Below the pieces are notes generated by a model. That model saw nothing but the letters and a program-made list of their open reading frames with translations, had not been told where the DNA came from and did no database searches. Shown here in pieces: positions 1 to 64,000 of a stretch of DNA of 64,000 bases. The translations under genes were made by a program, and so were the position numbers. Source of the DNA: a virus. Each line of letters starts with the position of its first letter. The stretch's first letter is position 1. Location of the stretch: IMG/VR virus record IMGVR_UViG_3300009419_000009, positions 1-64,000 of that record, one strand, 5' to 3'.

Positions 1-2929
1 ATGCACCCATGTTGATTGTGGTTGCCGCACCACCCAAGTTGATAGTGGTTGCAGTGGTGTTAAACAATGCGCCAACAGACTGTGATGTTATCAAACCACC
101 AGCACCAGCAATGGTCATTGTACCTGCACTGGCAATACTAATACTGTTTTGTGTTGCAAAAGTACTGCCGTTCAAGCTCGCCCATAATCCAAATCCTTGG
201 ACTGAGCCTGCTGTTACAGCACCAGTTGTACCAGCCCAGCTAAAACTACCGCCGCTTATAGAGAACTGTGCGGCTCCGGTTTGTGTGTTTCTAGCATACA
301 TTGCACCATTGGCACCAAAGTAAGCATTGTTTAAGATATAGGTGCCGCCAAGTTGATTGCTACCTGCTCCAATTGTGGTTGTGTTACCAATAAACGTTTG
401 TGTAACGTTGGCCTGTAGCGCAGGTCTTGTGACAGGGTTACCAAGGTATATGGCTGTGTTGGCTGCTAGATACGCTGCTACATCTGCATTGGCATAACTA
501 CCTCCACCGCCTGCTACAGTTGATAATATGTTTACGCCATTAGCAAATACCACTGCTTTGTCGTTGGGTATAATCAAGTTGCCGGTTTTGATTTCAAGGC
601 CCGCGCTGGTTATCACTGTTCTCTGACCATTGTTGGTAAAGATTTCAACACTTCCAGCTTTGACACCGTATCCATCTTGGCCGTTGCGATACACAGTGAT
701 GTCGTTGTCAGCCCAGAGTCTAAACTCCCCGTTGTTGCTGATGGTAGCAGTATTTCCAAATGTGGTTACACCATTGGCTTGTAGCGCAACTTCGCTGCCA
801 CCGTTGGTTAGTCTGGTGGTTGCATTTGCCGCTGTCTGGAACGCACTGAGTGGAACTGATTTCCAAATTGCAGGCTGAGTTGGATTGGTCAGTGTGGCGT
901 TACCGCCTGTGGGCGAGCCGTACGGGGTACCAACCCAGGTAATCTGCCAACTGCCGTATCCATCATCGGATATGGTATCAATGGTAAAATCGTACCCGCC
1001 TTGACTAACGATCCATCCCACTTGTGGAGTTGGGTATGCACCTTGTGTTATAAACAGCGTGTTACTAACTGCACCGCCCCAACCCACTATGTAGACATTT
1101 GAAGCAAAGGTGCTGGTGCAATAGTAAATGTAGTTGCTGTCCACGCGAACCATGCCAGCTCGGTCGCCTGCGGATCCTGACAGTGTGCTGGGTGCAGGTC
1201 CTGACACTATCAAGTTGGCCACATTTGCTGTGCCAGTTGCTGTTACATTGCCAACATTGATGTCCACATTGCCAAACGCCAAGGGAGCAGAGTATCGTAT
1301 TTCAAACGAATTGGTTACACCGTTGACTGCATAGCTGTATCCTAACAATCCGTAACTAAAATCACCAGTGGCATCACTATAGGTTTCAGTGGTAACTGAT
1401 GTGCTGATACTGGTCACACCTGTGATTGTGTCAAATATGTTTACGCCATTGGCAAAGTTGTACTGTGTGGCAGTAACATTGCCGTTGGCAGTGATGCTGG
1501 TCACACCATCAATCACACTGGTGGCACTAGAATCAAATATTAAATTACCACCAGTTGGGAATGTTAATGTACCGTCTGCGTCAAAGATCCATTCAATGAA
1601 TGCTTCAGGACCGGTGGTGGCTCCAGTTTGAATAGCAACAGCACCAGTTGTGTCATTGAACGCAACCAAGGCTATGTTGCCTGGTTCAAATTCAAACTCA
1701 CTCCAGCCAATATAGGTAGCGGCATTGCCGGTTGTGGCCACTGTGATCTCAGCATTGGCCTGTGATATTATGGTGCCAGAACCAAGTGGGTTTGACCCTA
1801 TTATTAAGTTGCTTGGGAATGTTAGGCTACCAGCATAATCAAAGTTCCATTGATTAGAGTAGTCATCGCCTGTGCGTAGAGTTACATTACCACCGTTGTG
1901 TGCTATACCATTATATCCTAATCCACCAGATATTATGGTGTCACCACCCGGTATACTACAGCCCTGGGTGTGACCTGCGGTGATGTATAAATCGGTTCCT
2001 GGACCATTGCCAAATCCGCGATTGGGCTGATCAAGGTTACCTGTGATTGTTAGGTTACCGGCAGTGATATTACCAGTGGCTGGGAATGTTGTTGTACCGT
2101 TGGAATAGAATACATAGTCTGTGGTGTCGGCTGTGATGGTTACATTGGTACCTAGGCCTGTGATATCACTGCCAGAAAATGTGATGTCGCCGGTGCTGGC
2201 TGCAAGATTGCTCAGTATGCTTACACCATTGCTGAATTGGTAAGCAGGACTTCGTATGGAGTCCGTCACTGTGATCACATCCACATTGCCAATTCGTGCT
2301 GTGCTTGAAGTAAATTCAATGTCCCCATCAAATTCTAACAGGTAACTGGCCACAGTGGCATTTGAGTATGTGCCAGCACCCACTGTGCTGAGTATGTTTA
2401 CACCGTTGGCAAAGTTGATGTTGCCATCGGTAGGTAATGTCAAGGTGCCATCTGTGCCAAAGGTCCAAGAATATTGAGTGCTGTTACCTTGTGAGGCGAT
2501 TTCAACTCCGCCTCCCCAAGGAAGTTTTACATAATTACTGTCATCACCTAAGAATAAATCAAGGGCCTGCTGTCCACCTTTCATTATATGGAAATGATCA
2601 GCTAGGCCAATTTCAGGACTGTTGCCCAGCAATATTGTACCACGGTCCGTGGTTATTGGTACACCAGAGAAAGTATCAGCATCTCCTATGGTAGAACCGT
2701 TTGGTAATGTTAATGCACCAGTTGATTCAAGACTAACTGTGTTTGCACCGTTGACCAATGTGCTGCCGCTGGTAGTGGCATAGGCCAGTGCAGTCCAGAC
2801 TGTGTTGCCATCACCATACTTGACCCGGTTGGTGTCTATTTCTAAACCTGGTTCTCCATCCTCTAGAACAGGATTGACTCTGGTCCAGTTAGCGGCTGTG
2901 TCTCTTCGTAGTTGTATTCTATTTGCCAT
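1..2929 (-). CDS. Long repetitive tail-fibre-like protein, 3' end outside window
   Basis: An open frame starts at the ATG at 2929 and runs off the left edge, so about 976 residues are visible and the C-terminus is missing. The N-terminus reads MANRIQLRRDTAANW, followed by GEPGLEIDT and KYGDG. This is the receptor-binding-fibre N-terminal module seen in many phage fibres (major tropism determinant N-like). The rest is low-complexity beta-type sequence rich in N, T, G, S and A, with recurring TGNLT, ANGV and FPATGNIT phrases, as in the other fibre genes here. Its start lies one base after the stop of the upstream fibre gene, so the two are probably co-translated. A role in host attachment is inferred from composition and neighbours; no enzymatic motif was seen. 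Confidence 0.8.
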   Translation of the reverse strand, partial: MANRIQLRRDTAANWTRVNPVLEDGEPGLEIDTNRVKYGDGNTVWTALAYATTSGSTLVNGANTVSLESTGALTLPNGSTIGDADTFSGVPITTDRGTILLGNSPEIGLADHFHIMKGGQQALDLFLGDDSNYVKLPWGGGVEIASQGNSTQYSWTFGTDGTLTLPTDGNINFANGVNILSTVGAGTYSNATVASYLLEFDGDIEFTSSTARIGNVDVITVTDSIRSPAYQFSNGVSILSNLAASTGDITFSGSDITGLGTNVTITADTTDYVFYSNGTTTFPATGNITAGNLTITGNLDQPNRGFGNGPGTDLYITAGHTQGCSIPGGDTIISGGLGYNGIAHNGGNVTLRTGDDYSNQWNFDYAGSLTFPSNLIIGSNPLGSGTIISQANAEITVATTGNAATYIGWSEFEFEPGNIALVAFNDTTGAVAIQTGATTGPEAFIEWIFDADGTLTFPTGGNLIFDSSATSVIDGVTSITANGNVTATQYNFANGVNIFDTITGVTSISTSVTTETYSDATGDFSYGLLGYSYAVNGVTNSFEIRYSAPLAFGNVDINVGNVTATGTANVANLIVSGPAPSTLSGSAGDRAGMVRVDSNYIYYCTSTFASNVYIVGWGGAVSNTLFITQGAYPTPQVGWIVSQGGYDFTIDTISDDGYGSWQITWVGTPYGSPTGGNATLTNPTQPAIWKSVPLSAFQTAANATTRLTNGGSEVALQANGVTTFGNTATISNNGEFRLWADNDITVYRNGQDGYGVKAGSVEIFTNNGQRTVITSAGLEIKTGNLIIPNDKAVVFANGVNILSTVAGGGGSYANADVAAYLAANTAIYLGNPVTRPALQANVTQTFIGNTTTIGAGSNQLGGTYILNNAYFGANGAMYARNTQTGAAQFSISGGSFSWAGTTGAVTAGSVQGFGLWASLNGSTFATQNSISIASAGTMTIAGAGGLITSQSVGALFNTTATTINLGGAATTINMGA

Positions 2930-2930
2930 G

Positions 2931-5900
2931 TTATGCTCCGCCCCCGTTTAATGTGTAATAGGTTGGTTCAGTTATTTCCGCGCCACCTCCATTGAACGAT
3001 GGTGTGTTTACTCCGTATCTTGTTGATGAGAATCCGCCTTCTGCGTAGTCCACTGTGACTTCATATATGGCAGCGGCTGCGCCACCATCCAGCATCAGGT
3101 TGTCCAGTCTTGTATAAGCTGTTTTCTGGAATGTGCCATCACTGAATGTAATGCCAACATTTGATGTTTGTGGCAGGGTCAAATTGCCTGTGTTTTCAAA
3201 TGCCCAGGTGTTGGTGCCAACCACTAACTCTATTGGAAGGCGCTCAACTGTGCCATCGCCAATTTCAAAATCAGTTGTGAGTATCTTTACACCGTCACTG
3301 TCGGCTCCAGTTTCACCAAGATAACTAACACGATCAATGTCAGCATTCACTGCCACCATGGTGAACATGCCCACTTCAGTGTTGACCATGCTCACATAGT
3401 CGCCACCAAATGCCGGGCTGTTGTACTGCGGATCATTTATGCCATAGTATATGCCATTGGATGTGTAAACAGTGGCATTTGCTTGGTCATTGATGTCATC
3501 ATAACCACCTAGAGCGTAAACGCCCGCTCCGCCTGGCGTGCCTGACACCTGATGCAGTATCATGTAATTGTGGTTGTCTTCGTTTTGTGACCAAAATGCC
3601 TGGAATGGAGCCAGTTCACCTGAGGTCACTGCGGACACAGTAATTCTCTCAGTTGCGGCATTGGCAGTGGCTGTGAACACACACTCACTGAGGTCAGTGC
3701 CAATAAAGTTGCCTTGATCGTAGGCGTCGTTGTTGCCTTCAACGATAAAATGTTTTGCAAACAAGTTGTCAAATCTGACACTGGCCATGCTGCCTGATCG
3801 TGTGAGATTGGTAATTCCGCCAGATCCATTGACCCCAGTCACAGTGATTGTCATGTTGTCATCAGGAGCAATACCACCTAGCACTGTGCCAGGAACTGTG
3901 ATAGTGTCGTTGACTTGATATCCAGTGCCTGCAACCAAGATTTGTGTTTCTTCAGACCCACTGTAAGTACGGCCATCATTGTTGTAGTAGTACACAAAAC
4001 CTGAGCCAGTGCCCGATGTGGTCATGCCTGCGGTGTTGATCACTGCTTGTATTTCATTGAAATCAAACGGAGTATGCAGAGTGTCGGCCGGCAAGCTGTC
4101 TATCAAATCTGCTTGTGCTGTGTCAAATGCTGTTTGTATGTCAGCAACATCTGTTCGTAAAGTATCGCCATCATACAGAACCAAATCAATGTAGGTTCGA
4201 ACAAAAGTTTTGATGTGTTCCAAAGGTATTGGATCGCTGGTGTCGGCGCCGTAGAGGTTAATCACAGCCACATGACTGCTGCCAGTTATACCATTGGCAA
4301 AGAATGTATCTTCATTGGTGTCATCAGACAGGTTATAGCCACGCATGGCGGCGCTACGACTCAATATGATTTGATTCAGTGATGGATCGTCATCTGCGCC
4401 GCCATCTTGTTCTGATATTTGATTTACAGTGGCATAGAATCCGCGATAGGCCTTTGAGTTTGAAACGCCAGCAACGATTGCGCCGGGCACTACCACAGTA
4501 CCGTTAGCACCAAATGTCCATGTGTGTTCTATGGATGTTGGATCACTTGGATCAAAAGAGCCAGTTATGAGTTGAACAGCACCGTTGGCAGCAAACGGAC
4601 TGTTGATTATCATCCCTGCAACAGATGTTGGGTTGCTATAATCATTTACCCATTGTACACCAACACCACCAGCTGATCCTTGTGCCAAAATGCCTATGAA
4701 ACTATTGGCAGTTGTTTCTATGACATCGCCGGCGCCTGTGTTTCCCATGGTCATGCCCGACGGGAATGTTAGCATGCCGCTGGTGTCAAATGTCCAATGC
4801 TTGGTATTTGTGTCAGTGCCAATAACAACATCACCGCCGTCTTTTTCAATCTTCACATACTGGTCATCGTCGCCTAGGTATATGTCAGTTGTTGCGGGAT
4901 CACCTGCTACCAAGTGGATGTGACTGGTTTCAATAACACCATTGTCGGTGACTGTTATAAAGGCAGTGTTCCAAGGGTTGTCGCCGCCCACTGTCAATGT
5001 AAATGTGGTAGCACTGGTATATTCAGGAATTGGTAGTACTACCGTAGTTGTTTGAGGAAGTTCACCAGCTGGAGAAAAAGCAGGGAATGTTCCTGTCAAA
5101 CTGCCTATGCCCAACTGTTGCGCTGTTGCTCCAGTGATTTCATAAGTTACGCCTGTAATATCAAGACTGGCATCTATATTGTTTAGAGTAATTGTTAAAT
5201 TTTGTCCAGGAACAATCGCACCGCTGGCAGTTAAAGTACCACCCGCAGTTGGACGAATAACCAGACTCTGTCCGGCAGCGGCCCCAGGTGGTGAAATAAC
5301 TGTGGTGGTTTCTGTTTCACCTATTGTACTACCCAGTGGTAATGTTATGTTTCCATCTGCTTCAAGTACAACTTCATTGGCACCATTTGTTAATCTATCA
5401 CTACTTCCGACTCCGTTGCCACCTAGCACACTCTCACCGTCGCTGTTGACAATGTCAGCACCTGCGGGTAGTTTTAGTTTTGGGGAATCACCAACGTTAT
5501 TAAATTCAAATGTTCCACTGCCCACTTGAATGTAAGCCGCACCCGTATCGCCATCACTACTCTCTGCCCATATATAAACGTTGCCGCTTTGTAGCTGTGC
5601 GTATGAACTGGCATTGATATTAACTACATTGCTTGTGGATCCAATCTCATCATCAGTAAATGTGATGTTGCCAGTGTTGGCACCGCCACCTGCATCAAAA
5701 TCGTATTCGCTTTCGCCTGCACGAGTTTCTGCACGGAATGGAATCTGTGTCCAGTCTCCAGCAACAAAGTTGTTGATGGGATCCGCTGTCTCAGTGGCCC
5801 ACATGTTCTGTTCTGCCAAGTCTGCCACTTGGCCACTATATCCCGATCCTGCTGTGTCAACAGTGATGTTTCTAATGTATCCTTCGTCGTCAATGCCGCT

Positions 5901-8162
5901 GGATGAATAAGTTGCTGGAGTGAATGATAAATTGTCAGCGTTGCCATTCAAGAAGGCAAAGTGAGCATTGTCAATTATGGTTGGATTGGTTGCAAAGCTG
6001 TAGGACTGATCCCCAGTTTCTTCCACTTGTTCCACAAAGGCCGAACTGGCCACTGCACGAGTCACGCCTGGCAGAATCAAGTTGCCAGATACGGTGGACT
6101 TGATTGCGGCATTGCCAATATACACCGTGCCTGGGCCCACATACAAGTGACGGAAACGATAGAGTGAACTGCCTAGATCAAACACATTGTCTGAGTTGGG
6201 CAGTATGCTACCAGGTACTGTGAGATTACCGGCGGTGTCTAGTACGGCATTGTACCCACTGTTGAACAGAACACTGATAGGTGCCTGTGTGTATGCTGTG
6301 CGTTGGAATGAGCCGTCACCAAACACAATACCTGTAGTGGATATTGCAGGACTGCTCATGAAATTCATGTTGTTTGGCAAGAACAGGTTACCGTCTTCTC
6401 TAAAGGTCCAAGGTTCTGCATTGGCTGTTATATAAACATTACCATTAGTTGACTTTAATTCAATATCGTTGATACTGCCTGTACCTGCATTGGATGCGTT
6501 GCCAAATACCAATTTGCCATCACCAGCGCCATTGAATAGATAAAACTCTTGAGTATCGCTGTCCAGTATCCAGGCGTTTGTGCCATTGCCAGTCTCTAAT
6601 ACCCACGAACCAAGTGTAGTTGTTAGTCCATTGTAATATAAAGTAGTTGTAGCACCACCAATCATTGGATCGTAAAAATGCCAATTGAATCCTTGACCGT
6701 TTGGTAGTGTGATGTTGTTGTTAAAGAATCTGGTGTTGTTAGCAAAAATCACGTTGCCAACTGTGATTGGTTTGTTGAATTCAAACGAGTCACTAACAGA
6801 TGAATAAGAGATGTTGGCCAGCGCACCAGCCACACGCAGACCAGCACCGTTTGCTGCCGCGCTGTTGATTGCACCATTGGCCACTGTTATGTACAAATCA
6901 GCTACATTCAAAGTGGCTGTATTAACTGTGGTTTGAGTACCATTGACCTGAAGGTTACCAAGTACCACTGCATTGTATGACACAGTTAGATTGCCAGTGG
7001 TTACATTGCCTGCCAGGTACGCGGCTGTGTTAACATTACTATAGACCTGTGTTTGTAGTGTGGTAATAGCAGAGTTAGCCGCGGTGATGTTTGCACGAAG
7101 CGCATTTATATCTGTAGCCTGTGTACCAGCATTAGCAGTCCATGCAGTGGTAACTGCATCAACATAGCTCTTCATGCCTGTGTTGGCAGTGACAATAGCT
7201 GAGTTGGCTGCTGACACGTTTGCGGTCAGTTGCTGTATTGTTGCAAATCCGGATCCAGTTTGCAAGGTAGCAATGGCTGCATTGGCCGCGGTAATATTAG
7301 CACGTAGGTCGTCAATCTCTGCGTGTGCGGCTGCGGCATTTGCTGTCCATGCAGTGGTAACTGCATCAACATAGCTCTGCATTCCTGTGTTGGCTGTGAT
7401 AATAGCACCGTTGGCTGCGGCAACGTTTGCATTGATTGTGTTGATCTGTGTCGCCTGCGTGGCTGCATTGGCCACTGTGCTGTATGTTGCATTAGCATAG
7501 GTATAAAACGGAGCCATGTATGCCGCAACATTGGTGTTCGAGTATGTTCCGCTTTGTGGATTGGCCACTAGATAAGACGCAACATTGGCATTGCTATAGG
7601 TGCTGGCACCACTTACAGGTGCACCGTTTACCAACAATGATCCATCAGCAGTGATACTCAATGGAATGCTATTGATGTAAATGGTGTTGTTGCTGACCCA
7701 GAGATCTTTCCACTGACGTGTGGCACTGCCTAGGCTGTATACTACATTGGCAGAGGGAATAATGTTGCCAGCAACTGTGGTTAGGTATGCAACCACATTG
7801 GCATTGCTGTAAGTACCTGCGCCGCCACCTGTAAATGTAGCATTGGCATAGGTTTGGAACGCACCAATATTGGCGTTAATGGAGTTGATTGCTACTGCTT
7901 GAACGGCTGCGTTTGCATTTGCCGCTGTGATTTGTGCTGTGGTTGCATAACCACTTAGGTTAATGTTGCCCACTGCAACGTTGGCAAGTTCAGCATAGGT
8001 GGCCAATCGTGTACCACCCACAACAACTCCGTCATGCACACGTAGAGTTTTCAACGTTGTGTCCATGGTGATTTCACCACGCACGCCTGTGTAGGTACTG
8101 CTTACTGTGGTGTTGCCGCGACCTACTAGGATCTTTTTAATTTGTACGTTTGCTGTAGCCAT
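2931..8162 (-). CDS. Giant tail-fibre-like structural protein (1743 aa)
   Basis: The ATG at 8162 (MATANVQIKKILVGRG) is preferred over the in-frame ATG at 8186, which lies inside the preceding gene. The first ~60 residues carry GEITMDT and LRVHDG, the same N-terminal fibre module found in the gene at 49347. Residues ~60-450 contain alternating YSNANVASYL and ITAANAAI heptad-like repeats that look like a coiled-coil or beta-helical shaft. The remainder has LPLGSTI and WTFGANGTV repeats like those in T4-like marine phage fibres. It follows the small structural gene by four bases and abuts the next fibre gene by one. It is probably a trimeric distal fibre or adhesin; the receptor is unknown. Confidence 0.85.
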   Translation of the reverse strand: MATANVQIKKILVGRGNTTVSSTYTGVRGEITMDTTLKTLRVHDGVVVGGTRLATYAELANVAVGNINLSGYATTAQITAANANAAVQAVAINSINANIGAFQTYANATFTGGGAGTYSNANVVAYLTTVAGNIIPSANVVYSLGSATRQWKDLWVSNNTIYINSIPLSITADGSLLVNGAPVSGASTYSNANVASYLVANPQSGTYSNTNVAAYMAPFYTYANATYSTVANAATQATQINTINANVAAANGAIITANTGMQSYVDAVTTAWTANAAAAHAEIDDLRANITAANAAIATLQTGSGFATIQQLTANVSAANSAIVTANTGMKSYVDAVTTAWTANAGTQATDINALRANITAANSAITTLQTQVYSNVNTAAYLAGNVTTGNLTVSYNAVVLGNLQVNGTQTTVNTATLNVADLYITVANGAINSAAANGAGLRVAGALANISYSSVSDSFEFNKPITVGNVIFANNTRFFNNNITLPNGQGFNWHFYDPMIGGATTTLYYNGLTTTLGSWVLETGNGTNAWILDSDTQEFYLFNGAGDGKLVFGNASNAGTGSINDIELKSTNGNVYITANAEPWTFREDGNLFLPNNMNFMSSPAISTTGIVFGDGSFQRTAYTQAPISVLFNSGYNAVLDTAGNLTVPGSILPNSDNVFDLGSSLYRFRHLYVGPGTVYIGNAAIKSTVSGNLILPGVTRAVASSAFVEQVEETGDQSYSFATNPTIIDNAHFAFLNGNADNLSFTPATYSSSGIDDEGYIRNITVDTAGSGYSGQVADLAEQNMWATETADPINNFVAGDWTQIPFRAETRAGESEYDFDAGGGANTGNITFTDDEIGSTSNVVNINASSYAQLQSGNVYIWAESSDGDTGAAYIQVGSGTFEFNNVGDSPKLKLPAGADIVNSDGESVLGGNGVGSSDRLTNGANEVVLEADGNITLPLGSTIGETETTTVISPPGAAAGQSLVIRPTAGGTLTASGAIVPGQNLTITLNNIDASLDITGVTYEITGATAQQLGIGSLTGTFPAFSPAGELPQTTTVVLPIPEYTSATTFTLTVGGDNPWNTAFITVTDNGVIETSHIHLVAGDPATTDIYLGDDDQYVKIEKDGGDVVIGTDTNTKHWTFDTSGMLTFPSGMTMGNTGAGDVIETTANSFIGILAQGSAGGVGVQWVNDYSNPTSVAGMIINSPFAANGAVQLITGSFDPSDPTSIEHTWTFGANGTVVVPGAIVAGVSNSKAYRGFYATVNQISEQDGGADDDPSLNQIILSRSAAMRGYNLSDDTNEDTFFANGITGSSHVAVINLYGADTSDPIPLEHIKTFVRTYIDLVLYDGDTLRTDVADIQTAFDTAQADLIDSLPADTLHTPFDFNEIQAVINTAGMTTSGTGSGFVYYYNNDGRTYSGSEETQILVAGTGYQVNDTITVPGTVLGGIAPDDNMTITVTGVNGSGGITNLTRSGSMASVRFDNLFAKHFIVEGNNDAYDQGNFIGTDLSECVFTATANAATERITVSAVTSGELAPFQAFWSQNEDNHNYMILHQVSGTPGGAGVYALGGYDDINDQANATVYTSNGIYYGINDPQYNSPAFGGDYVSMVNTEVGMFTMVAVNADIDRVSYLGETGADSDGVKILTTDFEIGDGTVERLPIELVVGTNTWAFENTGNLTLPQTSNVGITFSDGTFQKTAYTRLDNLMLDGGAAAAIYEVTVDYAEGGFSSTRYGVNTPSFNGGGAEITEPTYYTLNGGGA

Positions 8163-8166
8163 TTTA

Positions 8167-8664
8167 TTATAGTTCTCCGGCGTCAACTACACCGTCATAT
8201 ATTGCGACTGGAAGTACAGGAGTATTTGAATAGTAGCCACTTAGTACCTGTACAGGTAATCTCACGCTGTAGTTGTCGTCAATGTACAATGGCGTTTCGT
8301 CGTTGGAAGTCAAGTCAATCAACTTGACTGTGAATTCATAGTGTCTTTGATCTAGTGCATTAACCACTGAAGCTGGTATTGTGAACACGCCTAGACCCTT
8401 GTTCTGAGTAACAAAATCCACAGTGAAAGTTTCTACTGTGAGTTTGTTTTCTGGATCTTGTATGTCAACTTGCACATCGTAACCAGTTAGATCAACAGCT
8501 TTTTGATCCTGATTTTTGGTCACAATGTGAATAGGGTTATCAATACCCTGGTAGATTTTTATTGTTCTGCTGTACACGATCCTGTTCCTCGTAGAGAAGA
8601 TGGCTGGATCTATGACCTGAATTTCTAGGATATTTTTATAAAAAAACGCTTCAATTGTTTGCAT
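8167..8664 (-). CDS. Small structural protein, possibly baseplate/fibre connector
   Basis: A 165-residue protein beginning MQTIEAFFYKNILEIQV. It has alternating short beta-strand motifs such as IYQGIDNPIHI and DLTGYDVQVDI, ending in PVLPVAIYDGVVDAGEL. This layout (DLTG, then long strands describing an input and offset) resembles upper-baseplate BppU-type N-domains, but I cannot confirm homology. It is the first gene of the fibre operon and has a T4-type late promoter about 27 bases upstream. Position and spacing suggest a fibre-attachment or baseplate-edge protein. Function is inferred. Confidence 0.65.
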   Translation of the reverse strand: MQTIEAFFYKNILEIQVIDPAIFSTRNRIVYSRTIKIYQGIDNPIHIVTKNQDQKAVDLTGYDVQVDIQDPENKLTVETFTVDFVTQNKGLGVFTIPASVVNALDQRHYEFTVKLIDLTSNDETPLYIDDNYSVRLPVQVLSGYYSNTPVLPVAIYDGVVDAGEL

Positions 8665-8690
8665 AGGATACTTTTGCCATCTGTATCCAG

Positions 8691-8698
8691 TATTTATG
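8691..8698 (-). promoter_or_regulatory. T4-type late promoter for the left fibre operon
   Basis: The minus strand reads CATAAATA, ending 27 bases before the ATG at 8664. In T4 the gp55/gp33/gp45 machinery recognises TATAAATA at -10. The same box precedes several structural genes in this window. Confidence 0.65.
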
Positions 8699-8699
8699 G

Positions 8700-9257
8700 T
8701 TAAACGGTGTAACGGTAGTTGACCATAATTCCCCAGCTTTCGTCCTGGCGGATGTCGCTGGCGTCTGCGTCAAAGTTAACTGCATGTAGGCTAGCACCAT
8801 TGCCCAAATGGAACTTGGCCACAGGATCTTTGCGTAGAGCAATAAACTCACGCACTTGTTCTTCAGTGGGCTGAGTATCAAAGTGCTTGCGCAAGCTGGG
8901 AATAGGGCTTAGTGTGTAGAAATTCTTCACACCTTGTGCGCTAAAATGATTCACAGCTTCTCTTAATGCTCTAGCACCCACGCCCATTAGTGCGTCAGGC
9001 AAACGGAAGATGGTGTAGAACATGGCAGTCAAACCTTCTTCTTTGCTGTCTACAAAGATGTCTTTCATGCTTCGTACCAAATCGTCACTTACCTTGGTGC
9101 AAATCATGCATTGGTGTTGCTCGTCTTCGTCGTACATGAGCACAGTACGTGTGCCCACTGCGCGAGATTCTTTGGCAATGGTTGGATGAACAGGGTCATG
9201 GCTGATGAGTTCTAGCCATTGCTTGTCAAATTTTTCTGAGTTGGATGGGATGATCAT
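8700..9257 (-). CDS. Miniature malonyl-CoA-decarboxylase-like catalytic domain protein
   Basis: A 185-residue protein matching the C-terminal catalytic (GNAT-fold) part of malonyl-CoA decarboxylase, an enzyme that makes acetyl-CoA and CO2 from malonyl-CoA. Motifs in order: TAMFYTIFRLPDALMGVG (77-94; the family has a similar YSIS..PGLRGV), NFYTLSPIPS (112-121) with Ser117 at the catalytic serine position, KFHLGNGASL (148-157) with His150 at the catalytic histidine position, and WGIMVNYRY (175-183). Family members are about 400-490 residues with an N-terminal helical domain that is absent here. A Shine-Dalgarno AGGA sits seven bases before the ATG, and a late-type promoter is upstream. It could lower malonyl-CoA during infection, or be a GNAT-fold acyltransferase reusing the scaffold. 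Family match is by motif memory. Confidence 0.75.
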   Translation of the reverse strand: MIIPSNSEKFDKQWLELISHDPVHPTIAKESRAVGTRTVLMYDEDEQHQCMICTKVSDDLVRSMKDIFVDSKEEGLTAMFYTIFRLPDALMGVGARALREAVNHFSAQGVKNFYTLSPIPSLRKHFDTQPTEEQVREFIALRKDPVAKFHLGNGASLHAVNFDADASDIRQDESWGIMVNYRYTV

Positions 9258-9284
9258 GGAAATTTCCTAGTTGAGTTATATGCG

Positions 9285-9292
9285 TATTTATT
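9285..9292 (-). promoter_or_regulatory. Late-type promoter upstream of the MCD-like gene
   Basis: AATAAATA on the minus strand, 28 bases before the ATG at 9257 and downstream of the terminator at 9303, so the MCD-like gene can be transcribed separately from the tRNA/heptose operon. Confidence 0.5.
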
Positions 9293-9301
9293 ACAGTCGT
9301 G

Positions 9302-9327
9302 AAAAAAGGGGCCGTAGCCCCTTTATT
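9302..9327 (-). terminator. Rho-independent terminator after tRNA-Ser(TGA)
   Basis: Eight-pair stem AAAGGGGC/GCCCCTTT with a four-base loop, followed on the minus strand by a T run. It closes the transcript that ends with the asparagine-synthase-like gene and tRNA-Ser. Confidence 0.8.
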
Positions 9328-9334
9328 CTATGTT

Positions 9335-9424
9335 TGGCGGAAGCGGTGAGATTCGAACTCACGGTGCCTTTCGACACGACAGTTTTCAAGACTGTTGCAA
9401 TAAACCGGACTCTGCCACACTTCC
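9335..9424 (-). tRNA. tRNA-Ser(TGA)
   Basis: Acceptor stem GGAAGTG/CGCTTCC, anticodon loop CTTGAAA, a long class II variable arm, T-arm with TTCGAAT, and encoded CCA (9335-9337). It reads UCA/UCN. It lies one base after the stop codon of the asparagine-synthase-like gene, detached from the main tRNA island. Confidence 0.93.
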
Positions 9425-9425
9425 A

Positions 9426-10595
9426 TTAGTTGTATAAATCTTGCAGGCGATATATGCCTGTGCGATCTAGATTTTTGTTCACGGCCAAATAGGCCAAGAG
9501 CCCGGCGTCATTGCGACGGACAAGCTCTTTTTGTATACTAGCATCAACGATGGCGTCAATTATATTTTTTTCGTCCAGCTCTAGTGTTAGTTTTAACAGT
9601 TGTATGTCCTTGAACGGCGTGAATGTAATAGTGCGTCCAAGATGCCAGTGCTGGTGATCGTTAATGCACATCCGCAGAATATGCTCCGCAGTTGTTTGTT
9701 TGCTTTGTATTACCTTTTGTATTTGTTCGTCCTGCTGTTGTCTTGCATAGATAGCAGATTTCTCTACACCTTGAAAGTACAGGTAATGATAATGCTCAGG
9801 TTCTAACACCTGTTCCATATTTTTGCCTAGATGCATCAGCATGATATTTGCTGTTGCAGGCCCACGCAAAAAATACTCATCGCCACAGGCCCCAGTGACT
9901 AGAATAGTGGGCTTGCGGTAATGATGTATTTGGTTATAACCCCAGTGTTCACGCAACTGAGATTCAAAATTAATTGTGAACTGATCGTAGTCAGTGTGTT
10001 CAGCCATGATCAATTCATGTGGTATGTGCAGTGCTCGTAGATAACTGATACACAGCAAGGTATCGATGCCACCAGAGTAAAATACCTTGATGTTGTCTGC
10101 GTTTAGACCCAACCACGAAAACTTAGCAGTCAACAAGTTGTGCATTTCATCTACCACTTCAGTAAAACTGCGTGTGGACCCTGGCACAGGAATCACTGTA
10201 CAACGATGTTCATGTATGGTTTGATCAATAGTTACCCAGGCATCTGCCCATACGTTCACAGGATGTTGTACTTCAATGTTGCCAACTGCATGCTCGGCAT
10301 CGTCACGAAACAGTGGTGTTGCTCTACTGGTATCATTGGTAACTGTCACTGTACCGTTTTTATGAGCTAGTACTGCTACAAAGTTACCTTCAAATCTAGG
10401 CTGTGCATTTTCAAACAGTTCTTCTGCCAGCACATGATTGATGCCACGCTGAAAGCAATAGCCCTTGATGTATGCATAACCATACTGGGTGTGTATCTCT
10501 TGCCAACCTAGATCACAATTGAGCCAAAGTTCTTTGGTCAGCGGATACTGCGCAGGGAACTTGGTGTCTTGTGTGGGCTTGATACAAAAGAACAT
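9426..10595 (-). CDS. Asparagine-synthase-like (class B) ATP-pyrophosphatase protein
   Basis: 389 residues. A synthetase PP-loop is visible as FYSGGIDTL (172-180), and the second nucleotide-site motif GACGDEYFLRG lies at 235-245. These belong to the asparagine synthase/beta-lactam synthetase ATP-pyrophosphatase fold, which adenylates a carboxylate for amide formation. The N-terminal ~160 residues look like a degenerate class II glutamine amidotransferase domain (RFEGNFVAVLAH, SRATPLF), but there is no Cys at position 2, so glutamine hydrolysis is unlikely and ammonia or another amine would be the donor. Its ATG overlaps the cupin stop codon (TAATG). The kinase, nucleotidyltransferase and cupin neighbours suggest modification of a sugar or surface glycan rather than free asparagine synthesis. 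Substrate unknown. Confidence 0.82.
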   Translation of the reverse strand: MFFCIKPTQDTKFPAQYPLTKELWLNCDLGWQEIHTQYGYAYIKGYCFQRGINHVLAEELFENAQPRFEGNFVAVLAHKNGTVTVTNDTSRATPLFRDDAEHAVGNIEVQHPVNVWADAWVTIDQTIHEHRCTVIPVPGSTRSFTEVVDEMHNLLTAKFSWLGLNADNIKVFYSGGIDTLLCISYLRALHIPHELIMAEHTDYDQFTINFESQLREHWGYNQIHHYRKPTILVTGACGDEYFLRGPATANIMLMHLGKNMEQVLEPEHYHYLYFQGVEKSAIYARQQQDEQIQKVIQSKQTTAEHILRMCINDHQHWHLGRTITFTPFKDIQLLKLTLELDEKNIIDAIVDASIQKELVRRNDAGLLAYLAVNKNLDRTGIYRLQDLYN

Positions 10596-10954
10596 TACTT
10601 TTGACTGTCGCCTTTTGCTACTCTGTAATTGTCTTCCACAGAGTCCGGTGTGCTGACTTCAATCACTGTGCCTGCTTCGACGCATTCCAGCTGATGAGGT
10701 TTGCAAGGTTCATTGTGCCATACACTACCATCACGCAGTTCTTTTTCGTGCAGTTCAGCAGTGGCAGTGTCAATCCAACGCACAATAAATCGTCCTGATT
10801 GCACATACCATGTTTCTTCTTTGAATTGATGAAAGTGCATACTGAACTTGGCGCCAGTATTAAAGTTCATCATCTTGCCGCAGTACTTGTCATTGGTAGC
10901 CCAGATAAATTCTGAACCCCACCCCTTGGGTACTAATCCTTTTAACTGTGTCAT
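10595..10954 (-). CDS. Single-domain cupin, sugar-phosphate-isomerase-like
   Basis: A 119-residue cupin. The metal-binding motif is SMHFHQFKEETWYVQSG (38-54), with His40, His42 and Glu46, and a later His87 in KPHQLE. This matches the small mannose-6-phosphate isomerase type II/GDP-mannose-pyrophosphorylase cupin family. Such cupins in nucleotide-sugar clusters isomerise or epimerise sugars, or bind them. The start overlaps the kinase stop (ATGA) and the stop overlaps the next start (TAATG), so it is tightly coupled in the heptose operon. The reaction is inferred from the cluster. Confidence 0.8.
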   Translation of the reverse strand: MTQLKGLVPKGWGSEFIWATNDKYCGKMMNFNTGAKFSMHFHQFKEETWYVQSGRFIVRWIDTATAELHEKELRDGSVWHNEPCKPHQLECVEAGTVIEVSTPDSVEDNYRVAKGDSQK

Positions 10955-11187
10955 CGTATTTCATCCAATCTTGGTGCATACACACCAGTGTGTTGTACAG
11001 TAACGGCGCTGGCACGAATAGCAAATAAAATTGCTTGACTCATGTCACCATCTGTATTTAGATATTCATATGCCAATGCTGCCAAGAATGTATCACCGGC
11101 TCCACACACGTCAGTAACGTCTATTTCAGGCGCCGGATACATGACAAAATTGTGCAAAGCGCCTTCTTTACCCAGCGTTACAATCAT
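10951..11187 (-). CDS. PfkB-type heptose kinase, C-terminal fragment (frameshifted)
   Basis: This fragment carries the PfkB signature 2 DVCGAGDTFLAALAYEY, including the catalytic Asp of the GAGD motif, and MIVTLGKEGA, which in the family precedes the nucleotide-binding region. The same frame is open further upstream, as IEGCIVKINEVEY, to about 11255, where it meets the N-terminal fragment in another frame. Restoring one base in the A5 run (minus strand, 11255-11259) joins the halves into a 249-residue kinase, shorter than the ~318-residue HldE kinase domain. Treat it as half of one gene. The ATG at 11187 may not be a natural start. Confidence 0.75.
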   Translation of the reverse strand: MIVTLGKEGALHNFVMYPAPEIDVTDVCGAGDTFLAALAYEYLNTDGDMSQAILFAIRASAVTVQHTGVYAPRLDEIR

Positions 11188-11234
11188 GTTTGTGCAATCG
11201 CTGTGTCTTGCCTTGTATTCAACTTCGTTGATCT

Positions 11235-11699
11235 TTACAATGCAACCTTCAATCTTTTTAGATCCTGCTTTTTGGTGTCAATGAAAATAGGACCCGGAAA
11301 TTCTCTGCGTAGTTCTTCCACCAGCTCATATGTGATCAGGCCTTTGTTGTAGTCGCTGATCACAATGGCATGATACACTTGTGGTATTGCTGTTTCAAAC
11401 ACTAGCGGATCGTTTTTGACATCAGCATCTATTCTAACAATCTGTTGCTTGCTACGACTGTCAATCAATCGTGTCTTGACACTTTGTTGCCCTGTGATAA
11501 AATTTGCATCTAGGCCAAGTGCTTTGAGATTTTCATATACATTGGCCGCCATGCCTGGGCGTTTTTCTTCTGTGGTGGGTGTGAACACAGGAACAGGTGC
11601 TTCTGGACTCATACGATCCACAACACCATATTGATAAACATCTAAACAACTGTCACCTAGTAACAATATGTTGAATTGCTTTTGTACTGGAATACTCAT
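11235..11699 (-). CDS. PfkB-type heptose-7-phosphate kinase (HldE/RfaE domain I-like), N-terminal fragment
   Basis: The ATG at 11699 (MSIPVQKQFNILLLGDSC) is chosen over that at 11759 because family similarity begins here. Motifs: GDSCLDVY, MSPEAPVPVF and RPGMAANVYENL. These match the first domain of HldE (RfaE), which phosphorylates D-glycero-beta-D-manno-heptose 7-phosphate at C1 for ADP-heptose and LPS core synthesis. HldE normally has RPGGAANV; here a Met replaces one Gly. The frame ends early after FIDTKKQDLKRLKVAL, while the next frame continues the family pattern. The start overlaps the nucleotidyltransferase gene by 47 bases. In E. coli kinase and transferase are fused; here they are separate and in reversed order. 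Confidence 0.8.
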   Translation of the reverse strand: MSIPVQKQFNILLLGDSCLDVYQYGVVDRMSPEAPVPVFTPTTEEKRPGMAANVYENLKALGLDANFITGQQSVKTRLIDSRSKQQIVRIDADVKNDPLVFETAIPQVYHAIVISDYNKGLITYELVEELRREFPGPIFIDTKKQDLKRLKVAL

Positions 11700-12048
11700 C
11701 GAGTCTTTCAAAAAATTCAATGCGTGGCACATGTTCTTCACCAATGATTGGCCGACCACGATAGTCGCTGCCTTTGACCATGATGTCTGGCTCGCTTGTT
11801 TGGATCAGGTGTTCTAGTTCTTGATCTGTGTCAAAAGTACAAACCTTGTCCACGTACCTTAGAGCTTGCAACATTAGCCTGCGTTCATCTTGATTGAAGA
11901 ACGGACGGCCTGTGCCTTTTAGCTGTCGTACACGACGATCTGTATCTATAGCAACTGTTACCCTGCCAAGACTAGCCGCATACTGCAACAGCATCACATG
12001 CCCCGGATGCAGGATATCAAACGTACCATTGACGAACACTTTAATCAT
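11653..12048 (-). CDS. Heptose-1-phosphate nucleotidyltransferase (HldE/RfaE domain II-like)
   Basis: 131 residues from the ATG at 12048. The longer frame to 12228 would run through tRNA genes and is rejected. The cytidylyltransferase-fold signature VNGTFDILHPGH (6-17) supplies HxGH at 14-17. Also present are KGTGRPF, VKGSDYRGR and the family ending YSSTKAIQHI (SSTxxI). The fold transfers AMP from ATP to heptose 1-phosphate in ADP-heptose synthesis; some relatives act on glycerol-3-phosphate or other sugar phosphates. The kinase next door supports a heptose role. Together they could make ADP-heptose for phage-directed LPS or glycan modification, or create the immune-signalling metabolite. Activity is inferred. 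Confidence 0.85.
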   Translation of the reverse strand: MIKVFVNGTFDILHPGHVMLLQYAASLGRVTVAIDTDRRVRQLKGTGRPFFNQDERRLMLQALRYVDKVCTFDTDQELEHLIQTSEPDIMVKGSDYRGRPIIGEEHVPRIEFFERLDEYSSTKAIQHIVTR

Positions 12049-12091
12049 TGTTACATTATATATTGTTGCACAAGCTTCGTCAATAGATATT

Positions 12092-12165
12092 TGGTGCTCA
12101 AGTACAGAATCGAACTGTCGATTGCTCCTTACCATGGAGCCGTTATGCCACTTAACTACAAGAGC
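12092..12165 (-). tRNA. tRNA-Thr(GGT)
   Basis: Anticodon loop ATGGTAA, stem GCTCC/GGAGC, T-loop TTCGATT, encoded CCA. The acceptor stem GCTCTTG/CTTGAGC has two adjacent U-U mismatches, so it may be weakened. Confidence 0.85.
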
Positions 12166-12166
12166 G

Positions 12167-12243
12167 TGGTACCCCTCCCCCGACTCGAACGGGGAACACA
12201 CTCCTTTTGAGAGAGCCGCGTCTACCAATTGCGCCAGAGGGGT
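12167..12243 (-). tRNA. tRNA-Leu(CAA) with short variable loop
   Basis: Acceptor ACCCCTC/GAGGGGT, Leu-like D-arm GGTAGACGC, anticodon loop CTCAAAA, discriminator A, CCA. The variable region is only about five bases, whereas bacterial leucine tRNAs usually have a long class II arm. Confidence 0.88.
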
Positions 12244-12249
12244 ATTGAG

Positions 12250-12325
12250 TGGTGGAAGTGGTGAGACTCGAACTCACGATAAACACCGTATGAAGGTGGC
12301 GCATTAGCCACTATGCTACACTTCC
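12250..12325 (-). tRNA. tRNA-Met(CAT), elongator-like
   Basis: Acceptor GGAAGTG/CACTTCC, anticodon loop TTCATAC, T-loop TTCGAGT, CCA. It has a normal 1-72 pair, unlike the C1-A72 of the initiator-like gene at 12495. Confidence 0.9.
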
Positions 12326-12330
12326 TGAAA

Positions 12331-12407
12331 TGGCGACCCCGAAAGGATTTGAACCTCTGACATTTGGTTTTGGAGACCAACGTTCTGCCGGACTGAACTA
12401 CGGAGCC
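12331..12407 (-). tRNA. tRNA-Trp(CCA)
   Basis: Acceptor GGCTCCG/CGGGGTC, anticodon stem TTGGT/ACCAA with loop CTCCAAA, discriminator G, encoded CCA. Confidence 0.93.
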
Positions 12408-12412
12408 ATGTA

Positions 12413-12490
12413 TGGAGCAACGGGTGAGATTTGAACTCACGGTTTTCGGGATTTGCAATCCCGTGCATTGGGCCGCTCTGCCACCGTTGC
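12413..12490 (-). tRNA. tRNA-Cys(GCA)
   Basis: Anticodon stem CGGGA/TCCCG with loop TTGCAAA, T-loop TTCAAAT, discriminator U typical of cysteine tRNAs, CCA encoded. Confidence 0.92.
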
Positions 12491-12494
12491 ATAT

Positions 12495-12568
12495 TGGTTG
12501 CGGGCCCAGGATTTGAACCTGGGATGCTCCTGGCTTATGAGACCGGAGTGGTGGCCGCCCTGCCCGCG
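12495..12568 (-). tRNA. tRNA-Met(CAT), initiator-like
   Basis: Anticodon loop CTCATAA. The acceptor is CGCGGGC/GCCCGCA, so base 1 is C opposite A72, the unpaired end that marks bacterial initiator tRNA. The T-loop is TTCAAAT and the 3' end GCAACCA, as in E. coli fMet. The D-arm is about five bases shorter than usual and the anticodon stem lacks the full GGG:CCC run. It may serve initiation or be a variant elongator. Confidence 0.8.
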
Positions 12569-12575
12569 ATAATCT

Positions 12576-12667
12576 TGGCGGAAACGGAGAGATTCGAACT
12601 CTCGGTGCCAATTACTTGACACGACAGGTTAGCAACCTGCTGCCTTAGACCACTCGGCCACGTTTCC
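12576..12667 (-). tRNA. tRNA-Ser(GCT)
   Basis: Anticodon loop TTGCTAA between GCAGG/CCTGT, long class II variable arm, acceptor GGAAACG/CGTTTCC, discriminator G, CCA. A consensus promoter lies directly upstream. Confidence 0.94.
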
Positions 12668-12677
12668 AGTTGTTTGT

Positions 12678-12706
12678 ATTATATAGTGATAGCACATTGC
12701 TGTCAA
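12678..12706 (-). promoter_or_regulatory. Sigma70 consensus promoter TTGACA-N17-TATAAT
   Basis: Perfect -35 (12701-12706) and -10 (12678-12683) hexamers on the minus strand with a 17-base spacer. Predicted transcription starts near 12671, just before tRNA-Ser(GCT), and would run through the next six tRNAs into the heptose operon. It shares TTGACAGCAATG with the promoters at 17252 and 17354. Confidence 0.88.
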
Positions 12707-12715
12707 TGTTTATTT

Positions 12716-12791
12716 TGGTAGTTCCTAGCGGGCTTGAACCACTGACCTTTACGATGTCAACGTAACGCTCTACCAACTGAGCTAAGGAACT
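12716..12791 (-). tRNA. tRNA-Val(GAC)
   Basis: Acceptor AGTTCCT/AGGAACT, anticodon stem TTACG/CGTAA, loop TTGACAT, CCA encoded. Its 5' end is two bases from the CCA of tRNA-Arg(CCT). Confidence 0.93.
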
Positions 12792-12793
12792 GT

Positions 12794-12868
12794 TGGTACC
12801 GCTAGGAGGAATCGAACCTCCGTCTTAACCTTAGGAGTGTTTTGTTCTATCCACTGAACTATAGCGGT
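12794..12868 (-). tRNA. tRNA-Arg(CCT)
   Basis: Acceptor ACCGCTA/TAGCGGT, D-arm GGATAGAAC typical of arginine tRNAs, loop CTCCTAA, T-loop TTCGATT, CCA. The anticodon stem has mismatches at both ends. Confidence 0.87.
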
Positions 12869-13074
12869 TTGTTTAGTTTTTTGATATGCTCAATGTGGCG
12901 TTTGAATTCGCGCACATAGTAAGGATCTTTTTCCAGCATCTTGGCTAGATATCCTGCTAGAAAACCTGCATGATACAGCCTGTGCATTCTTTCGTTGCCC
13001 TTGTATTCCACAGGACACACTGACTCTACACTTTGTTGTATAAACTTAACATAGTCTTCGTGTGAGTAGTCCAT
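12859..13074 (-). CDS. Small hypothetical protein overlapping tRNA-Arg 5' end
   Basis: 71 residues: MDYSHEDYVKFIQQSVESV at the start, then VEYKGNERMHRLYHAGFLAGYLAKMLEKD in two blocks, ending IKKLNKPL. Helical, with balanced charge and plausible phage codon use. The stop codon lies inside the 5' acceptor region of tRNA-Arg(CCT), overlapping it by ten bases, so coding and tRNA maturation compete on one transcript. No strong Shine-Dalgarno is seen. No family recognised. Confidence 0.6.
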   Translation of the reverse strand: MDYSHEDYVKFIQQSVESVCPVEYKGNERMHRLYHAGFLAGYLAKMLEKDPYYVREFKRHIEHIKKLNKPL

Positions 13075-13085
13075 ACAAATATTTA

Positions 13086-13161
13086 TGGAGCCCCCTGAGG
13101 GATTCGAACCCCCGACTAACTGGTTCGAAGCCAGCTACTCTGTCCACTGAGTTAAAGGGGC
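13086..13161 (-). tRNA. tRNA-Arg(TCG)
   Basis: Anticodon stem GCTGG/CCAGT with loop CTTCGAA, T-loop TTCGAAT, acceptor GCCCCTT paired to AGGGGGC, CCA encoded. Confidence 0.92.
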
Positions 13162-13167
13162 AATGTG

Positions 13168-13243
13168 TGGTGCCAAGGACTGGACTCGAACCAGTAACAC
13201 ACGGATTTTCAATCTGCTGCTCTACCATTGGAGCTACCGAGGC
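13168..13243 (-). tRNA. tRNA-Phe(GAA)
   Basis: Anticodon stem GCAGA/TCTGT, loop TTGAAAA, T-loop TTCGAGT, CCA. The acceptor GCCTCGG/CCTTGGC has two central mismatches. Confidence 0.9.
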
Positions 13244-13248
13244 ATGTT

Positions 13249-13323
13249 TGGGGAGAAGTACGGGAATCGAACCCGTGATAGCGGAATCACAACCCGCGGT
13301 TTTGCCACTAAACTAACGACTCC
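13249..13323 (-). tRNA. tRNA-His(GTG)
   Basis: Anticodon loop TTGTGAT between GCGGG and TCCGC. An extra 5' G opposite C73 (the G-1 identity element of histidine tRNAs) is encoded, followed by CCA. Confidence 0.92.
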
Positions 13324-13329
13324 ATTGAT

Positions 13330-13403
13330 TGGCACGGGAACTAGGGATCGAACCTAGGACGACAGAGTCAAAGTCTGTTGTGTTACCTCTACACCATTCC
13401 CGA
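13330..13403 (-). tRNA. tRNA-Gln(TTG)
   Basis: Anticodon stem ACAGA/TCTGT, loop CTTTGAC, acceptor CGGGAA/TTCCCG with a weak 1-72 pair typical of glutamine tRNAs, discriminator G, CCA. Confidence 0.92.
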
Positions 13404-13410
13404 ACAAAAC

Positions 13411-13487
13411 TGGCGCGACCAGCAGGATTCGAACCTACCACCCCAACGTTCGTAGCGTTGTACTCTATCCAAATGAGCTATGGTCGC
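13411..13487 (-). tRNA. tRNA-Arg(ACG)
   Basis: Anticodon stem CAACG/CGTTG, loop CTACGAA, acceptor GCGACCA/TGGTCGC, CCA. A34 would need TadA deamination to inosine to read CGU/CGC/CGA. Confidence 0.94.
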
Positions 13488-13811
13488 ATAATTAGTGCTA
13501 GATTGTTTACTGCACAACCTAGCAAAGCAGGGGTCTGTAGACTGCATACAACTTGTCTCATTGTACTCCGTATGCAAGGGAGAGATTGAATTTGAGAGCC
13601 TACGCCGCGTTTATCGTAGATTTATTCAGGACTTACCGGCCGCCTAGCCTGACCTCGCTCGCGATGGATATCACTTGGGCGCCTGTCCAGTTAGCAACCA
13701 ATCTGCACCGCTCTTCCGAGCAGCCGGGAGTTGAACCCGTCCCCTTTTACTATTTTGGTAGTTCGAACTTACCTAGATAGCGTGACTGCGCTTGCTGACA
13801 CTCTCAAAACT
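13488..13811 (-). ncRNA. Structured RNA with a circularly permuted tmRNA-like layout (candidate)
   Basis: A 324-base gap between tRNA-Pro and tRNA-Arg(ACG). Read 5' to 3' on the minus strand it has: a ~75-base leader; a T-arm CGGG-TTCAACT-CCCG (about 13723-13737), identical in its loop to tmRNA; then GCTGCTC-GGAA-GAGCGGT, a fully paired seven-pair acceptor-like stem closed by a GNRA tetraloop; a D-arm-like GCA-GATTGGT-TGC; a possible pseudoknot stem TCAGG/CCTGA; a short frame ending AAC GCG GCG TAG (N-A-A-stop); and two hairpins (TGCATAC/GTATGCA, and an 11-pair stem near 13490-13530). Two-piece tmRNAs have this order. No CCA is visible and the classic GGATTCGAC box is absent, so the call is tentative. 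Confidence 0.4.
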
Positions 13812-13888
13812 TGGTCGGAGTACAAGGATTCGAACCTTGGACCCCCTGGTCCCAAACCAGGTGCGCTACCAGACTGCGCCACACTCCG
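13812..13888 (-). tRNA. tRNA-Pro(TGG)
   Basis: Anticodon stem CCTGG/CCAGG, loop TTTGGGA, acceptor CGGAGTG paired to TACTCCG, discriminator A, CCA. Confidence 0.94.
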
Positions 13889-13895
13889 AAATTGA

Positions 13896-13969
13896 TGGTG
13901 CCCCGTGACAGAATCGAACTGCCAACTACTGATTACAAAACAGTTGTTATACCACTTAACTAACAGGGC
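13896..13969 (-). tRNA. tRNA-Thr(TGT)
   Basis: Loop TTTGTAA, stem ACTG/CAGT, acceptor GCCCTGT paired to ACGGGGC, T-loop TTCGATT, CCA encoded. Second threonine tRNA. Confidence 0.91.
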
Positions 13970-13976
13970 TTGAAAC

Positions 13977-14050
13977 TGGAGCGGGGTAGGAGAATCGAAC
14001 TCCTCGCTTTAGCTTGGAAGGCTAAGGTATTACCACTATACGAACCCCGC
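13977..14050 (-). tRNA. tRNA-Gly(TCC)
   Basis: Anticodon stem TTAGC/GCTAA, loop CTTCCAA, acceptor GCGGGGT/ACCCCGC, CCA encoded. Confidence 0.94.
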
Positions 14051-14059
14051 AATAAAATC

Positions 14060-14134
14060 TGGTGCATCGTGAGAGGGTCGAACTCCCGACATTCGCCGTG
14101 TAAAGGCGCTACTCTACCACTGAGTTAACGATGC
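14060..14134 (-). tRNA. tRNA-Val(TAC)
   Basis: Loop TTTACAC in stem CGCC/GGCG, acceptor GCATCGT/ACGATGC, T-loop TTCGACC, CCA. Confidence 0.93.
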
Positions 14135-14139
14135 AATGT

Positions 14140-14214
14140 TGGTGGAGGATAGCGGGGTCGAACCGCTGACTGAAGCTTGCAAAGCTACTGTGTTCCCAAC
14201 TATACCAATCCCCC
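14140..14214 (-). tRNA. tRNA-Ala(TGC)
   Basis: Loop TTTGCAA, acceptor GGGGGAT/ATCCTCC containing the G3-U70 pair that specifies alanine, CCA encoded. Confidence 0.93.
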
Positions 14215-14221
14215 ATAACAC

Positions 14222-14297
14222 TGGCTCCACAGGGTGGGCTCGAACCACCGACCAAATGATTAACAGTCATCTACTCTACCAACTGAGCTACTGCGGA
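14222..14297 (-). tRNA. tRNA-Asn(GTT)
   Basis: Anticodon stem GATGA/TCATT, loop CTGTTAA, acceptor TCCGCAG/CTGTGGA, discriminator G, CCA. Confidence 0.94.
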
Positions 14298-14305
14298 ATA
14301 AAATC

Positions 14306-14381
14306 TGGAGCGGGCGAAGAGGTTCGAACTCTCGACATTTACCTTGGCAAGGTAATGCTCTACCAACTGAGCTACGCCCGC
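14306..14381 (-). tRNA. tRNA-Gly(GCC)
   Basis: Anticodon stem TTACC/GGTAA, loop TTGCCAA, acceptor GCGGGCG/CGCCCGC, CCA. Second glycine tRNA. Confidence 0.95.
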
Positions 14382-14392
14382 ATGTGTTTTAC

Positions 14393-14614
14393 TTATTTGT
14401 CGCGAACTTTCTTCAAATATTCGCGACCTACTTTACCTTGTTCAATTTCTTCAAGCACTTGAATAATAGGACCATTTGTTGATACAACTTTTGATCTATG
14501 TCCAGCTTTGATTTCTCTTAGTCTAGCTGATGCAATCAACACTAGGTCAAATTGATTACCTATCATTTGTGCTGCCTCTTGTGATGTTCTACCAGTGATG
14601 TATTCGTCGGACAT
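14393..14614 (-). CDS. rpoZ: RNA polymerase omega subunit (RpoZ-like)
   Basis: 73 residues matching bacterial RNA polymerase omega, which binds the beta-prime C-terminus, aids core assembly and forms part of a ppGpp site in proteobacteria. Visible family blocks: ITGRTSQEA (6-14), NQFDLVLIASARLREI (20-35; the family has NRFxLVLxAxxRAR), GHRSKV (38-43), LEEIEQGKVGREYLKKV (54-70). The GKVGxExLKKV ending and GHxxKV are typical of beta/gammaproteobacterial omega. The conserved first helix is intact and the length is near normal (host ~67-91). Shine-Dalgarno AAAGGA lies seven bases before the ATG, with a weak -10 TATACT at 14639-14644. It sits between tRNA-Gly and tRNA-Ile. It could swap into host core to alter ppGpp response or help phage sigma; that role is inferred. 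Confidence 0.85.
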   Translation of the reverse strand: MSDEYITGRTSQEAAQMIGNQFDLVLIASARLREIKAGHRSKVVSTNGPIIQVLEEIEQGKVGREYLKKVRDK

Positions 14615-14667
14615 TAAGTTCCTTTGTTTTATTTACTTAGTATAACACACGATCATGCTAATTGCAA

Positions 14668-14742
14668 TGGTTGCCTATCTTGGGAACGATCCAAGGACCC
14701 CCGCCTTATCAAGACGGTGCTCTACCACTGAGCTAATAGGCA
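14668..14742 (-). tRNA. tRNA-Ile(GAT)
   Basis: Anticodon stem CCGTC/GGCGG, loop TTGATAA, acceptor TGCCTAT/ATAGGCA, CCA encoded. Confidence 0.93.
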
Positions 14743-14747
14743 ATAAT

Positions 14748-14909
14748 ACCATATGGAAACACACTAGTGAGCCAGTCTAACGCAGCCATCGCAACTTTGC
14801 AAGTCGTTTCCAACTTGTGTATCGTCTTTCTGGGCGAGCTGTATGTGTAGAGCTCCGCAAGTTCTCAATGCAATCGCTTGCAAGGACAACTAGTATGTTT
14901 TCATATGGT
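14748..14909 (-). ncRNA. Hairpin-bounded non-coding module A
   Basis: A 162-base segment between tRNA-Ile and tRNA-Lys. Its ends are a 21-base inverted repeat: ACCATATGGAAACACACTAG(T) at 14748-14768 and its near-complement at 14889-14909, with 19 of 21 Watson-Crick pairs. The right arm overlaps the CCA of tRNA-Lys(TTT). The interior has no frame longer than a few codons and contains further short stems (for example around GCAAGT and TTGCAAG). It is either a processing stem that exposes the tRNA 3' end or an independent RNA excised by RNase III-like cleavage. Confidence 0.5.
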
Positions 14910-14981
14910 AGAAGCAGTGGGACTCGAACCCACAACTATCCGGTTAAAAGCCGGGTACTCTAGCCATTGAGTTATGCTTCC
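14906..14981 (-). tRNA. tRNA-Lys(TTT)
   Basis: Anticodon loop CTTTTAA in stem CCGG/CCGG, acceptor GGAAGCA paired to TGCTTCT with a G1-U72 wobble, CCA encoded inside the inverted repeat of module A. Confidence 0.93.
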
Positions 14982-14984
14982 ATA

Positions 14985-15060
14985 TGGTCCCTGCGGTCAG
15001 GCTCGAACTGACGACCAGCGGATTAAGAGTCCGTTGCGCTACCAACTGCGCCACACAGGG
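14985..15060 (-). tRNA. tRNA-Lys(CTT)
   Basis: Anticodon stem ACGGA/TCCGC, loop CTCTTAA, T-loop TTCGAGC, acceptor CCCTGTG paired to CGCAGGG, CCA encoded. Confidence 0.93.
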
Positions 15061-15417
15061 TTGTACGTATTGTTTGATTTTACGTGCCAACCCTAGACCA
15101 TACGGATGCCTAGAGCGACACTAGAGTTTACCTCGTTTCATGTCAATCTCCTTGATTAAATAAAATGCTCTGCGAACCCCGGTGGTAATTATACCGTATC
15201 AGACCTTTGGAGTCATCACGCACGGCCTCCACCCACTTCCCGACGGGTTCCGTTGTCGCATTGCCAGCGGCCTTTCGGTAGGAAGACTACCACCCTTGGC
15301 TATCACACCACTTCTCATCGTGCGGGTCACACTATCTGCTGATTAGGCAGAACGTTCTAGCTACAGGACACTTGTGTTGTTTAAGCCTGAGCACGGATGC
15401 AAGGCTCCTCTAAAAAT
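15061..15417 (-). other. Non-coding structured gap between tRNA-Lys(CTT) and tRNA-Asp
   Basis: 357 bases without a convincing protein gene. Short stems are visible, for example GGTAG(TCTTC)CTACC near 15277-15295. On the minus strand AAGGAG precedes ATG at 15141 by six bases, but that frame is only MKRGKL then stop (15121-15141). It could be a leader peptide, a chance match, or part of an RNA structure. No tRNA, RNase P or intron core was recognised. Confidence 0.4.
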
Positions 15418-15492
15418 TGGCGGTGCCAAGGGGTAACGATCCCCTTCTTCGAGCGTGACAGGCTCGTGTGCGTCCATGAACACTTTGGCACC
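15418..15492 (-). tRNA. tRNA-Asp(GTC)
   Basis: Perfect acceptor GGTGCCA/TGGCACC, anticodon stem CGAGC/GCTCG with loop CTGTCAC, T-stem GGGG/CCCC with loop ATCGTTA, discriminator G, CCA. Confidence 0.92.
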
Positions 15493-15498
15493 TAAAAA

Positions 15499-15574
15499 TG
15501 GTACACGGTACGGGAATCGAACCCGTCTTACTAACGTGAAAGGCTAGTGTCCTAAACCGATAGACGAACCGTGC
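15499..15574 (-). tRNA. tRNA-Glu(TTC)
   Basis: Anticodon stem CTAGC/GTTAG, loop CTTTCAC, acceptor GCACGGT/ACCGTGT, T-loop TTCGATT, CCA encoded. Confidence 0.93.
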
Positions 15575-15579
15575 ATAAA

Positions 15580-15664
15580 TGGTGGAGGTGGCTGGACTTG
15601 AACCAACAATGCACAAGGGCGGCGGATTTACAGTCCACTGGGGATACCATTTTCCTACACCTCC
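15580..15664 (-). tRNA. tRNA-Tyr(GTA)
   Basis: Anticodon stem GTGGA/TCCGC, loop CTGTAAA, class II variable arm (CGCCCTTGTGCA region), acceptor GGAGGTG/CACCTCC, CCA encoded. Confidence 0.93.
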
Positions 15665-15673
15665 AAATTTTTA

Positions 15674-15804
15674 CCATATAGAAACACACTCGGCTCCCCT
15701 TACAACCTTGTTCCTGTCAATTCAGGATGCACCTGGAATGAACCCAGCGGATCTCCTTGGTTGTTTGTATCTGTCAATTCAGATTGAAAATGTGTTCTTA
15801 TATA
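15674..15804 (-). ncRNA. Hairpin-bounded non-coding module B
   Basis: Begins with CCATATAGAAACACACT, the same boundary element as modules A and C. It ends with an imperfect complement (15791-15804), so the closing stem is degenerate. Inside are two hairpins with the identical loop TCAATT: CCTG-CAGG (around 15713-15726) and ATCTG-CAGAT (around 15770-15784). Different stems that both pair argue for selection on RNA structure. No coding frame. Confidence 0.45.
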
Positions 15805-15807
15805 ATA

Positions 15808-15889
15808 CCATATAGAAACACACTGGCTGTTGCTTGTCATTGTCTTTAACTACCTCTCGGTGGCGGTAGACCAGTGTGTTTTTATATGG
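15808..15889 (-). ncRNA. Hairpin-bounded non-coding module C
   Basis: An 82-base hairpin: CCATATAGAAACACACTGG (15808-15826) pairs with 15871-15889 over 19 positions with a single G-U wobble. The 44-base loop holds a second stem CTACC/GGTAG. On the minus strand the 5' arm begins with the CCA of module D. The stem is longer than an ordinary terminator and has no U tract. Function unknown. Confidence 0.55.
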
Positions 15890-16121
15890 TGGAGGACTGA
15901 GAATACATCTCTCCCATAAGCACCTCAAGCATTATTGTACACCTTGCGAGCGTACTTTCTCTTGACTTCCACTCGGGTCCTTGCGGATCTCCTAGTCTGC
16001 TTACAGTATCGCCGTTTTTAACGTCAAGCAGTAGACGTGTCATCATATGCTATTCTGCGGATTCCATTCCGTTAGCCTTGCGAGCTATTCAGGTGCGCTA
16101 ACACCTTACGAACCCCCCTCC
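15887..16121 (-). ncRNA. Non-coding module D with tRNA-like GGAGG...CCTCCACCA ends
   Basis: On the minus strand this 235-base segment starts GGAGGGGGGTTCG (16121 downward) and ends CAGTCCTCCACCA (15899-15887), so its ends can form an acceptor-like helix followed by discriminator A and CCA. Internal hairpins with TTGCG-type loops are at about 15942, 15979 and 16076 (plus strand CCTTGCG). A short frame GCA TAT GAT GAC ACG TCT ACT GCT TGA (AYDDTSTA, stop) recalls a tmRNA tag, but the T-loop is not canonical. It could be a degenerate tmRNA-like or novel RNA; no family is confirmed. Confidence 0.4.
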
Positions 16122-16222
16122 ACAAACTAATGTCACCTTGCGAGCTTCATTAGACTTGATTCACTTGCGTGTCAAGTATTAGATACTTTTCACATATGAC
16201 CGAGGCAGTCTTTGCGTTTTTG

Positions 16223-16296
16223 TAATGATAGTTGGGATTTGAACCCGACTGCATCCAGCTTAAAAGGCTAGCGTTCAACCATTGAACTTTATCAAC
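16223..16296 (-). tRNA. tRNA-Lys(TTT)-like, degenerate
   Basis: D-arm GTTC/GAAC with AATGGTT loop, anticodon stem CTAGC/GCTGG with loop CTTTTAA (TTT), T-loop TTCAAAT. The acceptor GTTGATA/TATCATT has a U-U mismatch and the T-stem a C-A mismatch. The 3' end reads ACAA instead of CCA. Either a decaying copy or a tRNA needing host CCA addition. Confidence 0.55.
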
Positions 16297-16776
16297 CTAC
16301 CGTGATGAGCTACCTCTGTTGCTATATAATCTTTTGGACTACATAATACAACTCACCACATACCTTTCCTCTTGCGGAGTAATCAGTGATGTTTCACGAC
16401 CAGTGTCCTGCTTCAAAACAGTCCACCACCCATTAACATTGCACACGAGCCCTTGGGTGCAACCCCTCGAACCAATATACTACCCTTTCTCATACCTGTT
16501 GACAAGTTGGTTTTGTATGGAAGTCAGCACCACCTGTTACTTTTCATGCACCCTGGTTCCCTTACGGGCCAGTCGATACACATTCTTCCCCATACACTTG
16601 CTTCACAGTTACAACCACCGGTCTTATCAGTGATCGCTACCTTGCGATAGTGAGCAGGCTTGTTTACATGAACCATCTCTGGCGCAGGAGTGTAGGACTC
16701 ATCTGCTTTGGGTAGGTCACCCTACTTATTCTTCGTAGACGGCAAGCCGCCTACAGGACAATAAACTGCCCCGAAA
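16297..16776. other. Gap without protein genes, short stem-loops only
   Basis: 480 bases. Short frames here do not look coding (C/T-rich, no Shine-Dalgarno). Hairpins are visible: ATCGC(TACCTT)GCGAT near 16634-16649, GTAGG(TCAC)CCTAC near 16711-16724, and GTAG-CGGC-AA-GCCG-CTAC near 16736-16755. It is probably part of the same structured-RNA island. Confidence 0.4.
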
Positions 16777-16903
16777 CTTTATTTGTTCTGCCATCTGCAC
16801 TATATGCCTCGCTCAACAGCTTTACTCGAGTTTACTGTTTATTGCTTTGGTTACATAACGCTTGATCTTGCCTCTGTGCTTACAGAAGGCAGAACAAATA
16901 AAG
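16777..16903 (-). ncRNA. Hairpin-bounded non-coding module E
   Basis: A perfect 16-base inverted repeat, CTTTATTTGTTCTGCC (16777-16792) against 16888-16903, encloses 95 bases with no coding frame. The arrangement (long outer stem, ~100-base interior) matches modules A and C although the stem sequence differs. It lies between the degenerate tRNA-Lys and tRNA-Leu(TAG). Confidence 0.5.
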
Positions 16904-17113
16904 CCCATATCAAAACATACTACAGGAACTCCACTTACCTCACAGGACCGTCTCCTGCTACTTCCGTTTCGTCATTACAGTCTAACATACTCCACCGTGT
17001 CATACTTGGGTTTCCCCTCAACTTTCATGTGACTTGCACAGAGCCAGTCCGTCAACTGGTTATCCTCAGTGCAAGCACCTAGTGGTGTTAGCAACCTCTA
17101 ATACATTTAGATA
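16904..17113. other. Gap before tRNA-Leu(TAG), nothing recognised
   Basis: 210 bases with no coding frame and no complete tRNA cloverleaf. It contains GTGCAAGCAC-like and ACCAACTGG-like partial stems. No promoter hexamers of good quality were seen. Confidence 0.35.
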
Positions 17114-17190
17114 TGGTGCCCAAGGAGAGACTCGAACTCTCAAAATTTGGCTTCTAAGACCAACACGTATACCAATTCCGTCACCTGGGC
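17114..17190 (-). tRNA. tRNA-Leu(TAG) with short variable loop
   Basis: Acceptor GCCCAGG/CTTGGGC, anticodon stem TTGGT/GCCAA with loop CTTAGAA, discriminator A, CCA encoded. Only about five bases (ATTTT) separate anticodon and T stems, unlike the long arm of tRNA-Leu(TAA) at 18096. Confidence 0.9.
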
Positions 17191-17251
17191 ATTGCTTTTT
17201 AACGATGTTAAAGAACATTTGTTCGTCTGCAAACGATGTTGCAGTTGGGTT

Positions 17252-17280
17252 AGTGTAACTGCAATTTGCATTGCTGTCAA
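17252..17280 (-). promoter_or_regulatory. Sigma70-type promoter TTGACA-N17-TACACT
   Basis: -35 at 17275-17280 and -10 at 17252-17257 on the minus strand. It would start near 17245 and transcribe tRNA-Leu(TAG). It is a repeat copy of the promoter 102 bases upstream, sharing TTGACAGCAATG and a TTTTGCAACA block. Confidence 0.75.
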
Positions 17281-17353
17281 CTAATTTTTCTACTGTGTTG
17301 CAAAACAACAACAGCACCCTTGTTAGCAACACGATGTTTGCTACAGTTTCACA

Positions 17354-17382
17354 AGTATATGTGATCCTGGCATTGCTGTCAA
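17354..17382 (-). promoter_or_regulatory. Sigma70-type promoter TTGACA-N17-TATACT
   Basis: -35 at 17377-17382 and -10 at 17354-17359, 17-base spacer. First of a tandem pair reading toward tRNA-Leu(TAG). Confidence 0.78.
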
Positions 17383-17477
17383 CTGCTTTTTTAACATGTT
17401 GCAAAAATACTACACTGGTTGTTGACTTTGCAACACTTACAGATTCACAGTCGGTAAGTCATGTTCGTCCAATGTAG

Positions 17478-17541
17478 GTATCAAAGCACTCTTCATGGAT
17501 GAACCCACTTGTCCCCTCGCGGGTAGAGAATGCTTTGATAC
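17478..17541 (-). repeat. Perfect 11-base inverted repeat with T-arm-like loop
   Basis: GTATCAAAGCA (17478-17488) pairs exactly with 17531-17541. The 42-base loop contains, on the minus strand, CCCGCGAGGGG and TGGGTTCATCCA, the latter resembling a T-arm. It may be a tRNA remnant or a processing stem. Confidence 0.5.
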
Positions 17542-17661
17542 GTTACCATTTTACCATCTGCGTTTCCACCACAGACTTCTCATCCGGTAAGCCGCCCACA
17601 TTAATAGCCGATGTTTTGAGTGCCAGCAGGGTCGCGTTCCCTATACACACTTTTCATGATC

Positions 17662-17690
17662 CTAAAAACAAAAAACCCCAGGGTTTTAAG
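17662..17690 (-). terminator. Rho-independent terminator after the 46-residue ORF
   Basis: On the minus strand AAAACC/GGTTTT forms a short stem followed by TTTTTTGTTTTT. It closes the small transcription unit whose promoter is at 17921-17949. Confidence 0.65.
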
Positions 17691-17725
17691 CCTAGGGTCC
17701 TTGGAGTTTGCTGAGTTAATTTGTG

Positions 17726-17866
17726 TTAACTGTGCGAGTCTCCTGGACCCTTGGTGCCTGGTAGTGTGCGATCATTACTAATCTCAGTCGCAGACCACAA
17801 GGCCACTGGCATAAATGAATATGCTTGGCTATGCTGTTTGCAGTTGAGAACGAATGTCGGTTTCAT
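17726..17866 (-). CDS. Small ORF (46 aa) with its own promoter and terminator
   Basis: The frame starts at ATG 17866 (MKPTFVLNCKQHSQAYSFMP) and ends at TAA 17726-17728. A purine-rich AAAGGA stretch lies 12 bases upstream of the ATG. A consensus promoter starts RNA about 48 bases before it, and a terminator follows 36 bases after the stop, so it forms a complete monocistronic unit in the tRNA island. No similarity recognised. The alternative is a ~240-base non-coding RNA. Confidence 0.5.
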   Translation of the reverse strand: MKPTFVLNCKQHSQAYSFMPVALWSATEISNDRTLPGTKGPGDSHS

Positions 17867-17920
17867 TTTGTTTCTTTTTCCTTTGATACTCAGTACATTA
17901 TTGCACTGTGTAAGTCTTGT

Positions 17921-17949
17921 ATTGTAGAGATATTTAGCAATGCTGTCAA
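17921..17949 (-). promoter_or_regulatory. Sigma70-type promoter TTGACA-N17-TACAAT
   Basis: -35 at 17944-17949 and -10 at 17921-17926 on the minus strand, 17-base spacer, sharing TTGACAGCA with the other island promoters. It drives the unit containing the 46-residue ORF. Confidence 0.82.
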
Positions 17950-17995
17950 CCTCTTATGGTTTATTTAGTCTTTTGTTGTTTTTTCACAATGTATC

Positions 17996-18085
17996 TGGTC
18001 CCCCGTTGCAGAATCGAACTGCATCCTGGACCTTATCTAGATTAATCGTGTATAAAACGACCTGCTCTCCATGAGCTAACGGGGG
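17996..18085 (-). tRNA. tRNA-Ile(TAT), atypical D and variable loops
   Basis: Acceptor CCCCCGT/ACGGGGG, D-stem GCTC/GAGC with only a five-base loop, anticodon stem GTCGT/ACGAT with loop TTTATAC, T-stem TGCAG/CTGCA, CCA. The region between anticodon and T stems is about 21 bases and unstructured, unusual for an isoleucine tRNA. Confidence 0.75.
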
Positions 18086-18095
18086 ATTAAAAACT

Positions 18096-18180
18096 TGGTA
18101 CCCCCGACCGGACTCGAACCGGTACGCCTCAACGGCGGCAGATTTTAAGTCTGCTATGTCTACCATTCCATCACAGGGGC
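18096..18180 (-). tRNA. tRNA-Leu(TAA)
   Basis: Anticodon stem GCAGA/TCTGC, loop CTTAAAA, full class II variable arm CGCC-GTTGA-GGCG, acceptor GCCCCTG paired to CGGGGGT, CCA encoded. A GATGAT/ATCATC hairpin lies just upstream (18183-18204). Confidence 0.94.
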
Positions 18181-18261
18181 ACGATCATCATAAAGATGAT
18201 ATTCGTAATCGGCCTATGTAGAATGGAGTGTTCATGTGTGTACTATAACTTGAATATTTAT

Positions 18262-18744
18262 TTATGTCAACCGCGATTCTTCAATTTCTAACCAGGTGTG
18301 GTCACCCATGTATTTCACTTGCGTTTGGTATTCGTAGTCTTCGGGTGCAGAGCTTGACCAATCGTTAGGCCCATGGTGTGTCAGTAGAACATGTTGTTTG
18401 CGCTTGTCCCAGACCAACCAGTAAGTCTGGCCCATCACAGGACTGAACTGATATACAGCGGCATGCACTGCATCTGTGACATCTAGTCGTCGTTTGATTG
18501 ACTGTGCTTGTTTTTCCAGTACTGAGACCAGTTCCATGATCCTGTCGTACTCTTGCTGGGCATACATCCTAGCATGGTTGATCATGAGATCTTTTTGCTG
18601 TGTAACGGGCACAAGATCAAACTTGGGTCCACCTGCTTCAGTTGGGTAAGGTGTTACATTACGATTAAAAAACGGAATAATCCCGCCTGTGGTGGTAGAG
18701 TCATAACTGTCTCTGCCCTTGGCTAGGTTTGATTTTTTTTCCAT
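18262..18744 (-). CDS. DUF2452-like conserved protein
   Basis: 160 residues. PYPTEAGGPKFDLVPV (32-47), the central helix with ARMYAQQEYDRIMELV, and the C-terminal FSPVMGQTYWLVWDK block match DUF2452 proteins, found in bacteria and some large phages and of unknown function. The conserved proline/glycine segment and the Y-x-L block are intact, so it looks full length. It sits inside the tRNA island between tRNA-Leu(TAA) and tRNA-Arg(TCT). No catalytic residues can be assigned. Confidence 0.7.
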   Translation of the reverse strand: MEKKSNLAKGRDSYDSTTTGGIIPFFNRNVTPYPTEAGGPKFDLVPVTQQKDLMINHARMYAQQEYDRIMELVSVLEKQAQSIKRRLDVTDAVHAAVYQFSPVMGQTYWLVWDKRKQHVLLTHHGPNDWSSSAPEDYEYQTQVKYMGDHTWLEIEESRLT

Positions 18745-18760
18745 GTAATTACTTATGTCT

Positions 18761-18835
18761 TGGTCCGGCGTGAAGGAATCGAACCCTCATTCTGGGAGTA
18801 GAAATCCCATGCATTATCCATTATACTAACGCCAG
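18761..18835 (-). tRNA. tRNA-Arg(TCT)
   Basis: Anticodon stem TGGGA/TCCCA, loop TTTCTAC, acceptor CTGGCGT/ACGCCGG, T-loop TTCGATT, CCA. Fourth arginine tRNA; reads AGA. Confidence 0.93.
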
Positions 18836-18840
18836 ATGTT

Positions 18841-18915
18841 TGGTGGGCTCACTGTGAATTGAACACAGACTCAATCGATTATGAGTCGACTGCTTTACCA
18901 TTAAGCTATGAGCCC
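18841..18915 (-). tRNA. tRNA-Ile2(CAT)
   Basis: Loop CTCATAA in stem GTCGA/TCGAT, acceptor GGGCTCA/TGAGCCC, CCA. The region GCGACTCATAATCGCTT of E. coli Ile2 is closely mirrored, suggesting C34 is lysidine-modified by TilS to read AUA rather than AUG. Confidence 0.85.
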
Positions 18916-18923
18916 AAATTGCT

Positions 18924-18952
18924 ATTGTATGATTTATTTAGATTGCTGTCAA
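18924..18952 (-). promoter_or_regulatory. Sigma70-type promoter TTGACA-N17-TACAAT heading the tRNA island
   Basis: -35 at 18947-18952 and -10 at 18924-18929 on the minus strand. RNA would start near 18917, directly at tRNA-Ile2. The -35 lies at the very end of the preceding nuclease-like gene. Confidence 0.85.
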
Positions 18953-18955
18953 CCG

Positions 18956-20290
18956 TCATCTAGCACGTGGAAACACGGGTCTCTGTGCAGATGGTGCTGG
19001 TGTTGCCGCTGTTTGCGCTGATGGCGCCATGGTTCGTGCTGGTATTGCAACCGGAGCTGGTGCTGTTGCATCAGGTTCTGATTTTTTGGTTTTAGGAAAC
19101 ATTTTGTAAACCATTTTACCAATTTTGGCTGGATCGGTCCCTTTGGTGTATTCTTGTGCAATCATATTAGTTATGTTGGCAATAGATTGCGGATCCGACA
19201 CACCTCGCTCATAGGCCATTTCTTTGGCTGCTGCCTGAGCAATGGTCATAATTTTTTGTTTAGATAACTTTTGCCCAGTTTGTGGCAAAGATTTGGCCAC
19301 GTCAAAACGTCCAGCACGTATAGACGCACCCGGTGCTAGTTCCACTTGCGGCATCATTTCTGCTTCTGGTGCCAGAATGTAAGCAGTTTTCACGCTGATC
19401 TGGCCTTCCATGTCGTCAAAGTCTTTGAAGTATTGTACTTGTTCTGTGGGCAGGTCCATGATCAACATGCCTTCAAATTGACTGTACTTTTTGTAGTTAT
19501 TATAACCAACCCTGGCAATGGCACGTAGGATGGAGTTTTCATCACCGTCCATGAGTGCTTTTTGATATTCACCATTGGGCACATGATTGAATGTGCCGTC
19601 TGCAATGGCTTTACAAACTGTTTTTAAGTTCTTGGGATTGATTCTTGGACGAATAGTGTTTACCCAGTTGTCCAAACCCACACGATCACCAATTTTTACA
19701 AGGCGGCCTGCTGAGTTTGCAATAGCACTACGAATACCTGTTAGATCTAAGTTGGCTTTGCGGGCATTGATCCAGCGGCCACCTTTGGCTGCACGTGCTT
19801 TGACTTCAACTGGCATCTTGTTAACGATAATATCGCCGCCGCCTTTGATACGGCCACTCCAGGCAATGTTGGGATGTAGTACTGCCAGTGCCACCTCGCA
19901 CGGACCCACACCTTGCGCAGTTAATTCTGTTGATAAATCTTTGAATAACTCTTTACCAAATCCTGTGCCAATTACGTCGTCAAATGAATGCAACGATCCG
20001 TCTAACAGTTTACCTACATCGATTCCGTTGCCGTTTTTTACAAGCTCTAGGAAAGCATCTTTTTCTTCAATTGGAGCATCAATGTCAATGATTGAACGTG
20101 CGATCTTTGATAGAAACACACTGGCGTCAGCATCTTTGCCCAGCACTGATTTGATGCGTTCTTCAATGTTTCCTGCTTTGAGCGTTCGCAAGACTTTTTG
20201 CAGAACAGATGGATCATCGGTGGATTTTACCACTGCGATAATCTCTTTCTTAAGTGCAGGATCTTCTAGTACCAGGTCTGTATAGCGCAT
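18956..20290 (-). CDS. Conserved phage protein with PD-(D/E)XK-like nuclease motif
   Basis: 444 residues. The only recognisable motif is nuclease-like: Glu132 in PCEVALAV, then GGGDIIVNKMPVEVKARA (150-167) giving Asp153 and Glu162-Val-Lys164, the spacing of a PD-(D/E)XK active site. Flanking hydrophobic strands and IKGGGD support this. The C-terminal ~60 residues are a disordered Ala/Pro tail. It starts 27 bases downstream of a late-type promoter. It could be a DNA-processing or virion-associated nuclease; whether it cuts DNA is unknown. Confidence 0.6.
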   Translation of the reverse strand: MRYTDLVLEDPALKKEIIAVVKSTDDPSVLQKVLRTLKAGNIEERIKSVLGKDADASVFLSKIARSIIDIDAPIEEKDAFLELVKNGNGIDVGKLLDGSLHSFDDVIGTGFGKELFKDLSTELTAQGVGPCEVALAVLHPNIAWSGRIKGGGDIIVNKMPVEVKARAAKGGRWINARKANLDLTGIRSAIANSAGRLVKIGDRVGLDNWVNTIRPRINPKNLKTVCKAIADGTFNHVPNGEYQKALMDGDENSILRAIARVGYNNYKKYSQFEGMLIMDLPTEQVQYFKDFDDMEGQISVKTAYILAPEAEMMPQVELAPGASIRAGRFDVAKSLPQTGQKLSKQKIMTIAQAAAKEMAYERGVSDPQSIANITNMIAQEYTKGTDPAKIGKMVYKMFPKTKKSEPDATAPAPVAIPARTMAPSAQTAATPAPSAQRPVFPRAR

Positions 20291-20310
20291 TGTTTAACTC
20301 GTAATAAGAG

Positions 20311-20318
20311 TATTTATG
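20311..20318 (-). promoter_or_regulatory. T4-type late promoter
   Basis: CATAAATA on the minus strand, 21 bases before the ATG at 20290. Confidence 0.6.
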
Positions 20319-20320
20319 CG

Positions 20321-21070
20321 CTAGTGATCAATACGGTAAAGAGCTTTGTCCAGCCACGGAAACAGCGCATCCTGCTGGCGCACATGCCCGTAAGTGCGAA
20401 CACTGTTGGCAATGCTGTCGTTTACCAAGCCTTTTTCTATTAGCTCAAACCATGTGGTTTTTGCCGGATCCATAGGAGCAACATCTGATTTGAACACAGC
20501 CACATGCAACCAAGGATCATCTATGGCCTTGCGAAAATACGCATCTTTACAATCAAATCCATTCACAGCCAGCATGTACAGCATGGTCACAAATGTATGA
20601 TTAAAAAACTGAAAATTTTCGCCACGACTTTGCCAGCGTCCGTATTCATGATAGGTCAGCATGGGCATGCCCAGATACAGCATGCCGTTTACATTCATTT
20701 GTTCGCTGAACAGTCGCATGGTTTTTATTGGATTCACTGCATACTGAAATGCATCGTGACACCAGATTACATCAACAGTCTGTGGTAAACATGCTGTTTC
20801 AAAATCTTTTTGGATGTACAACATGTTGGTTGGTTGCTCAAAGTCAATCAACTTTGGCCTGCGATCCACTGCATAGCATTGCAGATTCAACGGATCTCGT
20901 ACATCATCTCTGGTGGATGCTTGTGCCCACCAAAGTGTATCCAGACATGCACCAGCACCCATGTCTGCTACGCTACTGATACTTTCCATGAACGTATCAT
21001 GTTCTCGTAAGAGATTCAACACCATTTGACTATGGTTGTGACTTTGTATTGCATTATCAAACTGAGCCAT
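20321..21070 (-). CDS. SAM-dependent methyltransferase-like protein
   Basis: 249 residues with a class I methyltransferase Rossmann pattern: motif I SVADMGAGACLDTLWW (33-48), and the acidic/post-I region LQCYAVDRRP. Motif IV-like VDVIWCHDAFQYAVNPIKTM is followed by MLYLGMPML. The layout resembles small-molecule methyltransferases and several T4-like cyanophage homologues. No DNA-methylase catalytic DPPY/NPPY motif is present, so the substrate is probably not DNA bases. Its start overlaps the end of the preceding small gene by 14 bases, in an operon with UvsY and UvsX. Confidence 0.75.
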   Translation of the reverse strand: MAQFDNAIQSHNHSQMVLNLLREHDTFMESISSVADMGAGACLDTLWWAQASTRDDVRDPLNLQCYAVDRRPKLIDFEQPTNMLYIQKDFETACLPQTVDVIWCHDAFQYAVNPIKTMRLFSEQMNVNGMLYLGMPMLTYHEYGRWQSRGENFQFFNHTFVTMLYMLAVNGFDCKDAYFRKAIDDPWLHVAVFKSDVAPMDPAKTTWFELIEKGLVNDSIANSVRTYGHVRQQDALFPWLDKALYRIDH

Positions 21071-21314
21071 GTGTCAATATCTCAACTATTATTTTTTCTC
21101 TGTAGCTTTTTAATCTTGACTCAAATTGGTAGATAGACTCTGCGGTGTCCGTGTGCGTTGGATTCCATGAAAGATTCCTGGACATATAATTTGCCCAGTG
21201 TTCAAGTGCATCTCTTTCAATTTGCAAATTGATAGCATCGCTTTTGGGCTTGGCATTTTTGCACAAGGTCCATTCTTCCAACAGTTGTTCGCCACGTTGC
21301 TGTATGGTCATCAA
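21057..21314 (-). CDS. Small hypothetical protein
   Basis: 85 residues, MMTIQQRGEQLLEEWTLCKN at the start, highly helical and charged, no motif recognised. It is overlapped by the UvsY stop (four bases) and the methyltransferase start, so it is likely translated in the recombination operon. Confidence 0.6.
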   Translation of the reverse strand: MMTIQQRGEQLLEEWTLCKNAKPKSDAINLQIERDALEHWANYMSRNLSWNPTHTDTAESIYQFESRLKSYREKIIVEILTHGSV

Positions 21315-21763
21315 ACACTCACGTCTTCCATGCCAGCTGTGCGTAATCTAACAATGTGCCCAAGCATGAAGTTTTTACTTTCAATGCCTTTCATGATACC
21401 CAACCAACGGTTACGCAACAAAGCCACTTCATTGATGATTGTTTCAAAATCAATCACTTCGTCTTCACCATCCACATACTTTTCAGCATCACGTGATGTA
21501 AGTGCTCGATTGTAAGATTCAAGATACTTCTGAAAGTGTTTTCTACGTATTTTCCGCAATTGAATATTCAGGTGTTCAAGCACCGCTTCAATCTCTTGTA
21601 GCTGATTAAATCGATGCTCGGTCAGCCCTGGCAAATCGCTTATGCGTTGTTCAACACGGCCAGCAATGGCCACGTCTCGCTTGGCAGCAATCATTTCTGC
21701 TTCATAGAAAGCAATGAAGTCAGGAATATTACCAAGGTCCTGAACTACCTTGTTATACCACAT
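21311..21763 (-). CDS. uvsY: UvsY-like recombination mediator
   Basis: 150 residues (T4 UvsY is 137). The C-terminal block NRWLGIMKGIESKNFMLGH then IVRLRTAG matches the T4 and cyanophage UvsY ending (YWGILLDF...IKSRGFAIKHI). The N-terminal two thirds is helical with basic stretches (LRKIRRKHFQKYL) suited to ssDNA binding. UvsY loads UvsX onto gp32-coated ssDNA during recombination-dependent replication and repair; UvsX and gp32 are encoded just upstream in the same direction. Confidence 0.82.
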   Translation of the reverse strand: MWYNKVVQDLGNIPDFIAFYEAEMIAAKRDVAIAGRVEQRISDLPGLTEHRFNQLQEIEAVLEHLNIQLRKIRRKHFQKYLESYNRALTSRDAEKYVDGEDEVIDFETIINEVALLRNRWLGIMKGIESKNFMLGHIVRLRTAGMEDVSV

Positions 21764-22006
21764 TTAGTCTTCTTCGCCGTCGTCAAAGTTATCTTCGTCA
21801 ACTTCCTCATCGTCATGGAAGTATTCTTCGCATGAACGTTGAAGATATGAGTCGCATCCAGAAAATGCCTTAAGGTCTTTTTCGGATATACCATCCATAT
21901 CGGTTAGTATACTAAACAAATGGTCTGCCACCGCCTGGCGATCTTTTGAGCTAATGTATTCTTTCATTACTCCATAAGTTTCGCACAAAACTTCTACATC
22001 AATCAT
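21764..22006 (-). CDS. Small acidic protein between uvsX and uvsY
   Basis: 80 residues ending in the very acidic tail FHDDEEVDEDNFDDGEED. It lies exactly between UvsX (4-base overlap) and UvsY (adjacent stop/start), so it is co-translated with the recombination genes. Two cysteines (GCDSYLQRSCEE) are close together. The acidic tail could mimic DNA or contact the ssDNA-binding machinery; that is inference only. Confidence 0.65.
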   Translation of the reverse strand: MIDVEVLCETYGVMKEYISSKDRQAVADHLFSILTDMDGISEKDLKAFSGCDSYLQRSCEEYFHDDEEVDEDNFDDGEED

Positions 22007-23070
22007 TCTACTGGTTCCTCTTCTGATAATTGGGCAGTAACCACGTGATGTGGATTCTTTACAAAGTCCTCCATGACCTTGTCTAGTGAACTGTTTTCAT
22101 TGCGTTCCCAAGCCTTGCGAAACTGCTTGATAACTGTGCCATCGCCCAGGGTGTATTTAAGACTGTTGCCTTCTTTGGTCAATAAACCTTTTGCTTCCAA
22201 CATGTCTGTCATGCCCGAGTATGGACTCATGCCTGACTCATATGGAATCTTGACCTGTACTGATTCAAACGGTTTAGCATAACGAGTTTTCATGACCTTG
22301 CAAGCGGCACGAATACCTTTTACTTCTGAAATCTTGTTGCCGTCTTCGTCTTCCTTCAGTTTCAATTTACGCATGGCAACCACAATTGAGCTGGCATAGA
22401 TAAAGCCTTGTCCACCACTGATTTTATCATCTGGATCAAACATGTCCTGACTTGCATAAGTGTGATTTGTACAAACCAAACCTAAATTCAAATCGCCAAA
22501 CATGTTAACACAGTTTCTTACTAGAGCAGTAAGTGCTTTGGGTTTACGACCAAGATCGCCTTTCATTTCACCTGCTTCAAACTGATTCACGTCAGTTGGA
22601 GTAAGCAACATGCCCAAGCTGTCAATAACAAACAGCACCTTAGGACGTTCTGTTTCAGGAATAGTTTTGTATTCCTTTACAAAGTCTGAGATAACTTTGG
22701 CCAGGTCATCGATCATGGCCATGTTCAACTTGAGCAGTTTGTCGTCTGTGGTTTGTACACCAAGAGCATGCAACCACTTTTCATCCAGTGCGTTTTCACT
22801 ATCTACCAAGATAACATAGATACCTTGATCTTGTGCGTTCTTAATCAAATTGCCCGAACAGATAAAAGATTTGCCTGCACCTGATTCGCCAGCAAACACA
22901 GTAACTTTGCCCATTGGAATACCTCGATCAAAGGCTCCAGAGATCAGATAGTTTAGTGTGTAGTTGCCTGTGCTGATCCATGTGTCGGGATCTTTGAAGC
23001 CAACACTGATACCGTCAATGCTTTTTGTAATTGATTTTCTAAATTTACTTACGTCAAAAGGTTTTGCCAT
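22003..23070 (-). CDS. uvsX: UvsX, RecA/RAD51-type recombinase
   Basis: 355 residues. Walker A is GESGAGKS (61-68), preceded by DRGIPMGKVTVFA as in UvsX. VILVDSENALDE gives the catalytic acidic region, VLFVIDSLGMLL is Walker B, and CTNHTYASQDMFDP with ISGGQGFIYASS corresponds to the L1/L2 and DNA-binding region. UvsX forms filaments on ssDNA and drives strand exchange in T4-type recombination-dependent replication. Shine-Dalgarno GGAG lies six bases before the ATG. The length is near T4 UvsX (391) but slightly shorter. Confidence 0.95.
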   Translation of the reverse strand: MAKPFDVSKFRKSITKSIDGISVGFKDPDTWISTGNYTLNYLISGAFDRGIPMGKVTVFAGESGAGKSFICSGNLIKNAQDQGIYVILVDSENALDEKWLHALGVQTTDDKLLKLNMAMIDDLAKVISDFVKEYKTIPETERPKVLFVIDSLGMLLTPTDVNQFEAGEMKGDLGRKPKALTALVRNCVNMFGDLNLGLVCTNHTYASQDMFDPDDKISGGQGFIYASSIVVAMRKLKLKEDEDGNKISEVKGIRAACKVMKTRYAKPFESVQVKIPYESGMSPYSGMTDMLEAKGLLTKEGNSLKYTLGDGTVIKQFRKAWERNENSSLDKVMEDFVKNPHHVVTAQLSEEEPVE

Positions 23071-23099
23071 ATTTTTCTCCGTGTTGATATATTAGCAGA

Positions 23100-23132
23100 A
23101 AGAGAGCTAGAGGTCAACCCTAGCTCTCTCAT
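23100..23132 (-). terminator. Hairpin terminator between gp32 and uvsX
   Basis: Ten-pair stem AGAGAGCTAG/CTAGCTCTCT with a nine-base loop, followed on the minus strand by TTTCTG. It probably limits read-through from the highly expressed gp32 gene into uvsX. Confidence 0.65.
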
Positions 23133-23138
23133 GATAGA

Positions 23139-24134
23139 TTACTGCTTTTGACGATTGCGGATCATGGCCAGGATATCTTCTGCGCGAGCATTAGATTTTG
23201 CTGGTTGAACCGGTGCTGTTGCTTCAGGAGCATCCTCGTCGGGTGTTGCTACTGGTGCTGGACGAGCCGCAGTTGTTGCAACTGGTACGTCATCCTCAGC
23301 GTCATCATGAGCCACTCGTGTTGCCGCTGCCGGCTTGTCGCCACCTGCAAAGCCTGCTGGCTTGTAGTACTGGCTCCAACGATCTGGATCATATGCTTGG
23401 CCGTCAACTGAAGCTTCAAACATTTCTTTGATCACTTTGAGTTCAACATCGCTAGGCTTCTTGGGCAAGAAGTCTGACAAATTAAACAAACCGAATTGGT
23501 CAATTGATGCTTGTTCTGCACTTGTGATTGCAGATTCTTTACGTGCCCAGCTAGAAGTGCTGTAGTCAGCGTAACCACCTTTGGATGTTTTCTTGATAGT
23601 AAAATCAAGTCCGCCAGTGTAGTCAGTTGGCAAGTTCTCCATTTCAGGATCCATCAACGCATTTTTAATGATGTTGAAGATCTGTGGACTAATGATGAAA
23701 CGACGGATTGGATTCTCCGGTGTCTTGTCATCGCCCATTGGGTTTTCGTGTACAAAGCCCTGGAACAAATAACTTTTCTTCTTCCAGTACTTGCGACCCA
23801 TTTCTTCCAAACTCTTGTCTTTGAACCATGTGCGCACTTCTGCAAGCACAGGGCATGCTTCACCATACATCTCCACGCATGGAACTTGTACGATAACAGG
23901 CTTTGAGTCTGCTTGACCTTTGATGCCAGCAAATGGCAAACGGATCATTAGACGTTCGACCCAGAAGAAAGAATTTTTGGAATTGCCGTCTGGTAGAAAA
24001 CGGACTTTTGCTGTGGAACCTTCTGCAATGTTCCAGTGAGCGTAGATGGCATTGTCGCCACCTGTTGAGTTACCGCCTGTGCGGCTTTCTTGCGCTTGTA
24101 GTTTTGCGCGGATTTCTGCGAGAGATGTAGCCAT
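23139..24134 (-). CDS. 32: gp32 single-stranded DNA-binding protein
   Basis: 331 residues. The core (HWNIAEGSTAKVRFLPDG, then FFWVERLMIRLPF and the C-x-x-x-x-C-P-V-like VEMYGEACPVL) corresponds to the OB-fold and Zn-associated core of T4-like gp32. RKYWKKKSYLFQGFV and PIRRFIISPQIFN match cyanophage gp32. The acidic, Ala/Pro-rich linker (DDAEDDVPVATT) and C-terminal NARAEDILAMIRNRQ are the protein-interaction tail. gp32 coats ssDNA in replication, recombination and repair. It has its own sigma70 promoter with a palindrome near the start point, AAGGA nine bases before the ATG, and is followed by a terminator. Confidence 0.93.
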   Translation of the reverse strand: MATSLAEIRAKLQAQESRTGGNSTGGDNAIYAHWNIAEGSTAKVRFLPDGNSKNSFFWVERLMIRLPFAGIKGQADSKPVIVQVPCVEMYGEACPVLAEVRTWFKDKSLEEMGRKYWKKKSYLFQGFVHENPMGDDKTPENPIRRFIISPQIFNIIKNALMDPEMENLPTDYTGGLDFTIKKTSKGGYADYSTSSWARKESAITSAEQASIDQFGLFNLSDFLPKKPSDVELKVIKEMFEASVDGQAYDPDRWSQYYKPAGFAGGDKPAAATRVAHDDAEDDVPVATTAARPAPVATPDEDAPEATAPVQPAKSNARAEDILAMIRNRQKQ

Positions 24135-24184
24135 GATAATTTTCCTTTATAGTTTAAGATGGTCTTTATGTGCCTAGATACACA

Positions 24185-24199
24185 CTAGCACCGTGCTAG
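24185..24199. promoter_or_regulatory. Palindrome over the gp32 transcription start
   Basis: CTAGCACCGTGCTAG, a perfect seven-pair palindrome around one base, lies right after the -10 of the gp32 promoter. It could be an operator for a repressor or form a 5' leader hairpin for autoregulation. T4 gp32 represses its own translation through a leader structure, but this element is different in kind. Confidence 0.45.
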
Positions 24200-24227
24200 T
24201 ATATAACATTAGTATTTAGCAAGTCAA
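24198..24227 (-). promoter_or_regulatory. Promoter for gp32, TTGACT-N18-TATACT
   Basis: -35 at 24222-24227 and -10 at 24198-24203 on the minus strand. The start near 24190 leaves a ~55-base leader before the gp32 ATG. Confidence 0.65.
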
Positions 24228-24254
24228 TAAAAAAGGCGCAAATTTTGCGCCTTT
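24228..24254 (-). terminator. Rho-independent terminator after the 131-residue gene
   Basis: AAAGGCGCAAA/TTTGCGCCTTT stem with a U tract on the minus strand. It ends transcription of the structural operon upstream of gp32. Confidence 0.85.
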
Positions 24255-24270
24255 GGTAGAATAGTTCGAA

Positions 24271-24666
24271 TCACATGTTTGGTTGTGTTTGTGTTATGGC
24301 AATAGTAAACTCGCCGCCCACGGGTTGATCGAATCGCCAACCTTTTTGTCTAAACATGTTGTAGTAAGGATCAATCACTTTGCTAACATTCTGAGGACTT
24401 ACTACGCCTTCTTGGTTGGCGTGTTGTGGATCCATGGTGCCTGGGTGACCCTGAATCACAGTTGCTGATCCGTCTTGATTGAATTTATGACTAAATCCAT
24501 ATTGTCCTGGCGTTGTGCCAAAATAACCATTCAATTTGTTAACAATTTCTTCAGCGTATTTGGCTGTGGCCTGTGGATCAATTGGTGCATTTGCCGCAGG
24601 CATTGCTTCTTCAACAGAAGCTTCAGTAATTAGATCTGCGTATTTTCTAAAAAACTTTGGGTCCAT
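24271..24666 (-). CDS. Hypothetical protein near internal-protein cluster
   Basis: 131 residues, starting MDPKFFRKYADLITEASVEE. The N-terminal amphipathic helix followed by Ala/Pro-rich sequence resembles the N-termini of internal head proteins in T4-like phages. The rest has IVNKLNGYFGTTPGQYGF and a C-terminal FRQKGWRFDQPVGG, FTIAITQT. No family recognised. It precedes a terminator and follows a large internal-type protein. Confidence 0.6.
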   Translation of the reverse strand: MDPKFFRKYADLITEASVEEAMPAANAPIDPQATAKYAEEIVNKLNGYFGTTPGQYGFSHKFNQDGSATVIQGHPGTMDPQHANQEGVVSPQNVSKVIDPYYNMFRQKGWRFDQPVGGEFTIAITQTQPNM

Positions 24667-24681
24667 GTTATTTCCTCAATT

Positions 24682-26463
24682 TTATTTTACAAGGAGACCA
24701 GCAATTCGAAGCATCTGAACTAGATCTGCATCCTCGCTGACCACGCCACCTGAGTTTTGGCCAGCTGGTGTATTGGCCGCAGTTGGTTGTGGTGGTGGTG
24801 GAGTTTCTGGTGCAGGCTGTGCAGGCGGTGTATCAAACTCAGATGTTTCCAATCCTAGTTTTTGGTATATGTTTGGCCAGTTGTCTTTGAGCCATTCTTT
24901 GATTGCTGGCACAGCATCTGCATCCTCGCCAAGGTCATCCACTAGATCATGCAAGGTGTCAAACAAAGTGTCGTCGCCAATGATGTCATACAACACTGAC
25001 GTTACATTGGTTGCGTCCATGCCAAACGGCAGTGGCTTGGCCAATAGTTGTTGTAGTTGTTGCAGGTCTTCAGGCGTTTCAGGAATAGCCCAGGTGCCTT
25101 CGTCTAGTAGATCCACACCTGGGTCAAGGTCTTCTGCCACTTGATATTCTGCTTCGTAACGTAGATTTTGATTTTCTTTGAGATTGCGTAGGTCGCGTAG
25201 ATAGTGTGTGGCCAATTGTACTGCTAGTGTACGTGAGGGTGATTGACTGTCGTCTTCGGTTATTGTATCGTATTGTGTTGCCCAGTGTTTTGCAAATTCT
25301 GCTACCTCAGGCATGGTGGTAGCACGATTGGCAATATCTTCTAAAACAGATTTTACCAAGGTGCTGGGGTCTGAGAATCTGAGCATCTTCATGTATTCAT
25401 CCATGCCTTCATTGGTTGCTAGTGCAAGTACAGATTGGCCTTCAATGATATCCGTGATGGACTGAATTTGATTTTGTTTTCTTTGCTCGTGTAGCTGATA
25501 TGCTTTGTATACATGTGGTAATGCCGCTGTCATGCGGTCATCAAAAATTTTCTTGACAAAACGTTCTTTGAGATCGTTCACGTCCATTTCGTCCAATTGA
25601 GTTGTTTGTGGCTCAAACGATTCAATAAATTGATTGTATGATCTTGTGCCGCGCAAAGAATTCAATTGATGGTGCAGGTGATTATAGTGTGCAACTGCGG
25701 CTTCAACCATGGTCTTGGTCACGTTGTCTTCAAACACACGACGGCGCATGCCTCGTACAAATGTACCAAGCTCATTCATCTCTTTGACAGTTTCATTGAT
25801 GAACGATCCAACATCATCATAAGGATTGCCGCCTTCGCTGATGTGTCGTGCCATTGCACGTGCGGCGCTTAGTTTGTTGTGTTCTAGTTTGAAACGTTCA
25901 CCTTGTGAATTTTCAACATAGATAGCGTTGATGTGTCTTGCACGACTACCGCGCACTTCTGGATTGACACTTTCGGTGTGTACAATACGAATACGGGCAG
26001 AGCCAATATTTTCAAAACTGTGCTTGGGTGTGCCGTACAGCCTGCTCTCAGTCACTTTTACATCACCTGAGTCAAATGTAGAATCTGCGTGTGTCACTTG
26101 CTGTATGTCCTTGATGTTAAGGTTGCTCCTGGTTATATCTCGAGTGTCAAATGTCATTAGGTTGCGCCGAGCAAATTTGCGCATTTCATATAAAAAGGCA
26201 TACCACTCTTTGAGTTGGTCAGGGTCAAGTTTATCGCTGATATTTTTGCTAAAGTAGATTTTTAAGCTGTCATTGTCAATGATGCTGAGTGTTATATTTC
26301 CAAACTCTTCGCCATCTTTGCTGGTGTAATTAAAGTTGAAAAATCTAGCTTTTTCGGGTGCGGCAGTAGCTTGTGCTTTATCGTCGCCCAAGCTCACATC
26401 TTCAAATCTGCTACGGACTTTTTCAAACAATGCTTCTGCAATTTTATCAATATCTTGTGCCAT
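24682..26463 (-). CDS. Large putative virion-internal protein (593 aa)
   Basis: Acidic, helical protein of 593 residues starting MAQDIDKIAEALFEKVRSRF. It has no enzymatic motif. The Pro-rich linker near the C-terminus (PAPETPPPPQPTA) is followed by DADLVQMLRIAGLLVK. This L-x-x-hydrophobic-x-x-(I/L)AG(L/M) pattern recurs in the gene at 29954 (ELARLAGLPS, MLKMAGMIGKK), hinting at a shared packaging or binding tag. It lies beside the terminase operon. Internal head or baseplate-associated role inferred. Confidence 0.65.
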   Translation of the reverse strand: MAQDIDKIAEALFEKVRSRFEDVSLGDDKAQATAAPEKARFFNFNYTSKDGEEFGNITLSIIDNDSLKIYFSKNISDKLDPDQLKEWYAFLYEMRKFARRNLMTFDTRDITRSNLNIKDIQQVTHADSTFDSGDVKVTESRLYGTPKHSFENIGSARIRIVHTESVNPEVRGSRARHINAIYVENSQGERFKLEHNKLSAARAMARHISEGGNPYDDVGSFINETVKEMNELGTFVRGMRRRVFEDNVTKTMVEAAVAHYNHLHHQLNSLRGTRSYNQFIESFEPQTTQLDEMDVNDLKERFVKKIFDDRMTAALPHVYKAYQLHEQRKQNQIQSITDIIEGQSVLALATNEGMDEYMKMLRFSDPSTLVKSVLEDIANRATTMPEVAEFAKHWATQYDTITEDDSQSPSRTLAVQLATHYLRDLRNLKENQNLRYEAEYQVAEDLDPGVDLLDEGTWAIPETPEDLQQLQQLLAKPLPFGMDATNVTSVLYDIIGDDTLFDTLHDLVDDLGEDADAVPAIKEWLKDNWPNIYQKLGLETSEFDTPPAQPAPETPPPPQPTAANTPAGQNSGGVVSEDADLVQMLRIAGLLVK

Positions 26464-26491
26464 GTGTGTATTTAGCTTTTTGACTCTAACG

Positions 26492-28054
26492 TTAGATCAT
26501 GATAAAAGGCATGGGTTCTACAAAATCTTCCACGCTGTCACGTACATAGCTATCTAAACTGGCGTCAAATTCCTTGACAAACTGTAGCATACGCACAACC
26601 AACAGCATGCTCATGACCAAATCATCAGTTTCGCCTTCTTTGGCTTCGTAGCCAGCACCTTTGGCAATGAACGTTTTTAATTCTGATATTAAGTTTTTGC
26701 TGGCAATTTTTAATTTGCTGTTTTCAACCAGTTGCTTGAATTTGGCACAAGCCGCCAGCTTGGATTTGTTGCTGGTATTAAAGCCCTTGCGCCAGATGTT
26801 GTTTGATCCAGGTCTGCGTGGCTCGCTGATAAAAATACCTGGAATGTTTTCTTCGCCAATTTCTGCAATCGCAACCAGTGCGGCTTCGCCCAGCGTGTTG
26901 TTTTCTACAGAGTAGTAAACATCAATATTGCTGCCTATTGCGTCAACAATGTACTTGTTGATTTCTTTGAGAATGACCACTTGCTTTTGTATGGGTGTTT
27001 TGTTATGTTGCCATTCAGCCACTTGCATGAGGCTAGGCAATTCCACAACTTGTATGGCGCTGGGATCTCCACCTGTGCCCAAGCTGGGATCTAGTCCTAC
27101 CAAATAGGTACAACCTTTTTGTGGTTTTTTATACCAGCGCACTTGTCCTTGACGTTCCAGTGGCTCAATGCCTGCCATTTCAATCAGGTGAATTGGATTA
27201 ATCAGTGTTTCATCAAAGATCAAGAATTCACATTCCATTTCACGACGGAAACGTTCTTCGCCTAGTTGGGCTTTCATTTCATGTGCCCATGCATCGTCAC
27301 GGTCTGGATGTTCTTGCCATTTTGAACGATAGGCTTTGAAGCCATTGGTGCCCACTTCTGTTTCGTTGCCAAACTCATCCATGCATTTGTTTGCCTGGCG
27401 CCAGATTTGTGAGAATTGATCTTCGTCAGAGTTGGGTGTGCTTGTGATAATACACTTACCACCTGTTGACAGTGTGGGCGCAATAGAAGTCCAAAACTCA
27501 GTGGCAATGCTGGGGCGTACGAATGCAAACTCGTCCATGTACAGCAATGAAATACTCATACCACGACCAGTATTTTCTGTTGTGGTTTGTGCCACTATAC
27601 GTGACCCGTTGTCAAAATCAATTGAACCTTTGTTGTAGCTGGTAACACCTGCTCGAATAAAGTCAGGACAGTTTTCATATGCATAACGAATACGTTGCAT
27701 GATTTCCTGCGCACCCAAATACTTGTGAGCCGCTACTAGAATAGTACTATCAGCTACAAACATTGCATACCATAATAAATACCCTGCGGCAGACGTTGAT
27801 TTCCCCGTTTGTCTTGGCATTAAGCTGATAGAGTATCTATAATTGTGATACGTGTCAATGAGACGTTTTTGATAGTCCCATGGATGATACTGCATGCTAC
27901 CCTTCATAGGATGCTGTATGTAAAAGTAGTTGTCCATGAAGTATTGTGGACCCGTGATAGGGTCTGCACAACGGGCAATTTCAAGGATCTGCTGTTCGGT
28001 AAAGCTCTCCTGTTGGTGAGCTTTTTTTACAATAACGCTTTCAAGTGTAGACAT
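26492..28054 (-). CDS. 17: Terminase large subunit gp17
   Basis: 520 residues. ATPase: Walker A MPRQTGKST (79-87), Walker B SLLYMDE (169-175), coupling motif ITSTPN (203-208). Nuclease (RNase H fold): VGLDPSLGTGGDPSA (319-333) with Asp322, SVENN with Glu384, and ETDDLVMSML near 475. The full motor-nuclease arrangement of T4 gp17 (610 residues) is present but shorter. It translocates and cuts concatemeric DNA at the portal. The small subunit gp16 is about 5 kb away on the same strand. An LLWYAMFV segment after Walker A is normal. Confidence 0.96.
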   Translation of the reverse strand: MSTLESVIVKKAHQQESFTEQQILEIARCADPITGPQYFMDNYFYIQHPMKGSMQYHPWDYQKRLIDTYHNYRYSISLMPRQTGKSTSAAGYLLWYAMFVADSTILVAAHKYLGAQEIMQRIRYAYENCPDFIRAGVTSYNKGSIDFDNGSRIVAQTTTENTGRGMSISLLYMDEFAFVRPSIATEFWTSIAPTLSTGGKCIITSTPNSDEDQFSQIWRQANKCMDEFGNETEVGTNGFKAYRSKWQEHPDRDDAWAHEMKAQLGEERFRREMECEFLIFDETLINPIHLIEMAGIEPLERQGQVRWYKKPQKGCTYLVGLDPSLGTGGDPSAIQVVELPSLMQVAEWQHNKTPIQKQVVILKEINKYIVDAIGSNIDVYYSVENNTLGEAALVAIAEIGEENIPGIFISEPRRPGSNNIWRKGFNTSNKSKLAACAKFKQLVENSKLKIASKNLISELKTFIAKGAGYEAKEGETDDLVMSMLLVVRMLQFVKEFDASLDSYVRDSVEDFVEPMPFIMI

Positions 28055-28068
28055 AATAAGTATTTAAC

Positions 28069-28599
28069 ATGAACTGCCTTCTTCTAAACTCTAATTACGA
28101 GCCTATTTCTATCCTGCCATTGAGCATTATCAATTGGCAACATGCTATCAAATTGATGTTTCTGGATAGAATCACTGTGCTCGAAGAATACGAGAATCAC
28201 GTTGCTCGTAGCGCCAGCTTGACTATTCATTACCCTGCGGTTGCTGTGACCAAAAACTATTTCAACAACAAGAAGGGTGTGCGCTTTAGCCGTGCTAACT
28301 TGTACTTACGTGACTTGTATCAGTGCCAATACTGCGGCGATACATTTGACAACAACGAGCTGACCATTGATCACATGGTTCCAAAAGCATCAGGTGGTAA
28401 AGTAAACTGGGAAAATGCGGTAACTGCTTGCAAGACTTGCAATCACAAAAAAGGCACCAAGCTGTGGAAGCCAATGAACATGCCTTACAAGCCAGACTAC
28501 TACCAATTGGTCAACAAGTGGAAAGGCCGTCCTGTGCATATCCAGCACTCAAGTTGGTACCAGTATCTGGGTATTGAAGATCAACGGGCCACTGGCTAG
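28069..28599 (+). CDS. HNH endonuclease with CxxC zinc motifs
   Basis: 176 residues on the plus strand, between two minus-strand blocks. RDLYQCQYCGDTF (81-93) and TACKTCNHKKG (119-129) provide two CxxC pairs, with LTIDHMVPKASGG (98-110) between carrying the Asp101-His102 of the HNH core and the trailing WENAV. This is the zinc-supported HNH family common beside terminase genes in T4-like cyanophages. Such HNH proteins may assist DNA packaging or be mobile free-standing nucleases. It ends over the stop of the converging gene at 28596, with a 4-base overlap. Confidence 0.88.
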   Translation: MNCLLLNSNYEPISILPLSIINWQHAIKLMFLDRITVLEEYENHVARSASLTIHYPAVAVTKNYFNNKKGVRFSRANLYLRDLYQCQYCGDTFDNNELTIDHMVPKASGGKVNWENAVTACKTCNHKKGTKLWKPMNMPYKPDYYQLVNKWKGRPVHIQHSSWYQYLGIEDQRATG

Positions 28600-28796
28600 A
28601 CTGGTTTTTCGCCTGTCCAGTAAGGCAGACTGAACCACAGGCGAAACCATTCAGGTGTGCCTGGTTGTATGTTGTGCTGTTTTTCTAGCTCTCGCTTTTC
28701 CGTACCAGTAACACTGATGTTCATGCCAGTATACTGCGACCAGTCTGGTTGCTGGCATGTGCCACTCAGCTTGCGGAGTTCTTCAATTGGATCCAT
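28596..28796 (-). CDS. Small protein with PGTPxWFxLWF motif (paralogue B)
   Basis: 66 residues from ATG 28796, whose A is shared with the previous stop codon (TAATG). The C-terminus KQHNIQPGTPEWFRLWFS, then PYWTGEKPV, closely matches the end of the preceding gene (KEHNIKPGTPAWFALWFGK). The pair is a tandem duplication in which the N-termini have diverged. A longer frame to 28823 overlaps the neighbour and is less likely. Function unknown; similar small proteins occur near terminase genes of T4-like marine phages. Confidence 0.65.
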   Translation of the reverse strand: MDPIEELRKLSGTCQQPDWSQYTGMNISVTGTEKRELEKQHNIQPGTPEWFRLWFSLPYWTGEKPV

Positions 28797-29047
28797 TATT
28801 TGCCAAACCATAAAGCAAACCACGCAGGGGTGCCTGGTTTGATATTGTGCTCTTTCATGTAACGAGCTTTGTTGTTTTGTGGATTGTCTTTTTGCCAGGC
28901 TTGCAATTGAGAGTAGTCACGCTTGGGTGCTTCTTCTCCGCGGGCAATTTGAAAGATAGGATCGTTTACATCTAGTACAGCATCTTCATGCCCAGCATCA
29001 TGTTCAGCTAAGCCAAAATCTGACCTAGTGAATACTCGCTGTTTCAT
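28796..29047 (-). CDS. Small protein with PGTPxWFxLWF motif (paralogue A)
   Basis: 83 residues, starting MKQRVFTRSDFGLAEHDAGH. The final 19 residues hold KEHNIKPGTPAWFALWFG, duplicated in the next gene. Its start overlaps the stop of a 25-residue micro-ORF and its stop overlaps the paralogue start, both as TAATG, so it is translationally coupled on each side. Unknown function. Confidence 0.7.
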   Translation of the reverse strand: MKQRVFTRSDFGLAEHDAGHEDAVLDVNDPIFQIARGEEAPKRDYSQLQAWQKDNPQNNKARYMKEHNIKPGTPAWFALWFGK

Positions 29048-29124
29048 TAGTGTTGTCCGTAAGGATTAACAGGGCGGTCGTATCCGTCTGGCTCAGGATA
29101 CACAGGATATTGATTTGGGTTCAT
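29047..29124 (-). CDS. Micro-ORF, 25-residue Pro/Tyr-rich peptide
   Basis: The frame MNPNQYPVYPEPDGYDRPVN then PYGQH is exactly linked on both sides: its ATG overlaps the endonuclease stop as ATGA (29121-29124), and its TAA shares an A with the next ATG (TAATG, 29047-29049). Such perfect coupling is unlikely in a non-translated gap. The composition (7 Pro, 4 Tyr among 25) suggests an extended peptide. It may be a coupling relay or a true peptide; no homology known. Confidence 0.55.
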   Translation of the reverse strand: MNPNQYPVYPEPDGYDRPVNPYGQH

Positions 29125-29942
29125 TCAGCGGTGCCCTTGCACTTGGCACGTTTGGCATTGGTCAATGCACCGTAGTCCACTGGCCAAATTTGTCCGCCCG
29201 GCACTTCTTTGGCATTGGCAGGGAAAGCAAATGCCACACCCGATGCTTTTTCAACAGCATCAATACTTGCACGAACTGCAACCAAGTCGTTGCCTTGTCC
29301 TGGACGATGGTCAAATGCAAATGCCATTACTTCGCCTGTTACTGTGTCAGTTACAATCTTGTAAAAGCCACGTGGTACTACAACTTGATTGGCGCCAATG
29401 GTTTTGTCACCAGCGCCATATATAGCTCCAACGTATACCACAAGGGTATGGCCACGTTGAACTGCCCACCCGCGGGTCGCAGTTTCTAATAATTTCCAAA
29501 TTCCACGATTGAACCCCGGGAGTTGTGGATACATGTTTGTTAGTAAAAAACTTTCTTTTTCCGCACGGTCATTAAAACTCATGTCACCATTGGGTGCCAC
29601 GTGTCCAATATCATATCCTGACTTGGCATAGTCTGCTAGTTCAGCACGAGATCCTTTGGGAATACTTTGATCTGGTGCAAAGCCATTTGAACGTGGTACA
29701 CAGCCCAGTGCGTTCTGTGGGGTTAGTGTGTAACTGACCCACACAGGAATACGTGCGGCTGTGTCGTTTAGTGTAACATAACTTTGACGACAAATAGCCA
29801 CTCCGGGTTTTTTGGTTTGTGGAAAACCGTACGGTGCTTGTGCCTGGCATTGTGCTACAGGTAATGGTGGCCATTGTTCCCAGGCATGTGCTGTGGTAGC
29901 AAATAGTGCTATCGCTATAATTGAAATCCAGTGTTTCATCAA
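29121..29942 (-). CDS. Secreted DNA/RNA non-specific endonuclease
   Basis: 273 residues. A signal peptide is clear: MMKHWISIIAIALFATTAHA, with cleavage after Ala20. The catalytic region GYDIGHVAPNGDMSF (109-123) is the NUC1/NucA DRGH motif with Asp111, His114 and Asn118, here DIGH with Ile in place of Arg. Asn136 (LLTNMYPQ) and Asn145 (GFNRGIW) are the metal and substrate positions. The family cleaves DNA and RNA through a Mg2+ ion. With a signal peptide it should act in the periplasm or outside, perhaps on competitor phage DNA or extracellular DNA, or travel in the virion. The missing Arg may reduce activity. It is overlapped by the micro-ORF. Confidence 0.85.
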   Translation of the reverse strand: MMKHWISIIAIALFATTAHAWEQWPPLPVAQCQAQAPYGFPQTKKPGVAICRQSYVTLNDTAARIPVWVSYTLTPQNALGCVPRSNGFAPDQSIPKGSRAELADYAKSGYDIGHVAPNGDMSFNDRAEKESFLLTNMYPQLPGFNRGIWKLLETATRGWAVQRGHTLVVYVGAIYGAGDKTIGANQVVVPRGFYKIVTDTVTGEVMAFAFDHRPGQGNDLVAVRASIDAVEKASGVAFAFPANAKEVPGGQIWPVDYGALTNAKRAKCKGTAE

Positions 29943-29953
29943 TGATCCTTGAG

Positions 29954-32782
29954 TTACTCAGCGTTTCTAATTTTGTCCAGCATGCGAGCCAGTCGTGCTT
30001 CCAAATAGTTGTTGCCTTCTGGAATTGCCATTGGGTTGTCACTTTGCTTGTAGCTGTGTTTGTACATGACTTTGCTCTTGTGCATGTCATTGCCACTGGC
30101 AGTCACAGCAGATACAGGTGCAGTGCGCTCATCAGGCTCATTGGCGTATTCGTCCAAGTCACCAACTCTTACCACTTGTGGTTCTGGCTTTTTGCCTATC
30201 ATGCCTGCCATCTTGAGCATACTGGCTAACTCTTCTGCGGCTTCACCGTCAGCAGTTACAGTAACAGTCTTGCGACCTGTCTTGGTGTCCATGCTGGTAT
30301 TGATGCTGACACCATCTTCTTGGCTCATTCCGCCCATGCCCATGTCGCCGCATTCCTCTAGCTCTTCTTTGTCCTTGGCAGCGTCTTTCATGGACTCTTT
30401 TTCATCATTGTCACCGTCAATATCAGCATAGTCTGGCTTTTCTTCACTTTCCATCATGCCGCATTCGTTCATGCCATGCATTTCGCAGTACTGCCCTTCA
30501 GCAGTCATGTTGCATCCGCCTTCATTCATTTGTTCGTCTTCGGCGCCTGTGACACTGAAAGACTTGCCGCCTACTTCAAAAGAGTCTTTGCCTGCACGAA
30601 TGGCATTGGCACGAGCACCTGAAAATTCATTGCCTTCGTCAGTGGCCACTTCATCCATTGCGCTAGGCAATCCCGCAAGTCTTGCCAGTTCGTTTAGGCT
30701 GTCATGAACTTTGGTTTCACTAATTTCTACATCGCCGCCTTCAATCGCATTATGGAATTCATCAGCAACCCATTCATACGGATCACCATCACGACCTTTT
30801 TTAACACCGTATGGCATGTCGTCAAAGTAATAGTCATACAATGCTTCAAACAAGTCTTGATCAAAATGTCCGCCTTGTGCAAATTCGCGAACTTCTTTAC
30901 CAAAGCGGCGAACGATTGCTTGTAACGTACTTTCTGTCAGAACGCTTTCGTCAACTTTTTTCTTTTTAACTTTGTCTGGCAAACCTTTGTGCTTGGTAGA
31001 TGCAAAATCTTCAGCATCTTTTTTGCCTATGTCTTTGGCAACCTTGCCGACTTCTTTGCTGGCTGGCTTTTCGCCTTTTTGTGCGGCGTGTACCATACCA
31101 AAGAATTTTTGTTGTGACTTGCTCTTGGCTTTTTCCATTACGAAAATTGCTTCAAGTTCAGCCATGGTGTCTTCAACATAAGTTTCAAGATTGATAGACT
31201 CAGCAACACGTGAACCTTTGTGTTTGTATGCCTTGGCTGTGGTACGCTCTGGGCCAAAGTTTTTCTTTGGACGACCTTTGGTCTTGGGTGCATCACCGGG
31301 TGCAGTTTTTTTCACACCTTTCTTTTCGTTGCCGTACTCGTCGTAGTCATCATCGTTGCCTGTGTCGTCACGATCACTGCGAGCACCATATTTCTTGTTG
31401 CGATTGCGTTCGCTTTCAGGATCAGTGTTAACACCTCTCATGCCGCCTTGTGCGCCTTTGAGTAGATTCATGTCTAGGCCAGCTTCATCAATGGTCTCAT
31501 GATGCTTTGCGCATTTCTTGCAAGCGTTTTTGACTTCGTCAGTCAACGTGTCATCATGCTTGCTGTCCAAGTTGTCCATGATGTATTTCATTGCTGGTTT
31601 GAATTCACTCTTGGGATCCCACCCACGCTTACGCATCCACTTGCGAACAGTATGTGCTGCCGCATCGTATTCACTGTGTTCTTCTTCTGTGGTTTTACGT
31701 GTGCCTGGCAATGAACTGTTGGCATTGTTCTCGTCGTACTGTTCTTCTTTGACTTCGTCATTCAATGCATCATCATCGTAAACACCGTGGCCACTGGTCT
31801 TTGATTCATCGTCGTAGCGGAATACCATTACATTTACATCGTCAATGTAGCCACGCACTTCCATGCCGTCGTCACTTTCTTCTTCACGATCCAACCAGTC
31901 ACCTTCAATGGTACTAAAGAAATCATCTGCATTGTCATAGTGGCGGCCATCGTCAGCTTGTAATTCTTCATTCATGCCTAGTCGTGCTTTGGCTTTGGCC
32001 AAACCTGCAGAACCAGTTGGGCTCTTGCTGGCTTCGTCGTCTAGGTCTTTTGTAGTTGTCTTCCAGCTGTCGTCACCAGGAGCGGCTTTGGCTTTGCGTT
32101 GGAAAGCAGGAATGTCACTCTTGTTAGGGCCGTCTTGATATTCGCCTTCATAAACTGTATCAACATCGGGTCTGGAACCCAAGTAAGTGAAACGATTTGT
32201 GCTGTCCCATTCTTGAAACGCTGCCTTTGCTTCAACTGCACTAGTAGCCTTGACTTGAGTGCTGTGTGATTTGCCTGGCTTCTTAGAATCTTTGTAGGCT
32301 ACTGTGTATGTGCTGGCGCCTTTAGTTTCGCCTTCGTTGACATCGTCTTTATATTTGTTATATTTGTCTCTTACTTTGTCTAGGTCTTTGCCTTCACGTC
32401 CGGCCTTGGCTAGTGCTTCCATGCCTTTTTTGCCGTACTTTTCATAACCTTTGGCAGCACGACTCATTGTGCGCTCTTCAGCTTCATCTACTATGTTCTT
32501 TTTACCCATGGCTTTTTTAATAGCTTTGTCTTTGCTACCCATGTACTCATCTTTACCAGATTCTTTTTTGCCGTCGCCGTCATAGTCTTTCTTGGCAAGC
32601 ATGTCTTCATCAACTTCTTTTGCTTCAGCCAGTTTCTTGGCCAAACGGTCTTTCAACGAAAGAGGATTAGATGCAACAGCACCTTCATTCAATTGCTTGA
32701 GCAGGCTCTCTTGCCTAGGAGGTTGTGGTTCCAGCGAGGCTAGTTTGTTCAATATATTGTAAATGTTATTACTTGTGGTCAT
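29954..32782 (-). CDS. Very large acidic internal-type protein with EF-hand-like loops
   Basis: 942 residues, strongly charged and low in hydrophobics. MLAKKDYDGDGKKESGKD and a later DYADIDGDNDEKESM look like paired Ca2+-binding loops. Other segments include KKACAKH-like cysteine regions (CKKCAKHHETID), NMTAEGQYCEMHGM, and ELARLAGLP/LKMAGMIGKK tags. The protein may be an internal head or scaffold-like component, as in cyanophages; composition rather than homology is the basis. The stop is about 12 bases from the endonuclease start; the upstream neighbour starts with a 4-base overlap. Confidence 0.65.
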   Translation of the reverse strand: MTTSNNIYNILNKLASLEPQPPRQESLLKQLNEGAVASNPLSLKDRLAKKLAEAKEVDEDMLAKKDYDGDGKKESGKDEYMGSKDKAIKKAMGKKNIVDEAEERTMSRAAKGYEKYGKKGMEALAKAGREGKDLDKVRDKYNKYKDDVNEGETKGASTYTVAYKDSKKPGKSHSTQVKATSAVEAKAAFQEWDSTNRFTYLGSRPDVDTVYEGEYQDGPNKSDIPAFQRKAKAAPGDDSWKTTTKDLDDEASKSPTGSAGLAKAKARLGMNEELQADDGRHYDNADDFFSTIEGDWLDREEESDDGMEVRGYIDDVNVMVFRYDDESKTSGHGVYDDDALNDEVKEEQYDENNANSSLPGTRKTTEEEHSEYDAAAHTVRKWMRKRGWDPKSEFKPAMKYIMDNLDSKHDDTLTDEVKNACKKCAKHHETIDEAGLDMNLLKGAQGGMRGVNTDPESERNRNKKYGARSDRDDTGNDDDYDEYGNEKKGVKKTAPGDAPKTKGRPKKNFGPERTTAKAYKHKGSRVAESINLETYVEDTMAELEAIFVMEKAKSKSQQKFFGMVHAAQKGEKPASKEVGKVAKDIGKKDAEDFASTKHKGLPDKVKKKKVDESVLTESTLQAIVRRFGKEVREFAQGGHFDQDLFEALYDYYFDDMPYGVKKGRDGDPYEWVADEFHNAIEGGDVEISETKVHDSLNELARLAGLPSAMDEVATDEGNEFSGARANAIRAGKDSFEVGGKSFSVTGAEDEQMNEGGCNMTAEGQYCEMHGMNECGMMESEEKPDYADIDGDNDEKESMKDAAKDKEELEECGDMGMGGMSQEDGVSINTSMDTKTGRKTVTVTADGEAAEELASMLKMAGMIGKKPEPQVVRVGDLDEYANEPDERTAPVSAVTASGNDMHKSKVMYKHSYKQSDNPMAIPEGNNYLEARLARMLDKIRNAE

Positions 32783-33396
32783 TTTTGCTTTCCTCGCGGA
32801 TTAGGGTTTTTTGTGTTCACAGGACTTGTGTTGTTCTGTGCAATGTCTGCTGTGGTCTTTGCAGTTTTTTCTTTGTGCAAAGATGCGGCCAAGATGTTGT
32901 CGTTGACATTTTTAACTTGTTGCGGCTCACTGCGATTTTTTTGTAATTCTTTGAGAAGACTGTCCACACGTTTTAATCCCACGTGCTCTTGTGCTTGATC
33001 ATCTTCTTTGAAGTTATCCTTGCCAGGCTCGAGACTCTCTTCTGGATGCACATGCAAGTCGGCACCGTTTATTTCATCTTCGAGAGTGAAACGTGCCACA
33101 ATCTGTACAGCAGGTATTCCTGTGCTGGCATGAATGGCAGCACGTACAGCTTCAGCTGTGGTTGGATAGTTTAGCTTTACTTCGAACTGTTGTCGTGCAA
33201 CAGGACCAAGACTATTAAATTCTCTGGTCACTGTGATTGGCTGTGCTTTGGGCTTGCTGATGTCCACTAGATCAAATGCGCTGAGTCCACGCTCAATTTT
33301 GTCCAGCAGTTCATTATCAAGCTCGCAATCAGCAATACGCACACGAAAATCAAATGTTCGGTGGCTTTCTGCTAGGTATTTCTTAAACGCTTTCAT
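32779..33396 (-). CDS. Hypothetical virion-associated protein
   Basis: 205 residues, MKAFKKYLAESHRTFDFRVR start. The first 100 residues contain FDFRVRIADCELDNELLD and TREFNSLGPVARQQFEVKLN, an alpha/beta fold. The C-terminus is hydrophilic and Lys/Asn-rich with a disordered PVNTKNPNPRGKQK tail. It overlaps the large internal-type gene by four bases. No function recognised. Confidence 0.6.
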   Translation of the reverse strand: MKAFKKYLAESHRTFDFRVRIADCELDNELLDKIERGLSAFDLVDISKPKAQPITVTREFNSLGPVARQQFEVKLNYPTTAEAVRAAIHASTGIPAVQIVARFTLEDEINGADLHVHPEESLEPGKDNFKEDDQAQEHVGLKRVDSLLKELQKNRSEPQQVKNVNDNILAASLHKEKTAKTTADIAQNNTSPVNTKNPNPRGKQK

Positions 33397-33427
33397 TACA
33401 GGATCCTATATCACATATTTAGCATTA

Positions 33428-33907
33428 TCATGCCTTTTTATTCTGGCCAAGTATCTCTTTGAGCAGGGTATTACGGTCCAACACTACACCTTGACCATCA
33501 ATCGGCGGTTCTTTAGTACCTTCTTTTTGTGCAACTTGATCTATGCGTAGCTTTTTGAGCTGTAGATCTACCATGCGCAGTTTCTTATCCAACTTGGCTT
33601 GCTTGGCAGTAATTGCATGTCCCAACAACACACCTGCTGTTTGAAAGATTGTACCAGCATAACGTGCTTCTACATTCATGCCCAGATCCATTAGATCTTG
33701 AAACTTGTCTTGAGCAAGTGCCGCTAGGTCATCCATCTCTTGATCAGCAACTTCTAAATCACGCACACCAGGCAGTGCGGCATCAATTTTGTCAATGGCC
33801 GCATCAATGTCACGTATGTGTTCCTTATGATCACTGATAGTGGATTTTGGGTCCTCTATAAATGTTTCTGCAGGAAGGTCAAAAAGTTGTTCTAATTTTT
33901 TGGTCAT
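33428..33907 (-). CDS. 16: Terminase small subunit gp16
   Basis: 159 residues, near T4 gp16 (164). Conserved features of cyanophage gp16 are KLEQLFDLP at the start, ALPGVRDLEVADQEMDDLA, DKFQDLMDLGMNVEARYAG, and a C-terminal coiled coil KQAKLDKKLRMVDLQLKKL. gp16 oligomers bind concatemeric DNA and regulate gp17. It is close to gp4 and gp17 on the same strand. Confidence 0.88.
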   Translation of the reverse strand: MTKKLEQLFDLPAETFIEDPKSTISDHKEHIRDIDAAIDKIDAALPGVRDLEVADQEMDDLAALAQDKFQDLMDLGMNVEARYAGTIFQTAGVLLGHAITAKQAKLDKKLRMVDLQLKKLRIDQVAQKEGTKEPPIDGQGVVLDRNTLLKEILGQNKKA

Positions 33908-33915
33908 GCAGGTAT

Positions 33916-34350
33916 TTACCGCTTGGCACCTTGGTGGAAAATCTCATTTTCAGTTACTACCCTAAAACGCATACCGTTTTGTTTGCACCAGGCATTGGCT
34001 GCGGCCCATTTTGCATGATTAAGCGCCACATAGGCTTTGTCTCTCATGCTACGTGCGCTTTCCATTGTGGTTTCAGTTGACGGTTTGATTTCAATTACCT
34101 CAGCATGTTTTTGCTGATTCTTGTCTGCGTAGATTATTAAAAAATCTGGAATGTACACTGTGTTTTTGTTTGTGAAAGGATTGCGATAAGGTATACTAAT
34201 TGCTTCACTTGCCCATTGCAGTATCGCAGGGTTGTTGTCGCAGAATTGCATAAACGCAAATTCCCATCCTGATCGATAGGTGGGAGTTCCTTTACCAATG
34301 TACTTGGCAGGATTGCGTACTTGAAATTTGCCTTGTGCGTATTTTGCCAT
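33916..34350 (-). CDS. 4: Head-completion nuclease-like protein gp4
   Basis: 144 residues. A TnsA/PD-(D/E)XK-like core is visible: SGWEFAFMQF (27-36) with Glu30, VYIPDFLIIY (65-74) with Asp69, and VIEIKPS (85-91) with Glu87-Ile-Lys89. T4 gp4 (gp50/65 group) acts in DNA-end processing and head completion before tail joining. It is co-transcribed with the small terminase (9-base gap). The nuclease motif is intact, so activity is plausible. Confidence 0.83.
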   Translation of the reverse strand: MAKYAQGKFQVRNPAKYIGKGTPTYRSGWEFAFMQFCDNNPAILQWASEAISIPYRNPFTNKNTVYIPDFLIIYADKNQQKHAEVIEIKPSTETTMESARSMRDKAYVALNHAKWAAANAWCKQNGMRFRVVTENEIFHQGAKR

Positions 34351-34730
34351 TATGCCAAGATGCTACGTTTGACAAACACGCTGGCTCTTGGTTGATTGGT
34401 TAGGCCAAGCAAGCTGGTGTTTATTCTATTGAGATTAAGAAAAGTTGCTAGATACAAATTAAGTTCACCAGGTGGCACTTTCTTGAAGTCTGCTAAAATT
34501 TTCATAGGAGTACTTCCACTGGCTAGACTAGTGAACACCACTGCATTGGTTAAATTTTTTGCACTTTCTTTATCGCCAGTTACACTTTCAAAGTAACTTA
34601 GTATAGCACCTTCAGCATCCACTGGCACATTCAATGTTGGTTGGAACAAGTTATTAAAATATTGTTCTACGTCTTTGCGAGCGCCTGGTGTCAGGTCCAC
34701 ACTGTTTGGTAGATTGCTAGATGTTGACAT
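34350..34730 (-). CDS. Conserved T4-like virion protein, unknown
   Basis: 126 residues, MSTSSNLPNSVDLTPGARKD start. The C-terminal LYLATFLNLNRINTSLLG and LTNQPRASVFVKRSILA is shared with cyanophage proteins next to the tube initiator and gp4 genes. A small tail or neck connector is likely by position. Its start shares the A with the stop of the preceding gene. Confidence 0.6.
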   Translation of the reverse strand: MSTSSNLPNSVDLTPGARKDVEQYFNNLFQPTLNVPVDAEGAILSYFESVTGDKESAKNLTNAVVFTSLASGSTPMKILADFKKVPPGELNLYLATFLNLNRINTSLLGLTNQPRASVFVKRSILA

Positions 34731-36142
34731 TATACTGTTTTACCTTGTGATAAATTTCTTAATAGGGTATCAGCATCATTGATGTTGATTTCATATCTGG
34801 CTGCAATCTCAGCTGTGAGTTCTTCAACACTAAATTGAGGAAGAGTGCGAGCACTGGTTGCCAATGTGTTTGTTGTAGCTTGCGGCAACTGAGGAAACGG
34901 TGCTGGCGTAAATGGTCCAGTGCTCGAAGGCACAGTTGATACCAATGCACCATCACTACTGGCTCTGTAATCTATTGAAGGCAGTGTTTCGTCGCGCAGT
35001 TGTTCTCTATTGAGAACATCAACAATAGTAGTTCCGTTAGGTAGTCGTGGATTATTACCACTGGCATTTAATGCATTGATACCAGTGCCTGGCTGTACGC
35101 CTGATGATTCTGCAATGATTGGCGAGCCACTACCACGTATGGTATTTGTTGAGTCAGCAACACTAGGCACGGTGACTCGAGACAAAGGATTTGCACCACT
35201 GCCAAGTGCCACTTGAATAGTGTTCAACCCTTCATTGATTGCCATGTCTCCAATGTTTTTACCTTTGAATGTTTGCTGTGCTTTGTTTAGTTTTAAGAAT
35301 GCTGCACCAAAGTTGCCTGTGGCCAGGTCTGCCATAACGTTGTCTAGAGTATCTACCAGACCGCCAGTACCAAACACACTAGAAGTAACACCAGTTTTAA
35401 GAGGACTTGGCACATTATCGTACAACAATAAAAAACTGTCGCTGAAATTGTCCTGCGTGACTGCACCTCTAAAATACTTTACTGTTTCGTAGGCAACAAC
35501 CATGTCATGTTCTAGTAGATTAGATCCGTCATTGGTATGTTCGCCATGGCGGAATGCTGTAATAATTGGATTGATTAAAACATACTCGCTGAATCGACCA
35601 AGACTAAAACTAAAGATGCGAATGGCTCGCAGTGGGTTATAACTTTGAGTTCCTGCCAGCTCGTCAAAACCTGGACGAGGATTATAACCCCATCCATCTT
35701 TATTTCTAGGAAAACTTTTATTAGTAGTTAGATACTGTCCCAGTACATAGTCACTATCTCTATAGTAAAATGACATATAGTCATACCAAAATTCTCTAAT
35801 GATATCACTGCTGTCGTCATGAAACTTCAGTGTCACCGGATCATACTTTAATTTCTTCTGAATAATATTGGCACGATTGTAGGCATTTACAGTTTGAGTA
35901 TCAATGGTAAACTTTGGAAGCTGTGCAGACTTGGCCAAGGCGCCCATTTGGATTGCTGATTTTGCATTTGTCAATAGACCTTGCGGGCCATCGTCAAAAT
36001 CAAATTGCACATAGAACATGAACGCATATTTGGGACTGCGAATAAATTTGCCGTCCACAAATATTTTTGAAGCGTGTTGATACGACTTCAAAGTGTCTTG
36101 TGAGTTTAATCCTTGGGTAAGGGTTTCTAGTAAATTGGCCAT
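34730..36142 (-). CDS. Tail-tube initiator, gp48/gp54-type baseplate hub cap
   Basis: 470 residues from ATG 36142 (MANLLETLTQGLNSQ). The longer frame to 36187 runs over the terminator and is rejected. The core, FVDGKFIRSPKYAFMFYVQF with TVNAYNRANIIQKKLKYDP and FHDDSSDIIREFWYDYMSF, matches T4-like gp48/gp54, which share the tail-tube fold and start tube polymerisation on the baseplate. The C-terminal third is Ser/Thr/Pro-rich, ending in a helical VEELTAEIAARYEINI. A late promoter lies upstream. I cannot separate gp48 from gp54 with certainty. Confidence 0.8.
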   Translation of the reverse strand: MANLLETLTQGLNSQDTLKSYQHASKIFVDGKFIRSPKYAFMFYVQFDFDDGPQGLLTNAKSAIQMGALAKSAQLPKFTIDTQTVNAYNRANIIQKKLKYDPVTLKFHDDSSDIIREFWYDYMSFYYRDSDYVLGQYLTTNKSFPRNKDGWGYNPRPGFDELAGTQSYNPLRAIRIFSFSLGRFSEYVLINPIITAFRHGEHTNDGSNLLEHDMVVAYETVKYFRGAVTQDNFSDSFLLLYDNVPSPLKTGVTSSVFGTGGLVDTLDNVMADLATGNFGAAFLKLNKAQQTFKGKNIGDMAINEGLNTIQVALGSGANPLSRVTVPSVADSTNTIRGSGSPIIAESSGVQPGTGINALNASGNNPRLPNGTTIVDVLNREQLRDETLPSIDYRASSDGALVSTVPSSTGPFTPAPFPQLPQATTNTLATSARTLPQFSVEELTAEIAARYEININDADTLLRNLSQGKTV

Positions 36143-36159
36143 TGGTGTTTTCCTAGTAG

Positions 36160-36167
36160 TATTTATG
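36160..36167 (-). promoter_or_regulatory. T4-type late promoter for tube-initiator gene
   Basis: CATAAATA on the minus strand, 18 bases before the ATG at 36142, just after the gp19 terminator. Confidence 0.7.
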
Positions 36168-36169
36168 AC

Positions 36170-36205
36170 CAAAAAAAAGCCCAGCAAATGCCGGGCTTTT
36201 GTAGT
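36170..36205 (-). terminator. Rho-independent terminator after gp19
   Basis: AAAGCCCGGC/GCTGGGCTTT stem followed by eight T on the minus strand. Confidence 0.85.
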
Positions 36206-36220
36206 GTGTTGCCGTCTGGA

Positions 36221-36847
36221 TCAACCAGTCATTGTTGTACCCAATGTTCTTCCAATAGCGGCTCCTACTCCTGAGACGCCTTGTGTTTGAATTGCATTGT
36301 CATATTTCATTGTTAACTGAATTTTGACAGGATCGTTTGATGTGTAGTTTAGTTCACCATAGTTGACTGCGCTCAGCAAGCAACCATAGATTTCCCAAGT
36401 TTCAAGCACGTTTGGTCCACCACCACTAGCAGTACCGTTACCGCCATCTAGCATTTCACAAACTGTGATAAACTTATAATCAATACCCGAAGCGGCAGAA
36501 GCCTGCTCCATAAAGTCAAACTGTTTCTGTAATTGCTCGCCCACTAAACGGCTTACGTTACCTTGCGCATCGTCGCGTAGGTTAATTGTAATGTCTTGCC
36601 AAGCTGGTTTTCCAAGTAGTTTCACACGACTGTTGTAAGCATCGACTGTGACTTCGTCGAATGTTACTTGAGGGCGAGTAAAATCCATAACCTGTTTGGT
36701 AAGTTCTGTTTTAGGGTTGCTTACCCCAAAGCCGTTAAATGTAATGCGGAATCGGTAGGACAGTTTGGGCATCAACAGACCTTGCGTTGACGCACTTTGG
36801 CTGGTAGCCAACGGTACTGTAAATTTTGTTAATGATGCAACAGCCAT
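36221..36847 (-). CDS. 19: Tail tube protein gp19
   Basis: 208 residues (T4 gp19 is 163). The tail-tube fold is seen in SYRFRITFNGFG, QVTFDEVTVDAYNSRV and KPAWQDITINLRDD, then WEIYGCLLSAVNYGELNYTS and VKIQLTMKYDNAIQ. gp19 stacks as hexamers to form the rigid tube inside the sheath. It lies between the sheath and the tube initiator, as in T4-like genomes. A glycine-rich insertion (GGNGTASGGGPN) explains the extra length. Late-type promoter GATAAATA precedes it. Confidence 0.93.
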   Translation of the reverse strand: MAVASLTKFTVPLATSQSASTQGLLMPKLSYRFRITFNGFGVSNPKTELTKQVMDFTRPQVTFDEVTVDAYNSRVKLLGKPAWQDITINLRDDAQGNVSRLVGEQLQKQFDFMEQASAASGIDYKFITVCEMLDGGNGTASGGGPNVLETWEIYGCLLSAVNYGELNYTSNDPVKIQLTMKYDNAIQTQGVSGVGAAIGRTLGTTMTG

Positions 36848-36869
36848 TTTTGTAATCTCCTATTACTTT

Positions 36870-36877
36870 TATTTATC
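36870..36877 (-). promoter_or_regulatory. T4-type late promoter for gp19
   Basis: GATAAATA on the minus strand, 23 bases before the ATG at 36847. Confidence 0.65.
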
Positions 36878-36927
36878 CTTTTTGGAGAGTTATAAATCAG
36901 CCCCAGCTGACCTATAACTCATTCCAA

Positions 36928-39900
36928 TTACCTTCCGCCTGCCGCAATATCACCTGGATTCTTCAAGCGAATTGGGATGTAGATAAACTCAACATCTTTC
37001 ATTGGCTCGATAGCAATATCCACATACAGCTCATTACGTGCAATACGATCTGACGTATTGTTGGTGGTGTCACAAACTACTAGGTAGTCGTAAATACCAC
37101 GTTTTGCTACTAGATCGTTCATTGCGCCATCAATTGCATTCTTGATCTGGTCACGTGTGCCTTTGTCGTTTGGCTCAAACAAATAAGCATTACTGATACC
37201 TGTTAAAGTGGTACGAATAAAGTTTACCAAACGACTTACGTTCACGCGATCTGTGCTCTGAGCAACTGCGCTACGTGTTTTGTTACCATACACAGTGATA
37301 CCTGCACCTGGCAACAAACTGATTGGGTTGATACGATTGATGTACAACATATCGCGTTGGCTTTGTGTGATACCAGTGCGTACAAACTGCCCAGTAGTGT
37401 AGTTTACATAACCAATTGCATTGGCATTGTCAATCTGTCCACGGCGTGTTCCAGCTGGTGCGAACCAAGGAAAGCTGATGTTATCGCTGTAGATGAATGT
37501 ACGCAATGCCATATGACTTGCTGGGACTACAATTTCGTTGCCGTTGATATCATTGGTCAATCCATGTGGATAATATGTACCTAGGTACACATGTCCAGAC
37601 ACTTCTGATGTTTCGCTCCACTGAGTTACTGCTGTGCTAACAGGAGTAAGATCAAGTGGTGTGTCGCCAATGATAAATGCAGTTTCGTTACGGTCCTTGT
37701 TCAAGGTTACCATGTTAGGAATCAGCTCTGGATAACCTGGGCAAACGATCAAGTTGTAGTTGTATTGCTCTTCACGGATGTCAGTATTGCTATCAATGGC
37801 GCTTCGCAGAGCCTTGATAACCATTTGGCGTTGAGCTTTGTGTCCATGATATGGAGTTCCGTCGCTTTGTACACCGCTGGCATTTACCCATGTGCTGGTA
37901 TAAGTTGGAATAGTACCAATTTCGTTGCTGCCATCATCTGTTGCTTCTGGATAAGCTGTGGCTGTGAATTTGGCGCTGACAAATTGTTTTACATTCATGC
38001 CGTTGCGGCGTGTGTTCCACAACAATGTACCACGTGGATACAAGCGATAGTCTGGGCAGTCAAGGTCAATGTAGTTGCTGAGCAACATGGTTGCAACCTC
38101 TGGTAGATCGCCTGCTACTGGGTCAACAATGCCACCAACACTGGTTGCACCATCAAGACTTGCGTCCCAACGTGCATCAGCAAATATCACACCGTTTTGG
38201 CTGATCTTGTCGGTGTTGTCAAGCAATGTCCAGTTTGCACCTGTGTAACGATACAATACTGGGAAGTTTTCCAAGTCAGCTGTGTCAATCCACAAGTCAC
38301 CTGCCACAAGAGCAGTGCCGTCACTTTGCAGTGTTGGTTGTGTTGTTGCAAACAATGGACCAGCTGGGTCGGTGTTGGTCAGATTGTAACCACGAGCATC
38401 GTTGGTTACTGTGCGATACCCTTTCCAACCGTCTGTGCCACAGATCATTACATCTGCTTCAGTAGCATTTCCATAGTACCACAGTGCGCCATCTTCTGGA
38501 GCAATGTATGGTGTTTCGGTGCTGTAAGTCAAGTCTGTCAGTGTTGTCCACTTGCTGGCAACCAAACTACCAAAATATGAACCACTTTCGATACGTTCAA
38601 TACCAGATATAGTAGTGCTAAAGCCTGCTTCACTGATTTGATTGTTACCCACACCCTGGTTACCAGTTGTGTCAGTTAAAATAATGTCACCACCTGAACG
38701 ATGAATTAAACTTACTGCGCCAGTGGTTTCCTTTTGTGCAAACACATTTGGAATATTCTTGGCCAGGACCAATGCTACAAAAGCATCAGCTGTGGTACCA
38801 TTGGTAGTAAATGTATAGTCAGAAACTGTAGGACTACCTGCTTGTGTTACACTGAGAGTAAATGTACGTCCAATAGTAAATGTTGGACTTGTGGTACCTG
38901 TTACTTTTGTTTGGCCTGTACCGTTGCGTTTGAACACACGGAATGTTGCAGGATATGATGTTTTGGCATTTGGACTGTAAGGATTGGCTCCGCCATCTGT
39001 TGTGATATCCAATGATCCGTATTGAATAAACACACTGGAATCAACAATGCTTGCTCCGCCGTTCAGTGCATCAATACCCGCAAGTGCGGCTGCACGTGAA
39101 GCATACAAAGGAGCACTTTGTGTGGTAAAGGTTGATGTTGAACTATTGTATTTTTTAACTGCCCAGCTTGCGCCGCCGCCTGTGGCACCAGTCTTGATCC
39201 AGATACTACCGCTTGGTGCAGGTGTTGCTTCGCCTGTGGCAAATGTTGGCACTTGAGTATAAGTACCAAATTTTAGCATTGGTGCATAGTATGTTTTGCT
39301 GGCCACGCCTGCTGCCAACAATCCCAAAGTCACAGCGGTGTTGTTGCTGCCTTCTTGAATAGTGACTGTTCCAGCGCCGCTGGCTGCTGTTGCATCTGCA
39401 CGAATAATCAAACGCAATCCAGTTGCTGTATCAGTGTCAGCAGTGATACCAGTCAATCCTGCGGTGTTGTTAATACTGCTAACAACTTCCGCTACAGTTT
39501 CTGCTGTAATACTGTTTGTAGCGTTGATAGTAACTTGTACACCATTGATGCTAAAATAGTCACCATCGTTAACTTTGTCTGTGGTGTAATCAACCACAGT
39601 GCTTTCCACTGTTGGCCATGTTTCTTGCCAAGCACTGGTACCTAGTGGTACCCAGGTATTGGTATGATCTTTATAGAACATTGGGTTGTTTGCATTACGC
39701 ACCACAACAGCATATGATCCAATGCTACCCACGCTGGTTTTTGGTGTGTTCAAATCATCATTTTGAACATCGTTTACGCTGGTAATTATTGTAGGAGTAA
39801 TTTTGCTGTAGGCCTGGGTTGCCGCGCTCCACTGGAACAAACCAAAATCTGTTGCAGTAAGATCAAGGTACAGGAAGTTGTTGGCAACTTCGCCTTTGGG

Positions 39901-40275
39901 ACGAATGCTAGTGGCTGTGAGAGCATTGAGATCAATGTCAGCACGGATGGCATATACCTGACTGCCAATTCCCAAAGCACTGTATGCGGCTTGTAGACCA
40001 TATTCGTTGCGCTCATCGCCGTGTAGTGGACTGCCACCCGAAGTACGGAATGTTGGATATCCTAATGCGTTGATTAGTTCGCGTTGACTACCAAACGACT
40101 GAAGTCTGCCTGCGTTAGCTTTGGTAGTACCAGTAGCAGTGCCACCGGTAGCAGGACTAGTTTTGTCTTGTTGTGTAGCAAGTAGGAGCAGAGGAATGGT
40201 TCCTGTTCCGGCAGTAACATATTGACTTTCGTCTGTTACTGTAATGCTTACACCTGGTGAAGTTAAAGTTGCCAT
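36928..40275 (-). CDS. 18: Tail sheath protein gp18, unusually long (1115 aa)
   Basis: The N-terminus MATLTSPGVSITVTDESQYV and the C-terminal sheath core (VNVSRLVNFIRTTLTG, DQIKNAIDGAMNDLVAKRG, and VDIAIEPMKDVEFIYI) are gp18-like. Other core blocks are DERNEYGLQAAYSAL and AIKALRSAIDSNTDIREEQ. T4 gp18 has 659 residues; this is ~450 longer. The excess lies in the middle and includes repeated low-complexity insertions (TFATGEATPAPSGSIWIKTG, ALWYYGNATEADV, GDLWIDTADLENF) that resemble fibre repeats. The sheath contracts to drive the tube through the envelope. The protruding domains may decorate the outside. Late promoter upstream. Confidence 0.92.
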   Translation of the reverse strand: MATLTSPGVSITVTDESQYVTAGTGTIPLLLLATQQDKTSPATGGTATGTTKANAGRLQSFGSQRELINALGYPTFRTSGGSPLHGDERNEYGLQAAYSALGIGSQVYAIRADIDLNALTATSIRPKGEVANNFLYLDLTATDFGLFQWSAATQAYSKITPTIITSVNDVQNDDLNTPKTSVGSIGSYAVVVRNANNPMFYKDHTNTWVPLGTSAWQETWPTVESTVVDYTTDKVNDGDYFSINGVQVTINATNSITAETVAEVVSSINNTAGLTGITADTDTATGLRLIIRADATAASGAGTVTIQEGSNNTAVTLGLLAAGVASKTYYAPMLKFGTYTQVPTFATGEATPAPSGSIWIKTGATGGGASWAVKKYNSSTSTFTTQSAPLYASRAAALAGIDALNGGASIVDSSVFIQYGSLDITTDGGANPYSPNAKTSYPATFRVFKRNGTGQTKVTGTTSPTFTIGRTFTLSVTQAGSPTVSDYTFTTNGTTADAFVALVLAKNIPNVFAQKETTGAVSLIHRSGGDIILTDTTGNQGVGNNQISEAGFSTTISGIERIESGSYFGSLVASKWTTLTDLTYSTETPYIAPEDGALWYYGNATEADVMICGTDGWKGYRTVTNDARGYNLTNTDPAGPLFATTQPTLQSDGTALVAGDLWIDTADLENFPVLYRYTGANWTLLDNTDKISQNGVIFADARWDASLDGATSVGGIVDPVAGDLPEVATMLLSNYIDLDCPDYRLYPRGTLLWNTRRNGMNVKQFVSAKFTATAYPEATDDGSNEIGTIPTYTSTWVNASGVQSDGTPYHGHKAQRQMVIKALRSAIDSNTDIREEQYNYNLIVCPGYPELIPNMVTLNKDRNETAFIIGDTPLDLTPVSTAVTQWSETSEVSGHVYLGTYYPHGLTNDINGNEIVVPASHMALRTFIYSDNISFPWFAPAGTRRGQIDNANAIGYVNYTTGQFVRTGITQSQRDMLYINRINPISLLPGAGITVYGNKTRSAVAQSTDRVNVSRLVNFIRTTLTGISNAYLFEPNDKGTRDQIKNAIDGAMNDLVAKRGIYDYLVVCDTTNNTSDRIARNELYVDIAIEPMKDVEFIYIPIRLKNPGDIAAGGR

Positions 40276-40308
40276 GTTCGTCTTTCCTTTATATGATGAC
40301 GTTTTAGA

Positions 40309-40316
40309 TATTTATT
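40309..40316 (-). promoter_or_regulatory. T4-type late promoter for gp18
   Basis: AATAAATA on the minus strand, 34 bases before the sheath ATG. Confidence 0.55.
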
Positions 40317-40377
40317 TGGTTTCGGCAAAAGACACCCATTACAGGTACCTTTATAAAGGTCACCGCATAAATACCAT

Positions 40378-40731
40378 ATGACAACACGTAAATTGTGCCC
40401 AAAATGCAATCAACATCCGGTTGCAATCAACTACATACGCAACGAAAAAACCTATTATCGAGGTTTATGTGGGTATTGTAGTAAAAAGGGCAAGAAAGTC
40501 AAACACCAACCACCGCAATGGTATCGGTCTGGATATAGAAAAAAACCACAGTGCGAACGCTGTAGCTTCAAGGCTGAAATGCCCGGTGACCAGTTGTTAG
40601 TATATCACGTTGACGGTAACCTGCACAACAACGACCGTAGTAATCTAAAAACTATCTGCTTAAACTGTCGGCCAGCGGTTTATAAATCGCGGCTTCCGTG
40701 GCGACCTGCTGAGGTTGTACAAGACTTCTAA
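40378..40731 (+). CDS. Zinc-ribbon/HNH-like protein, plus strand
   Basis: 117 residues. Four CxxC pairs are visible: KLCPKCNQ (5-12), GLCGYCSK (30-37), CERCSF and CLNC. YHVDGNLHNNDRSNL resembles the His-Asn core of HNH proteins that follow a C-x-x-C ribbon. CATAAATA ends only a few bases before the ATG, so it cannot be sure whether it serves this gene. The last 80 bases overlap the dNMP kinase gene on the opposite strand. A DNA-binding or nicking role is inferred. Confidence 0.7.
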   Translation: MTTRKLCPKCNQHPVAINYIRNEKTYYRGLCGYCSKKGKKVKHQPPQWYRSGYRKKPQCERCSFKAEMPGDQLLVYHVDGNLHNNDRSNLKTICLNCRPAVYKSRLPWRPAEVVQDF

Positions 40732-41326
40732 TCTGAGTGTACAAGGATTCGATAGTGCCATTGTTATCAATTATGGCATCAAAGTCTGTGCCTACCCAGG
40801 CTGTTTCACTTGCATGGATAGCATTGTCAGTTAGCCACTGTTGTGCTTTTGTATCACCTCGATTGGCCATACAAGCAATGTCATGCCAATGCGGCATGAC
40901 GCCACGTTGTACCCATACTATACGGCCACCTTGTTCTTTGATTGCTTTGATTTCATTAGGAAAACGCACATCACTAATAACTGTATGATCACTGCGCCGG
41001 GCAAGTCTTGATTGCAGTGCGGCAATCCAGATATCATCGTGGAAGTGGTTACGGCATACCTCTGTACCCCACCACTGCAAAATCCACCGTGGCGTCAAGA
41101 GTGGCATTTGCAATCTTTCTGCCCACCAGGTGTCCACTTGCTCGCGCCAGGCACGAGCTTCAGGAGTACGTCCTTCAATTAGTTCTCGATCCCAACCAAA
41201 CACCGCGCTTACTGCATCCTTGAGTGTGCCAGCAAAGCTGTCGCGTCTGAAGCCATGAAAGCCCACAAGATAGTCTGCCGCTGTGTCTTTGCCACTACCA
41301 ATGAAACCGCAAATTCCTATGATCAT
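40652..41326 (-). CDS. 1: Deoxynucleoside monophosphate kinase gp1
   Basis: 224 residues. P-loop GFIGSGKDTAADY (7-19), then FRRDSFAGTLKDAV; ISDVRFPNEIKAIKEQGG is the substrate and lid-associated motif of the T4 gp1 family. It phosphorylates dNMPs to dNDPs for DNA synthesis, including modified dCMP in T4. The 3' end overlaps the plus-strand zinc-ribbon gene (convergent). The ATG lies immediately after a terminator U tract. Confidence 0.88.
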   Translation of the reverse strand: MIIGICGFIGSGKDTAADYLVGFHGFRRDSFAGTLKDAVSAVFGWDRELIEGRTPEARAWREQVDTWWAERLQMPLLTPRWILQWWGTEVCRNHFHDDIWIAALQSRLARRSDHTVISDVRFPNEIKAIKEQGGRIVWVQRGVMPHWHDIACMANRGDTKAQQWLTDNAIHASETAWVGTDFDAIIDNNGTIESLYTQIRSLVQPQQVATEAAIYKPLADSLSR

Positions 41327-41327
41327 A

Positions 41328-41357
41328 AAAAAGCCCCTAGTATATAGAGGCTAGTTT
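41328..41357 (-). terminator. Terminator after the MKINEI gene
   Basis: AGCCTCTA/TAGGGGCT stem with a TATAC loop and a T6 run on the minus strand, directly abutting the dNMP kinase ATG. Confidence 0.75.
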
Positions 41358-41377
41358 ACACAAATAAATGGCAAAAG

Positions 41378-41758
41378 TCAAACGCCGTATTTGTTCTTTT
41401 TCTTGGGTGCAACAGGACTTTGTTTATGAGTGTCTTGCATTTCTAAACTTTTCATGTTGCCTTTGTTCATGTCTTTGTAGTTGGCCCCTACCAGTTTGTA
41501 GCTTTGTTTCAGCATGTCTGCTTCTTCTTGTGTGTAAGGATGTGCTGTGTGTTTCTTGCCGTAGAAAGTTTTAGGATCCATGTCAGCAAGATTGCCTTTG
41601 CCATCTGCACAAGCCAAGGCCAATCCTAATCTAAAATGTGTGTAATCTGTGTTTGCTCGTTCTGCATCGCTAAAGGTATGCAGTCCCGGGTTCGACTCCT
41701 TGTAATTTTTAGGAATGTCTCCGGCTTTCACTTCCGTGATAATTTCATTAATTTTCAT
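41378..41758 (-). CDS. Hypothetical internal-type protein, MKINEI start
   Basis: 126 residues beginning MKINEIITEVKAGDIPKNYK, similar to the MKVTEIVVE start of the adjacent gene. Matching N-termini on tandem genes suggest a common targeting peptide, as T4 internal head proteins carry. ADGKGNLADMDPKTFYGKKH and a basic C-terminal KSPVAPKKKNKYGV-type tail follow. Followed by a terminator. Function not recognised. Confidence 0.6.
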   Translation of the reverse strand: MKINEIITEVKAGDIPKNYKESNPGLHTFSDAERANTDYTHFRLGLALACADGKGNLADMDPKTFYGKKHTAHPYTQEEADMLKQSYKLVGANYKDMNKGNMKSLEMQDTHKQSPVAPKKKNKYGV

Positions 41759-42775
41759 TTAGCAATTCCATTTACGTAATGCCAATGCTTTGCGAGTTGG
41801 CTTGCCATTGGGCTTTTTCATAGGCCCTTTGACTCCGCCCATTCTAGCACAAAATGATTTGCGGCGCTTGGCTGCTTTAGAGCCTGGCTTCAACTTGCTG
41901 GGTTTAGTAGTCACTGCCATTTGTAGTTTGCTACCTGGATTTTCTCTACGATAGCTAGCAACACCTTTTGCGTTGAGTCCACCTTTTTTGCTTTTGCCAG
42001 CACTGCGTCTCCAGGCTGCTGTTTCAAACAAAGCACGATCGTCCATGGCTTCAAATGTTTCCCATACTGCATCAGCACTGGTCTGTGTGTTGGTTGCAAT
42101 TTCTTCAGCAAACAATTCCATTGCTTCGTACATTTCTGCAATCTCTGGATCTTCATTACCTTCTTCAGACTTCATGTAGTCCCATACTGTAACCAGCATT
42201 GACTTTGCCACAGCAATCTTTTCTTGACACCATTCAGGCAAGTTATCGCCAGCTTGAATTAAATCATCAATGCCGTCGACTGCACGTTCTAGTGTTTCAA
42301 GGTTATTGTCTGCCATGCCTGCTTCGTCGTCATACTCAGGATTGAACTGATCGTGTTCACCTAAGGCTCCTTTAATGTTACCCTTGGCTAGTTTGGCAAT
42401 AGGACCACCGATGTCTTTTTTGATTTTTTGAACTATGTTTGTTGGTTGGCCAGCACGTGCGGCCAAACGCTGTTCAGCATCATCAGCACGATTTTGTATT
42501 TGCATTGATCGAACTTTGGCATCCATTTCTAGTTCTTGTGGGTGCGGAGCGGCCTCGTCAACGTTCTTTGGCTTCTTGCCTGCCTTCTTCATGCTGATAG
42601 CAATAGCCGCTTGCTGTGCAGGGTTGGCAGCTTCTTCCACTGACTCAGCAGGTACGCAGTTGTTTACACGTACTCCACCCTTCATTTTGGTTTTAGGGTT
42701 GCCAATTTTTTTACCTGTCCAACACTTGGGATCCAAACGGACTTTTTCTTCTACAACAATTTCAGTTACTTTCAT
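41759..42775 (-). CDS. DUF6321-type basic phage protein, putative internal head protein
   Basis: 338 residues. Three blocks: DPKCWTGKKIGNPKTKMKGG and NNCVP near the N-terminus; a long acidic, helical middle (MADNNLETLERAVDGIDDL); and a strongly basic C-terminal block GKSKKGGLNAKGVASYRREN and RRKSFCARMGGVKGPMKKPN, ending TRKALALRKWNC. The last block is a recurring module in T4-like marine phages (DUF6321). Basic tails of this kind may bind DNA and travel with the genome. Adjacent to the neck gene; role inferred. Confidence 0.72.
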   Translation of the reverse strand: MKVTEIVVEEKVRLDPKCWTGKKIGNPKTKMKGGVRVNNCVPAESVEEAANPAQQAAIAISMKKAGKKPKNVDEAAPHPQELEMDAKVRSMQIQNRADDAEQRLAARAGQPTNIVQKIKKDIGGPIAKLAKGNIKGALGEHDQFNPEYDDEAGMADNNLETLERAVDGIDDLIQAGDNLPEWCQEKIAVAKSMLVTVWDYMKSEEGNEDPEIAEMYEAMELFAEEIATNTQTSADAVWETFEAMDDRALFETAAWRRSAGKSKKGGLNAKGVASYRRENPGSKLQMAVTTKPSKLKPGSKAAKRRKSFCARMGGVKGPMKKPNGKPTRKALALRKWNC

Positions 42776-42785
42776 TTTTGTTCCT

Positions 42786-43919
42786 TTATCCTGTTACCCA
42801 GGTATATGGTTCACTGCCGTCGATAAAACGCTTGAGCTCTTCTTCCAGCGCATCCATTTCGGCTTTGGCTTCTGATTTGAGTGCCGCACCATTCAATTGC
42901 GTTCCGCCCTGTGGACCAGCAATGGTAGCAAACTTTTCACGTGCTTGACCCAACATGTCTTTGGCCGCAGCCAAGGCATAGTCTTGTATCCAAGGCAACA
43001 CTCGGTAGTCGTTGAATATCATGCTGTCAGGTTTTTTGTTATATATCCAAAGCAGTACTGTTTCTGATGGATCTTCATTGGCTGGTGCATAGATGTTGGT
43101 CACATTGAGATCAAATCCAGTCACTGCTGTAGTATTCAATATTTCTTTGCTTTCAACTGTGAACAAGGTATTGTTGTTGCTGGCTGTTAGTACTTCATAG
43201 GTATTGTTATAGCCGTTCTTGGGGCAATTGATAATGGCAATGGTACTGCCCACAGTTGCAATATCCCAAGGGTCGTACAGTTCAAATGTGATAGTGCTAC
43301 CAACTGCGGTGCCACTGGCGCTGAGTGTCTTCATGCGCTTGTAGGTATGACCAGTGTTTGGCATCTTGCGGACAATGGTCAGTTTTCTAGTGACTGGGTT
43401 GAATGTAAAATTCATATAGCCACCAAACATACGCATGGCCAGCTCTTGATACTGCGAGAACAATTCGTAGTTGACCAAGCCGCCCACGCGACCTGCTACC
43501 AACATATAGGTATTTAGATAGCCTGATGCAAACGGTTCAAATTGACTGGCAGTTGTGCCAGTGACACTGCCAATGCCACGACGAAACACTTGCCGTACCA
43601 TTTGTATTTCTGCTGGCAGTATGTATTCTTGTGTTTCTGGCAGTAGCTCAAGAAACGCATAGCTTTCTTCTTGGCTGTTTTGTGCTCGTTGACGATACCG
43701 GCTTAGTGCCTTGTCAATGGCCACTTTGTAGTGTGCAGGATCTAGTTCAACATCAACCATGCCGTCACCCAGACGGAAACGGATATAGTCTTCAATTTCT
43801 TTGCGCTTTAGCGCATTTGAATCAACGGTGGTTTCATCGTAGGCAATTGGACCCGGCCCGCCTAGGCTGTCCGTTAATAGTGCTTGTCTACCATTTAACC
43901 CTGTTTTGAGTGTGGCCAT
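42786..43919 (-). CDS. Neck protein, gp13-like
   Basis: 377 residues (T4 gp13 is 309). The N-terminal half contains IEDYIRFRLGDGMVDVELDP, HYKVAIDKALSRYRQRAQN and EESYAFLELLPETQEYILP, then MVRQVFRRGIG. This is the cyanophage-type gp13 neck pattern (helical ring protein with a beta insertion). The C-terminal FNDYRVLPWIQDYALAAAKD and a helical tail complete it. gp13 closes filled heads with gp14. gp14 and gp15 lie just beyond on the opposite strand. Assignment by pattern memory. Confidence 0.6.
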   Translation of the reverse strand: MATLKTGLNGRQALLTDSLGGPGPIAYDETTVDSNALKRKEIEDYIRFRLGDGMVDVELDPAHYKVAIDKALSRYRQRAQNSQEESYAFLELLPETQEYILPAEIQMVRQVFRRGIGSVTGTTASQFEPFASGYLNTYMLVAGRVGGLVNYELFSQYQELAMRMFGGYMNFTFNPVTRKLTIVRKMPNTGHTYKRMKTLSASGTAVGSTITFELYDPWDIATVGSTIAIINCPKNGYNNTYEVLTASNNNTLFTVESKEILNTTAVTGFDLNVTNIYAPANEDPSETVLLWIYNKKPDSMIFNDYRVLPWIQDYALAAAKDMLGQAREKFATIAGPQGGTQLNGAALKSEAKAEMDALEEELKRFIDGSEPYTWVTG

Positions 43920-43920
43920 A

Positions 43921-43957
43921 AAAAATCCCTGTATGCTGTATTTAGCACACAGGGATT
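43921..43957 (-). terminator. Terminator hairpin with a late-promoter-like box in its loop
   Basis: AAATCCCTGT...ACAGGGATTT with an inner TGCT/AGCA stem and a T6 run on the minus strand ends the 407-residue gene transcript. The loop contains CTAAATAC, a weak late-promoter match that could start gp13 transcription. Confidence 0.65.
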
Positions 43958-43971
43958 TGGAACAGTCCTTG

Positions 43972-45195
43972 TTACTGTACTCGAAGCAACATCACGTCTG
44001 CATTTATGCGTCCGTTTAGTTTGGTTTCTGTGGCTTTGATACTGTTAAGGAAAGTGCGCAATGCCACTTTGCCGGCTTTCATAAAATCAGCCAATTGCTG
44101 ATCTGGTTTGCGCAGGGTCTTGCTTGCGCTTTTGGCAGTGTAGTTGTCAATACTGGTACCTTTGATAGCCAGCCCAGAACTTGACATTGCCATGTACTGT
44201 CCTAGCTTGCGAGTTTTTGTATTGTAAACCCACAGCTCTTGAGCACCAATGATATCCACAGGATTAACACTGACCAATTTCAATGTGTTATCTTGCTTGA
44301 GATACTTGAGCTTGGCCACCAGTTTTTCTTTGCTAGGGCTCTTTTTAACTCTAGCTTTCTTTGTGGCTTTTTTCACACCACGATACTGCTCAACTGCTTT
44401 TTGCAGTTCATCCAACCAGGCGTAGATACGCTTGTAGTCAGCGGCTTTGAAATGTTTGTAACCTTCAACCAATTGCTCATCTTCTCGGGCCTGTGCGGCT
44501 TCTAACTCTGCACGGGTAGAGTCAAACGCTGATTCAAGTTTGCCCAACTGGGCTTGCGCAACATTTTGTGCAACAAGGAAGTCATAGGGCTTGAACGTGC
44601 TCTTGGTGTTGGTCACAACATCATCAAAGTGACCTTCAAGTTCACCAATGGTAGCGGACAACTTTTCATTCAAACGGTCTTGAATGGTTGGTACGTATAC
44701 TTTGGGCGTGTCTTCTTTTACTGCCAGGTCATCTTCTTCTTCGTTGTATTCGGTGTATTTTTCAACGACGTCACGAACTGCTGTTTCAAGATATTGCAAT
44801 GCACGAGGCTTGAGTGGCATGCCTTTGCCATGTGCGGCAATGATACTACATGCAGTGATTGGTACCCAACGGCTTTTGATCACCTTGCTGAGATCAGATT
44901 TAGTGACCACAAAGTGTTTTTGCTCTTGGAGCCATGTGATAAAATCAGGCTTCAAGTCTTTAACACTGAAGTGATAATTGTAGTAGTAAAAACTACGGCG
45001 CAGGTGGTGATCAAAATCTGCATCACTCATTGCAAGTGCTCGTTCAGTGTCCCACTGAGGTTCACCACCTGTGTACTTTTCGTCTGCTAAGTGAGCTCTG
45101 CGTACACTTACTTTTTTCTTTGCAATTTTAACGCCCGCCACTGTTTTGCCAGTGTTGGCTTTTTTAACGGGTGCTTTTTTAGTGGCCGTTGCCAT
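43972..45195 (-). CDS. Conserved phage protein, Lys-rich N-terminus
   Basis: 407 residues. The first 35 are basic and Ala/Lys-rich (TKKAPVKKANTGKTVAGVKI), suited to nucleic-acid binding. The middle is coiled-coil-like (LGKLESAFDSTRAELEAAQA). A central block LRRSFYYYNYHFSVKDLKPD and LYLETAVRDVVEKYTEY-like stretches are shared with T4-like cyanophage proteins of unknown function. No catalytic motif. Terminated just before gp13. Confidence 0.6.
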   Translation of the reverse strand: MATATKKAPVKKANTGKTVAGVKIAKKKVSVRRAHLADEKYTGGEPQWDTERALAMSDADFDHHLRRSFYYYNYHFSVKDLKPDFITWLQEQKHFVVTKSDLSKVIKSRWVPITACSIIAAHGKGMPLKPRALQYLETAVRDVVEKYTEYNEEEDDLAVKEDTPKVYVPTIQDRLNEKLSATIGELEGHFDDVVTNTKSTFKPYDFLVAQNVAQAQLGKLESAFDSTRAELEAAQAREDEQLVEGYKHFKAADYKRIYAWLDELQKAVEQYRGVKKATKKARVKKSPSKEKLVAKLKYLKQDNTLKLVSVNPVDIIGAQELWVYNTKTRKLGQYMAMSSSGLAIKGTSIDNYTAKSASKTLRKPDQQLADFMKAGKVALRTFLNSIKATETKLNGRINADVMLLRVQ

Positions 45196-45251
45196 TTTTG
45201 CTCCTTGGAAAATTGATTACCTAGTAATTATACAATAAAACGGAAAAAAGG

Positions 45252-45548
45252 TCAACCATGTTGCAAATGAGCTAACATTAGCCATTTTTCGTACTCTATA
45301 ATACTTTCGTTTATACGGGCCAGCAACTCTTGTTGTCGTGGACTTGATTCTTTTCGGTTGCGCCGGAGCTCAACTTCTTCACTGCCCAATTTGTGTACCA
45401 GGCTTTCAATGCCACCTATCATACGGGCTAGATCTTTGCGGCAATTGGTTGGTGCGGAGTGCATCTGGGCACGAAGTTCCGTACTAATTGGGTTCCAATC
45501 CAGGGCTGTTTTTACACGCATAGCAGTATTGTAGCACCGTTTGGACAT
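45252..45548 (-). CDS. Small helical hypothetical protein
   Basis: 98 residues from ATG 45548 (MSKRCYNTAMRVKTALDW), chosen because AGGA lies nine bases upstream; an in-frame ATG at 45572 is overlapped by the opposing late promoter. Helical and Arg/Glu-rich (EEVELRRNRKESSPRQQEL). Divergent to gp14. No family recognised. Confidence 0.55.
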   Translation of the reverse strand: MSKRCYNTAMRVKTALDWNPISTELRAQMHSAPTNCRKDLARMIGGIESLVHKLGSEEVELRRNRKESSPRQQELLARINESIIEYEKWLMLAHLQHG

Positions 45549-45560
45549 AGTGTCAATCCT

Positions 45561-45568
45561 GATAAATA
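45561..45568 (+). promoter_or_regulatory. T4-type late promoter for plus-strand gp14-gp15-Nudix block
   Basis: GATAAATA on the plus strand, 19 bases before the ATG at 45587, with AAGGA as Shine-Dalgarno. Confidence 0.7.
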
Positions 45569-45586
45569 TCACAATAAGGATCCAAA

Positions 45587-46783
45587 ATGCCTCGTTTGAG
45601 CTTATGGCGTGAAAATCACGGCGCCGATTACAAGTTTATAGATCGCCGCATAAGCGAAATGTTTACCATTGGCGGAACTGGTGTGTTGATCCACAAATAT
45701 CTGGGCACCACAAACGACAGCACCGAAGCAGATGCAACTCGTCCTGCCTATGCCAATCAAAGCGAACTAAACATTCAAGATTTATTGTTTTTGGAAAACC
45801 GCGATAGAAAGTACGAACCAGATGTGTACAGCATGCGCGGTATATATCAATTGACTGACAGCGATTTTGATCTAAAACAATTTGGTATTTTTCTTGCTAC
45901 TGGCACAACTTTCATGACGTTTCACATCAACGACATGATACAACTGCTAGGTCGTAGACTCATGGCAGGTGATGTACTTGAACTCATGCACCTCAAAGAC
46001 TATGATAGTCTGGACACGTCAGTTCCTTACGCACTCAAAAGATTCTACGTTATTGCTGAAGCCACTAGAGCCGCAGAAGGATTCTCACCAACTTGGTGGC
46101 CGCACCTGTGGCGTTGCAAACTACAACCGCTAGTGGACTCGCAAGAATACAAAGACATCTTGGACAAACTTTCTGCCAGCTCTGATCCATTTGCTGGTAA
46201 CATAAATGCAAACACCAATCCAAGCATTGGTTCAGTACTCAGTACCTACAGCAAGTACATGAGCATCAATGAAGCTATCATTGAACAAGCTGAAATAGAA
46301 TTACCCAAGAGTGGATACGATACCAGCAAATATTACACAGTTCCAGCCGAAGGCAAAGAGCTTGGAGACCCCGATGGTGTTAATGTTGCTGATCCAAATG
46401 TAAATGTTGCTACAGATTCGTTGACCGCAGACAGTGGAATAACATCACCGGCTGGCAAGATCCAAGGCTATTTGGCCGGAGATGGTTTGGCACCAAATGG
46501 ACTGGATGTAAGCATGGGTGTGGCATTTCCTAGCTCATCACTCAAAGGCGATTATTTCTTGCGTTTGGATTTTGTGCCCAATAGGCTGTTCCGATATGAT
46601 GGCAAACGCTGGGTCAAGATTGAAGATGCAGTTCGCACCAATCTTACCCCTGGCGCAGTAGACAACAAAACGGCACGAAATCTTTATGTTAATAACACCA
46701 ACACCTACACTGATTTGCAAGGCAACGTGCATCCACAAAGACAAAGCCTTAGCAAGGCACTTACCCCTGAGGCAGATAATTAA
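45587..46783 (+). CDS. 14: Neck protein gp14
   Basis: 398 residues (T4 gp14 is 256). RRISEMFTIGGTGVLIHKYL recalls the T4 gp14 EMIDQAGEDVLYIPR region. LFLENRDRKYEPDVYSMRGI, QFGIFLATGTTFMTFHINDM and GRRLMAGDVLELMHL correspond to the strand region ending in the DGDL-type turn. The ~120-residue C-terminal extension, DVSMGVAFPSSSLKGDYFLR and WVKIEDAVRTNLTPG, resembles fibre-type decoration. It pairs with gp13 in the head-tail neck and is followed by gp15 with a shared A in TAATG. Confidence 0.72.
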   Translation: MPRLSLWRENHGADYKFIDRRISEMFTIGGTGVLIHKYLGTTNDSTEADATRPAYANQSELNIQDLLFLENRDRKYEPDVYSMRGIYQLTDSDFDLKQFGIFLATGTTFMTFHINDMIQLLGRRLMAGDVLELMHLKDYDSLDTSVPYALKRFYVIAEATRAAEGFSPTWWPHLWRCKLQPLVDSQEYKDILDKLSASSDPFAGNINANTNPSIGSVLSTYSKYMSINEAIIEQAEIELPKSGYDTSKYYTVPAEGKELGDPDGVNVADPNVNVATDSLTADSGITSPAGKIQGYLAGDGLAPNGLDVSMGVAFPSSSLKGDYFLRLDFVPNRLFRYDGKRWVKIEDAVRTNLTPGAVDNKTARNLYVNNTNTYTDLQGNVHPQRQSLSKALTPEADN

Positions 46784-48192
46784 TGGCTGTGCAATTTTTC
46801 TACGATAATCAAATCAGACGTTTTCTACTACAGTTCACACGTTTGGTCAGTAACTTCCAGGTGCAGTTTTCAACCACTGATGCCGCTACAGGCAAACTGG
46901 CGTTACAAACTGTACCAGTGTTCTATGGTGACGGTAGTCGTCAAGCATCTGCAATACTTCGCAACAACAGTGAGAATGCACTCAGCGCAGTTCCTGCCAT
47001 GGCATTTTATATTGCCAATCTACAGTATGATCGTCAACGCATACAGGATCCAAGTTTTATTGGAACAATGAACATACGAGAAAGACGCTACGATCCCAAT
47101 ACTGGCATGCAAACACACGAGCAAGGCGATACCTATACTGTTGAGCGTCCAATGCCAGTGCCGTATCTGATGACCTTGAAGTTGGATATCTGGACCAGCA
47201 ACACTGATCAAAAACTGCAACTTATTGAACAAATTGCCACACTGTTTAATCCCAGCTTGGAAATACAAAGCACTGACAACTACATTGACTGGACCAGTTT
47301 GAGCTATGTTATGTTAAGCGACATGACTTGGAGTAGCCGTAGTGTTCCAGTGGGCACCGATGATCCAATTGACATTGCCACAATGACTTTTGAGATGCCA
47401 ATTTGGATTGCACCTCCTGCCAAAGTTACACACATGAATGTTATACAACGTATTATTGCCAGTGTGTACGACAATGCAGGCAATTTGGACAAAGATATAT
47501 TTGATCCAGATAAAATTTTAATTCGTCGTGTTATGACTTTGCTTGGTTACGGTGTGGTGTTGGTTGGTAACAAACTCAAACTAGTAAAACAACAACAGGG
47601 CCTATCATCTGAAGAATTTGATATTACCACAGAAGTCTACGGCACTGACAAAGTTGTATGGCGCAATGTTCTAAACCAATACGGCACTATCACCAATGGT
47701 GTTAGTCAGATTCGATTAGAAACAGAAACTGGTGCAGAAGTAATTGGCACAGTGGCATTTGATCCAACTGATGAAGCACAGCTATTGTTTAATGTAATCA
47801 GCGACACTGTTCCTACCAATACCTTGAATTCAATCAATGCAATTATTGACCCATTCAAAAGCAACATTATCGAACTGCTGTTCAACAACGATGGTACATA
47901 TAAAGTAACTGCTGGAACCAGGTTCTTGATACTGAATGATATAGGATCAGAGTCTAGTACAGAATTTGCAAAAGCATGGGCACCGAACAATATTCCGGTT
48001 GTGGCACATGCCAATGATATTGTACAATATGATGGTTCGCGTTGGTCAGTGTCTTTCAACAGCAGAGATGCAACCACAGCGCACTATGTAACTAACACCA
48101 CTACCAATGTGCAGTATCGTTGGGATGGGGAAAATTGGGTAAAAAGCTATGAAGGCCTGTACAGAGAATCATCATGGAGACTAGTGTTGTAG
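46783..48192 (+). CDS. 15: Proximal tail sheath stabilisation protein gp15
   Basis: 469 residues (T4 gp15 is 272). The first 250 residues align with gp15: FYDNQIRRFLLQFTRLVSNF and VPVFYGDGSRQA, then PMPVPYLMTLKLDIWTSNTD, QIATLFNPSLEI and MTFEMPIWIAPPAKV. The second half is an added, repeat-like domain ending in an SRDATTAHYV..YRWDGENWV module, as in fibre-type proteins. gp15 hexamers cap the tail at the neck. Overlaps the Nudix gene start by 19 bases. Confidence 0.82.
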   Translation: MAVQFFYDNQIRRFLLQFTRLVSNFQVQFSTTDAATGKLALQTVPVFYGDGSRQASAILRNNSENALSAVPAMAFYIANLQYDRQRIQDPSFIGTMNIRERRYDPNTGMQTHEQGDTYTVERPMPVPYLMTLKLDIWTSNTDQKLQLIEQIATLFNPSLEIQSTDNYIDWTSLSYVMLSDMTWSSRSVPVGTDDPIDIATMTFEMPIWIAPPAKVTHMNVIQRIIASVYDNAGNLDKDIFDPDKILIRRVMTLLGYGVVLVGNKLKLVKQQQGLSSEEFDITTEVYGTDKVVWRNVLNQYGTITNGVSQIRLETETGAEVIGTVAFDPTDEAQLLFNVISDTVPTNTLNSINAIIDPFKSNIIELLFNNDGTYKVTAGTRFLILNDIGSESSTEFAKAWAPNNIPVVAHANDIVQYDGSRWSVSFNSRDATTAHYVTNTTTNVQYRWDGENWVKSYEGLYRESSWRLVL

Positions 48193-48605
48193 AAAGCTCC
48201 GGAGCATTGATCTATGCCAAGAACACGCATAGGTACTTGTTCCTGCTGAGAACCAGCAGTAAGTATCGAAACAGTTGGGGACTTGTGGGCGGCAAAATTG
48301 AAGCAGGAGAAACCATAGTACAAGGCCTGCGACGAGAAATACTTGAAGAACTTGGCGGTGAAATCAAAGATGCAAAAATTCGCCCAATTGAAAAATTCAC
48401 CAGCGACAACAACCAATTTTGTTATCACACTTTTTTAATTGTAGTTGATGAGGAATTTATTCCCCAACTCAACAACGAGCACGACGGCTATTGTTGGGTT
48501 CCGTTAGAAAAATATCCAAAGCCATTACACCCAGGAGTTTGGCGTACATTCAAATTTGATGTAATCATCAATAAAATAAAAACAATTGAAAAAATTGTCA
48601 AGTGA
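48174..48605 (+). CDS. Nudix hydrolase
   Basis: 143 residues with a canonical Nudix box at 40-62: G40-x5-E46-x7-R54-E55-x2-E58-E59-x-G61. The surrounding beta strands (HRYLFLLRTSSKYRNSWGLV) fit. Nudix enzymes hydrolyse nucleoside diphosphates linked to X; T4 NudE acts on ADP-ribose and Ap3A. It is the last gene of the plus block, overlapping gp15, and converges on the next minus gene. Substrate unknown. Confidence 0.9.
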   Translation: METSVVESSGALIYAKNTHRYLFLLRTSSKYRNSWGLVGGKIEAGETIVQGLRREILEELGGEIKDAKIRPIEKFTSDNNQFCYHTFLIVVDEEFIPQLNNEHDGYCWVPLEKYPKPLHPGVWRTFKFDVIINKIKTIEKIVK

Positions 48606-49344
48606 CGCCAAGGTCGGCTTCAATGATATATTGGTTAAAACTAATCTGTCTAAAATTAGATAACTTGCGCCACGCTGGCGGGCATACATAATTTGGTGTG
48701 CTGGTGACTCTAACAAATTCTACTTCGTTATAAACTGACATCACATGCTCCATGGACAGTATCCAGTAGTCGTCACTGTAGTTGTGTGATGGATCTGCAT
48801 AGCCTGGAGTGCCAGCATAGACATTGTTGTTGTAGTTGGCGCCAGCTGAATTGTCAAAACCCAGTAGATATATTTTTTCATGTCCATCAAAGCAAGCCAA
48901 GTACACAGCAACCGTACCTGCATTGCTCACGTAGTCTTGCGGAACTAGATAAAATTTATTTGGATATTTAAGAATTTTGTCGCTGTTGGCATACACAATG
49001 TTTCTGTCACAGTAGCCATTGTCTGCAATTTCATCGCATATGTCGTTGCCAACTGCAACTAAGAATGTTGGGTTGATATCTCTATATGCGGCATTACATG
49101 CATAGGTCTGCATGCTCTTAGCACCTAGCCTTCCGGCTAAGTGCGTCATGAGTAACTTGGTAGGGAATGTTTTTCTAGAACTACCATTGCCAATGATTGT
49201 GGCAATTTTGGAGAGTTGGTTGTTGGCTACTGCTGTAGGAACCCACTCGGTTTTGTAAAGCCATTCAGATCCTCGAAACGCGGCCTCGGTGGTAATACGC
49301 TCACCACCGTAATTGGCCCTATAGATCTTGTTTAGCTTTTGCAA
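48598..49344 (-). CDS. Conserved phage protein, MptE/DUF115-like or glycan-related Rossmann fold
   Basis: 248 residues. IATIIGNGSSRKTFPTKL and GHEKIYLLGFDNSAGANYNN give a nucleotide-binding-type strand-loop and a LLGFD motif seen in DUF115/sialyltransferase-like proteins. The C-terminus VTSTPNYVCPPAWRKLSNF may bind a partner. It is adjacent to fibre genes, so glycan modification or fibre assembly is plausible. Homology is weak; convergent to Nudix (8-base overlap). Confidence 0.5.
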   Translation of the reverse strand: MQKLNKIYRANYGGERITTEAAFRGSEWLYKTEWVPTAVANNQLSKIATIIGNGSSRKTFPTKLLMTHLAGRLGAKSMQTYACNAAYRDINPTFLVAVGNDICDEIADNGYCDRNIVYANSDKILKYPNKFYLVPQDYVSNAGTVAVYLACFDGHEKIYLLGFDNSAGANYNNNVYAGTPGYADPSHNYSDDYWILSMEHVMSVYNEVEFVRVTSTPNYVCPPAWRKLSNFRQISFNQYIIEADLGVT

Positions 49345-49346
49345 CT

Positions 49347-49685
49347 TTAGACACCGAAGATAATCCCAACGGAGTCAACGTAGCTCTTTGGAACAATGCT
49401 GTATGCTGTGAACGCACTAGTTGGTGCGGATGCGTAACTCAATGTACCACTAACTGTAAAGTTCTGTACAGTCATGTTGCCAGTAAAAGTAGGACTAGTC
49501 AATGTTTTATTGGCCAGTGTCTGTGTGGCTGTTAGGCTAACCAACTCAGAGATACCACCAGCGGTTGAACCGTCGTGAACAATCAGAGTTTGTTTATTTG
49601 TATCGAGAGTAACTTCACCAACCGCACCAGTGAATGTGCTGTGTTGTACTGATGTACCTCTGCGAAATTGTACTTGTGCAGTCAT
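49347..49685 (-). CDS. Small fibre protein, Mtd-N-like
   Basis: 112 residues: MTAQVQFRRGTSVQHSTFTG, GEVTLDTNKQTLIVHDG, then a TLANKTLTSPTFTGN motif. RRGT and the VHDG turn match the N-terminal module of the left fibre genes. It looks like a fibre head without a long shaft, or a fibre chaperone/connector. It sits between the DUF115-like gene and the next fibre protein. Confidence 0.7.
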   Translation of the reverse strand: MTAQVQFRRGTSVQHSTFTGAVGEVTLDTNKQTLIVHDGSTAGGISELVSLTATQTLANKTLTSPTFTGNMTVQNFTVSGTLSYASAPTSAFTAYSIVPKSYVDSVGIIFGV

Positions 49686-49686
49686 T

Positions 49687-50244
49687 TTATGCTATACTCC
49701 CGTAATCTTGTTGGAAATTTGGTGCGTTGGTAATTAAGCCGTAATCAGCTGTGAAATTGTTTGTGGTAACTGGCGCACCGTTAATTGTAACGATACCTTT
49801 GAAATCCCAATTTTCTGGACTTACCCATTGTCCATCATAAACGCTGATGTTACCGTATATGCCGCCTGGACCAATGCTGATTCCGCCGCCTCGTGCTTGT
49901 GTTGCACTGGCTGCGTTATTTGCCAGGGTAATATTCTTGTCATTGGTTGTGATTTCTGTGGTACCTACAGTAGTAGTGTTACCTGCAATAAACAAGTTAC
50001 CAATAACATAAACATCGCTTAACGCACTTACTAATCCGCCCACGTTTAGTCGTCCAACAACACCAGCGCCGCCTGTAACTACTAAAGCACCTGTTGTTGG
50101 GCTTAGGCTGGTTGCACCAGCAATAGTTACGTTGGAAATCTGGGTAGCTTGACGTGTCCACGTACCGTAGGTGGAGTTATAGGTATACAGAATGTTATTA
50201 ACTGTAGCCTGTTGTCCATTAACTGGTGATGATGGAAATGCCAT
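49687..50244 (-). CDS. Fibre-associated structural protein
   Basis: 185 residues. Starts MAFPSSPVNGQQATVNNILY with TYNSTYGTWTRQA, followed by repeats SPTTGALVVTGGAGVVGRL and GNLFIAGNTTTVG, the same phrases as in the giant fibre (TGALVVTGG). So it is a short relative. Its late promoter CATAAATA is 28 bases before the start; the giant fibre stop is about 50 bases upstream. Confidence 0.72.
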   Translation of the reverse strand: MAFPSSPVNGQQATVNNILYTYNSTYGTWTRQATQISNVTIAGATSLSPTTGALVVTGGAGVVGRLNVGGLVSALSDVYVIGNLFIAGNTTTVGTTEITTNDKNITLANNAASATQARGGGISIGPGGIYGNISVYDGQWVSPENWDFKGIVTINGAPVTTNNFTADYGLITNAPNFQQDYGSIA

Positions 50245-50271
50245 TTTTACCGTACCTTTTTCTTGTCAAAG

Positions 50272-50279
50272 TATTTATG
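50272..50279 (-). promoter_or_regulatory. T4-type late promoter for small fibre genes
   Basis: CATAAATA on the minus strand, 28 bases before the ATG at 50244. Confidence 0.65.
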
Positions 50280-50291
50280 CCGAACTCAAAA

Positions 50292-53200
50292 TTACCATGT
50301 GTACAAGCCTGCACGTACCCAGCTATTTGGTGCTACGCACACGTACAACCAGCCGCCATCCCAGGTAATTTCCCCAGTAAGTCCTGGGCTACCCGGAGTG
50401 GCAGGGCTTTGAGTTTTGGTTACACGGAAACGCTCTACTTTGAGAGTGCCCGTAGTTTTATCAAAAGCAAAGTTTGCATTTGCTCCAAAAGTGCCATTGT
50501 CGTTGAACTGTACTTCGCCGTCTCCGCCAGCAATATCCTGACTTGGAAGTACAGCACGTAGCGGAGTAGAGAACAGATCTATCCAGTATTCATTTGTGCC
50601 ATCAAATATGTAACGGTATAAAATGTCTGTGCCACTTTGATACCACATGTCGCCGTTGACTGGGCCAGGCGGTGGGGTCGGGCTTGTGGTAGTTTTGATA
50701 CCACCGCCTTGGTATATTAAGTTGCCGTTTACTGTGAAATCAGTGAAGCTAATATTTGGTGTAAAACCAATGCTGATTGTATTGCCAGCAACTGTGGTAC
50801 TGATTTGATTTGGTACGCCAACAACAACCAGTGTGTTGCCACCATTGATTGAGCTGGTTCCTACATTACCAACCAAGCCAAATGTTGTGCTAACTGAATT
50901 ACTTGTGATGCTGGTGATACGACCTTTGTCGTCTACAACCACAGTTGGTATACTTGTTGCACTTCCGTAGTTGCCTGCCGCAACACCTGTAGGTGTTAGG
51001 TCAAGTCCTAGGTTAAAACCGTTTGTAATATTAGCAACAATATTCTGTGTGTTAGCAACAGTTGTAGTTACAAAACTCACACCGTTCGCATAGTAGTAGT
51101 TGTCGCTGACAATACCATTACCAATCACGTTTCCAATAGTTTGAAAGTCGCCAAGCCCATCAAAATCGTTTGTGATATTTGCCACAGTGGCAGACGCAAA
51201 GTCAACCCAGTATGTGTTTGTACCATCATCAATGTATTGATACAAGATATCAGTATCAGTCTTGTACCACTGGTCACCCACAGTTGGACTTGCTGGAGCA
51301 CTGATACTGGTTGTCTTACGAATACCACCACCTACTACGTTGCCGGTAATTGTTACATTGCCGCCAATTGTGGCACTACCAATCACATCCAAACTAGCAA
51401 TAGATCCAAAGCCACCGTTGGCAATAGTCAACCCACCAATGACGGCAGTTGTACCTGTTGCCGTGATATTACCGTTTAGCGCAGTAAAACCATTGACAGC
51501 CAAGTATGAGCCTGTTGCACTCAGGTTACCAGGTACAACAGATAGTCCACCAACTGTCAGTTGCCCAGTTGCTGTTACATTACCATTATTTGTGCTGAAT
51601 CCATATGCTGTAATATTACCAGCAGTTAGATTACCAACCACTGCATTGCCTGCAATACTTAAAGTTGCACCAGCAACACTTGTGTTAGAAACAATGCTTT
51701 GCCCAGTAATGGTGTCTAACGCAGTTACCTTACCAGTCAAGTTAATGTTGCCTGTTATGCCAACACCGCCAATCACAACCACAGCGCCGGTTGTTTGATC
51801 TGTACTCAATGTGCCAGAAACAAATCCTACGTCACTGCCATACTGTGAGTTTGCCACCGTGATGTTGGCAATTGCCGCACTAGTATAGTCAATCCAGTAT
51901 GTGCTTGTGCCATCATTGACAAATTGATAGTACACATCTGTGTCTGTTTTGTACCAAACATCGCCCACAATTGGATTTGCTGGGGTAAAAGTTTGAGCAT
52001 ACTTGCGAAGTCCGCCACCAGATATATTGCCAGTAACAATGACATCACCACCTGCTGTGATGTTGCCAATTACTCCTAGACTTGTAATGTCTGCAAACGA
52101 TCCATTTTCAATTGTGAGTCCACCAACAACAGCGCGAGCACCTGTTGACAATATGTTGCCATTGCTGGTACTAAACCCTTGAGCTGTGATATTGCCAGCT
52201 GTGACACTTAGCCCGGCTGCTGAGAAATACTGTCCTGTAGCAACAAGATTTCCGCCTGTTGTGGTAATTCCTTGTGCTGTTAAATATCCGCCAACATTGG
52301 CATTTGAGTATGTGCCAAAATAATATCCGTCTAGGATACTTGCGCCATTTGGATATGTGAACGCAGTTGCACGTATTGCTGGAGTGTACACAGTGCCGGC
52401 AATAACATTGCCAACTGTGATATTGGCACTGATGTTTACATCGCCTACAACACCAACACCACCTGCAACACGCAATGCACCAGAGGTTGAATCTATACTA
52501 GGCGTGCCGCTAACAATTTCTAAATCACTAACTGTTTCTGCGCTTTGTGTTACATTTGCAACAGTTGGACTGACCATGTCAACCCAATAAGTGCCAGTTC
52601 CATCATTGATGTACTCATAGTAGACATCAGTATCTGTTTTGTACCAGATGTCTCCTACTATTGGATTCACAGGAGCATTAGTGCTTGTGGTTTTACGAAT
52701 ACCACCGCCCGTGACATTGCCTGTGATTGTAACATCACCACCAATTGTAGCTGAGCCAACTACACCTAAACTTGCCAGTGAGCCAAAGCCACCATTGATA
52801 ATTTCAAGTCCACCAATCTGAGCATAGGTACCAGTTGCAATTACATTACCGTTGCTGGTTGAGAATCCATAAGCTGTGATATTGCCTGCTGTGACACTCA
52901 ATCCACCAGCTGAAAAATAAGAACCAGTTGCGCTTAGATTACCCGGAATTTGTGCTAGGCCGCCAACTGTCAGTTGCCCAGTTGCTGTTACATTGCCATT
53001 GTTAGTGGAGAATCCATAGCCTGTGATATTACCAGCAGTTAGATTACCAACTACGGCAGCACCTGCAATACTCAGTGTTGCACCTGTGATGCTGGTATTA
53101 GATACAATGCGTTGACCAGTAACGGTATCTAGTGCTGTCACTTGTCCGGTTAAATTAATATTTCCTGTGACGCCAACACCACCAATCACAACCACAGCAC

Positions 53201-56200
53201 CTGTTGTTTGGTCTGTACTCAATGTGCCGGAAACAAATCCTACATCAGTTCCGTATTGAGCATTGGCTGTGCTGATATTTGCTACTGTGGCGCTAGTGTA
53301 GTCAATCCAGTAGGTATTGGTACCGTCATTGACATATTGATAAAATACGTCAGTGTCTGTTTTGTACCAAACATCTCCTTGTACTGGATTTACTGGAGCA
53401 GTAGTGCTTTGTGTTTTGCGGATGCCGCCGCCTGTGATGTTACCAGTTACTGCAAGGTCGTTGCCAATTGTGACTGAGCCAATTACTCCCAAACTTGCAA
53501 CATTTCCAAACGCACCATTTTCAATGGTGAGTCCACCAACAACTGCTCGAGAACCTGTGGTAATCAAATTGCCGTTGTTGGTTGAGAATCCATACCCAAC
53601 AATGTTGCCTAGAGTTACATTTCCTGCTAGAGCAGTTAGACCGCCTGCTGAAAAATACTGTCCTGTAGCAGTGACATTGCCGTATTCTGCTTGGAATCCG
53701 CCGCCGGTAATTTTGTTACCGCGACCAATAATGTTTCCATTGACGCCAACAAACTCGCCAAACTCGGCATAGCTTTGTGACACAAAATATCTGTCAATTT
53801 CAATAGCCCCTTGGATAAACAAGTTGCCACCAATACTGGCACCACCATTGCCTGCAATTACCAGTGCACCAGTGTTGTGCTGTGTTGCTCTAGCGTCGCC
53901 ATCAATAACAACATTACCGCTAATGGTTGCATTAGCGCCAAGATTTAGATTTCCAGTTGCACCAATGCCGCCAACCACAGTGAGTGCGCCTGTGCTGGTG
54001 CTGGTACTTTCTGTGCCGCTGGCAATTGAAAAATTACTATTGGTACTGTTGTCAACTGCGGCGTTACTTACTGTTGCGCCTGCATAATCAATCCAGTAAC
54101 TGGCAGTGCCATCATTGATGTATTGATAGTACACATCTGTGTCTGTCTTGTACCAAACATCGCCTTGCACTGGGTTCACAGGAGGTGTTGTGCTTTGTGT
54201 TTTGCGTAGGCCACCACCAGTGATGTTGCCAGTTACTGCAAGATCAGCGCCCACAGTTGCTGAACCAATCACGCCCAAACTTGCAAGACTGCTCAACCCA
54301 CCGTTGCTGATAACTAGTCCGCCAATATTAGCACTTGGTGCAAAAATATTACCAGCTGTTGCTGTAAATCCACCTGCGCTCAAATAACTGCCTGTGGCAA
54401 CAATATTTCCGTCAGCAATAGTAACGTTACGAGCTGTTAGGTAAGCAGTGACATTGGCATTGGAGTAGGTACCTTCATTGCCAACCAAAATGCTCACACC
54501 ATTGGCATAAGTGAATGCAGTACCTGTAACAGTGCCGTCTGCTTTTAAGTTTCCACCTAGATTTACATTACCAACAACACCAACACCTCCTACAACTTGT
54601 AGTGCGCCGGTTGAATTACTAGTGCTGAGTGTGCCGCTAGCAATTAAAAAATCACTGTTGGTGCTGTTGTTAACAGTGGCATTGGAAATAGTAGCGCCAA
54701 TGTAGTCTACCCAATAGTTGTTTGTACCGTCATTGATGTACTGATAGTACACATCAGTATCAGTTTTGTACCAAACATCACCCACCACTGGATTTGCAGG
54801 AGCACCTAATTGTGCATACTTGCGTAGTCCACCGCCAGTGATATTGCCAGACAATGTGACATCTCTAGCAACAATATCCAATGCTGAAACATTGGCAGCA
54901 ATTATATTACCAGCCGCAATGTTACCAGTTGTGATTGCTCCAGTCAAGTAAGCGGCTACATTGGTATTGCTGAATGTACCTGTGATACGCGATGCTAAAG
55001 ATTGACCGTTTGCAAATATAAAATTGTCTGAACGGAAACTGGTTGCTGTTGCATTGCCAGCAAATACATTTCCAGTTATGCCAACACCGCCAACAACAGT
55101 CAACGCACCTGTATCAACATCAGTGCTTTCTGTACCGCTGGCAACACGATAATCATTATTGGTGCTTGCAGAAACTGCGGCATTAGAAACAGTTGCACCT
55201 ACATAGTCAATCCAGTATTTGTTGGTACCATCTGATGTGTACTGATAGTACACATCCGTATCAGTTTTGTACCACAGGTCACCAACTGTTGGATTAACAG
55301 GAGCAGTTGTGCTTTGTGTTTTACGCACACCGCCAGCAACAATGTTTCCTGTAACAGTTACATCACCACCAACTGCAAGTGCGCCAGCTATGTCAGCACG
55401 AGCAATGGATGCAATACCTGTGGACAAATTGGCACTGGTTAAATTACCGCCAATTGTGCCTGCACCTGTTACTGCAAGAGTAGCAGACTGTAGGTTGAGA
55501 TTTGCTGTGATGTTGTTTGCAACCAGGTTGGCACCAATTATTGACAAACCACCCACATACAAGTTTTCAGTGATGCCCACACCGCCAGTGATTCTTGCCG
55601 CACCTGTTATGGTGCTGGTGCTAGAGGTGCCAGTCACAACCTCCAAATCAGACAACAAGCCAGTGCTTGGACTTGCGTTACTTACACTAGGACCAACATA
55701 GTCAATCCAGAAATTGTTTGTGCCATCGTGTGTGTATTGGTACAAAACGTCTGTGTCAGTCTTGTACCAAATATCACCCACTGTTGGGTTGGCTGGTGCG
55801 TTGATACTTGTGGTCTTGCGAATACCACCACCAACCACTCGTCCTGTGACATCCAAGTTGCCGCCAATGGTTGCAGCGCCACTGATAGCCATTGCTCCAG
55901 CAATGTCAGCACGGCCAGCTAGGCTCATGTTGGTACCAGATAGGTTACCAGATAAGTTTGTTGGGCCAGCTACTGTTAAACTGTCTGCGGCAAGAGCACC
56001 ACCAATATTGGTGTTGGCACTTACACCAAGTCCACCAGTGACTACCAATGCACCTGTTGTGGTACTAGTACTTTGAACACCGCTAATGGCACGTAGTTGT
56101 CCTTGTGCGCTTACAATACCGCCTGCAAAGATATTACCAACAACACCTACACCACCAACAACTGTAATTGCACCAGTATCGGTATTGATGCTTTCTGTAC

Positions 56201-59129
56201 CACTTGCCACACGCAAGTCAACTGATTGGCTTGCAGTAGTTGCGGCATTGCTTACTGTGGCACTTACATAGTCAATCCAATAATTGGTTGTTCCGTCATT
56301 GACATAGGTGTAGTAAACATCTGTGTCTGTTTTGTACCATACATCGCCCACTGCTGGGGAAACTGGAGCAGTTGTCTGTGCATACTTACGGATACCAGGA
56401 GCATCAATGCTTGTGGTTACATTTAGAGTTGGTACTGTCAGTGTACTACTCAGATTCAATGTTGTCAAGTTTGCAGAAGAAGCAAACAACGATGTGAATG
56501 TACCCACGCCTGCATTTACATTGCCTGTTACGTTTACATGCTGACCAACACTCAAAGTTTTGGCTACGCTGGCATTGCCTGCTGTGTTAATTTTGAACGC
56601 ATCAGCTTGTACTGTGGATCCAATTGCATTCTTAATGCCAATACTGAATGTGTTGGCGTTGATACCAAATGGAGTTGCACCAGTTAGTTCATTGTTCAGT
56701 GCATCAATTTCAAAGCCGCCACCTGCCACGCTGGTCTTGATTCCAAGTACGTCATCTGCGGCATCGCTAGAACGAACTTGTACTGTGTAATTTGGTGTGC
56801 CTGGGCCGTGAATAACAACGTTACCGTAGCTGTCAATACCATCTGCAACGTTTAGATAACCTGCGGTCACTGCGGTACATGCTGTGAATGTACCATCAAT
56901 TGAGAAGTCGCCGGTGACATTGATATCACCTGTTACTCCAACTCCACCAACCACTACCAACGCACCAGTGTCAGCATCTGTGCTTGCTGTTCCACTTGCA
57001 ATGGTAAAATCATTATTTGTACTGTTGTCAACTGCGGCGTTGGAAACAGTAGCACCTACATAGTCAATCCAATAACTGCTGGTACCGTCATTGACATAGG
57101 TGTAGTAAACATCAGTATCAGTTTTGTACCAAACATCTCCTGGTACTGCATTGGCGGGTTTGGTAGTTTGAGCATACTTGCGCACACCGCCTGCAACGAT
57201 ATTGCCAGATGCAATAATGTCGCGAGTTATGTTTACGTTACCAGTTACATCTACGTTGGCACCAAATGTTGCGGCACCAATCACACCCAAAGTTGGTAGG
57301 CTTGGCAAGCCACCATTGTTGATAACTAGTCCGCCAATTGTGGCTGTTGTACCAGTGGCAACTACATTACCATTTGTTACGCTGATACCACCTGCAGAAA
57401 AATATGTGCCAGAGCTGGTGATATTACCAACTGCTGTTAGTTTGTTTACATTGGTGTCACCAATTACCTGCAAGGTTGTTGTCTGCAGGTTGTTGTTTGC
57501 TAGAATATTGCCAGCAGTTAAATTGCCACCAAAGTCAGCAATACCAGTGGTATAGATATTGCCAATTAAACCAATACCACCTTGGACTCGAACAGCACCT
57601 GTTGTTGTGCTTGTGCTTTGAGTATCAGTTGTGATAACAATATCGTAGGCAATTTGATCGCTTGTGATAGACGCATTAGAAACTGTAGCACCAGCAACGT
57701 CAACCCAATATTTGGTTGTGCCATCGTTGATGTATTGGTACAGTGTATCAGTATCTGACTTGTACCACTGATCACCCACAACAGGGTTGACTGGTGCAGA
57801 TGCACTGGTGGTCTTGCGAATACCGCCACCAGTAACATTGCCAGTGATTGTGACATCACCACCAATGGTGGCTCCACCAATCACATTCAAATTTGCAAGC
57901 GAACCAATGCCACCTGCTTCAATTATCACGCCGCCAATGTTGGCAGATGCGGTTTTCAAGTTACCTGCGGTAACTGTCATACCAGCTGTGCTCAAGAAGC
58001 CATCGCTGATGGTTGTGGTACGAGCTGTTAGGTAAGCAGTGACATTGGCGTTGGAGTACGTGCCTTCATTGCCAACCAGGATACTTACACCATTTGCATA
58101 AGTGAATCCTGTACCAACAACAACTCCAGATGAATTCACTGTTGTGGCTGTTATTGTACCTGTTGTTACATTTCCTGCATTGACATTGCCAGAAATGCCT
58201 GCGCCGCCAGTTACTTGTAATGCACCGCTTGTGGTGTTTGTGCTTGGTGTACCAGAAACAATTTGTAAATCCTGCAAGCTCTGTGGACTTGTGGGATTTG
58301 CATTAGAAACTGTGGCACTGGTGTAATCAATCCAGTACTTGCTAGTACCGTCATCAACGTATTGATAAAATACATCGGTGTCTGTTTTGTACCAAACGTC
58401 ACCAACTATTGGGTTGGCAGGGGCTCCTGGTTGAGCATACTTGCGAAGGCCACCTGCGCTAATATTGCCAGTAATAGCAACATCACCAGTAATAGCAACA
58501 TTGCCACCAATTGTTGCTGCACCCAACACGCCCAAACTTGCCAGCTGACCAATACCACCTGACTCAATAACAACACCACCAATGTTGGCAGATGTAGTTT
58601 TTAGATTGCCTGCTGTGACAGTCATGCCTGCTGAAGACAGGAAGCCATCACTTATAGTTGTTGTACGTGCTGTTAGATATGCTGTTACATTTGCGTTGGA
58701 GTATGTGCCTTCGTTACCAACCAGGATACTTACACCATTGGCATAGGTAAAGTTACCAGCAGATACTGTGGCAGTGGATAGGTTGCCAACAAATACATTT
58801 CCGCTTGCGCCAATTCCGCCTTGTACAACCAATGCACCAGTTGATGTACTTGTGCTTGGTGTGCCGCTTACGATCTGTAGGTCTTGCAGGCTTTGTGATG
58901 TGGTTGGACTTGCATTAGAAACTGTGGCACTTGAGTAGTCAACCCAGTACTTGTTTGTGCCATCATTGATGTATTGATAGTACACATCTGTGTCTGTCTT
59001 GTACCACACATCGCCCACAACAGGGTTAGTAGGTGCGCCTGCCTGGGCATACTTGCGCAGTCCGCCACCTGTTATGTTGCCTGTAACAGCTAGGTCAGCA
59101 CCAATAGTGGCAGCACCCAACACACCCAA
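50292..59129 (-). CDS. Giant repetitive fibre, C-terminal part (frameshifted from the gene at 59090)
   Basis: The open frame of 2945 residues begins at a TTG codon, which is inside a repeat, not a real start. It continues the protein encoded at 59090-62113 after a missing base near 59133. It holds 14 of the 18 copies of a ~200-residue repeat whose core is GDVWYKTDTDVYYQYINDGT followed by YWVDY, with linkers such as SNANVTAYLTA and GVLGAATIGG. The C-terminus, QFNDNGTFGANANFAFDKTT and WDGGWLYVCVAPNSWVR, resembles the end of phage tail fibres. It is probably a long fibre or adhesin. Confidence 0.85.
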   Translation of the reverse strand: MGVLGAATIGADLAVTGNITGGGLRKYAQAGAPTNPVVGDVWYKTDTDVYYQYINDGTNKYWVDYSSATVSNASPTTSQSLQDLQIVSGTPSTSTSTGALVVQGGIGASGNVFVGNLSTATVSAGNFTYANGVSILVGNEGTYSNANVTAYLTARTTTISDGFLSSAGMTVTAGNLKTTSANIGGVVIESGGIGQLASLGVLGAATIGGNVAITGDVAITGNISAGGLRKYAQPGAPANPIVGDVWYKTDTDVFYQYVDDGTSKYWIDYTSATVSNANPTSPQSLQDLQIVSGTPSTNTTSGALQVTGGAGISGNVNAGNVTTGTITATTVNSSGVVVGTGFTYANGVSILVGNEGTYSNANVTAYLTARTTTISDGFLSTAGMTVTAGNLKTASANIGGVIIEAGGIGSLANLNVIGGATIGGDVTITGNVTGGGIRKTTSASAPVNPVVGDQWYKSDTDTLYQYINDGTTKYWVDVAGATVSNASITSDQIAYDIVITTDTQSTSTTTGAVRVQGGIGLIGNIYTTGIADFGGNLTAGNILANNNLQTTTLQVIGDTNVNKLTAVGNITSSGTYFSAGGISVTNGNVVATGTTATIGGLVINNGGLPSLPTLGVIGAATFGANVDVTGNVNITRDIIASGNIVAGGVRKYAQTTKPANAVPGDVWYKTDTDVYYTYVNDGTSSYWIDYVGATVSNAAVDNSTNNDFTIASGTASTDADTGALVVVGGVGVTGDINVTGDFSIDGTFTACTAVTAGYLNVADGIDSYGNVVIHGPGTPNYTVQVRSSDAADDVLGIKTSVAGGGFEIDALNNELTGATPFGINANTFSIGIKNAIGSTVQADAFKINTAGNASVAKTLSVGQHVNVTGNVNAGVGTFTSLFASSANLTTLNLSSTLTVPTLNVTTSIDAPGIRKYAQTTAPVSPAVGDVWYKTDTDVYYTYVNDGTTNYWIDYVSATVSNAATTASQSVDLRVASGTESINTDTGAITVVGGVGVVGNIFAGGIVSAQGQLRAISGVQSTSTTTGALVVTGGLGVSANTNIGGALAADSLTVAGPTNLSGNLSGTNMSLAGRADIAGAMAISGAATIGGNLDVTGRVVGGGIRKTTSINAPANPTVGDIWYKTDTDVLYQYTHDGTNNFWIDYVGPSVSNASPSTGLLSDLEVVTGTSSTSTITGAARITGGVGITENLYVGGLSIIGANLVANNITANLNLQSATLAVTGAGTIGGNLTSANLSTGIASIARADIAGALAVGGDVTVTGNIVAGGVRKTQSTTAPVNPTVGDLWYKTDTDVYYQYTSDGTNKYWIDYVGATVSNAAVSASTNNDYRVASGTESTDVDTGALTVVGGVGITGNVFAGNATATSFRSDNFIFANGQSLASRITGTFSNTNVAAYLTGAITTGNIAAGNIIAANVSALDIVARDVTLSGNITGGGLRKYAQLGAPANPVVGDVWYKTDTDVYYQYINDGTNNYWVDYIGATISNATVNNSTNSDFLIASGTLSTSNSTGALQVVGGVGVVGNVNLGGNLKADGTVTGTAFTYANGVSILVGNEGTYSNANVTAYLTARNVTIADGNIVATGSYLSAGGFTATAGNIFAPSANIGGLVISNGGLSSLASLGVIGSATVGADLAVTGNITGGGLRKTQSTTPPVNPVQGDVWYKTDTDVYYQYINDGTASYWIDYAGATVSNAAVDNSTNSNFSIASGTESTSTSTGALTVVGGIGATGNLNLGANATISGNVVIDGDARATQHNTGALVIAGNGGASIGGNLFIQGAIEIDRYFVSQSYAEFGEFVGVNGNIIGRGNKITGGGFQAEYGNVTATGQYFSAGGLTALAGNVTLGNIVGYGFSTNNGNLITTGSRAVVGGLTIENGAFGNVASLGVIGSVTIGNDLAVTGNITGGGIRKTQSTTAPVNPVQGDVWYKTDTDVFYQYVNDGTNTYWIDYTSATVANISTANAQYGTDVGFVSGTLSTDQTTGAVVVIGGVGVTGNINLTGQVTALDTVTGQRIVSNTSITGATLSIAGAAVVGNLTAGNITGYGFSTNNGNVTATGQLTVGGLAQIPGNLSATGSYFSAGGLSVTAGNITAYGFSTSNGNVIATGTYAQIGGLEIINGGFGSLASLGVVGSATIGGDVTITGNVTGGGIRKTTSTNAPVNPIVGDIWYKTDTDVYYEYINDGTGTYWVDMVSPTVANVTQSAETVSDLEIVSGTPSIDSTSGALRVAGGVGVVGDVNISANITVGNVIAGTVYTPAIRATAFTYPNGASILDGYYFGTYSNANVGGYLTAQGITTTGGNLVATGQYFSAAGLSVTAGNITAQGFSTSNGNILSTGARAVVGGLTIENGSFADITSLGVIGNITAGGDVIVTGNISGGGLRKYAQTFTPANPIVGDVWYKTDTDVYYQFVNDGTSTYWIDYTSAAIANITVANSQYGSDVGFVSGTLSTDQTTGAVVVIGGVGITGNINLTGKVTALDTITGQSIVSNTSVAGATLSIAGNAVVGNLTAGNITAYGFSTNNGNVTATGQLTVGGLSVVPGNLSATGSYLAVNGFTALNGNITATGTTAVIGGLTIANGGFGSIASLDVIGSATIGGNVTITGNVVGGGIRKTTSISAPASPTVGDQWYKTDTDILYQYIDDGTNTYWVDFASATVANITNDFDGLGDFQTIGNVIGNGIVSDNYYYANGVSFVTTTVANTQNIVANITNGFNLGLDLTPTGVAAGNYGSATSIPTVVVDDKGRITSITSNSVSTTFGLVGNVGTSSINGGNTLVVVGVPNQISTTVAGNTISIGFTPNISFTDFTVNGNLIYQGGGIKTTTSPTPPPGPVNGDMWYQSGTDILYRYIFDGTNEYWIDLFSTPLRAVLPSQDIAGGDGEVQFNDNGTFGANANFAFDKTTGTLKVERFRVTKTQSPATPGSPGLTGEITWDGGWLYVCVAPNSWVRAGLYTW

Positions 59130-62113
59130 ACTTCCAGCTGACCAATGCCGCCTGACTCAATGATAACACCGCCAATGTTGGCAGATGTTGTGCGAATGTT
59201 ACCTGCTGTGGCTATGAAACCACCTGCGGCCAGATAGCCGCCGGTTGCTGTGATGTTGCCGTCAGCAATGGTGACACTGCGAGCAGTTAGGTAAGCAGTG
59301 ACATTGGCGTTGGAGTACGTGCCTTCGTTGCCGGTCAAAATGCTCACACCATTGGCATAAGTGAATTGATCTGCGGCAATGGTTGCTGTTGTTAGGTTAC
59401 CTGTGAATACGTTGCCTGTTACTGCGGCACCGCCTGTTACTTGTAATGCGCCTGTGCCAGAACCTGTTGAGGGTGTGCCCGAAACAATTTGTAAATCTTG
59501 TAAACTTTGTGGGCTGGTTGGGCTGGCGTTAGAAACTGTGGCACTGGTATAATCAATCCAATACTTGTTGGTTCCATCGTTGACATATTGATAGAATACG
59601 TCAGTATCCGTTTTGTACCAAACGTCACCCACTATTGGGTTGGCAGGTGCTCCTACTTGTGCGTATTTTCTTAAGCCGCCAGCGGTAATGTTACCAGTGA
59701 TTGCAAAGTCGCCACCTAAGGTGCCTGAACCAATGACATTTAGACTTGCAAGGCTGCTAATACCGCCGTTCTCGATGGTCAAACCACCAATAACTGCCCT
59801 GGCTCCTGTTGCTAGTATATTGCCCGCTGTAACGCTTAATCCACCTGCAGAAAAGAATGATCCGCTGGCAGTTAGGTTACCAGTTGCCAAAATGCTTCCG
59901 CCAACACTGATGTTGCTTGCGGCCAAATATGCCGTAACGTTGGCGTTTGAATAAGTGCCTTGATTGCCTTCTAAAATACTTACGCCGTTTGCATAAGTGA
60001 AGTTGGTTGCAGAAACGGTTGCTGTGTTTAGATTTCCAGTAAACACGTTACCAGTAATACCTGCTCCGCCTTGTACTTGTAAGGCACCACTTGTTGTATC
60101 TGTTGCAGGAGTACCACTTACAATTACAATATCGCTAAGTGTCTGATTTGTTTGTGGACTGATGTTGGCCACAGTGGCGCCTGCATAGTCAACCCAGTAT
60201 TTGTTTGTGCCATCATTGATGTATTGATAAAATACGTCTGTGTCTGTTTTGTACCAAACATCGCCCACAACTGGATTGGTAGGAGTATTAATTTGTGCGT
60301 ACTTGCGAAGTCCACCACCTGCAATGTTGCCACTTGTACTGATATCACCAGTTGCAATCAGTGCGCCGCCAAGTGTAATGTTGCCGGTTACACCAAGATT
60401 GGTAAGTCCGCTGATTGCACCTGCGGTAATTGTTAGCCCACCAATTTGTGCTGTTGTTCCACTGGCAACTACGTTGCCGTTGGTTACACTGAGTCCACCA
60501 CCAGTAAAGTATGTGCCACTTGAAATCAAGTTAGCAGAAATGATTACGTTTTGTAGGAAACTGGCAGTTTGTGCAACACTTAGGTTACCGCCAACGTTGA
60601 TATTGCCACCAACGCCAACACCACCTTGCCCAGTAACAACCATTGATCCTGTGGTAGTGTCAATGCTGGTAACATTTTGATTGGCAACAATATTACCGCT
60701 GGTAATATTAAATCCACCTTGTAGATTCAAGTTGCCTTGAATCCCAACACCACCGCTGACTGTTAGTGCGCCTGTGCTGGCGCTGGTACTTGGAGTACCA
60801 CTCACAATTTGTATGTCAGTTAAACTTTGTTGGCTTTGTGCAGAAATGTTTGCAACTGTTGCACCAGCAATGTCAACCCAATAGCTACCAGTACCATCAC
60901 TCACATACTGATATAAAATATCTGTGCCCAGCTGGTACCATTGGTCACCAACCACAGGATTTGCAGGAGCACCAGAACTGATAGTTTGACGTACACTGCC
61001 ACCAGTGATATTTCCAGCTACATTTAAGTTTTGGCCAACAAACACATTGCCGCCAACGCCCAATCCACCTATGCCAGGAACAACAATTGCACCAGTTGTG
61101 ATACTGGTACTTGGAATTCTACTATTGGCAACAATGGCGCCGCCAGCCCAGATGTTACCACCCACACCCAGCCCGCCTGGACTGGCAATACGAATGGCAC
61201 CTGTTGTTTCGCTAGTGCTGGTTGTGTTTGATGATATTACTAGATCGCTGCCTAGCTGACCGCCACCAAAAGATACTGACCCACCCACATTTAGATTGCC
61301 AGTAATACCAACACCACCAACAACTTGTAGAGCACCTGTGGTTGTGCTTGTGCTTTCGTCACCACTGTTGACTACCAGTGTGCCAACGTTTTGCCCAGTG
61401 ATTGGATTGATGTTGGCAATGGTTGCACCGCTGATGTCAATCCAGTATGCTGTTGCGCCGTCTTGCAACCATTCGTATAAAATGTCTGTGCCAACCTGAT
61501 ACCATTGGTCGCCCACTGCCGGAGTAGACGGAGGTGTTGCACTGGTAAACACCTGCGGCACACGTTTGCCGTTTTGATACAGTAGCGTGGTGTTTACATT
61601 GCCTGTTAGAACCAAGTTGCCTGTTACATAATCGTAGCTGGTGGTTGTTGCACCACCAATCACGTTGTTGACGTTGGCAAACTGTAGCTGTCCTGTTGCG
61701 CCCGCTGGTTCTGCGGCTTGTATTCCAAAACTTAAATTTGTTGTGCCAAGATCAATATTACCTGTTGTGGTTAACTTGAAGGTACGATTTTTATTAACAG
61801 TACCTTCTTCAACTTGAGTAACAATAGAAGGAGTAACTGCACCCAGTGCGCCACCAGAACTGGCATCTTTGGTACGTTCCCAAATGCCGTTGACACCTGT
61901 GCCCACTGCTTTGACATAGTAGATACCATTCTGTGCCGCATTGGCCTGTGACGTTAGAAGAACACGATCGTAGAAATTAAGTGTAACGCCATCAACTGAG
62001 TTTGGCATTGCTGCCAACATCACGTTACCTACATCGGCAGTCGTGGCCACCCGGACACTTTGTTTCCAATCGGTGTCAGGTATCTGACTATAGCGCGGTC
62101 TTGTTAATGCCAT
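59090..62113 (-). CDS. Giant repetitive fibre, N-terminal part
   Basis: 1007 residues from ATG 62113. The N-terminal MALTRPRYSQIPDTDWKQSV and EGTVNKNRTFKLTTTG are typical of fibre proteins in T4-like marine phages. Four repeats (GDQWYQ/GDVWYK...YWIDY) follow. The frame ends in LEVWVCWVLPLLVLT, a non-repeat tail produced after one missing base: homologous repeats read GQLASLGVLGAA at this place. Restoring the base merges it with 50292-59129 into one 3940-residue protein. Late promoter upstream. Confidence 0.88.
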   Translation of the reverse strand: MALTRPRYSQIPDTDWKQSVRVATTADVGNVMLAAMPNSVDGVTLNFYDRVLLTSQANAAQNGIYYVKAVGTGVNGIWERTKDASSGGALGAVTPSIVTQVEEGTVNKNRTFKLTTTGNIDLGTTNLSFGIQAAEPAGATGQLQFANVNNVIGGATTTSYDYVTGNLVLTGNVNTTLLYQNGKRVPQVFTSATPPSTPAVGDQWYQVGTDILYEWLQDGATAYWIDISGATIANINPITGQNVGTLVVNSGDESTSTTTGALQVVGGVGITGNLNVGGSVSFGGGQLGSDLVISSNTTSTSETTGAIRIASPGGLGVGGNIWAGGAIVANSRIPSTSITTGAIVVPGIGGLGVGGNVFVGQNLNVAGNITGGSVRQTISSGAPANPVVGDQWYQLGTDILYQYVSDGTGSYWVDIAGATVANISAQSQQSLTDIQIVSGTPSTSASTGALTVSGGVGIQGNLNLQGGFNITSGNIVANQNVTSIDTTTGSMVVTGQGGVGVGGNINVGGNLSVAQTASFLQNVIISANLISSGTYFTGGGLSVTNGNVVASGTTAQIGGLTITAGAISGLTNLGVTGNITLGGALIATGDISTSGNIAGGGLRKYAQINTPTNPVVGDVWYKTDTDVFYQYINDGTNKYWVDYAGATVANISPQTNQTLSDIVIVSGTPATDTTSGALQVQGGAGITGNVFTGNLNTATVSATNFTYANGVSILEGNQGTYSNANVTAYLAASNISVGGSILATGNLTASGSFFSAGGLSVTAGNILATGARAVIGGLTIENGGISSLASLNVIGSGTLGGDFAITGNITAGGLRKYAQVGAPANPIVGDVWYKTDTDVFYQYVNDGTNKYWIDYTSATVSNASPTSPQSLQDLQIVSGTPSTGSGTGALQVTGGAAVTGNVFTGNLTTATIAADQFTYANGVSILTGNEGTYSNANVTAYLTARSVTIADGNITATGGYLAAGGFIATAGNIRTTSANIGGVIIESGGIGQLEVWVCWVLPLLVLT

Positions 62114-62134
62114 GGGAATCTATCTCGTTTGTAC

Positions 62135-62142
62135 TATTTATG
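62135..62142 (-). promoter_or_regulatory. T4-type late promoter for the giant fibre
   Basis: CATAAATA on the minus strand, 22 bases before the ATG at 62113. Confidence 0.7.
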
Positions 62143-62164
62143 GAAAAGCGTCCAAATGAAAAAC

Positions 62165-62196
62165 AGCCCAAAGAAAAAGGCCCTTGCGGGCCTTTC
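62165..62196 (-). terminator. Rho-independent terminator after the right-edge structural gene
   Basis: AAAGGCCC(TTGC)GGGCCTTT with a T-rich tract on the minus strand. Confidence 0.85.
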
Positions 62197-62213
62197 TCTC
62201 GAGTGGCTTTGGA

Positions 62214-64000
62214 TTAAGCCTGTGATTCAACGTATGTAACTTGAATGTCAACGTTAGCTTGTGAGCCCTGAGCAGGCACAATGTTAAACGCAACAATTTC
62301 GTTACCGTTTGGATAGAAGCCAGTTCCTGGAAGAATAGCACCACCAATTTCCTTAACGTTGGTCAAGTCAATGAAGCCAGAGTTCTGAGCTGACACTGGA
62401 ATGGAGAACAACTGCTCACCACCCTGTGCATATGGCTGACCGTTGTGCTGGCCGCTTGCACGTGTGTCAAACAACACGTTGTTAACACCATGTAGTGTTG
62501 TTGGCTTGTCACTGGCTGGATACACGTTAGCAACGAACTGTGTAAACGATGGTTGGTTGAAACCACCAGTTTGGTTGGTACCACCAATTGAACCACCTAC
62601 GTTGAAACGTTGATTCAACGGTGCCCAGTTACATGACAATACGTTGGTTGGATTCAAAATCGCTTGCAACAAGAAGCGTGGCTTCAAGCTGGCTGATGTG
62701 TCAGCAACGTTGATGTACATGTTCTGCAACAACATCTGTGCGCGGTTGATAATGTCTTTGGATCCCAAGTCGCCTGTGATAGCGTTTGTAATACTTGGTG
62801 CCAAGCGCATCATGAACAGAGTCTGCACTGCTGTTCCAAGCACGTTAACGTTGGCCAGGTTGTATGTGAACTGGTATGAACGGTCCTTGGTAAATCCACC
62901 GTCTAGAATAACAGCAGAGCCCCAGTGATTCAAGTCTGGTGAAGCTGTTACACTGAACAAGCGAACTGCAACACCTACTGCATGCTGAACACCCGAACCT
63001 TGTGGCTGCACACCTATACTCAATGAACGATTTTGACCAAGGTTGTAGTTGGAGATAACTGCACTACGTGTTAGAGTACAAATGTTACCGTTGGCTGCAA
63101 ATGGACCTGCGCTGTAGGTAATCAATTCATCTGTGTCAGTTCCAAATCCAGAAACAAGTACTGTTGCTGGGTAGGTCACGTTGGCTGTTGGGAATCCAAC
63201 AATGCTGGCTAGGTTGATGTTGCCTGTTTCGTTTGGTGCCAGGCCAAGATTCAAACGTGTGTACGCTGTGTTATTAGCTGTCTTATAACGAGCTGGCAAG
63301 TTACCAGAACGCATAAAAGCTTCATCGTTTGTGTTGTTGTTTTTGCTACGATGTGCCCAGATCATTTGACCGTCTGTGGCTCTCATGCCCCAGTCAATAA
63401 AACCAGCACCGTACCAGGTGTACTGAATGGCCACCATCTGCATCTTGGTCTTGTCCATTACATAGCCGCTTGGGCCTGTACCGTCCAGTCGATCTTTGTT
63501 GAACTGGTCTTGTGGAATCAAGAACTCGTCAACCACAACCATACGTGCATCTTCTGCGTTTACCACACCACGATATGCTGGTGAAACGTACATGGTGTTT
63601 TGACTTTCAATGCGACTCACAGTGTGACTCATACCGCGGATAACAATTTGATCACCTGCTAGCACTTGATCCTGGAAGCGAGTGAATTGGTTACCGTTCA
63701 CACGATATGTGTTGGTACCAATGTTCACACGGCCTAGAATTTCACGTGTTGAAGTACGACGACCTGCGTAGACCTTTTGACCATCATAGTGCCAGAACAC
63801 ACCGTTTTGGTCATCAAACATACCCACACGCACTTTACCACCGTGCCAGTTGAGCACTGCGAATTTAGGGAATGTGCCATATTGTGGTGTTGTTGCACCC
63901 AATGTAGCTGTGGCTAGAACTGTGAATGAGTTCTGTGACACCACAGTGGCCACACGATAGAATGTGTTGTAACCTGAAGTTGTAACGCCTGTAATCTGAA
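62214..64000 (-). CDS. Virion structural protein, 5' end outside window
   Basis: The frame is open to the right edge (the apparent start at 63953 is a GTG inside the gene), so at least 595 residues are visible. Features: FAVLNWHGGKVRVGMFDDQN, VNIGTNTYRVNGNQFTRFQD, DQIVIRGMSHTVSRIES and QYTWYGAGFIDWGMRATDGQ. The sequence is typical of very long structural proteins in T4-like cyanophages whose function is not defined. It ends in IVAFNIVPAQGSQANVDIQ before a terminator, directly upstream of the giant fibre. Confidence 0.78.
   Translation of the reverse strand, partial: QITGVTTSGYNTFYRVATVVSQNSFTVLATATLGATTPQYGTFPKFAVLNWHGGKVRVGMFDDQNGVFWHYDGQKVYAGRRTSTREILGRVNIGTNTYRVNGNQFTRFQDQVLAGDQIVIRGMSHTVSRIESQNTMYVSPAYRGVVNAEDARMVVVDEFLIPQDQFNKDRLDGTGPSGYVMDKTKMQMVAIQYTWYGAGFIDWGMRATDGQMIWAHRSKNNNTNDEAFMRSGNLPARYKTANNTAYTRLNLGLAPNETGNINLASIVGFPTANVTYPATVLVSGFGTDTDELITYSAGPFAANGNICTLTRSAVISNYNLGQNRSLSIGVQPQGSGVQHAVGVAVRLFSVTASPDLNHWGSAVILDGGFTKDRSYQFTYNLANVNVLGTAVQTLFMMRLAPSITNAITGDLGSKDIINRAQMLLQNMYINVADTSASLKPRFLLQAILNPTNVLSCNWAPLNQRFNVGGSIGGTNQTGGFNQPSFTQFVANVYPASDKPTTLHGVNNVLFDTRASGQHNGQPYAQGGEQLFSIPVSAQNSGFIDLTNVKEIGGAILPGTGFYPNGNEIVAFNIVPAQGSQANVDIQVTYVESQA

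Follow-up and report, generated by a model that had tools for sequence, protein, structure and literature searches.

A candidate single-domain malonyl-CoA decarboxylase of a T4-like phage and its relatives in an apparent Bacteroidota malonate operon

Malonyl-CoA decarboxylases (MCDs; MLYCD/MatA; PF05292; PDB IDs: 4ksf, 4ksa, 4ks9, 4f0x and 2ygw) are proteins of 400-490 aa that combine an N-terminal helical oligomerisation domain, a catalytic GNAT domain and a C-terminal tail. In the human enzyme the catalytic dyad is formed by Ser329 and His423, with the S329A and H423N substitutions lowering kcat 110-fold and 7-fold, respectively; Tyr456 positions the histidine, Phe288 is close to the carboxylate that leaves, and the position of CurA Arg404 is taken by an Asp (PMC3701320). 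An invariant Ser together with a His instead of the usual Tyr acid is the signature of decarboxylating GNATs (PMC3701320), which also include the CurA GNATL loading domain (PDB ID: 2ree/2ref), GphF (PDB ID: 6mfc) and SxtA. The Mad malonyl-ACP decarboxylases (MadA/MadB), relevant by name and also decarboxylating a malonyl thioester, were considered as relatives of the protein described here and rejected: a hot-dog fold carries their activity, MadA having a GNAT domain that is inactive (PMC8666670), whereas our protein has no match to PF09500 (hot-dog fold) and is predicted to adopt a GNAT fold.

The window analyzed here is a stretch of 64,000 nucleotides forming part of a 121,177-base IMG/VR virus record. 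An open reading frame on its minus strand (8700..9257; ATG at 9257, stop codon at 8702-8700) encodes a 185-aa protein. The original prediction, that this protein reproduces the catalytic end of MCD, holds: the frame is real, the motifs TLSPIPS, KFHLGNG and WGIMVNYRY start at residues 115 (Ser117), 148 (His150) and 175, and the proposed profile search against the MCD family yields a significant match (Pfam MCD, E = 2e-20; 74 bits against a cut-off of 23.2). Searched alone against solved MCDs with phmmer, the protein reaches a best E-value of 7e-11, and a PDB search with a profile of its phage relatives returns only MCDs (best 6e-20). The sequence resemblance to the MCD family is far beyond chance. 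The N-terminal helical domain is missing, as had also been proposed, with the frame beginning just ahead of the GNAT domain and residues 2-4 already forming the first predicted GNAT strand; the C-terminal tail of MCDs is absent as well. The window gene is a member of the MCD superfamily with an architecture other than the canonical two-domain one. No family covering the protein was found in PHROGs or NCBIfam, and a search of 50,697 phage records revealed no credible relative, its hits, among them tape-measure proteins at E of about 1, being at noise level.

Phage relatives were recovered with a degenerate DNA pattern for FHLxNGA...N...D and fall into two types. The long type, to which the window protein belongs, comprises nine distinct phage sequences of about 183-190 aa, all of which (9/9) match Pfam MCD; the second, short type is widespread. 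This survey of related phages, suggested with the original prediction, qualifies its remark that the gene is not a common phage gene: among sequenced isolates this is right of the long type, but the wider family and the bacterial operon had been missed. The latter emerged from a scan of bacterial and archaeal genomes, which returned full-length MCDs and, scoring above them, a short form of about 190-196 aa (39-48% identity) on contigs binned mainly as Bacteroidota; one contig labelled Rhizobium groups with Flavobacteriaceae in the tree. The bacterial short form is rare, known here from a few freshwater bacteria and occurring in 1 of 396 Bacteroidota genomes, and this single occurrence is the seed itself.

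In most of the loci read, the bacterial short form is encoded by the third gene, preceded by an MFS transporter and a 480-485 aa MatB-like ligase (L090, 266-3576; also L091, L092, L094, L095, L096, L104 and L105). Exceptions occur in a Chitinophagaceae subgroup, where the gene directly follows the transporter, with a ligase-like end further upstream (L097), or lies in another gene arrangement (L103). The best NCBIfam model for the ligase is malonyl-CoA synthase, at 470-500 bits and under the curated cut-off of 558, and its best solved match is Rhodopseudomonas MatB (352 bits, compared to 234 for the best non-malonyl ligase). As in the MatABC malonate operon, the decarboxylase gene follows those of a transporter and a malonyl-CoA synthetase-like ligase, but here the decarboxylase is short and the transporter belongs to the MFS. 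The Bacteroidota locus appears to be an operon for malonate utilisation whose decarboxylase is unusually short; since transporter, MatB-like ligase and decarboxylase make up the content of a malonate operon, the short protein would fill the MatA slot. More than any other evidence, this position of the bacterial gene suggests that the short form is an active MCD.

The AlphaFold model of the window protein has a mean pLDDT of 95.2 and a pTM of 0.89. In agreement with the original prediction, the predicted fold is a GNAT fold whose best solved matches are all MCDs, occupying Foldseek ranks 1-17 (E 3e-11 to 1e-8; query TM 0.73-0.81); the decarboxylating GNATs CurA GNATL, GphF and SxtA follow at ranks 18-20 and 24, ahead of most ordinary acetyltransferases. 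The rank of these superpositions, a gap-free alignment of the 34 residues from His150 to Tyr183 and the invariance of the residues involved indicate that Ser117 (codon 8907..8909, minus strand) and His150 (8808..8810, minus strand) correspond to Ser329 and His423 of the human dyad, with the roles described for them (PMC3701320). The assignment of both residues by motif alone is superseded by tests of profile, fold and residue register. Ser117 is invariant in 33 short forms and 20 MCDs, and the Ser, the His, the Asp at His+15 and the NYxY motif are conserved in 33/33 short forms, phage and bacterial. Tyr183 (8709..8711, minus strand), within NYxY at His+33, is the predicted equivalent of human Tyr456, and Phe80, retained in the long type, that of Phe288. 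Likeness to MCDs extends to an FY on β4 and, close to where the domain begins, a VH motif. Ser and His are exactly 33 apart in every long phage form and every bacterial one, 10 apart in every short phage form and 47-91 apart in 20 full-length MCDs, the large β5-β6 helical insert of MCDs being reduced in the window protein.

On gene content, the genome is that of a T4-like myovirus, because the record encodes a terminase, a UvsX-type recombinase, a gp32-type single-strand binding protein, a tail sheath and, outside the window, a Gp23 capsid protein (E = 1e-98), as well as 33 tRNA genes; Gp23 was used as the hallmark, a DnaB search being uninformative for T4-like phages. The tRNA genes, a nearly full set, lie on one strand (window 9335-18915). 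An ATAAATA motif (9285..9291, minus strand) is located 34 nt upstream of the start codon of the MCD-like gene, and the same motif occurs within 50 nt upstream of 8 of the 37 gene starts in the window, with 0.2 expected (binomial P 5e-12). It is likely the late-promoter consensus of this phage and is consistent with a T4-type late promoter, so the late-type promoter originally proposed is upheld as a motif enriched at gene starts, but not as the exact T4 TATAAATA, of which there is none in the window. Between the upstream tRNA-Ser gene (tga; 9335..9424, minus strand) and the MCD-like gene, a G+C-rich hairpin with a T-run (9301..9324, listed on the plus strand, its minus-strand copy read by eye) forms a terminator-like element that would separate the gene from upstream transcription.

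Downstream lie the genes for a 165-aa protein of phrog_1084 (unknown function; 8167..8664, minus strand), kept in loci L170 and L171, and for a 1751-aa fibre-like protein with a weak Mtd_N match (2931..8186, minus strand). This order is maintained in L171 and, with one opposite-strand methyltransferase gene inserted, in L170. Upstream, the window gene is accompanied by genes for a 389-aa protein, a cupin, a PfkB-type kinase and a cytidylyltransferase. A search of 19 phage records, several of them fragments, revealed neither an acyl carrier protein (PF00550) nor an AMP-ligase or malonyl-CoA ligase, so that the phages, unlike MatABC operons, were not seen to pair the decarboxylase with a ligase; no lipid gene was seen adjoining a phage MCD-like gene either. 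The phage genome context therefore does not point to malonyl-CoA.

This context bears on the foremost alternative, itself unlikely, that the protein is a decarboxylating acyltransferase akin to CurA GNATL, with a carrier protein or a small molecule as recipient of the acetyl group, as might happen in surface-sugar or fibre modification. CurA GNATL, GphF and SxtA share with the window protein a GNAT decarboxylase domain of similar size, CurA and GphF come next after the MCDs in the Foldseek ranking, and the compact architecture and Ser-His spacing match CurA, whose Ser/Thr-His dyad is 34 apart judging by residue numbers, better than MCDs. The cytidylyltransferase, PfkB-type kinase and cupin genes near the window gene would fit such a role, and a distant relative (L013/L182) also has cupin and cytidylyltransferase genes nearby. 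However, a group of six loci of long-type phages (that of L005) lacks such sugar genes in its vicinity, and the 19 phage records searched provide no acyl carrier protein as acceptor. Furthermore, these domains were not found by sequence profile, the window protein lies outside any polyketide synthase, and its Asp165 (codon 8763..8765, minus strand; His+15 in the alignment) is as in many MCDs, rather than the CurA Arg404 that has been linked to S-transfer (PMC3701320).

The short phage type comprises proteins of mostly about 135-160 aa from dozens of contigs. Taken singly, 8 of 22 representatives match Pfam MCD (best 1.6e-6), but profile comparison of the long- and short-type alignments gives a probability of 99.6%, and the predicted short-type structure equals that of the window protein in confidence, with MCDs as its top 13 matches. 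The short type was found in a single phage isolate, Pelagibacter phage Mosig EXVC030M, as hypothetical protein Mosig_00145, whose gene is flanked by those of thymidylate synthase ThyX and a gp59-like loader. Short-type loci (L003 9120-9575, minus strand, and its relatives; L198 7947-8432) also feature ThyX, dCMP deaminase, phosphoribosyltransferase, and QueD-like or GTP cyclohydrolase genes as neighbours. In L003, a 1182-aa subtilase-domain protein (9588-13136, minus strand) is encoded directly upstream of the short-type gene, and relatives of it occupy that position in 27 loci. A maximum-likelihood tree groups together the MCDs, the bacterial short forms and the short phage type, each by itself, but does not resolve the long phage type into a single clade; with long branches present, it does not settle the deep order among the long phage type, the bacterial form and MCDs.

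The ease with which GNAT folds can be turned to acyl transfer counts against a decarboxylase reading. Next in probability, and likewise improbable for the window protein, is a repurposed acetyltransferase, performing ordinary GNAT chemistry with acetyl-CoA as donor and keeping MCD-like residues by descent. The fold itself is compatible with it, the viral matches of the model being generic GNATs. The equivalent of Phe288 is often lost in the short phage type (Ala in 8/13), which furthermore lies beside ThyX, dCMP deaminase, and queuosine-type or nucleotide genes; because of this loss and of these nucleotide-metabolism neighbours, repurposing is more plausible for the short type, whose substrate may differ. 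Against it stand the His in place of the usual Tyr acid, the invariant Ser and the malonate-type operon in which the bacterial form resides.

A further reading, with a slim chance of being correct, is that the protein decarboxylates another malonyl thioester, such as malonyl-ACP or methylmalonyl-CoA. The same chemistry occurs in related polyketide synthase GNATs, and the pocket may be more open without the helical insert, but in the bacteria the gene for the short form accompanies one for a MatB-like ligase, an enzyme that makes the CoA ester. Close pairs have dN/dS values of 0.04-0.10 (long type) and 0.12 (short type); the values for the window gene and its two closest relatives, 0.05-0.08, indicate purifying selection on the window gene. 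That the gene is a decaying, functionless fragment of a host MCD, as its length relative to cellular MCDs might suggest, is very improbable and already contradicted by these selection values, in addition to the invariant catalytic residues, the late motif and a defined length common to the independent bacterial operon form.

Decarboxylation of malonyl-CoA by a single-domain MCD is probably the function encoded by the window gene, a reading supported by homology, predicted fold, dyad, selection, late-type motif and bacterial malonate-operon context. The GNAT fold would bind the CoA thioester and the malonyl carboxylate would leave as CO2, with Ser117 and His150 holding and protonating the resulting enolate to yield acetyl-CoA; the N-terminal helical domain and the β5-β6 insert of ordinary MCDs would be dispensable. 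Expressed from its putative late promoter, the enzyme would most likely lower malonyl-CoA in late infection, slowing host fatty-acid synthesis and returning acetyl-CoA. We infer in this manner the activity of the phage protein, its CoA-ester substrate and its benefit, whether curbed host fatty-acid synthesis or recovered acetyl-CoA. More tentatively, a few Bacteroidota may share with two uncultured phage lineages an unrecognised branch of single-domain MCDs. The phages would use it late, as an auxiliary metabolic gene with which to remove malonyl-CoA and gain control of host fatty-acid synthesis, and its smallest form (about 140-150 aa, with Ser and His 10 apart) would constitute a minimal thioester decarboxylase.

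Malonyl-CoA is the committed precursor of fatty acids. If it does remove malonyl-CoA, the phage enzyme would be a direct lever on host membrane synthesis; we found no precedent for this in the open-access literature, and the route by which some phages may steer the lipid metabolism of their hosts would be a previously undescribed one. The searches, which covered open-access papers and few subscription ones, yielded no paper on a phage malonyl-CoA decarboxylase, which is weak evidence of absence. Judging by this family, a GNAT domain on its own may be capable of MCD chemistry, and natural short enzymes, one of them in an apparent malonate operon, hence make the roles of the MCD N-terminal domain and insert testable.

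Two of the upstream neighbours of the window gene show further features. The 389-aa protein (window 9426-10595, minus strand) has no Pfam or PHROG match and a 63% identical copy in L170, and its SGGIDT stretch resembles a PP-loop (asparagine-synthetase-like). The PfkB-type kinase (window 10951-11759, minus strand) is read in two frames of 174 and 78 aa, compared to a single 253-aa frame in the close relative L170 (3508-4269), a split that on the sequence is a frameshift, real or assembly-derived.
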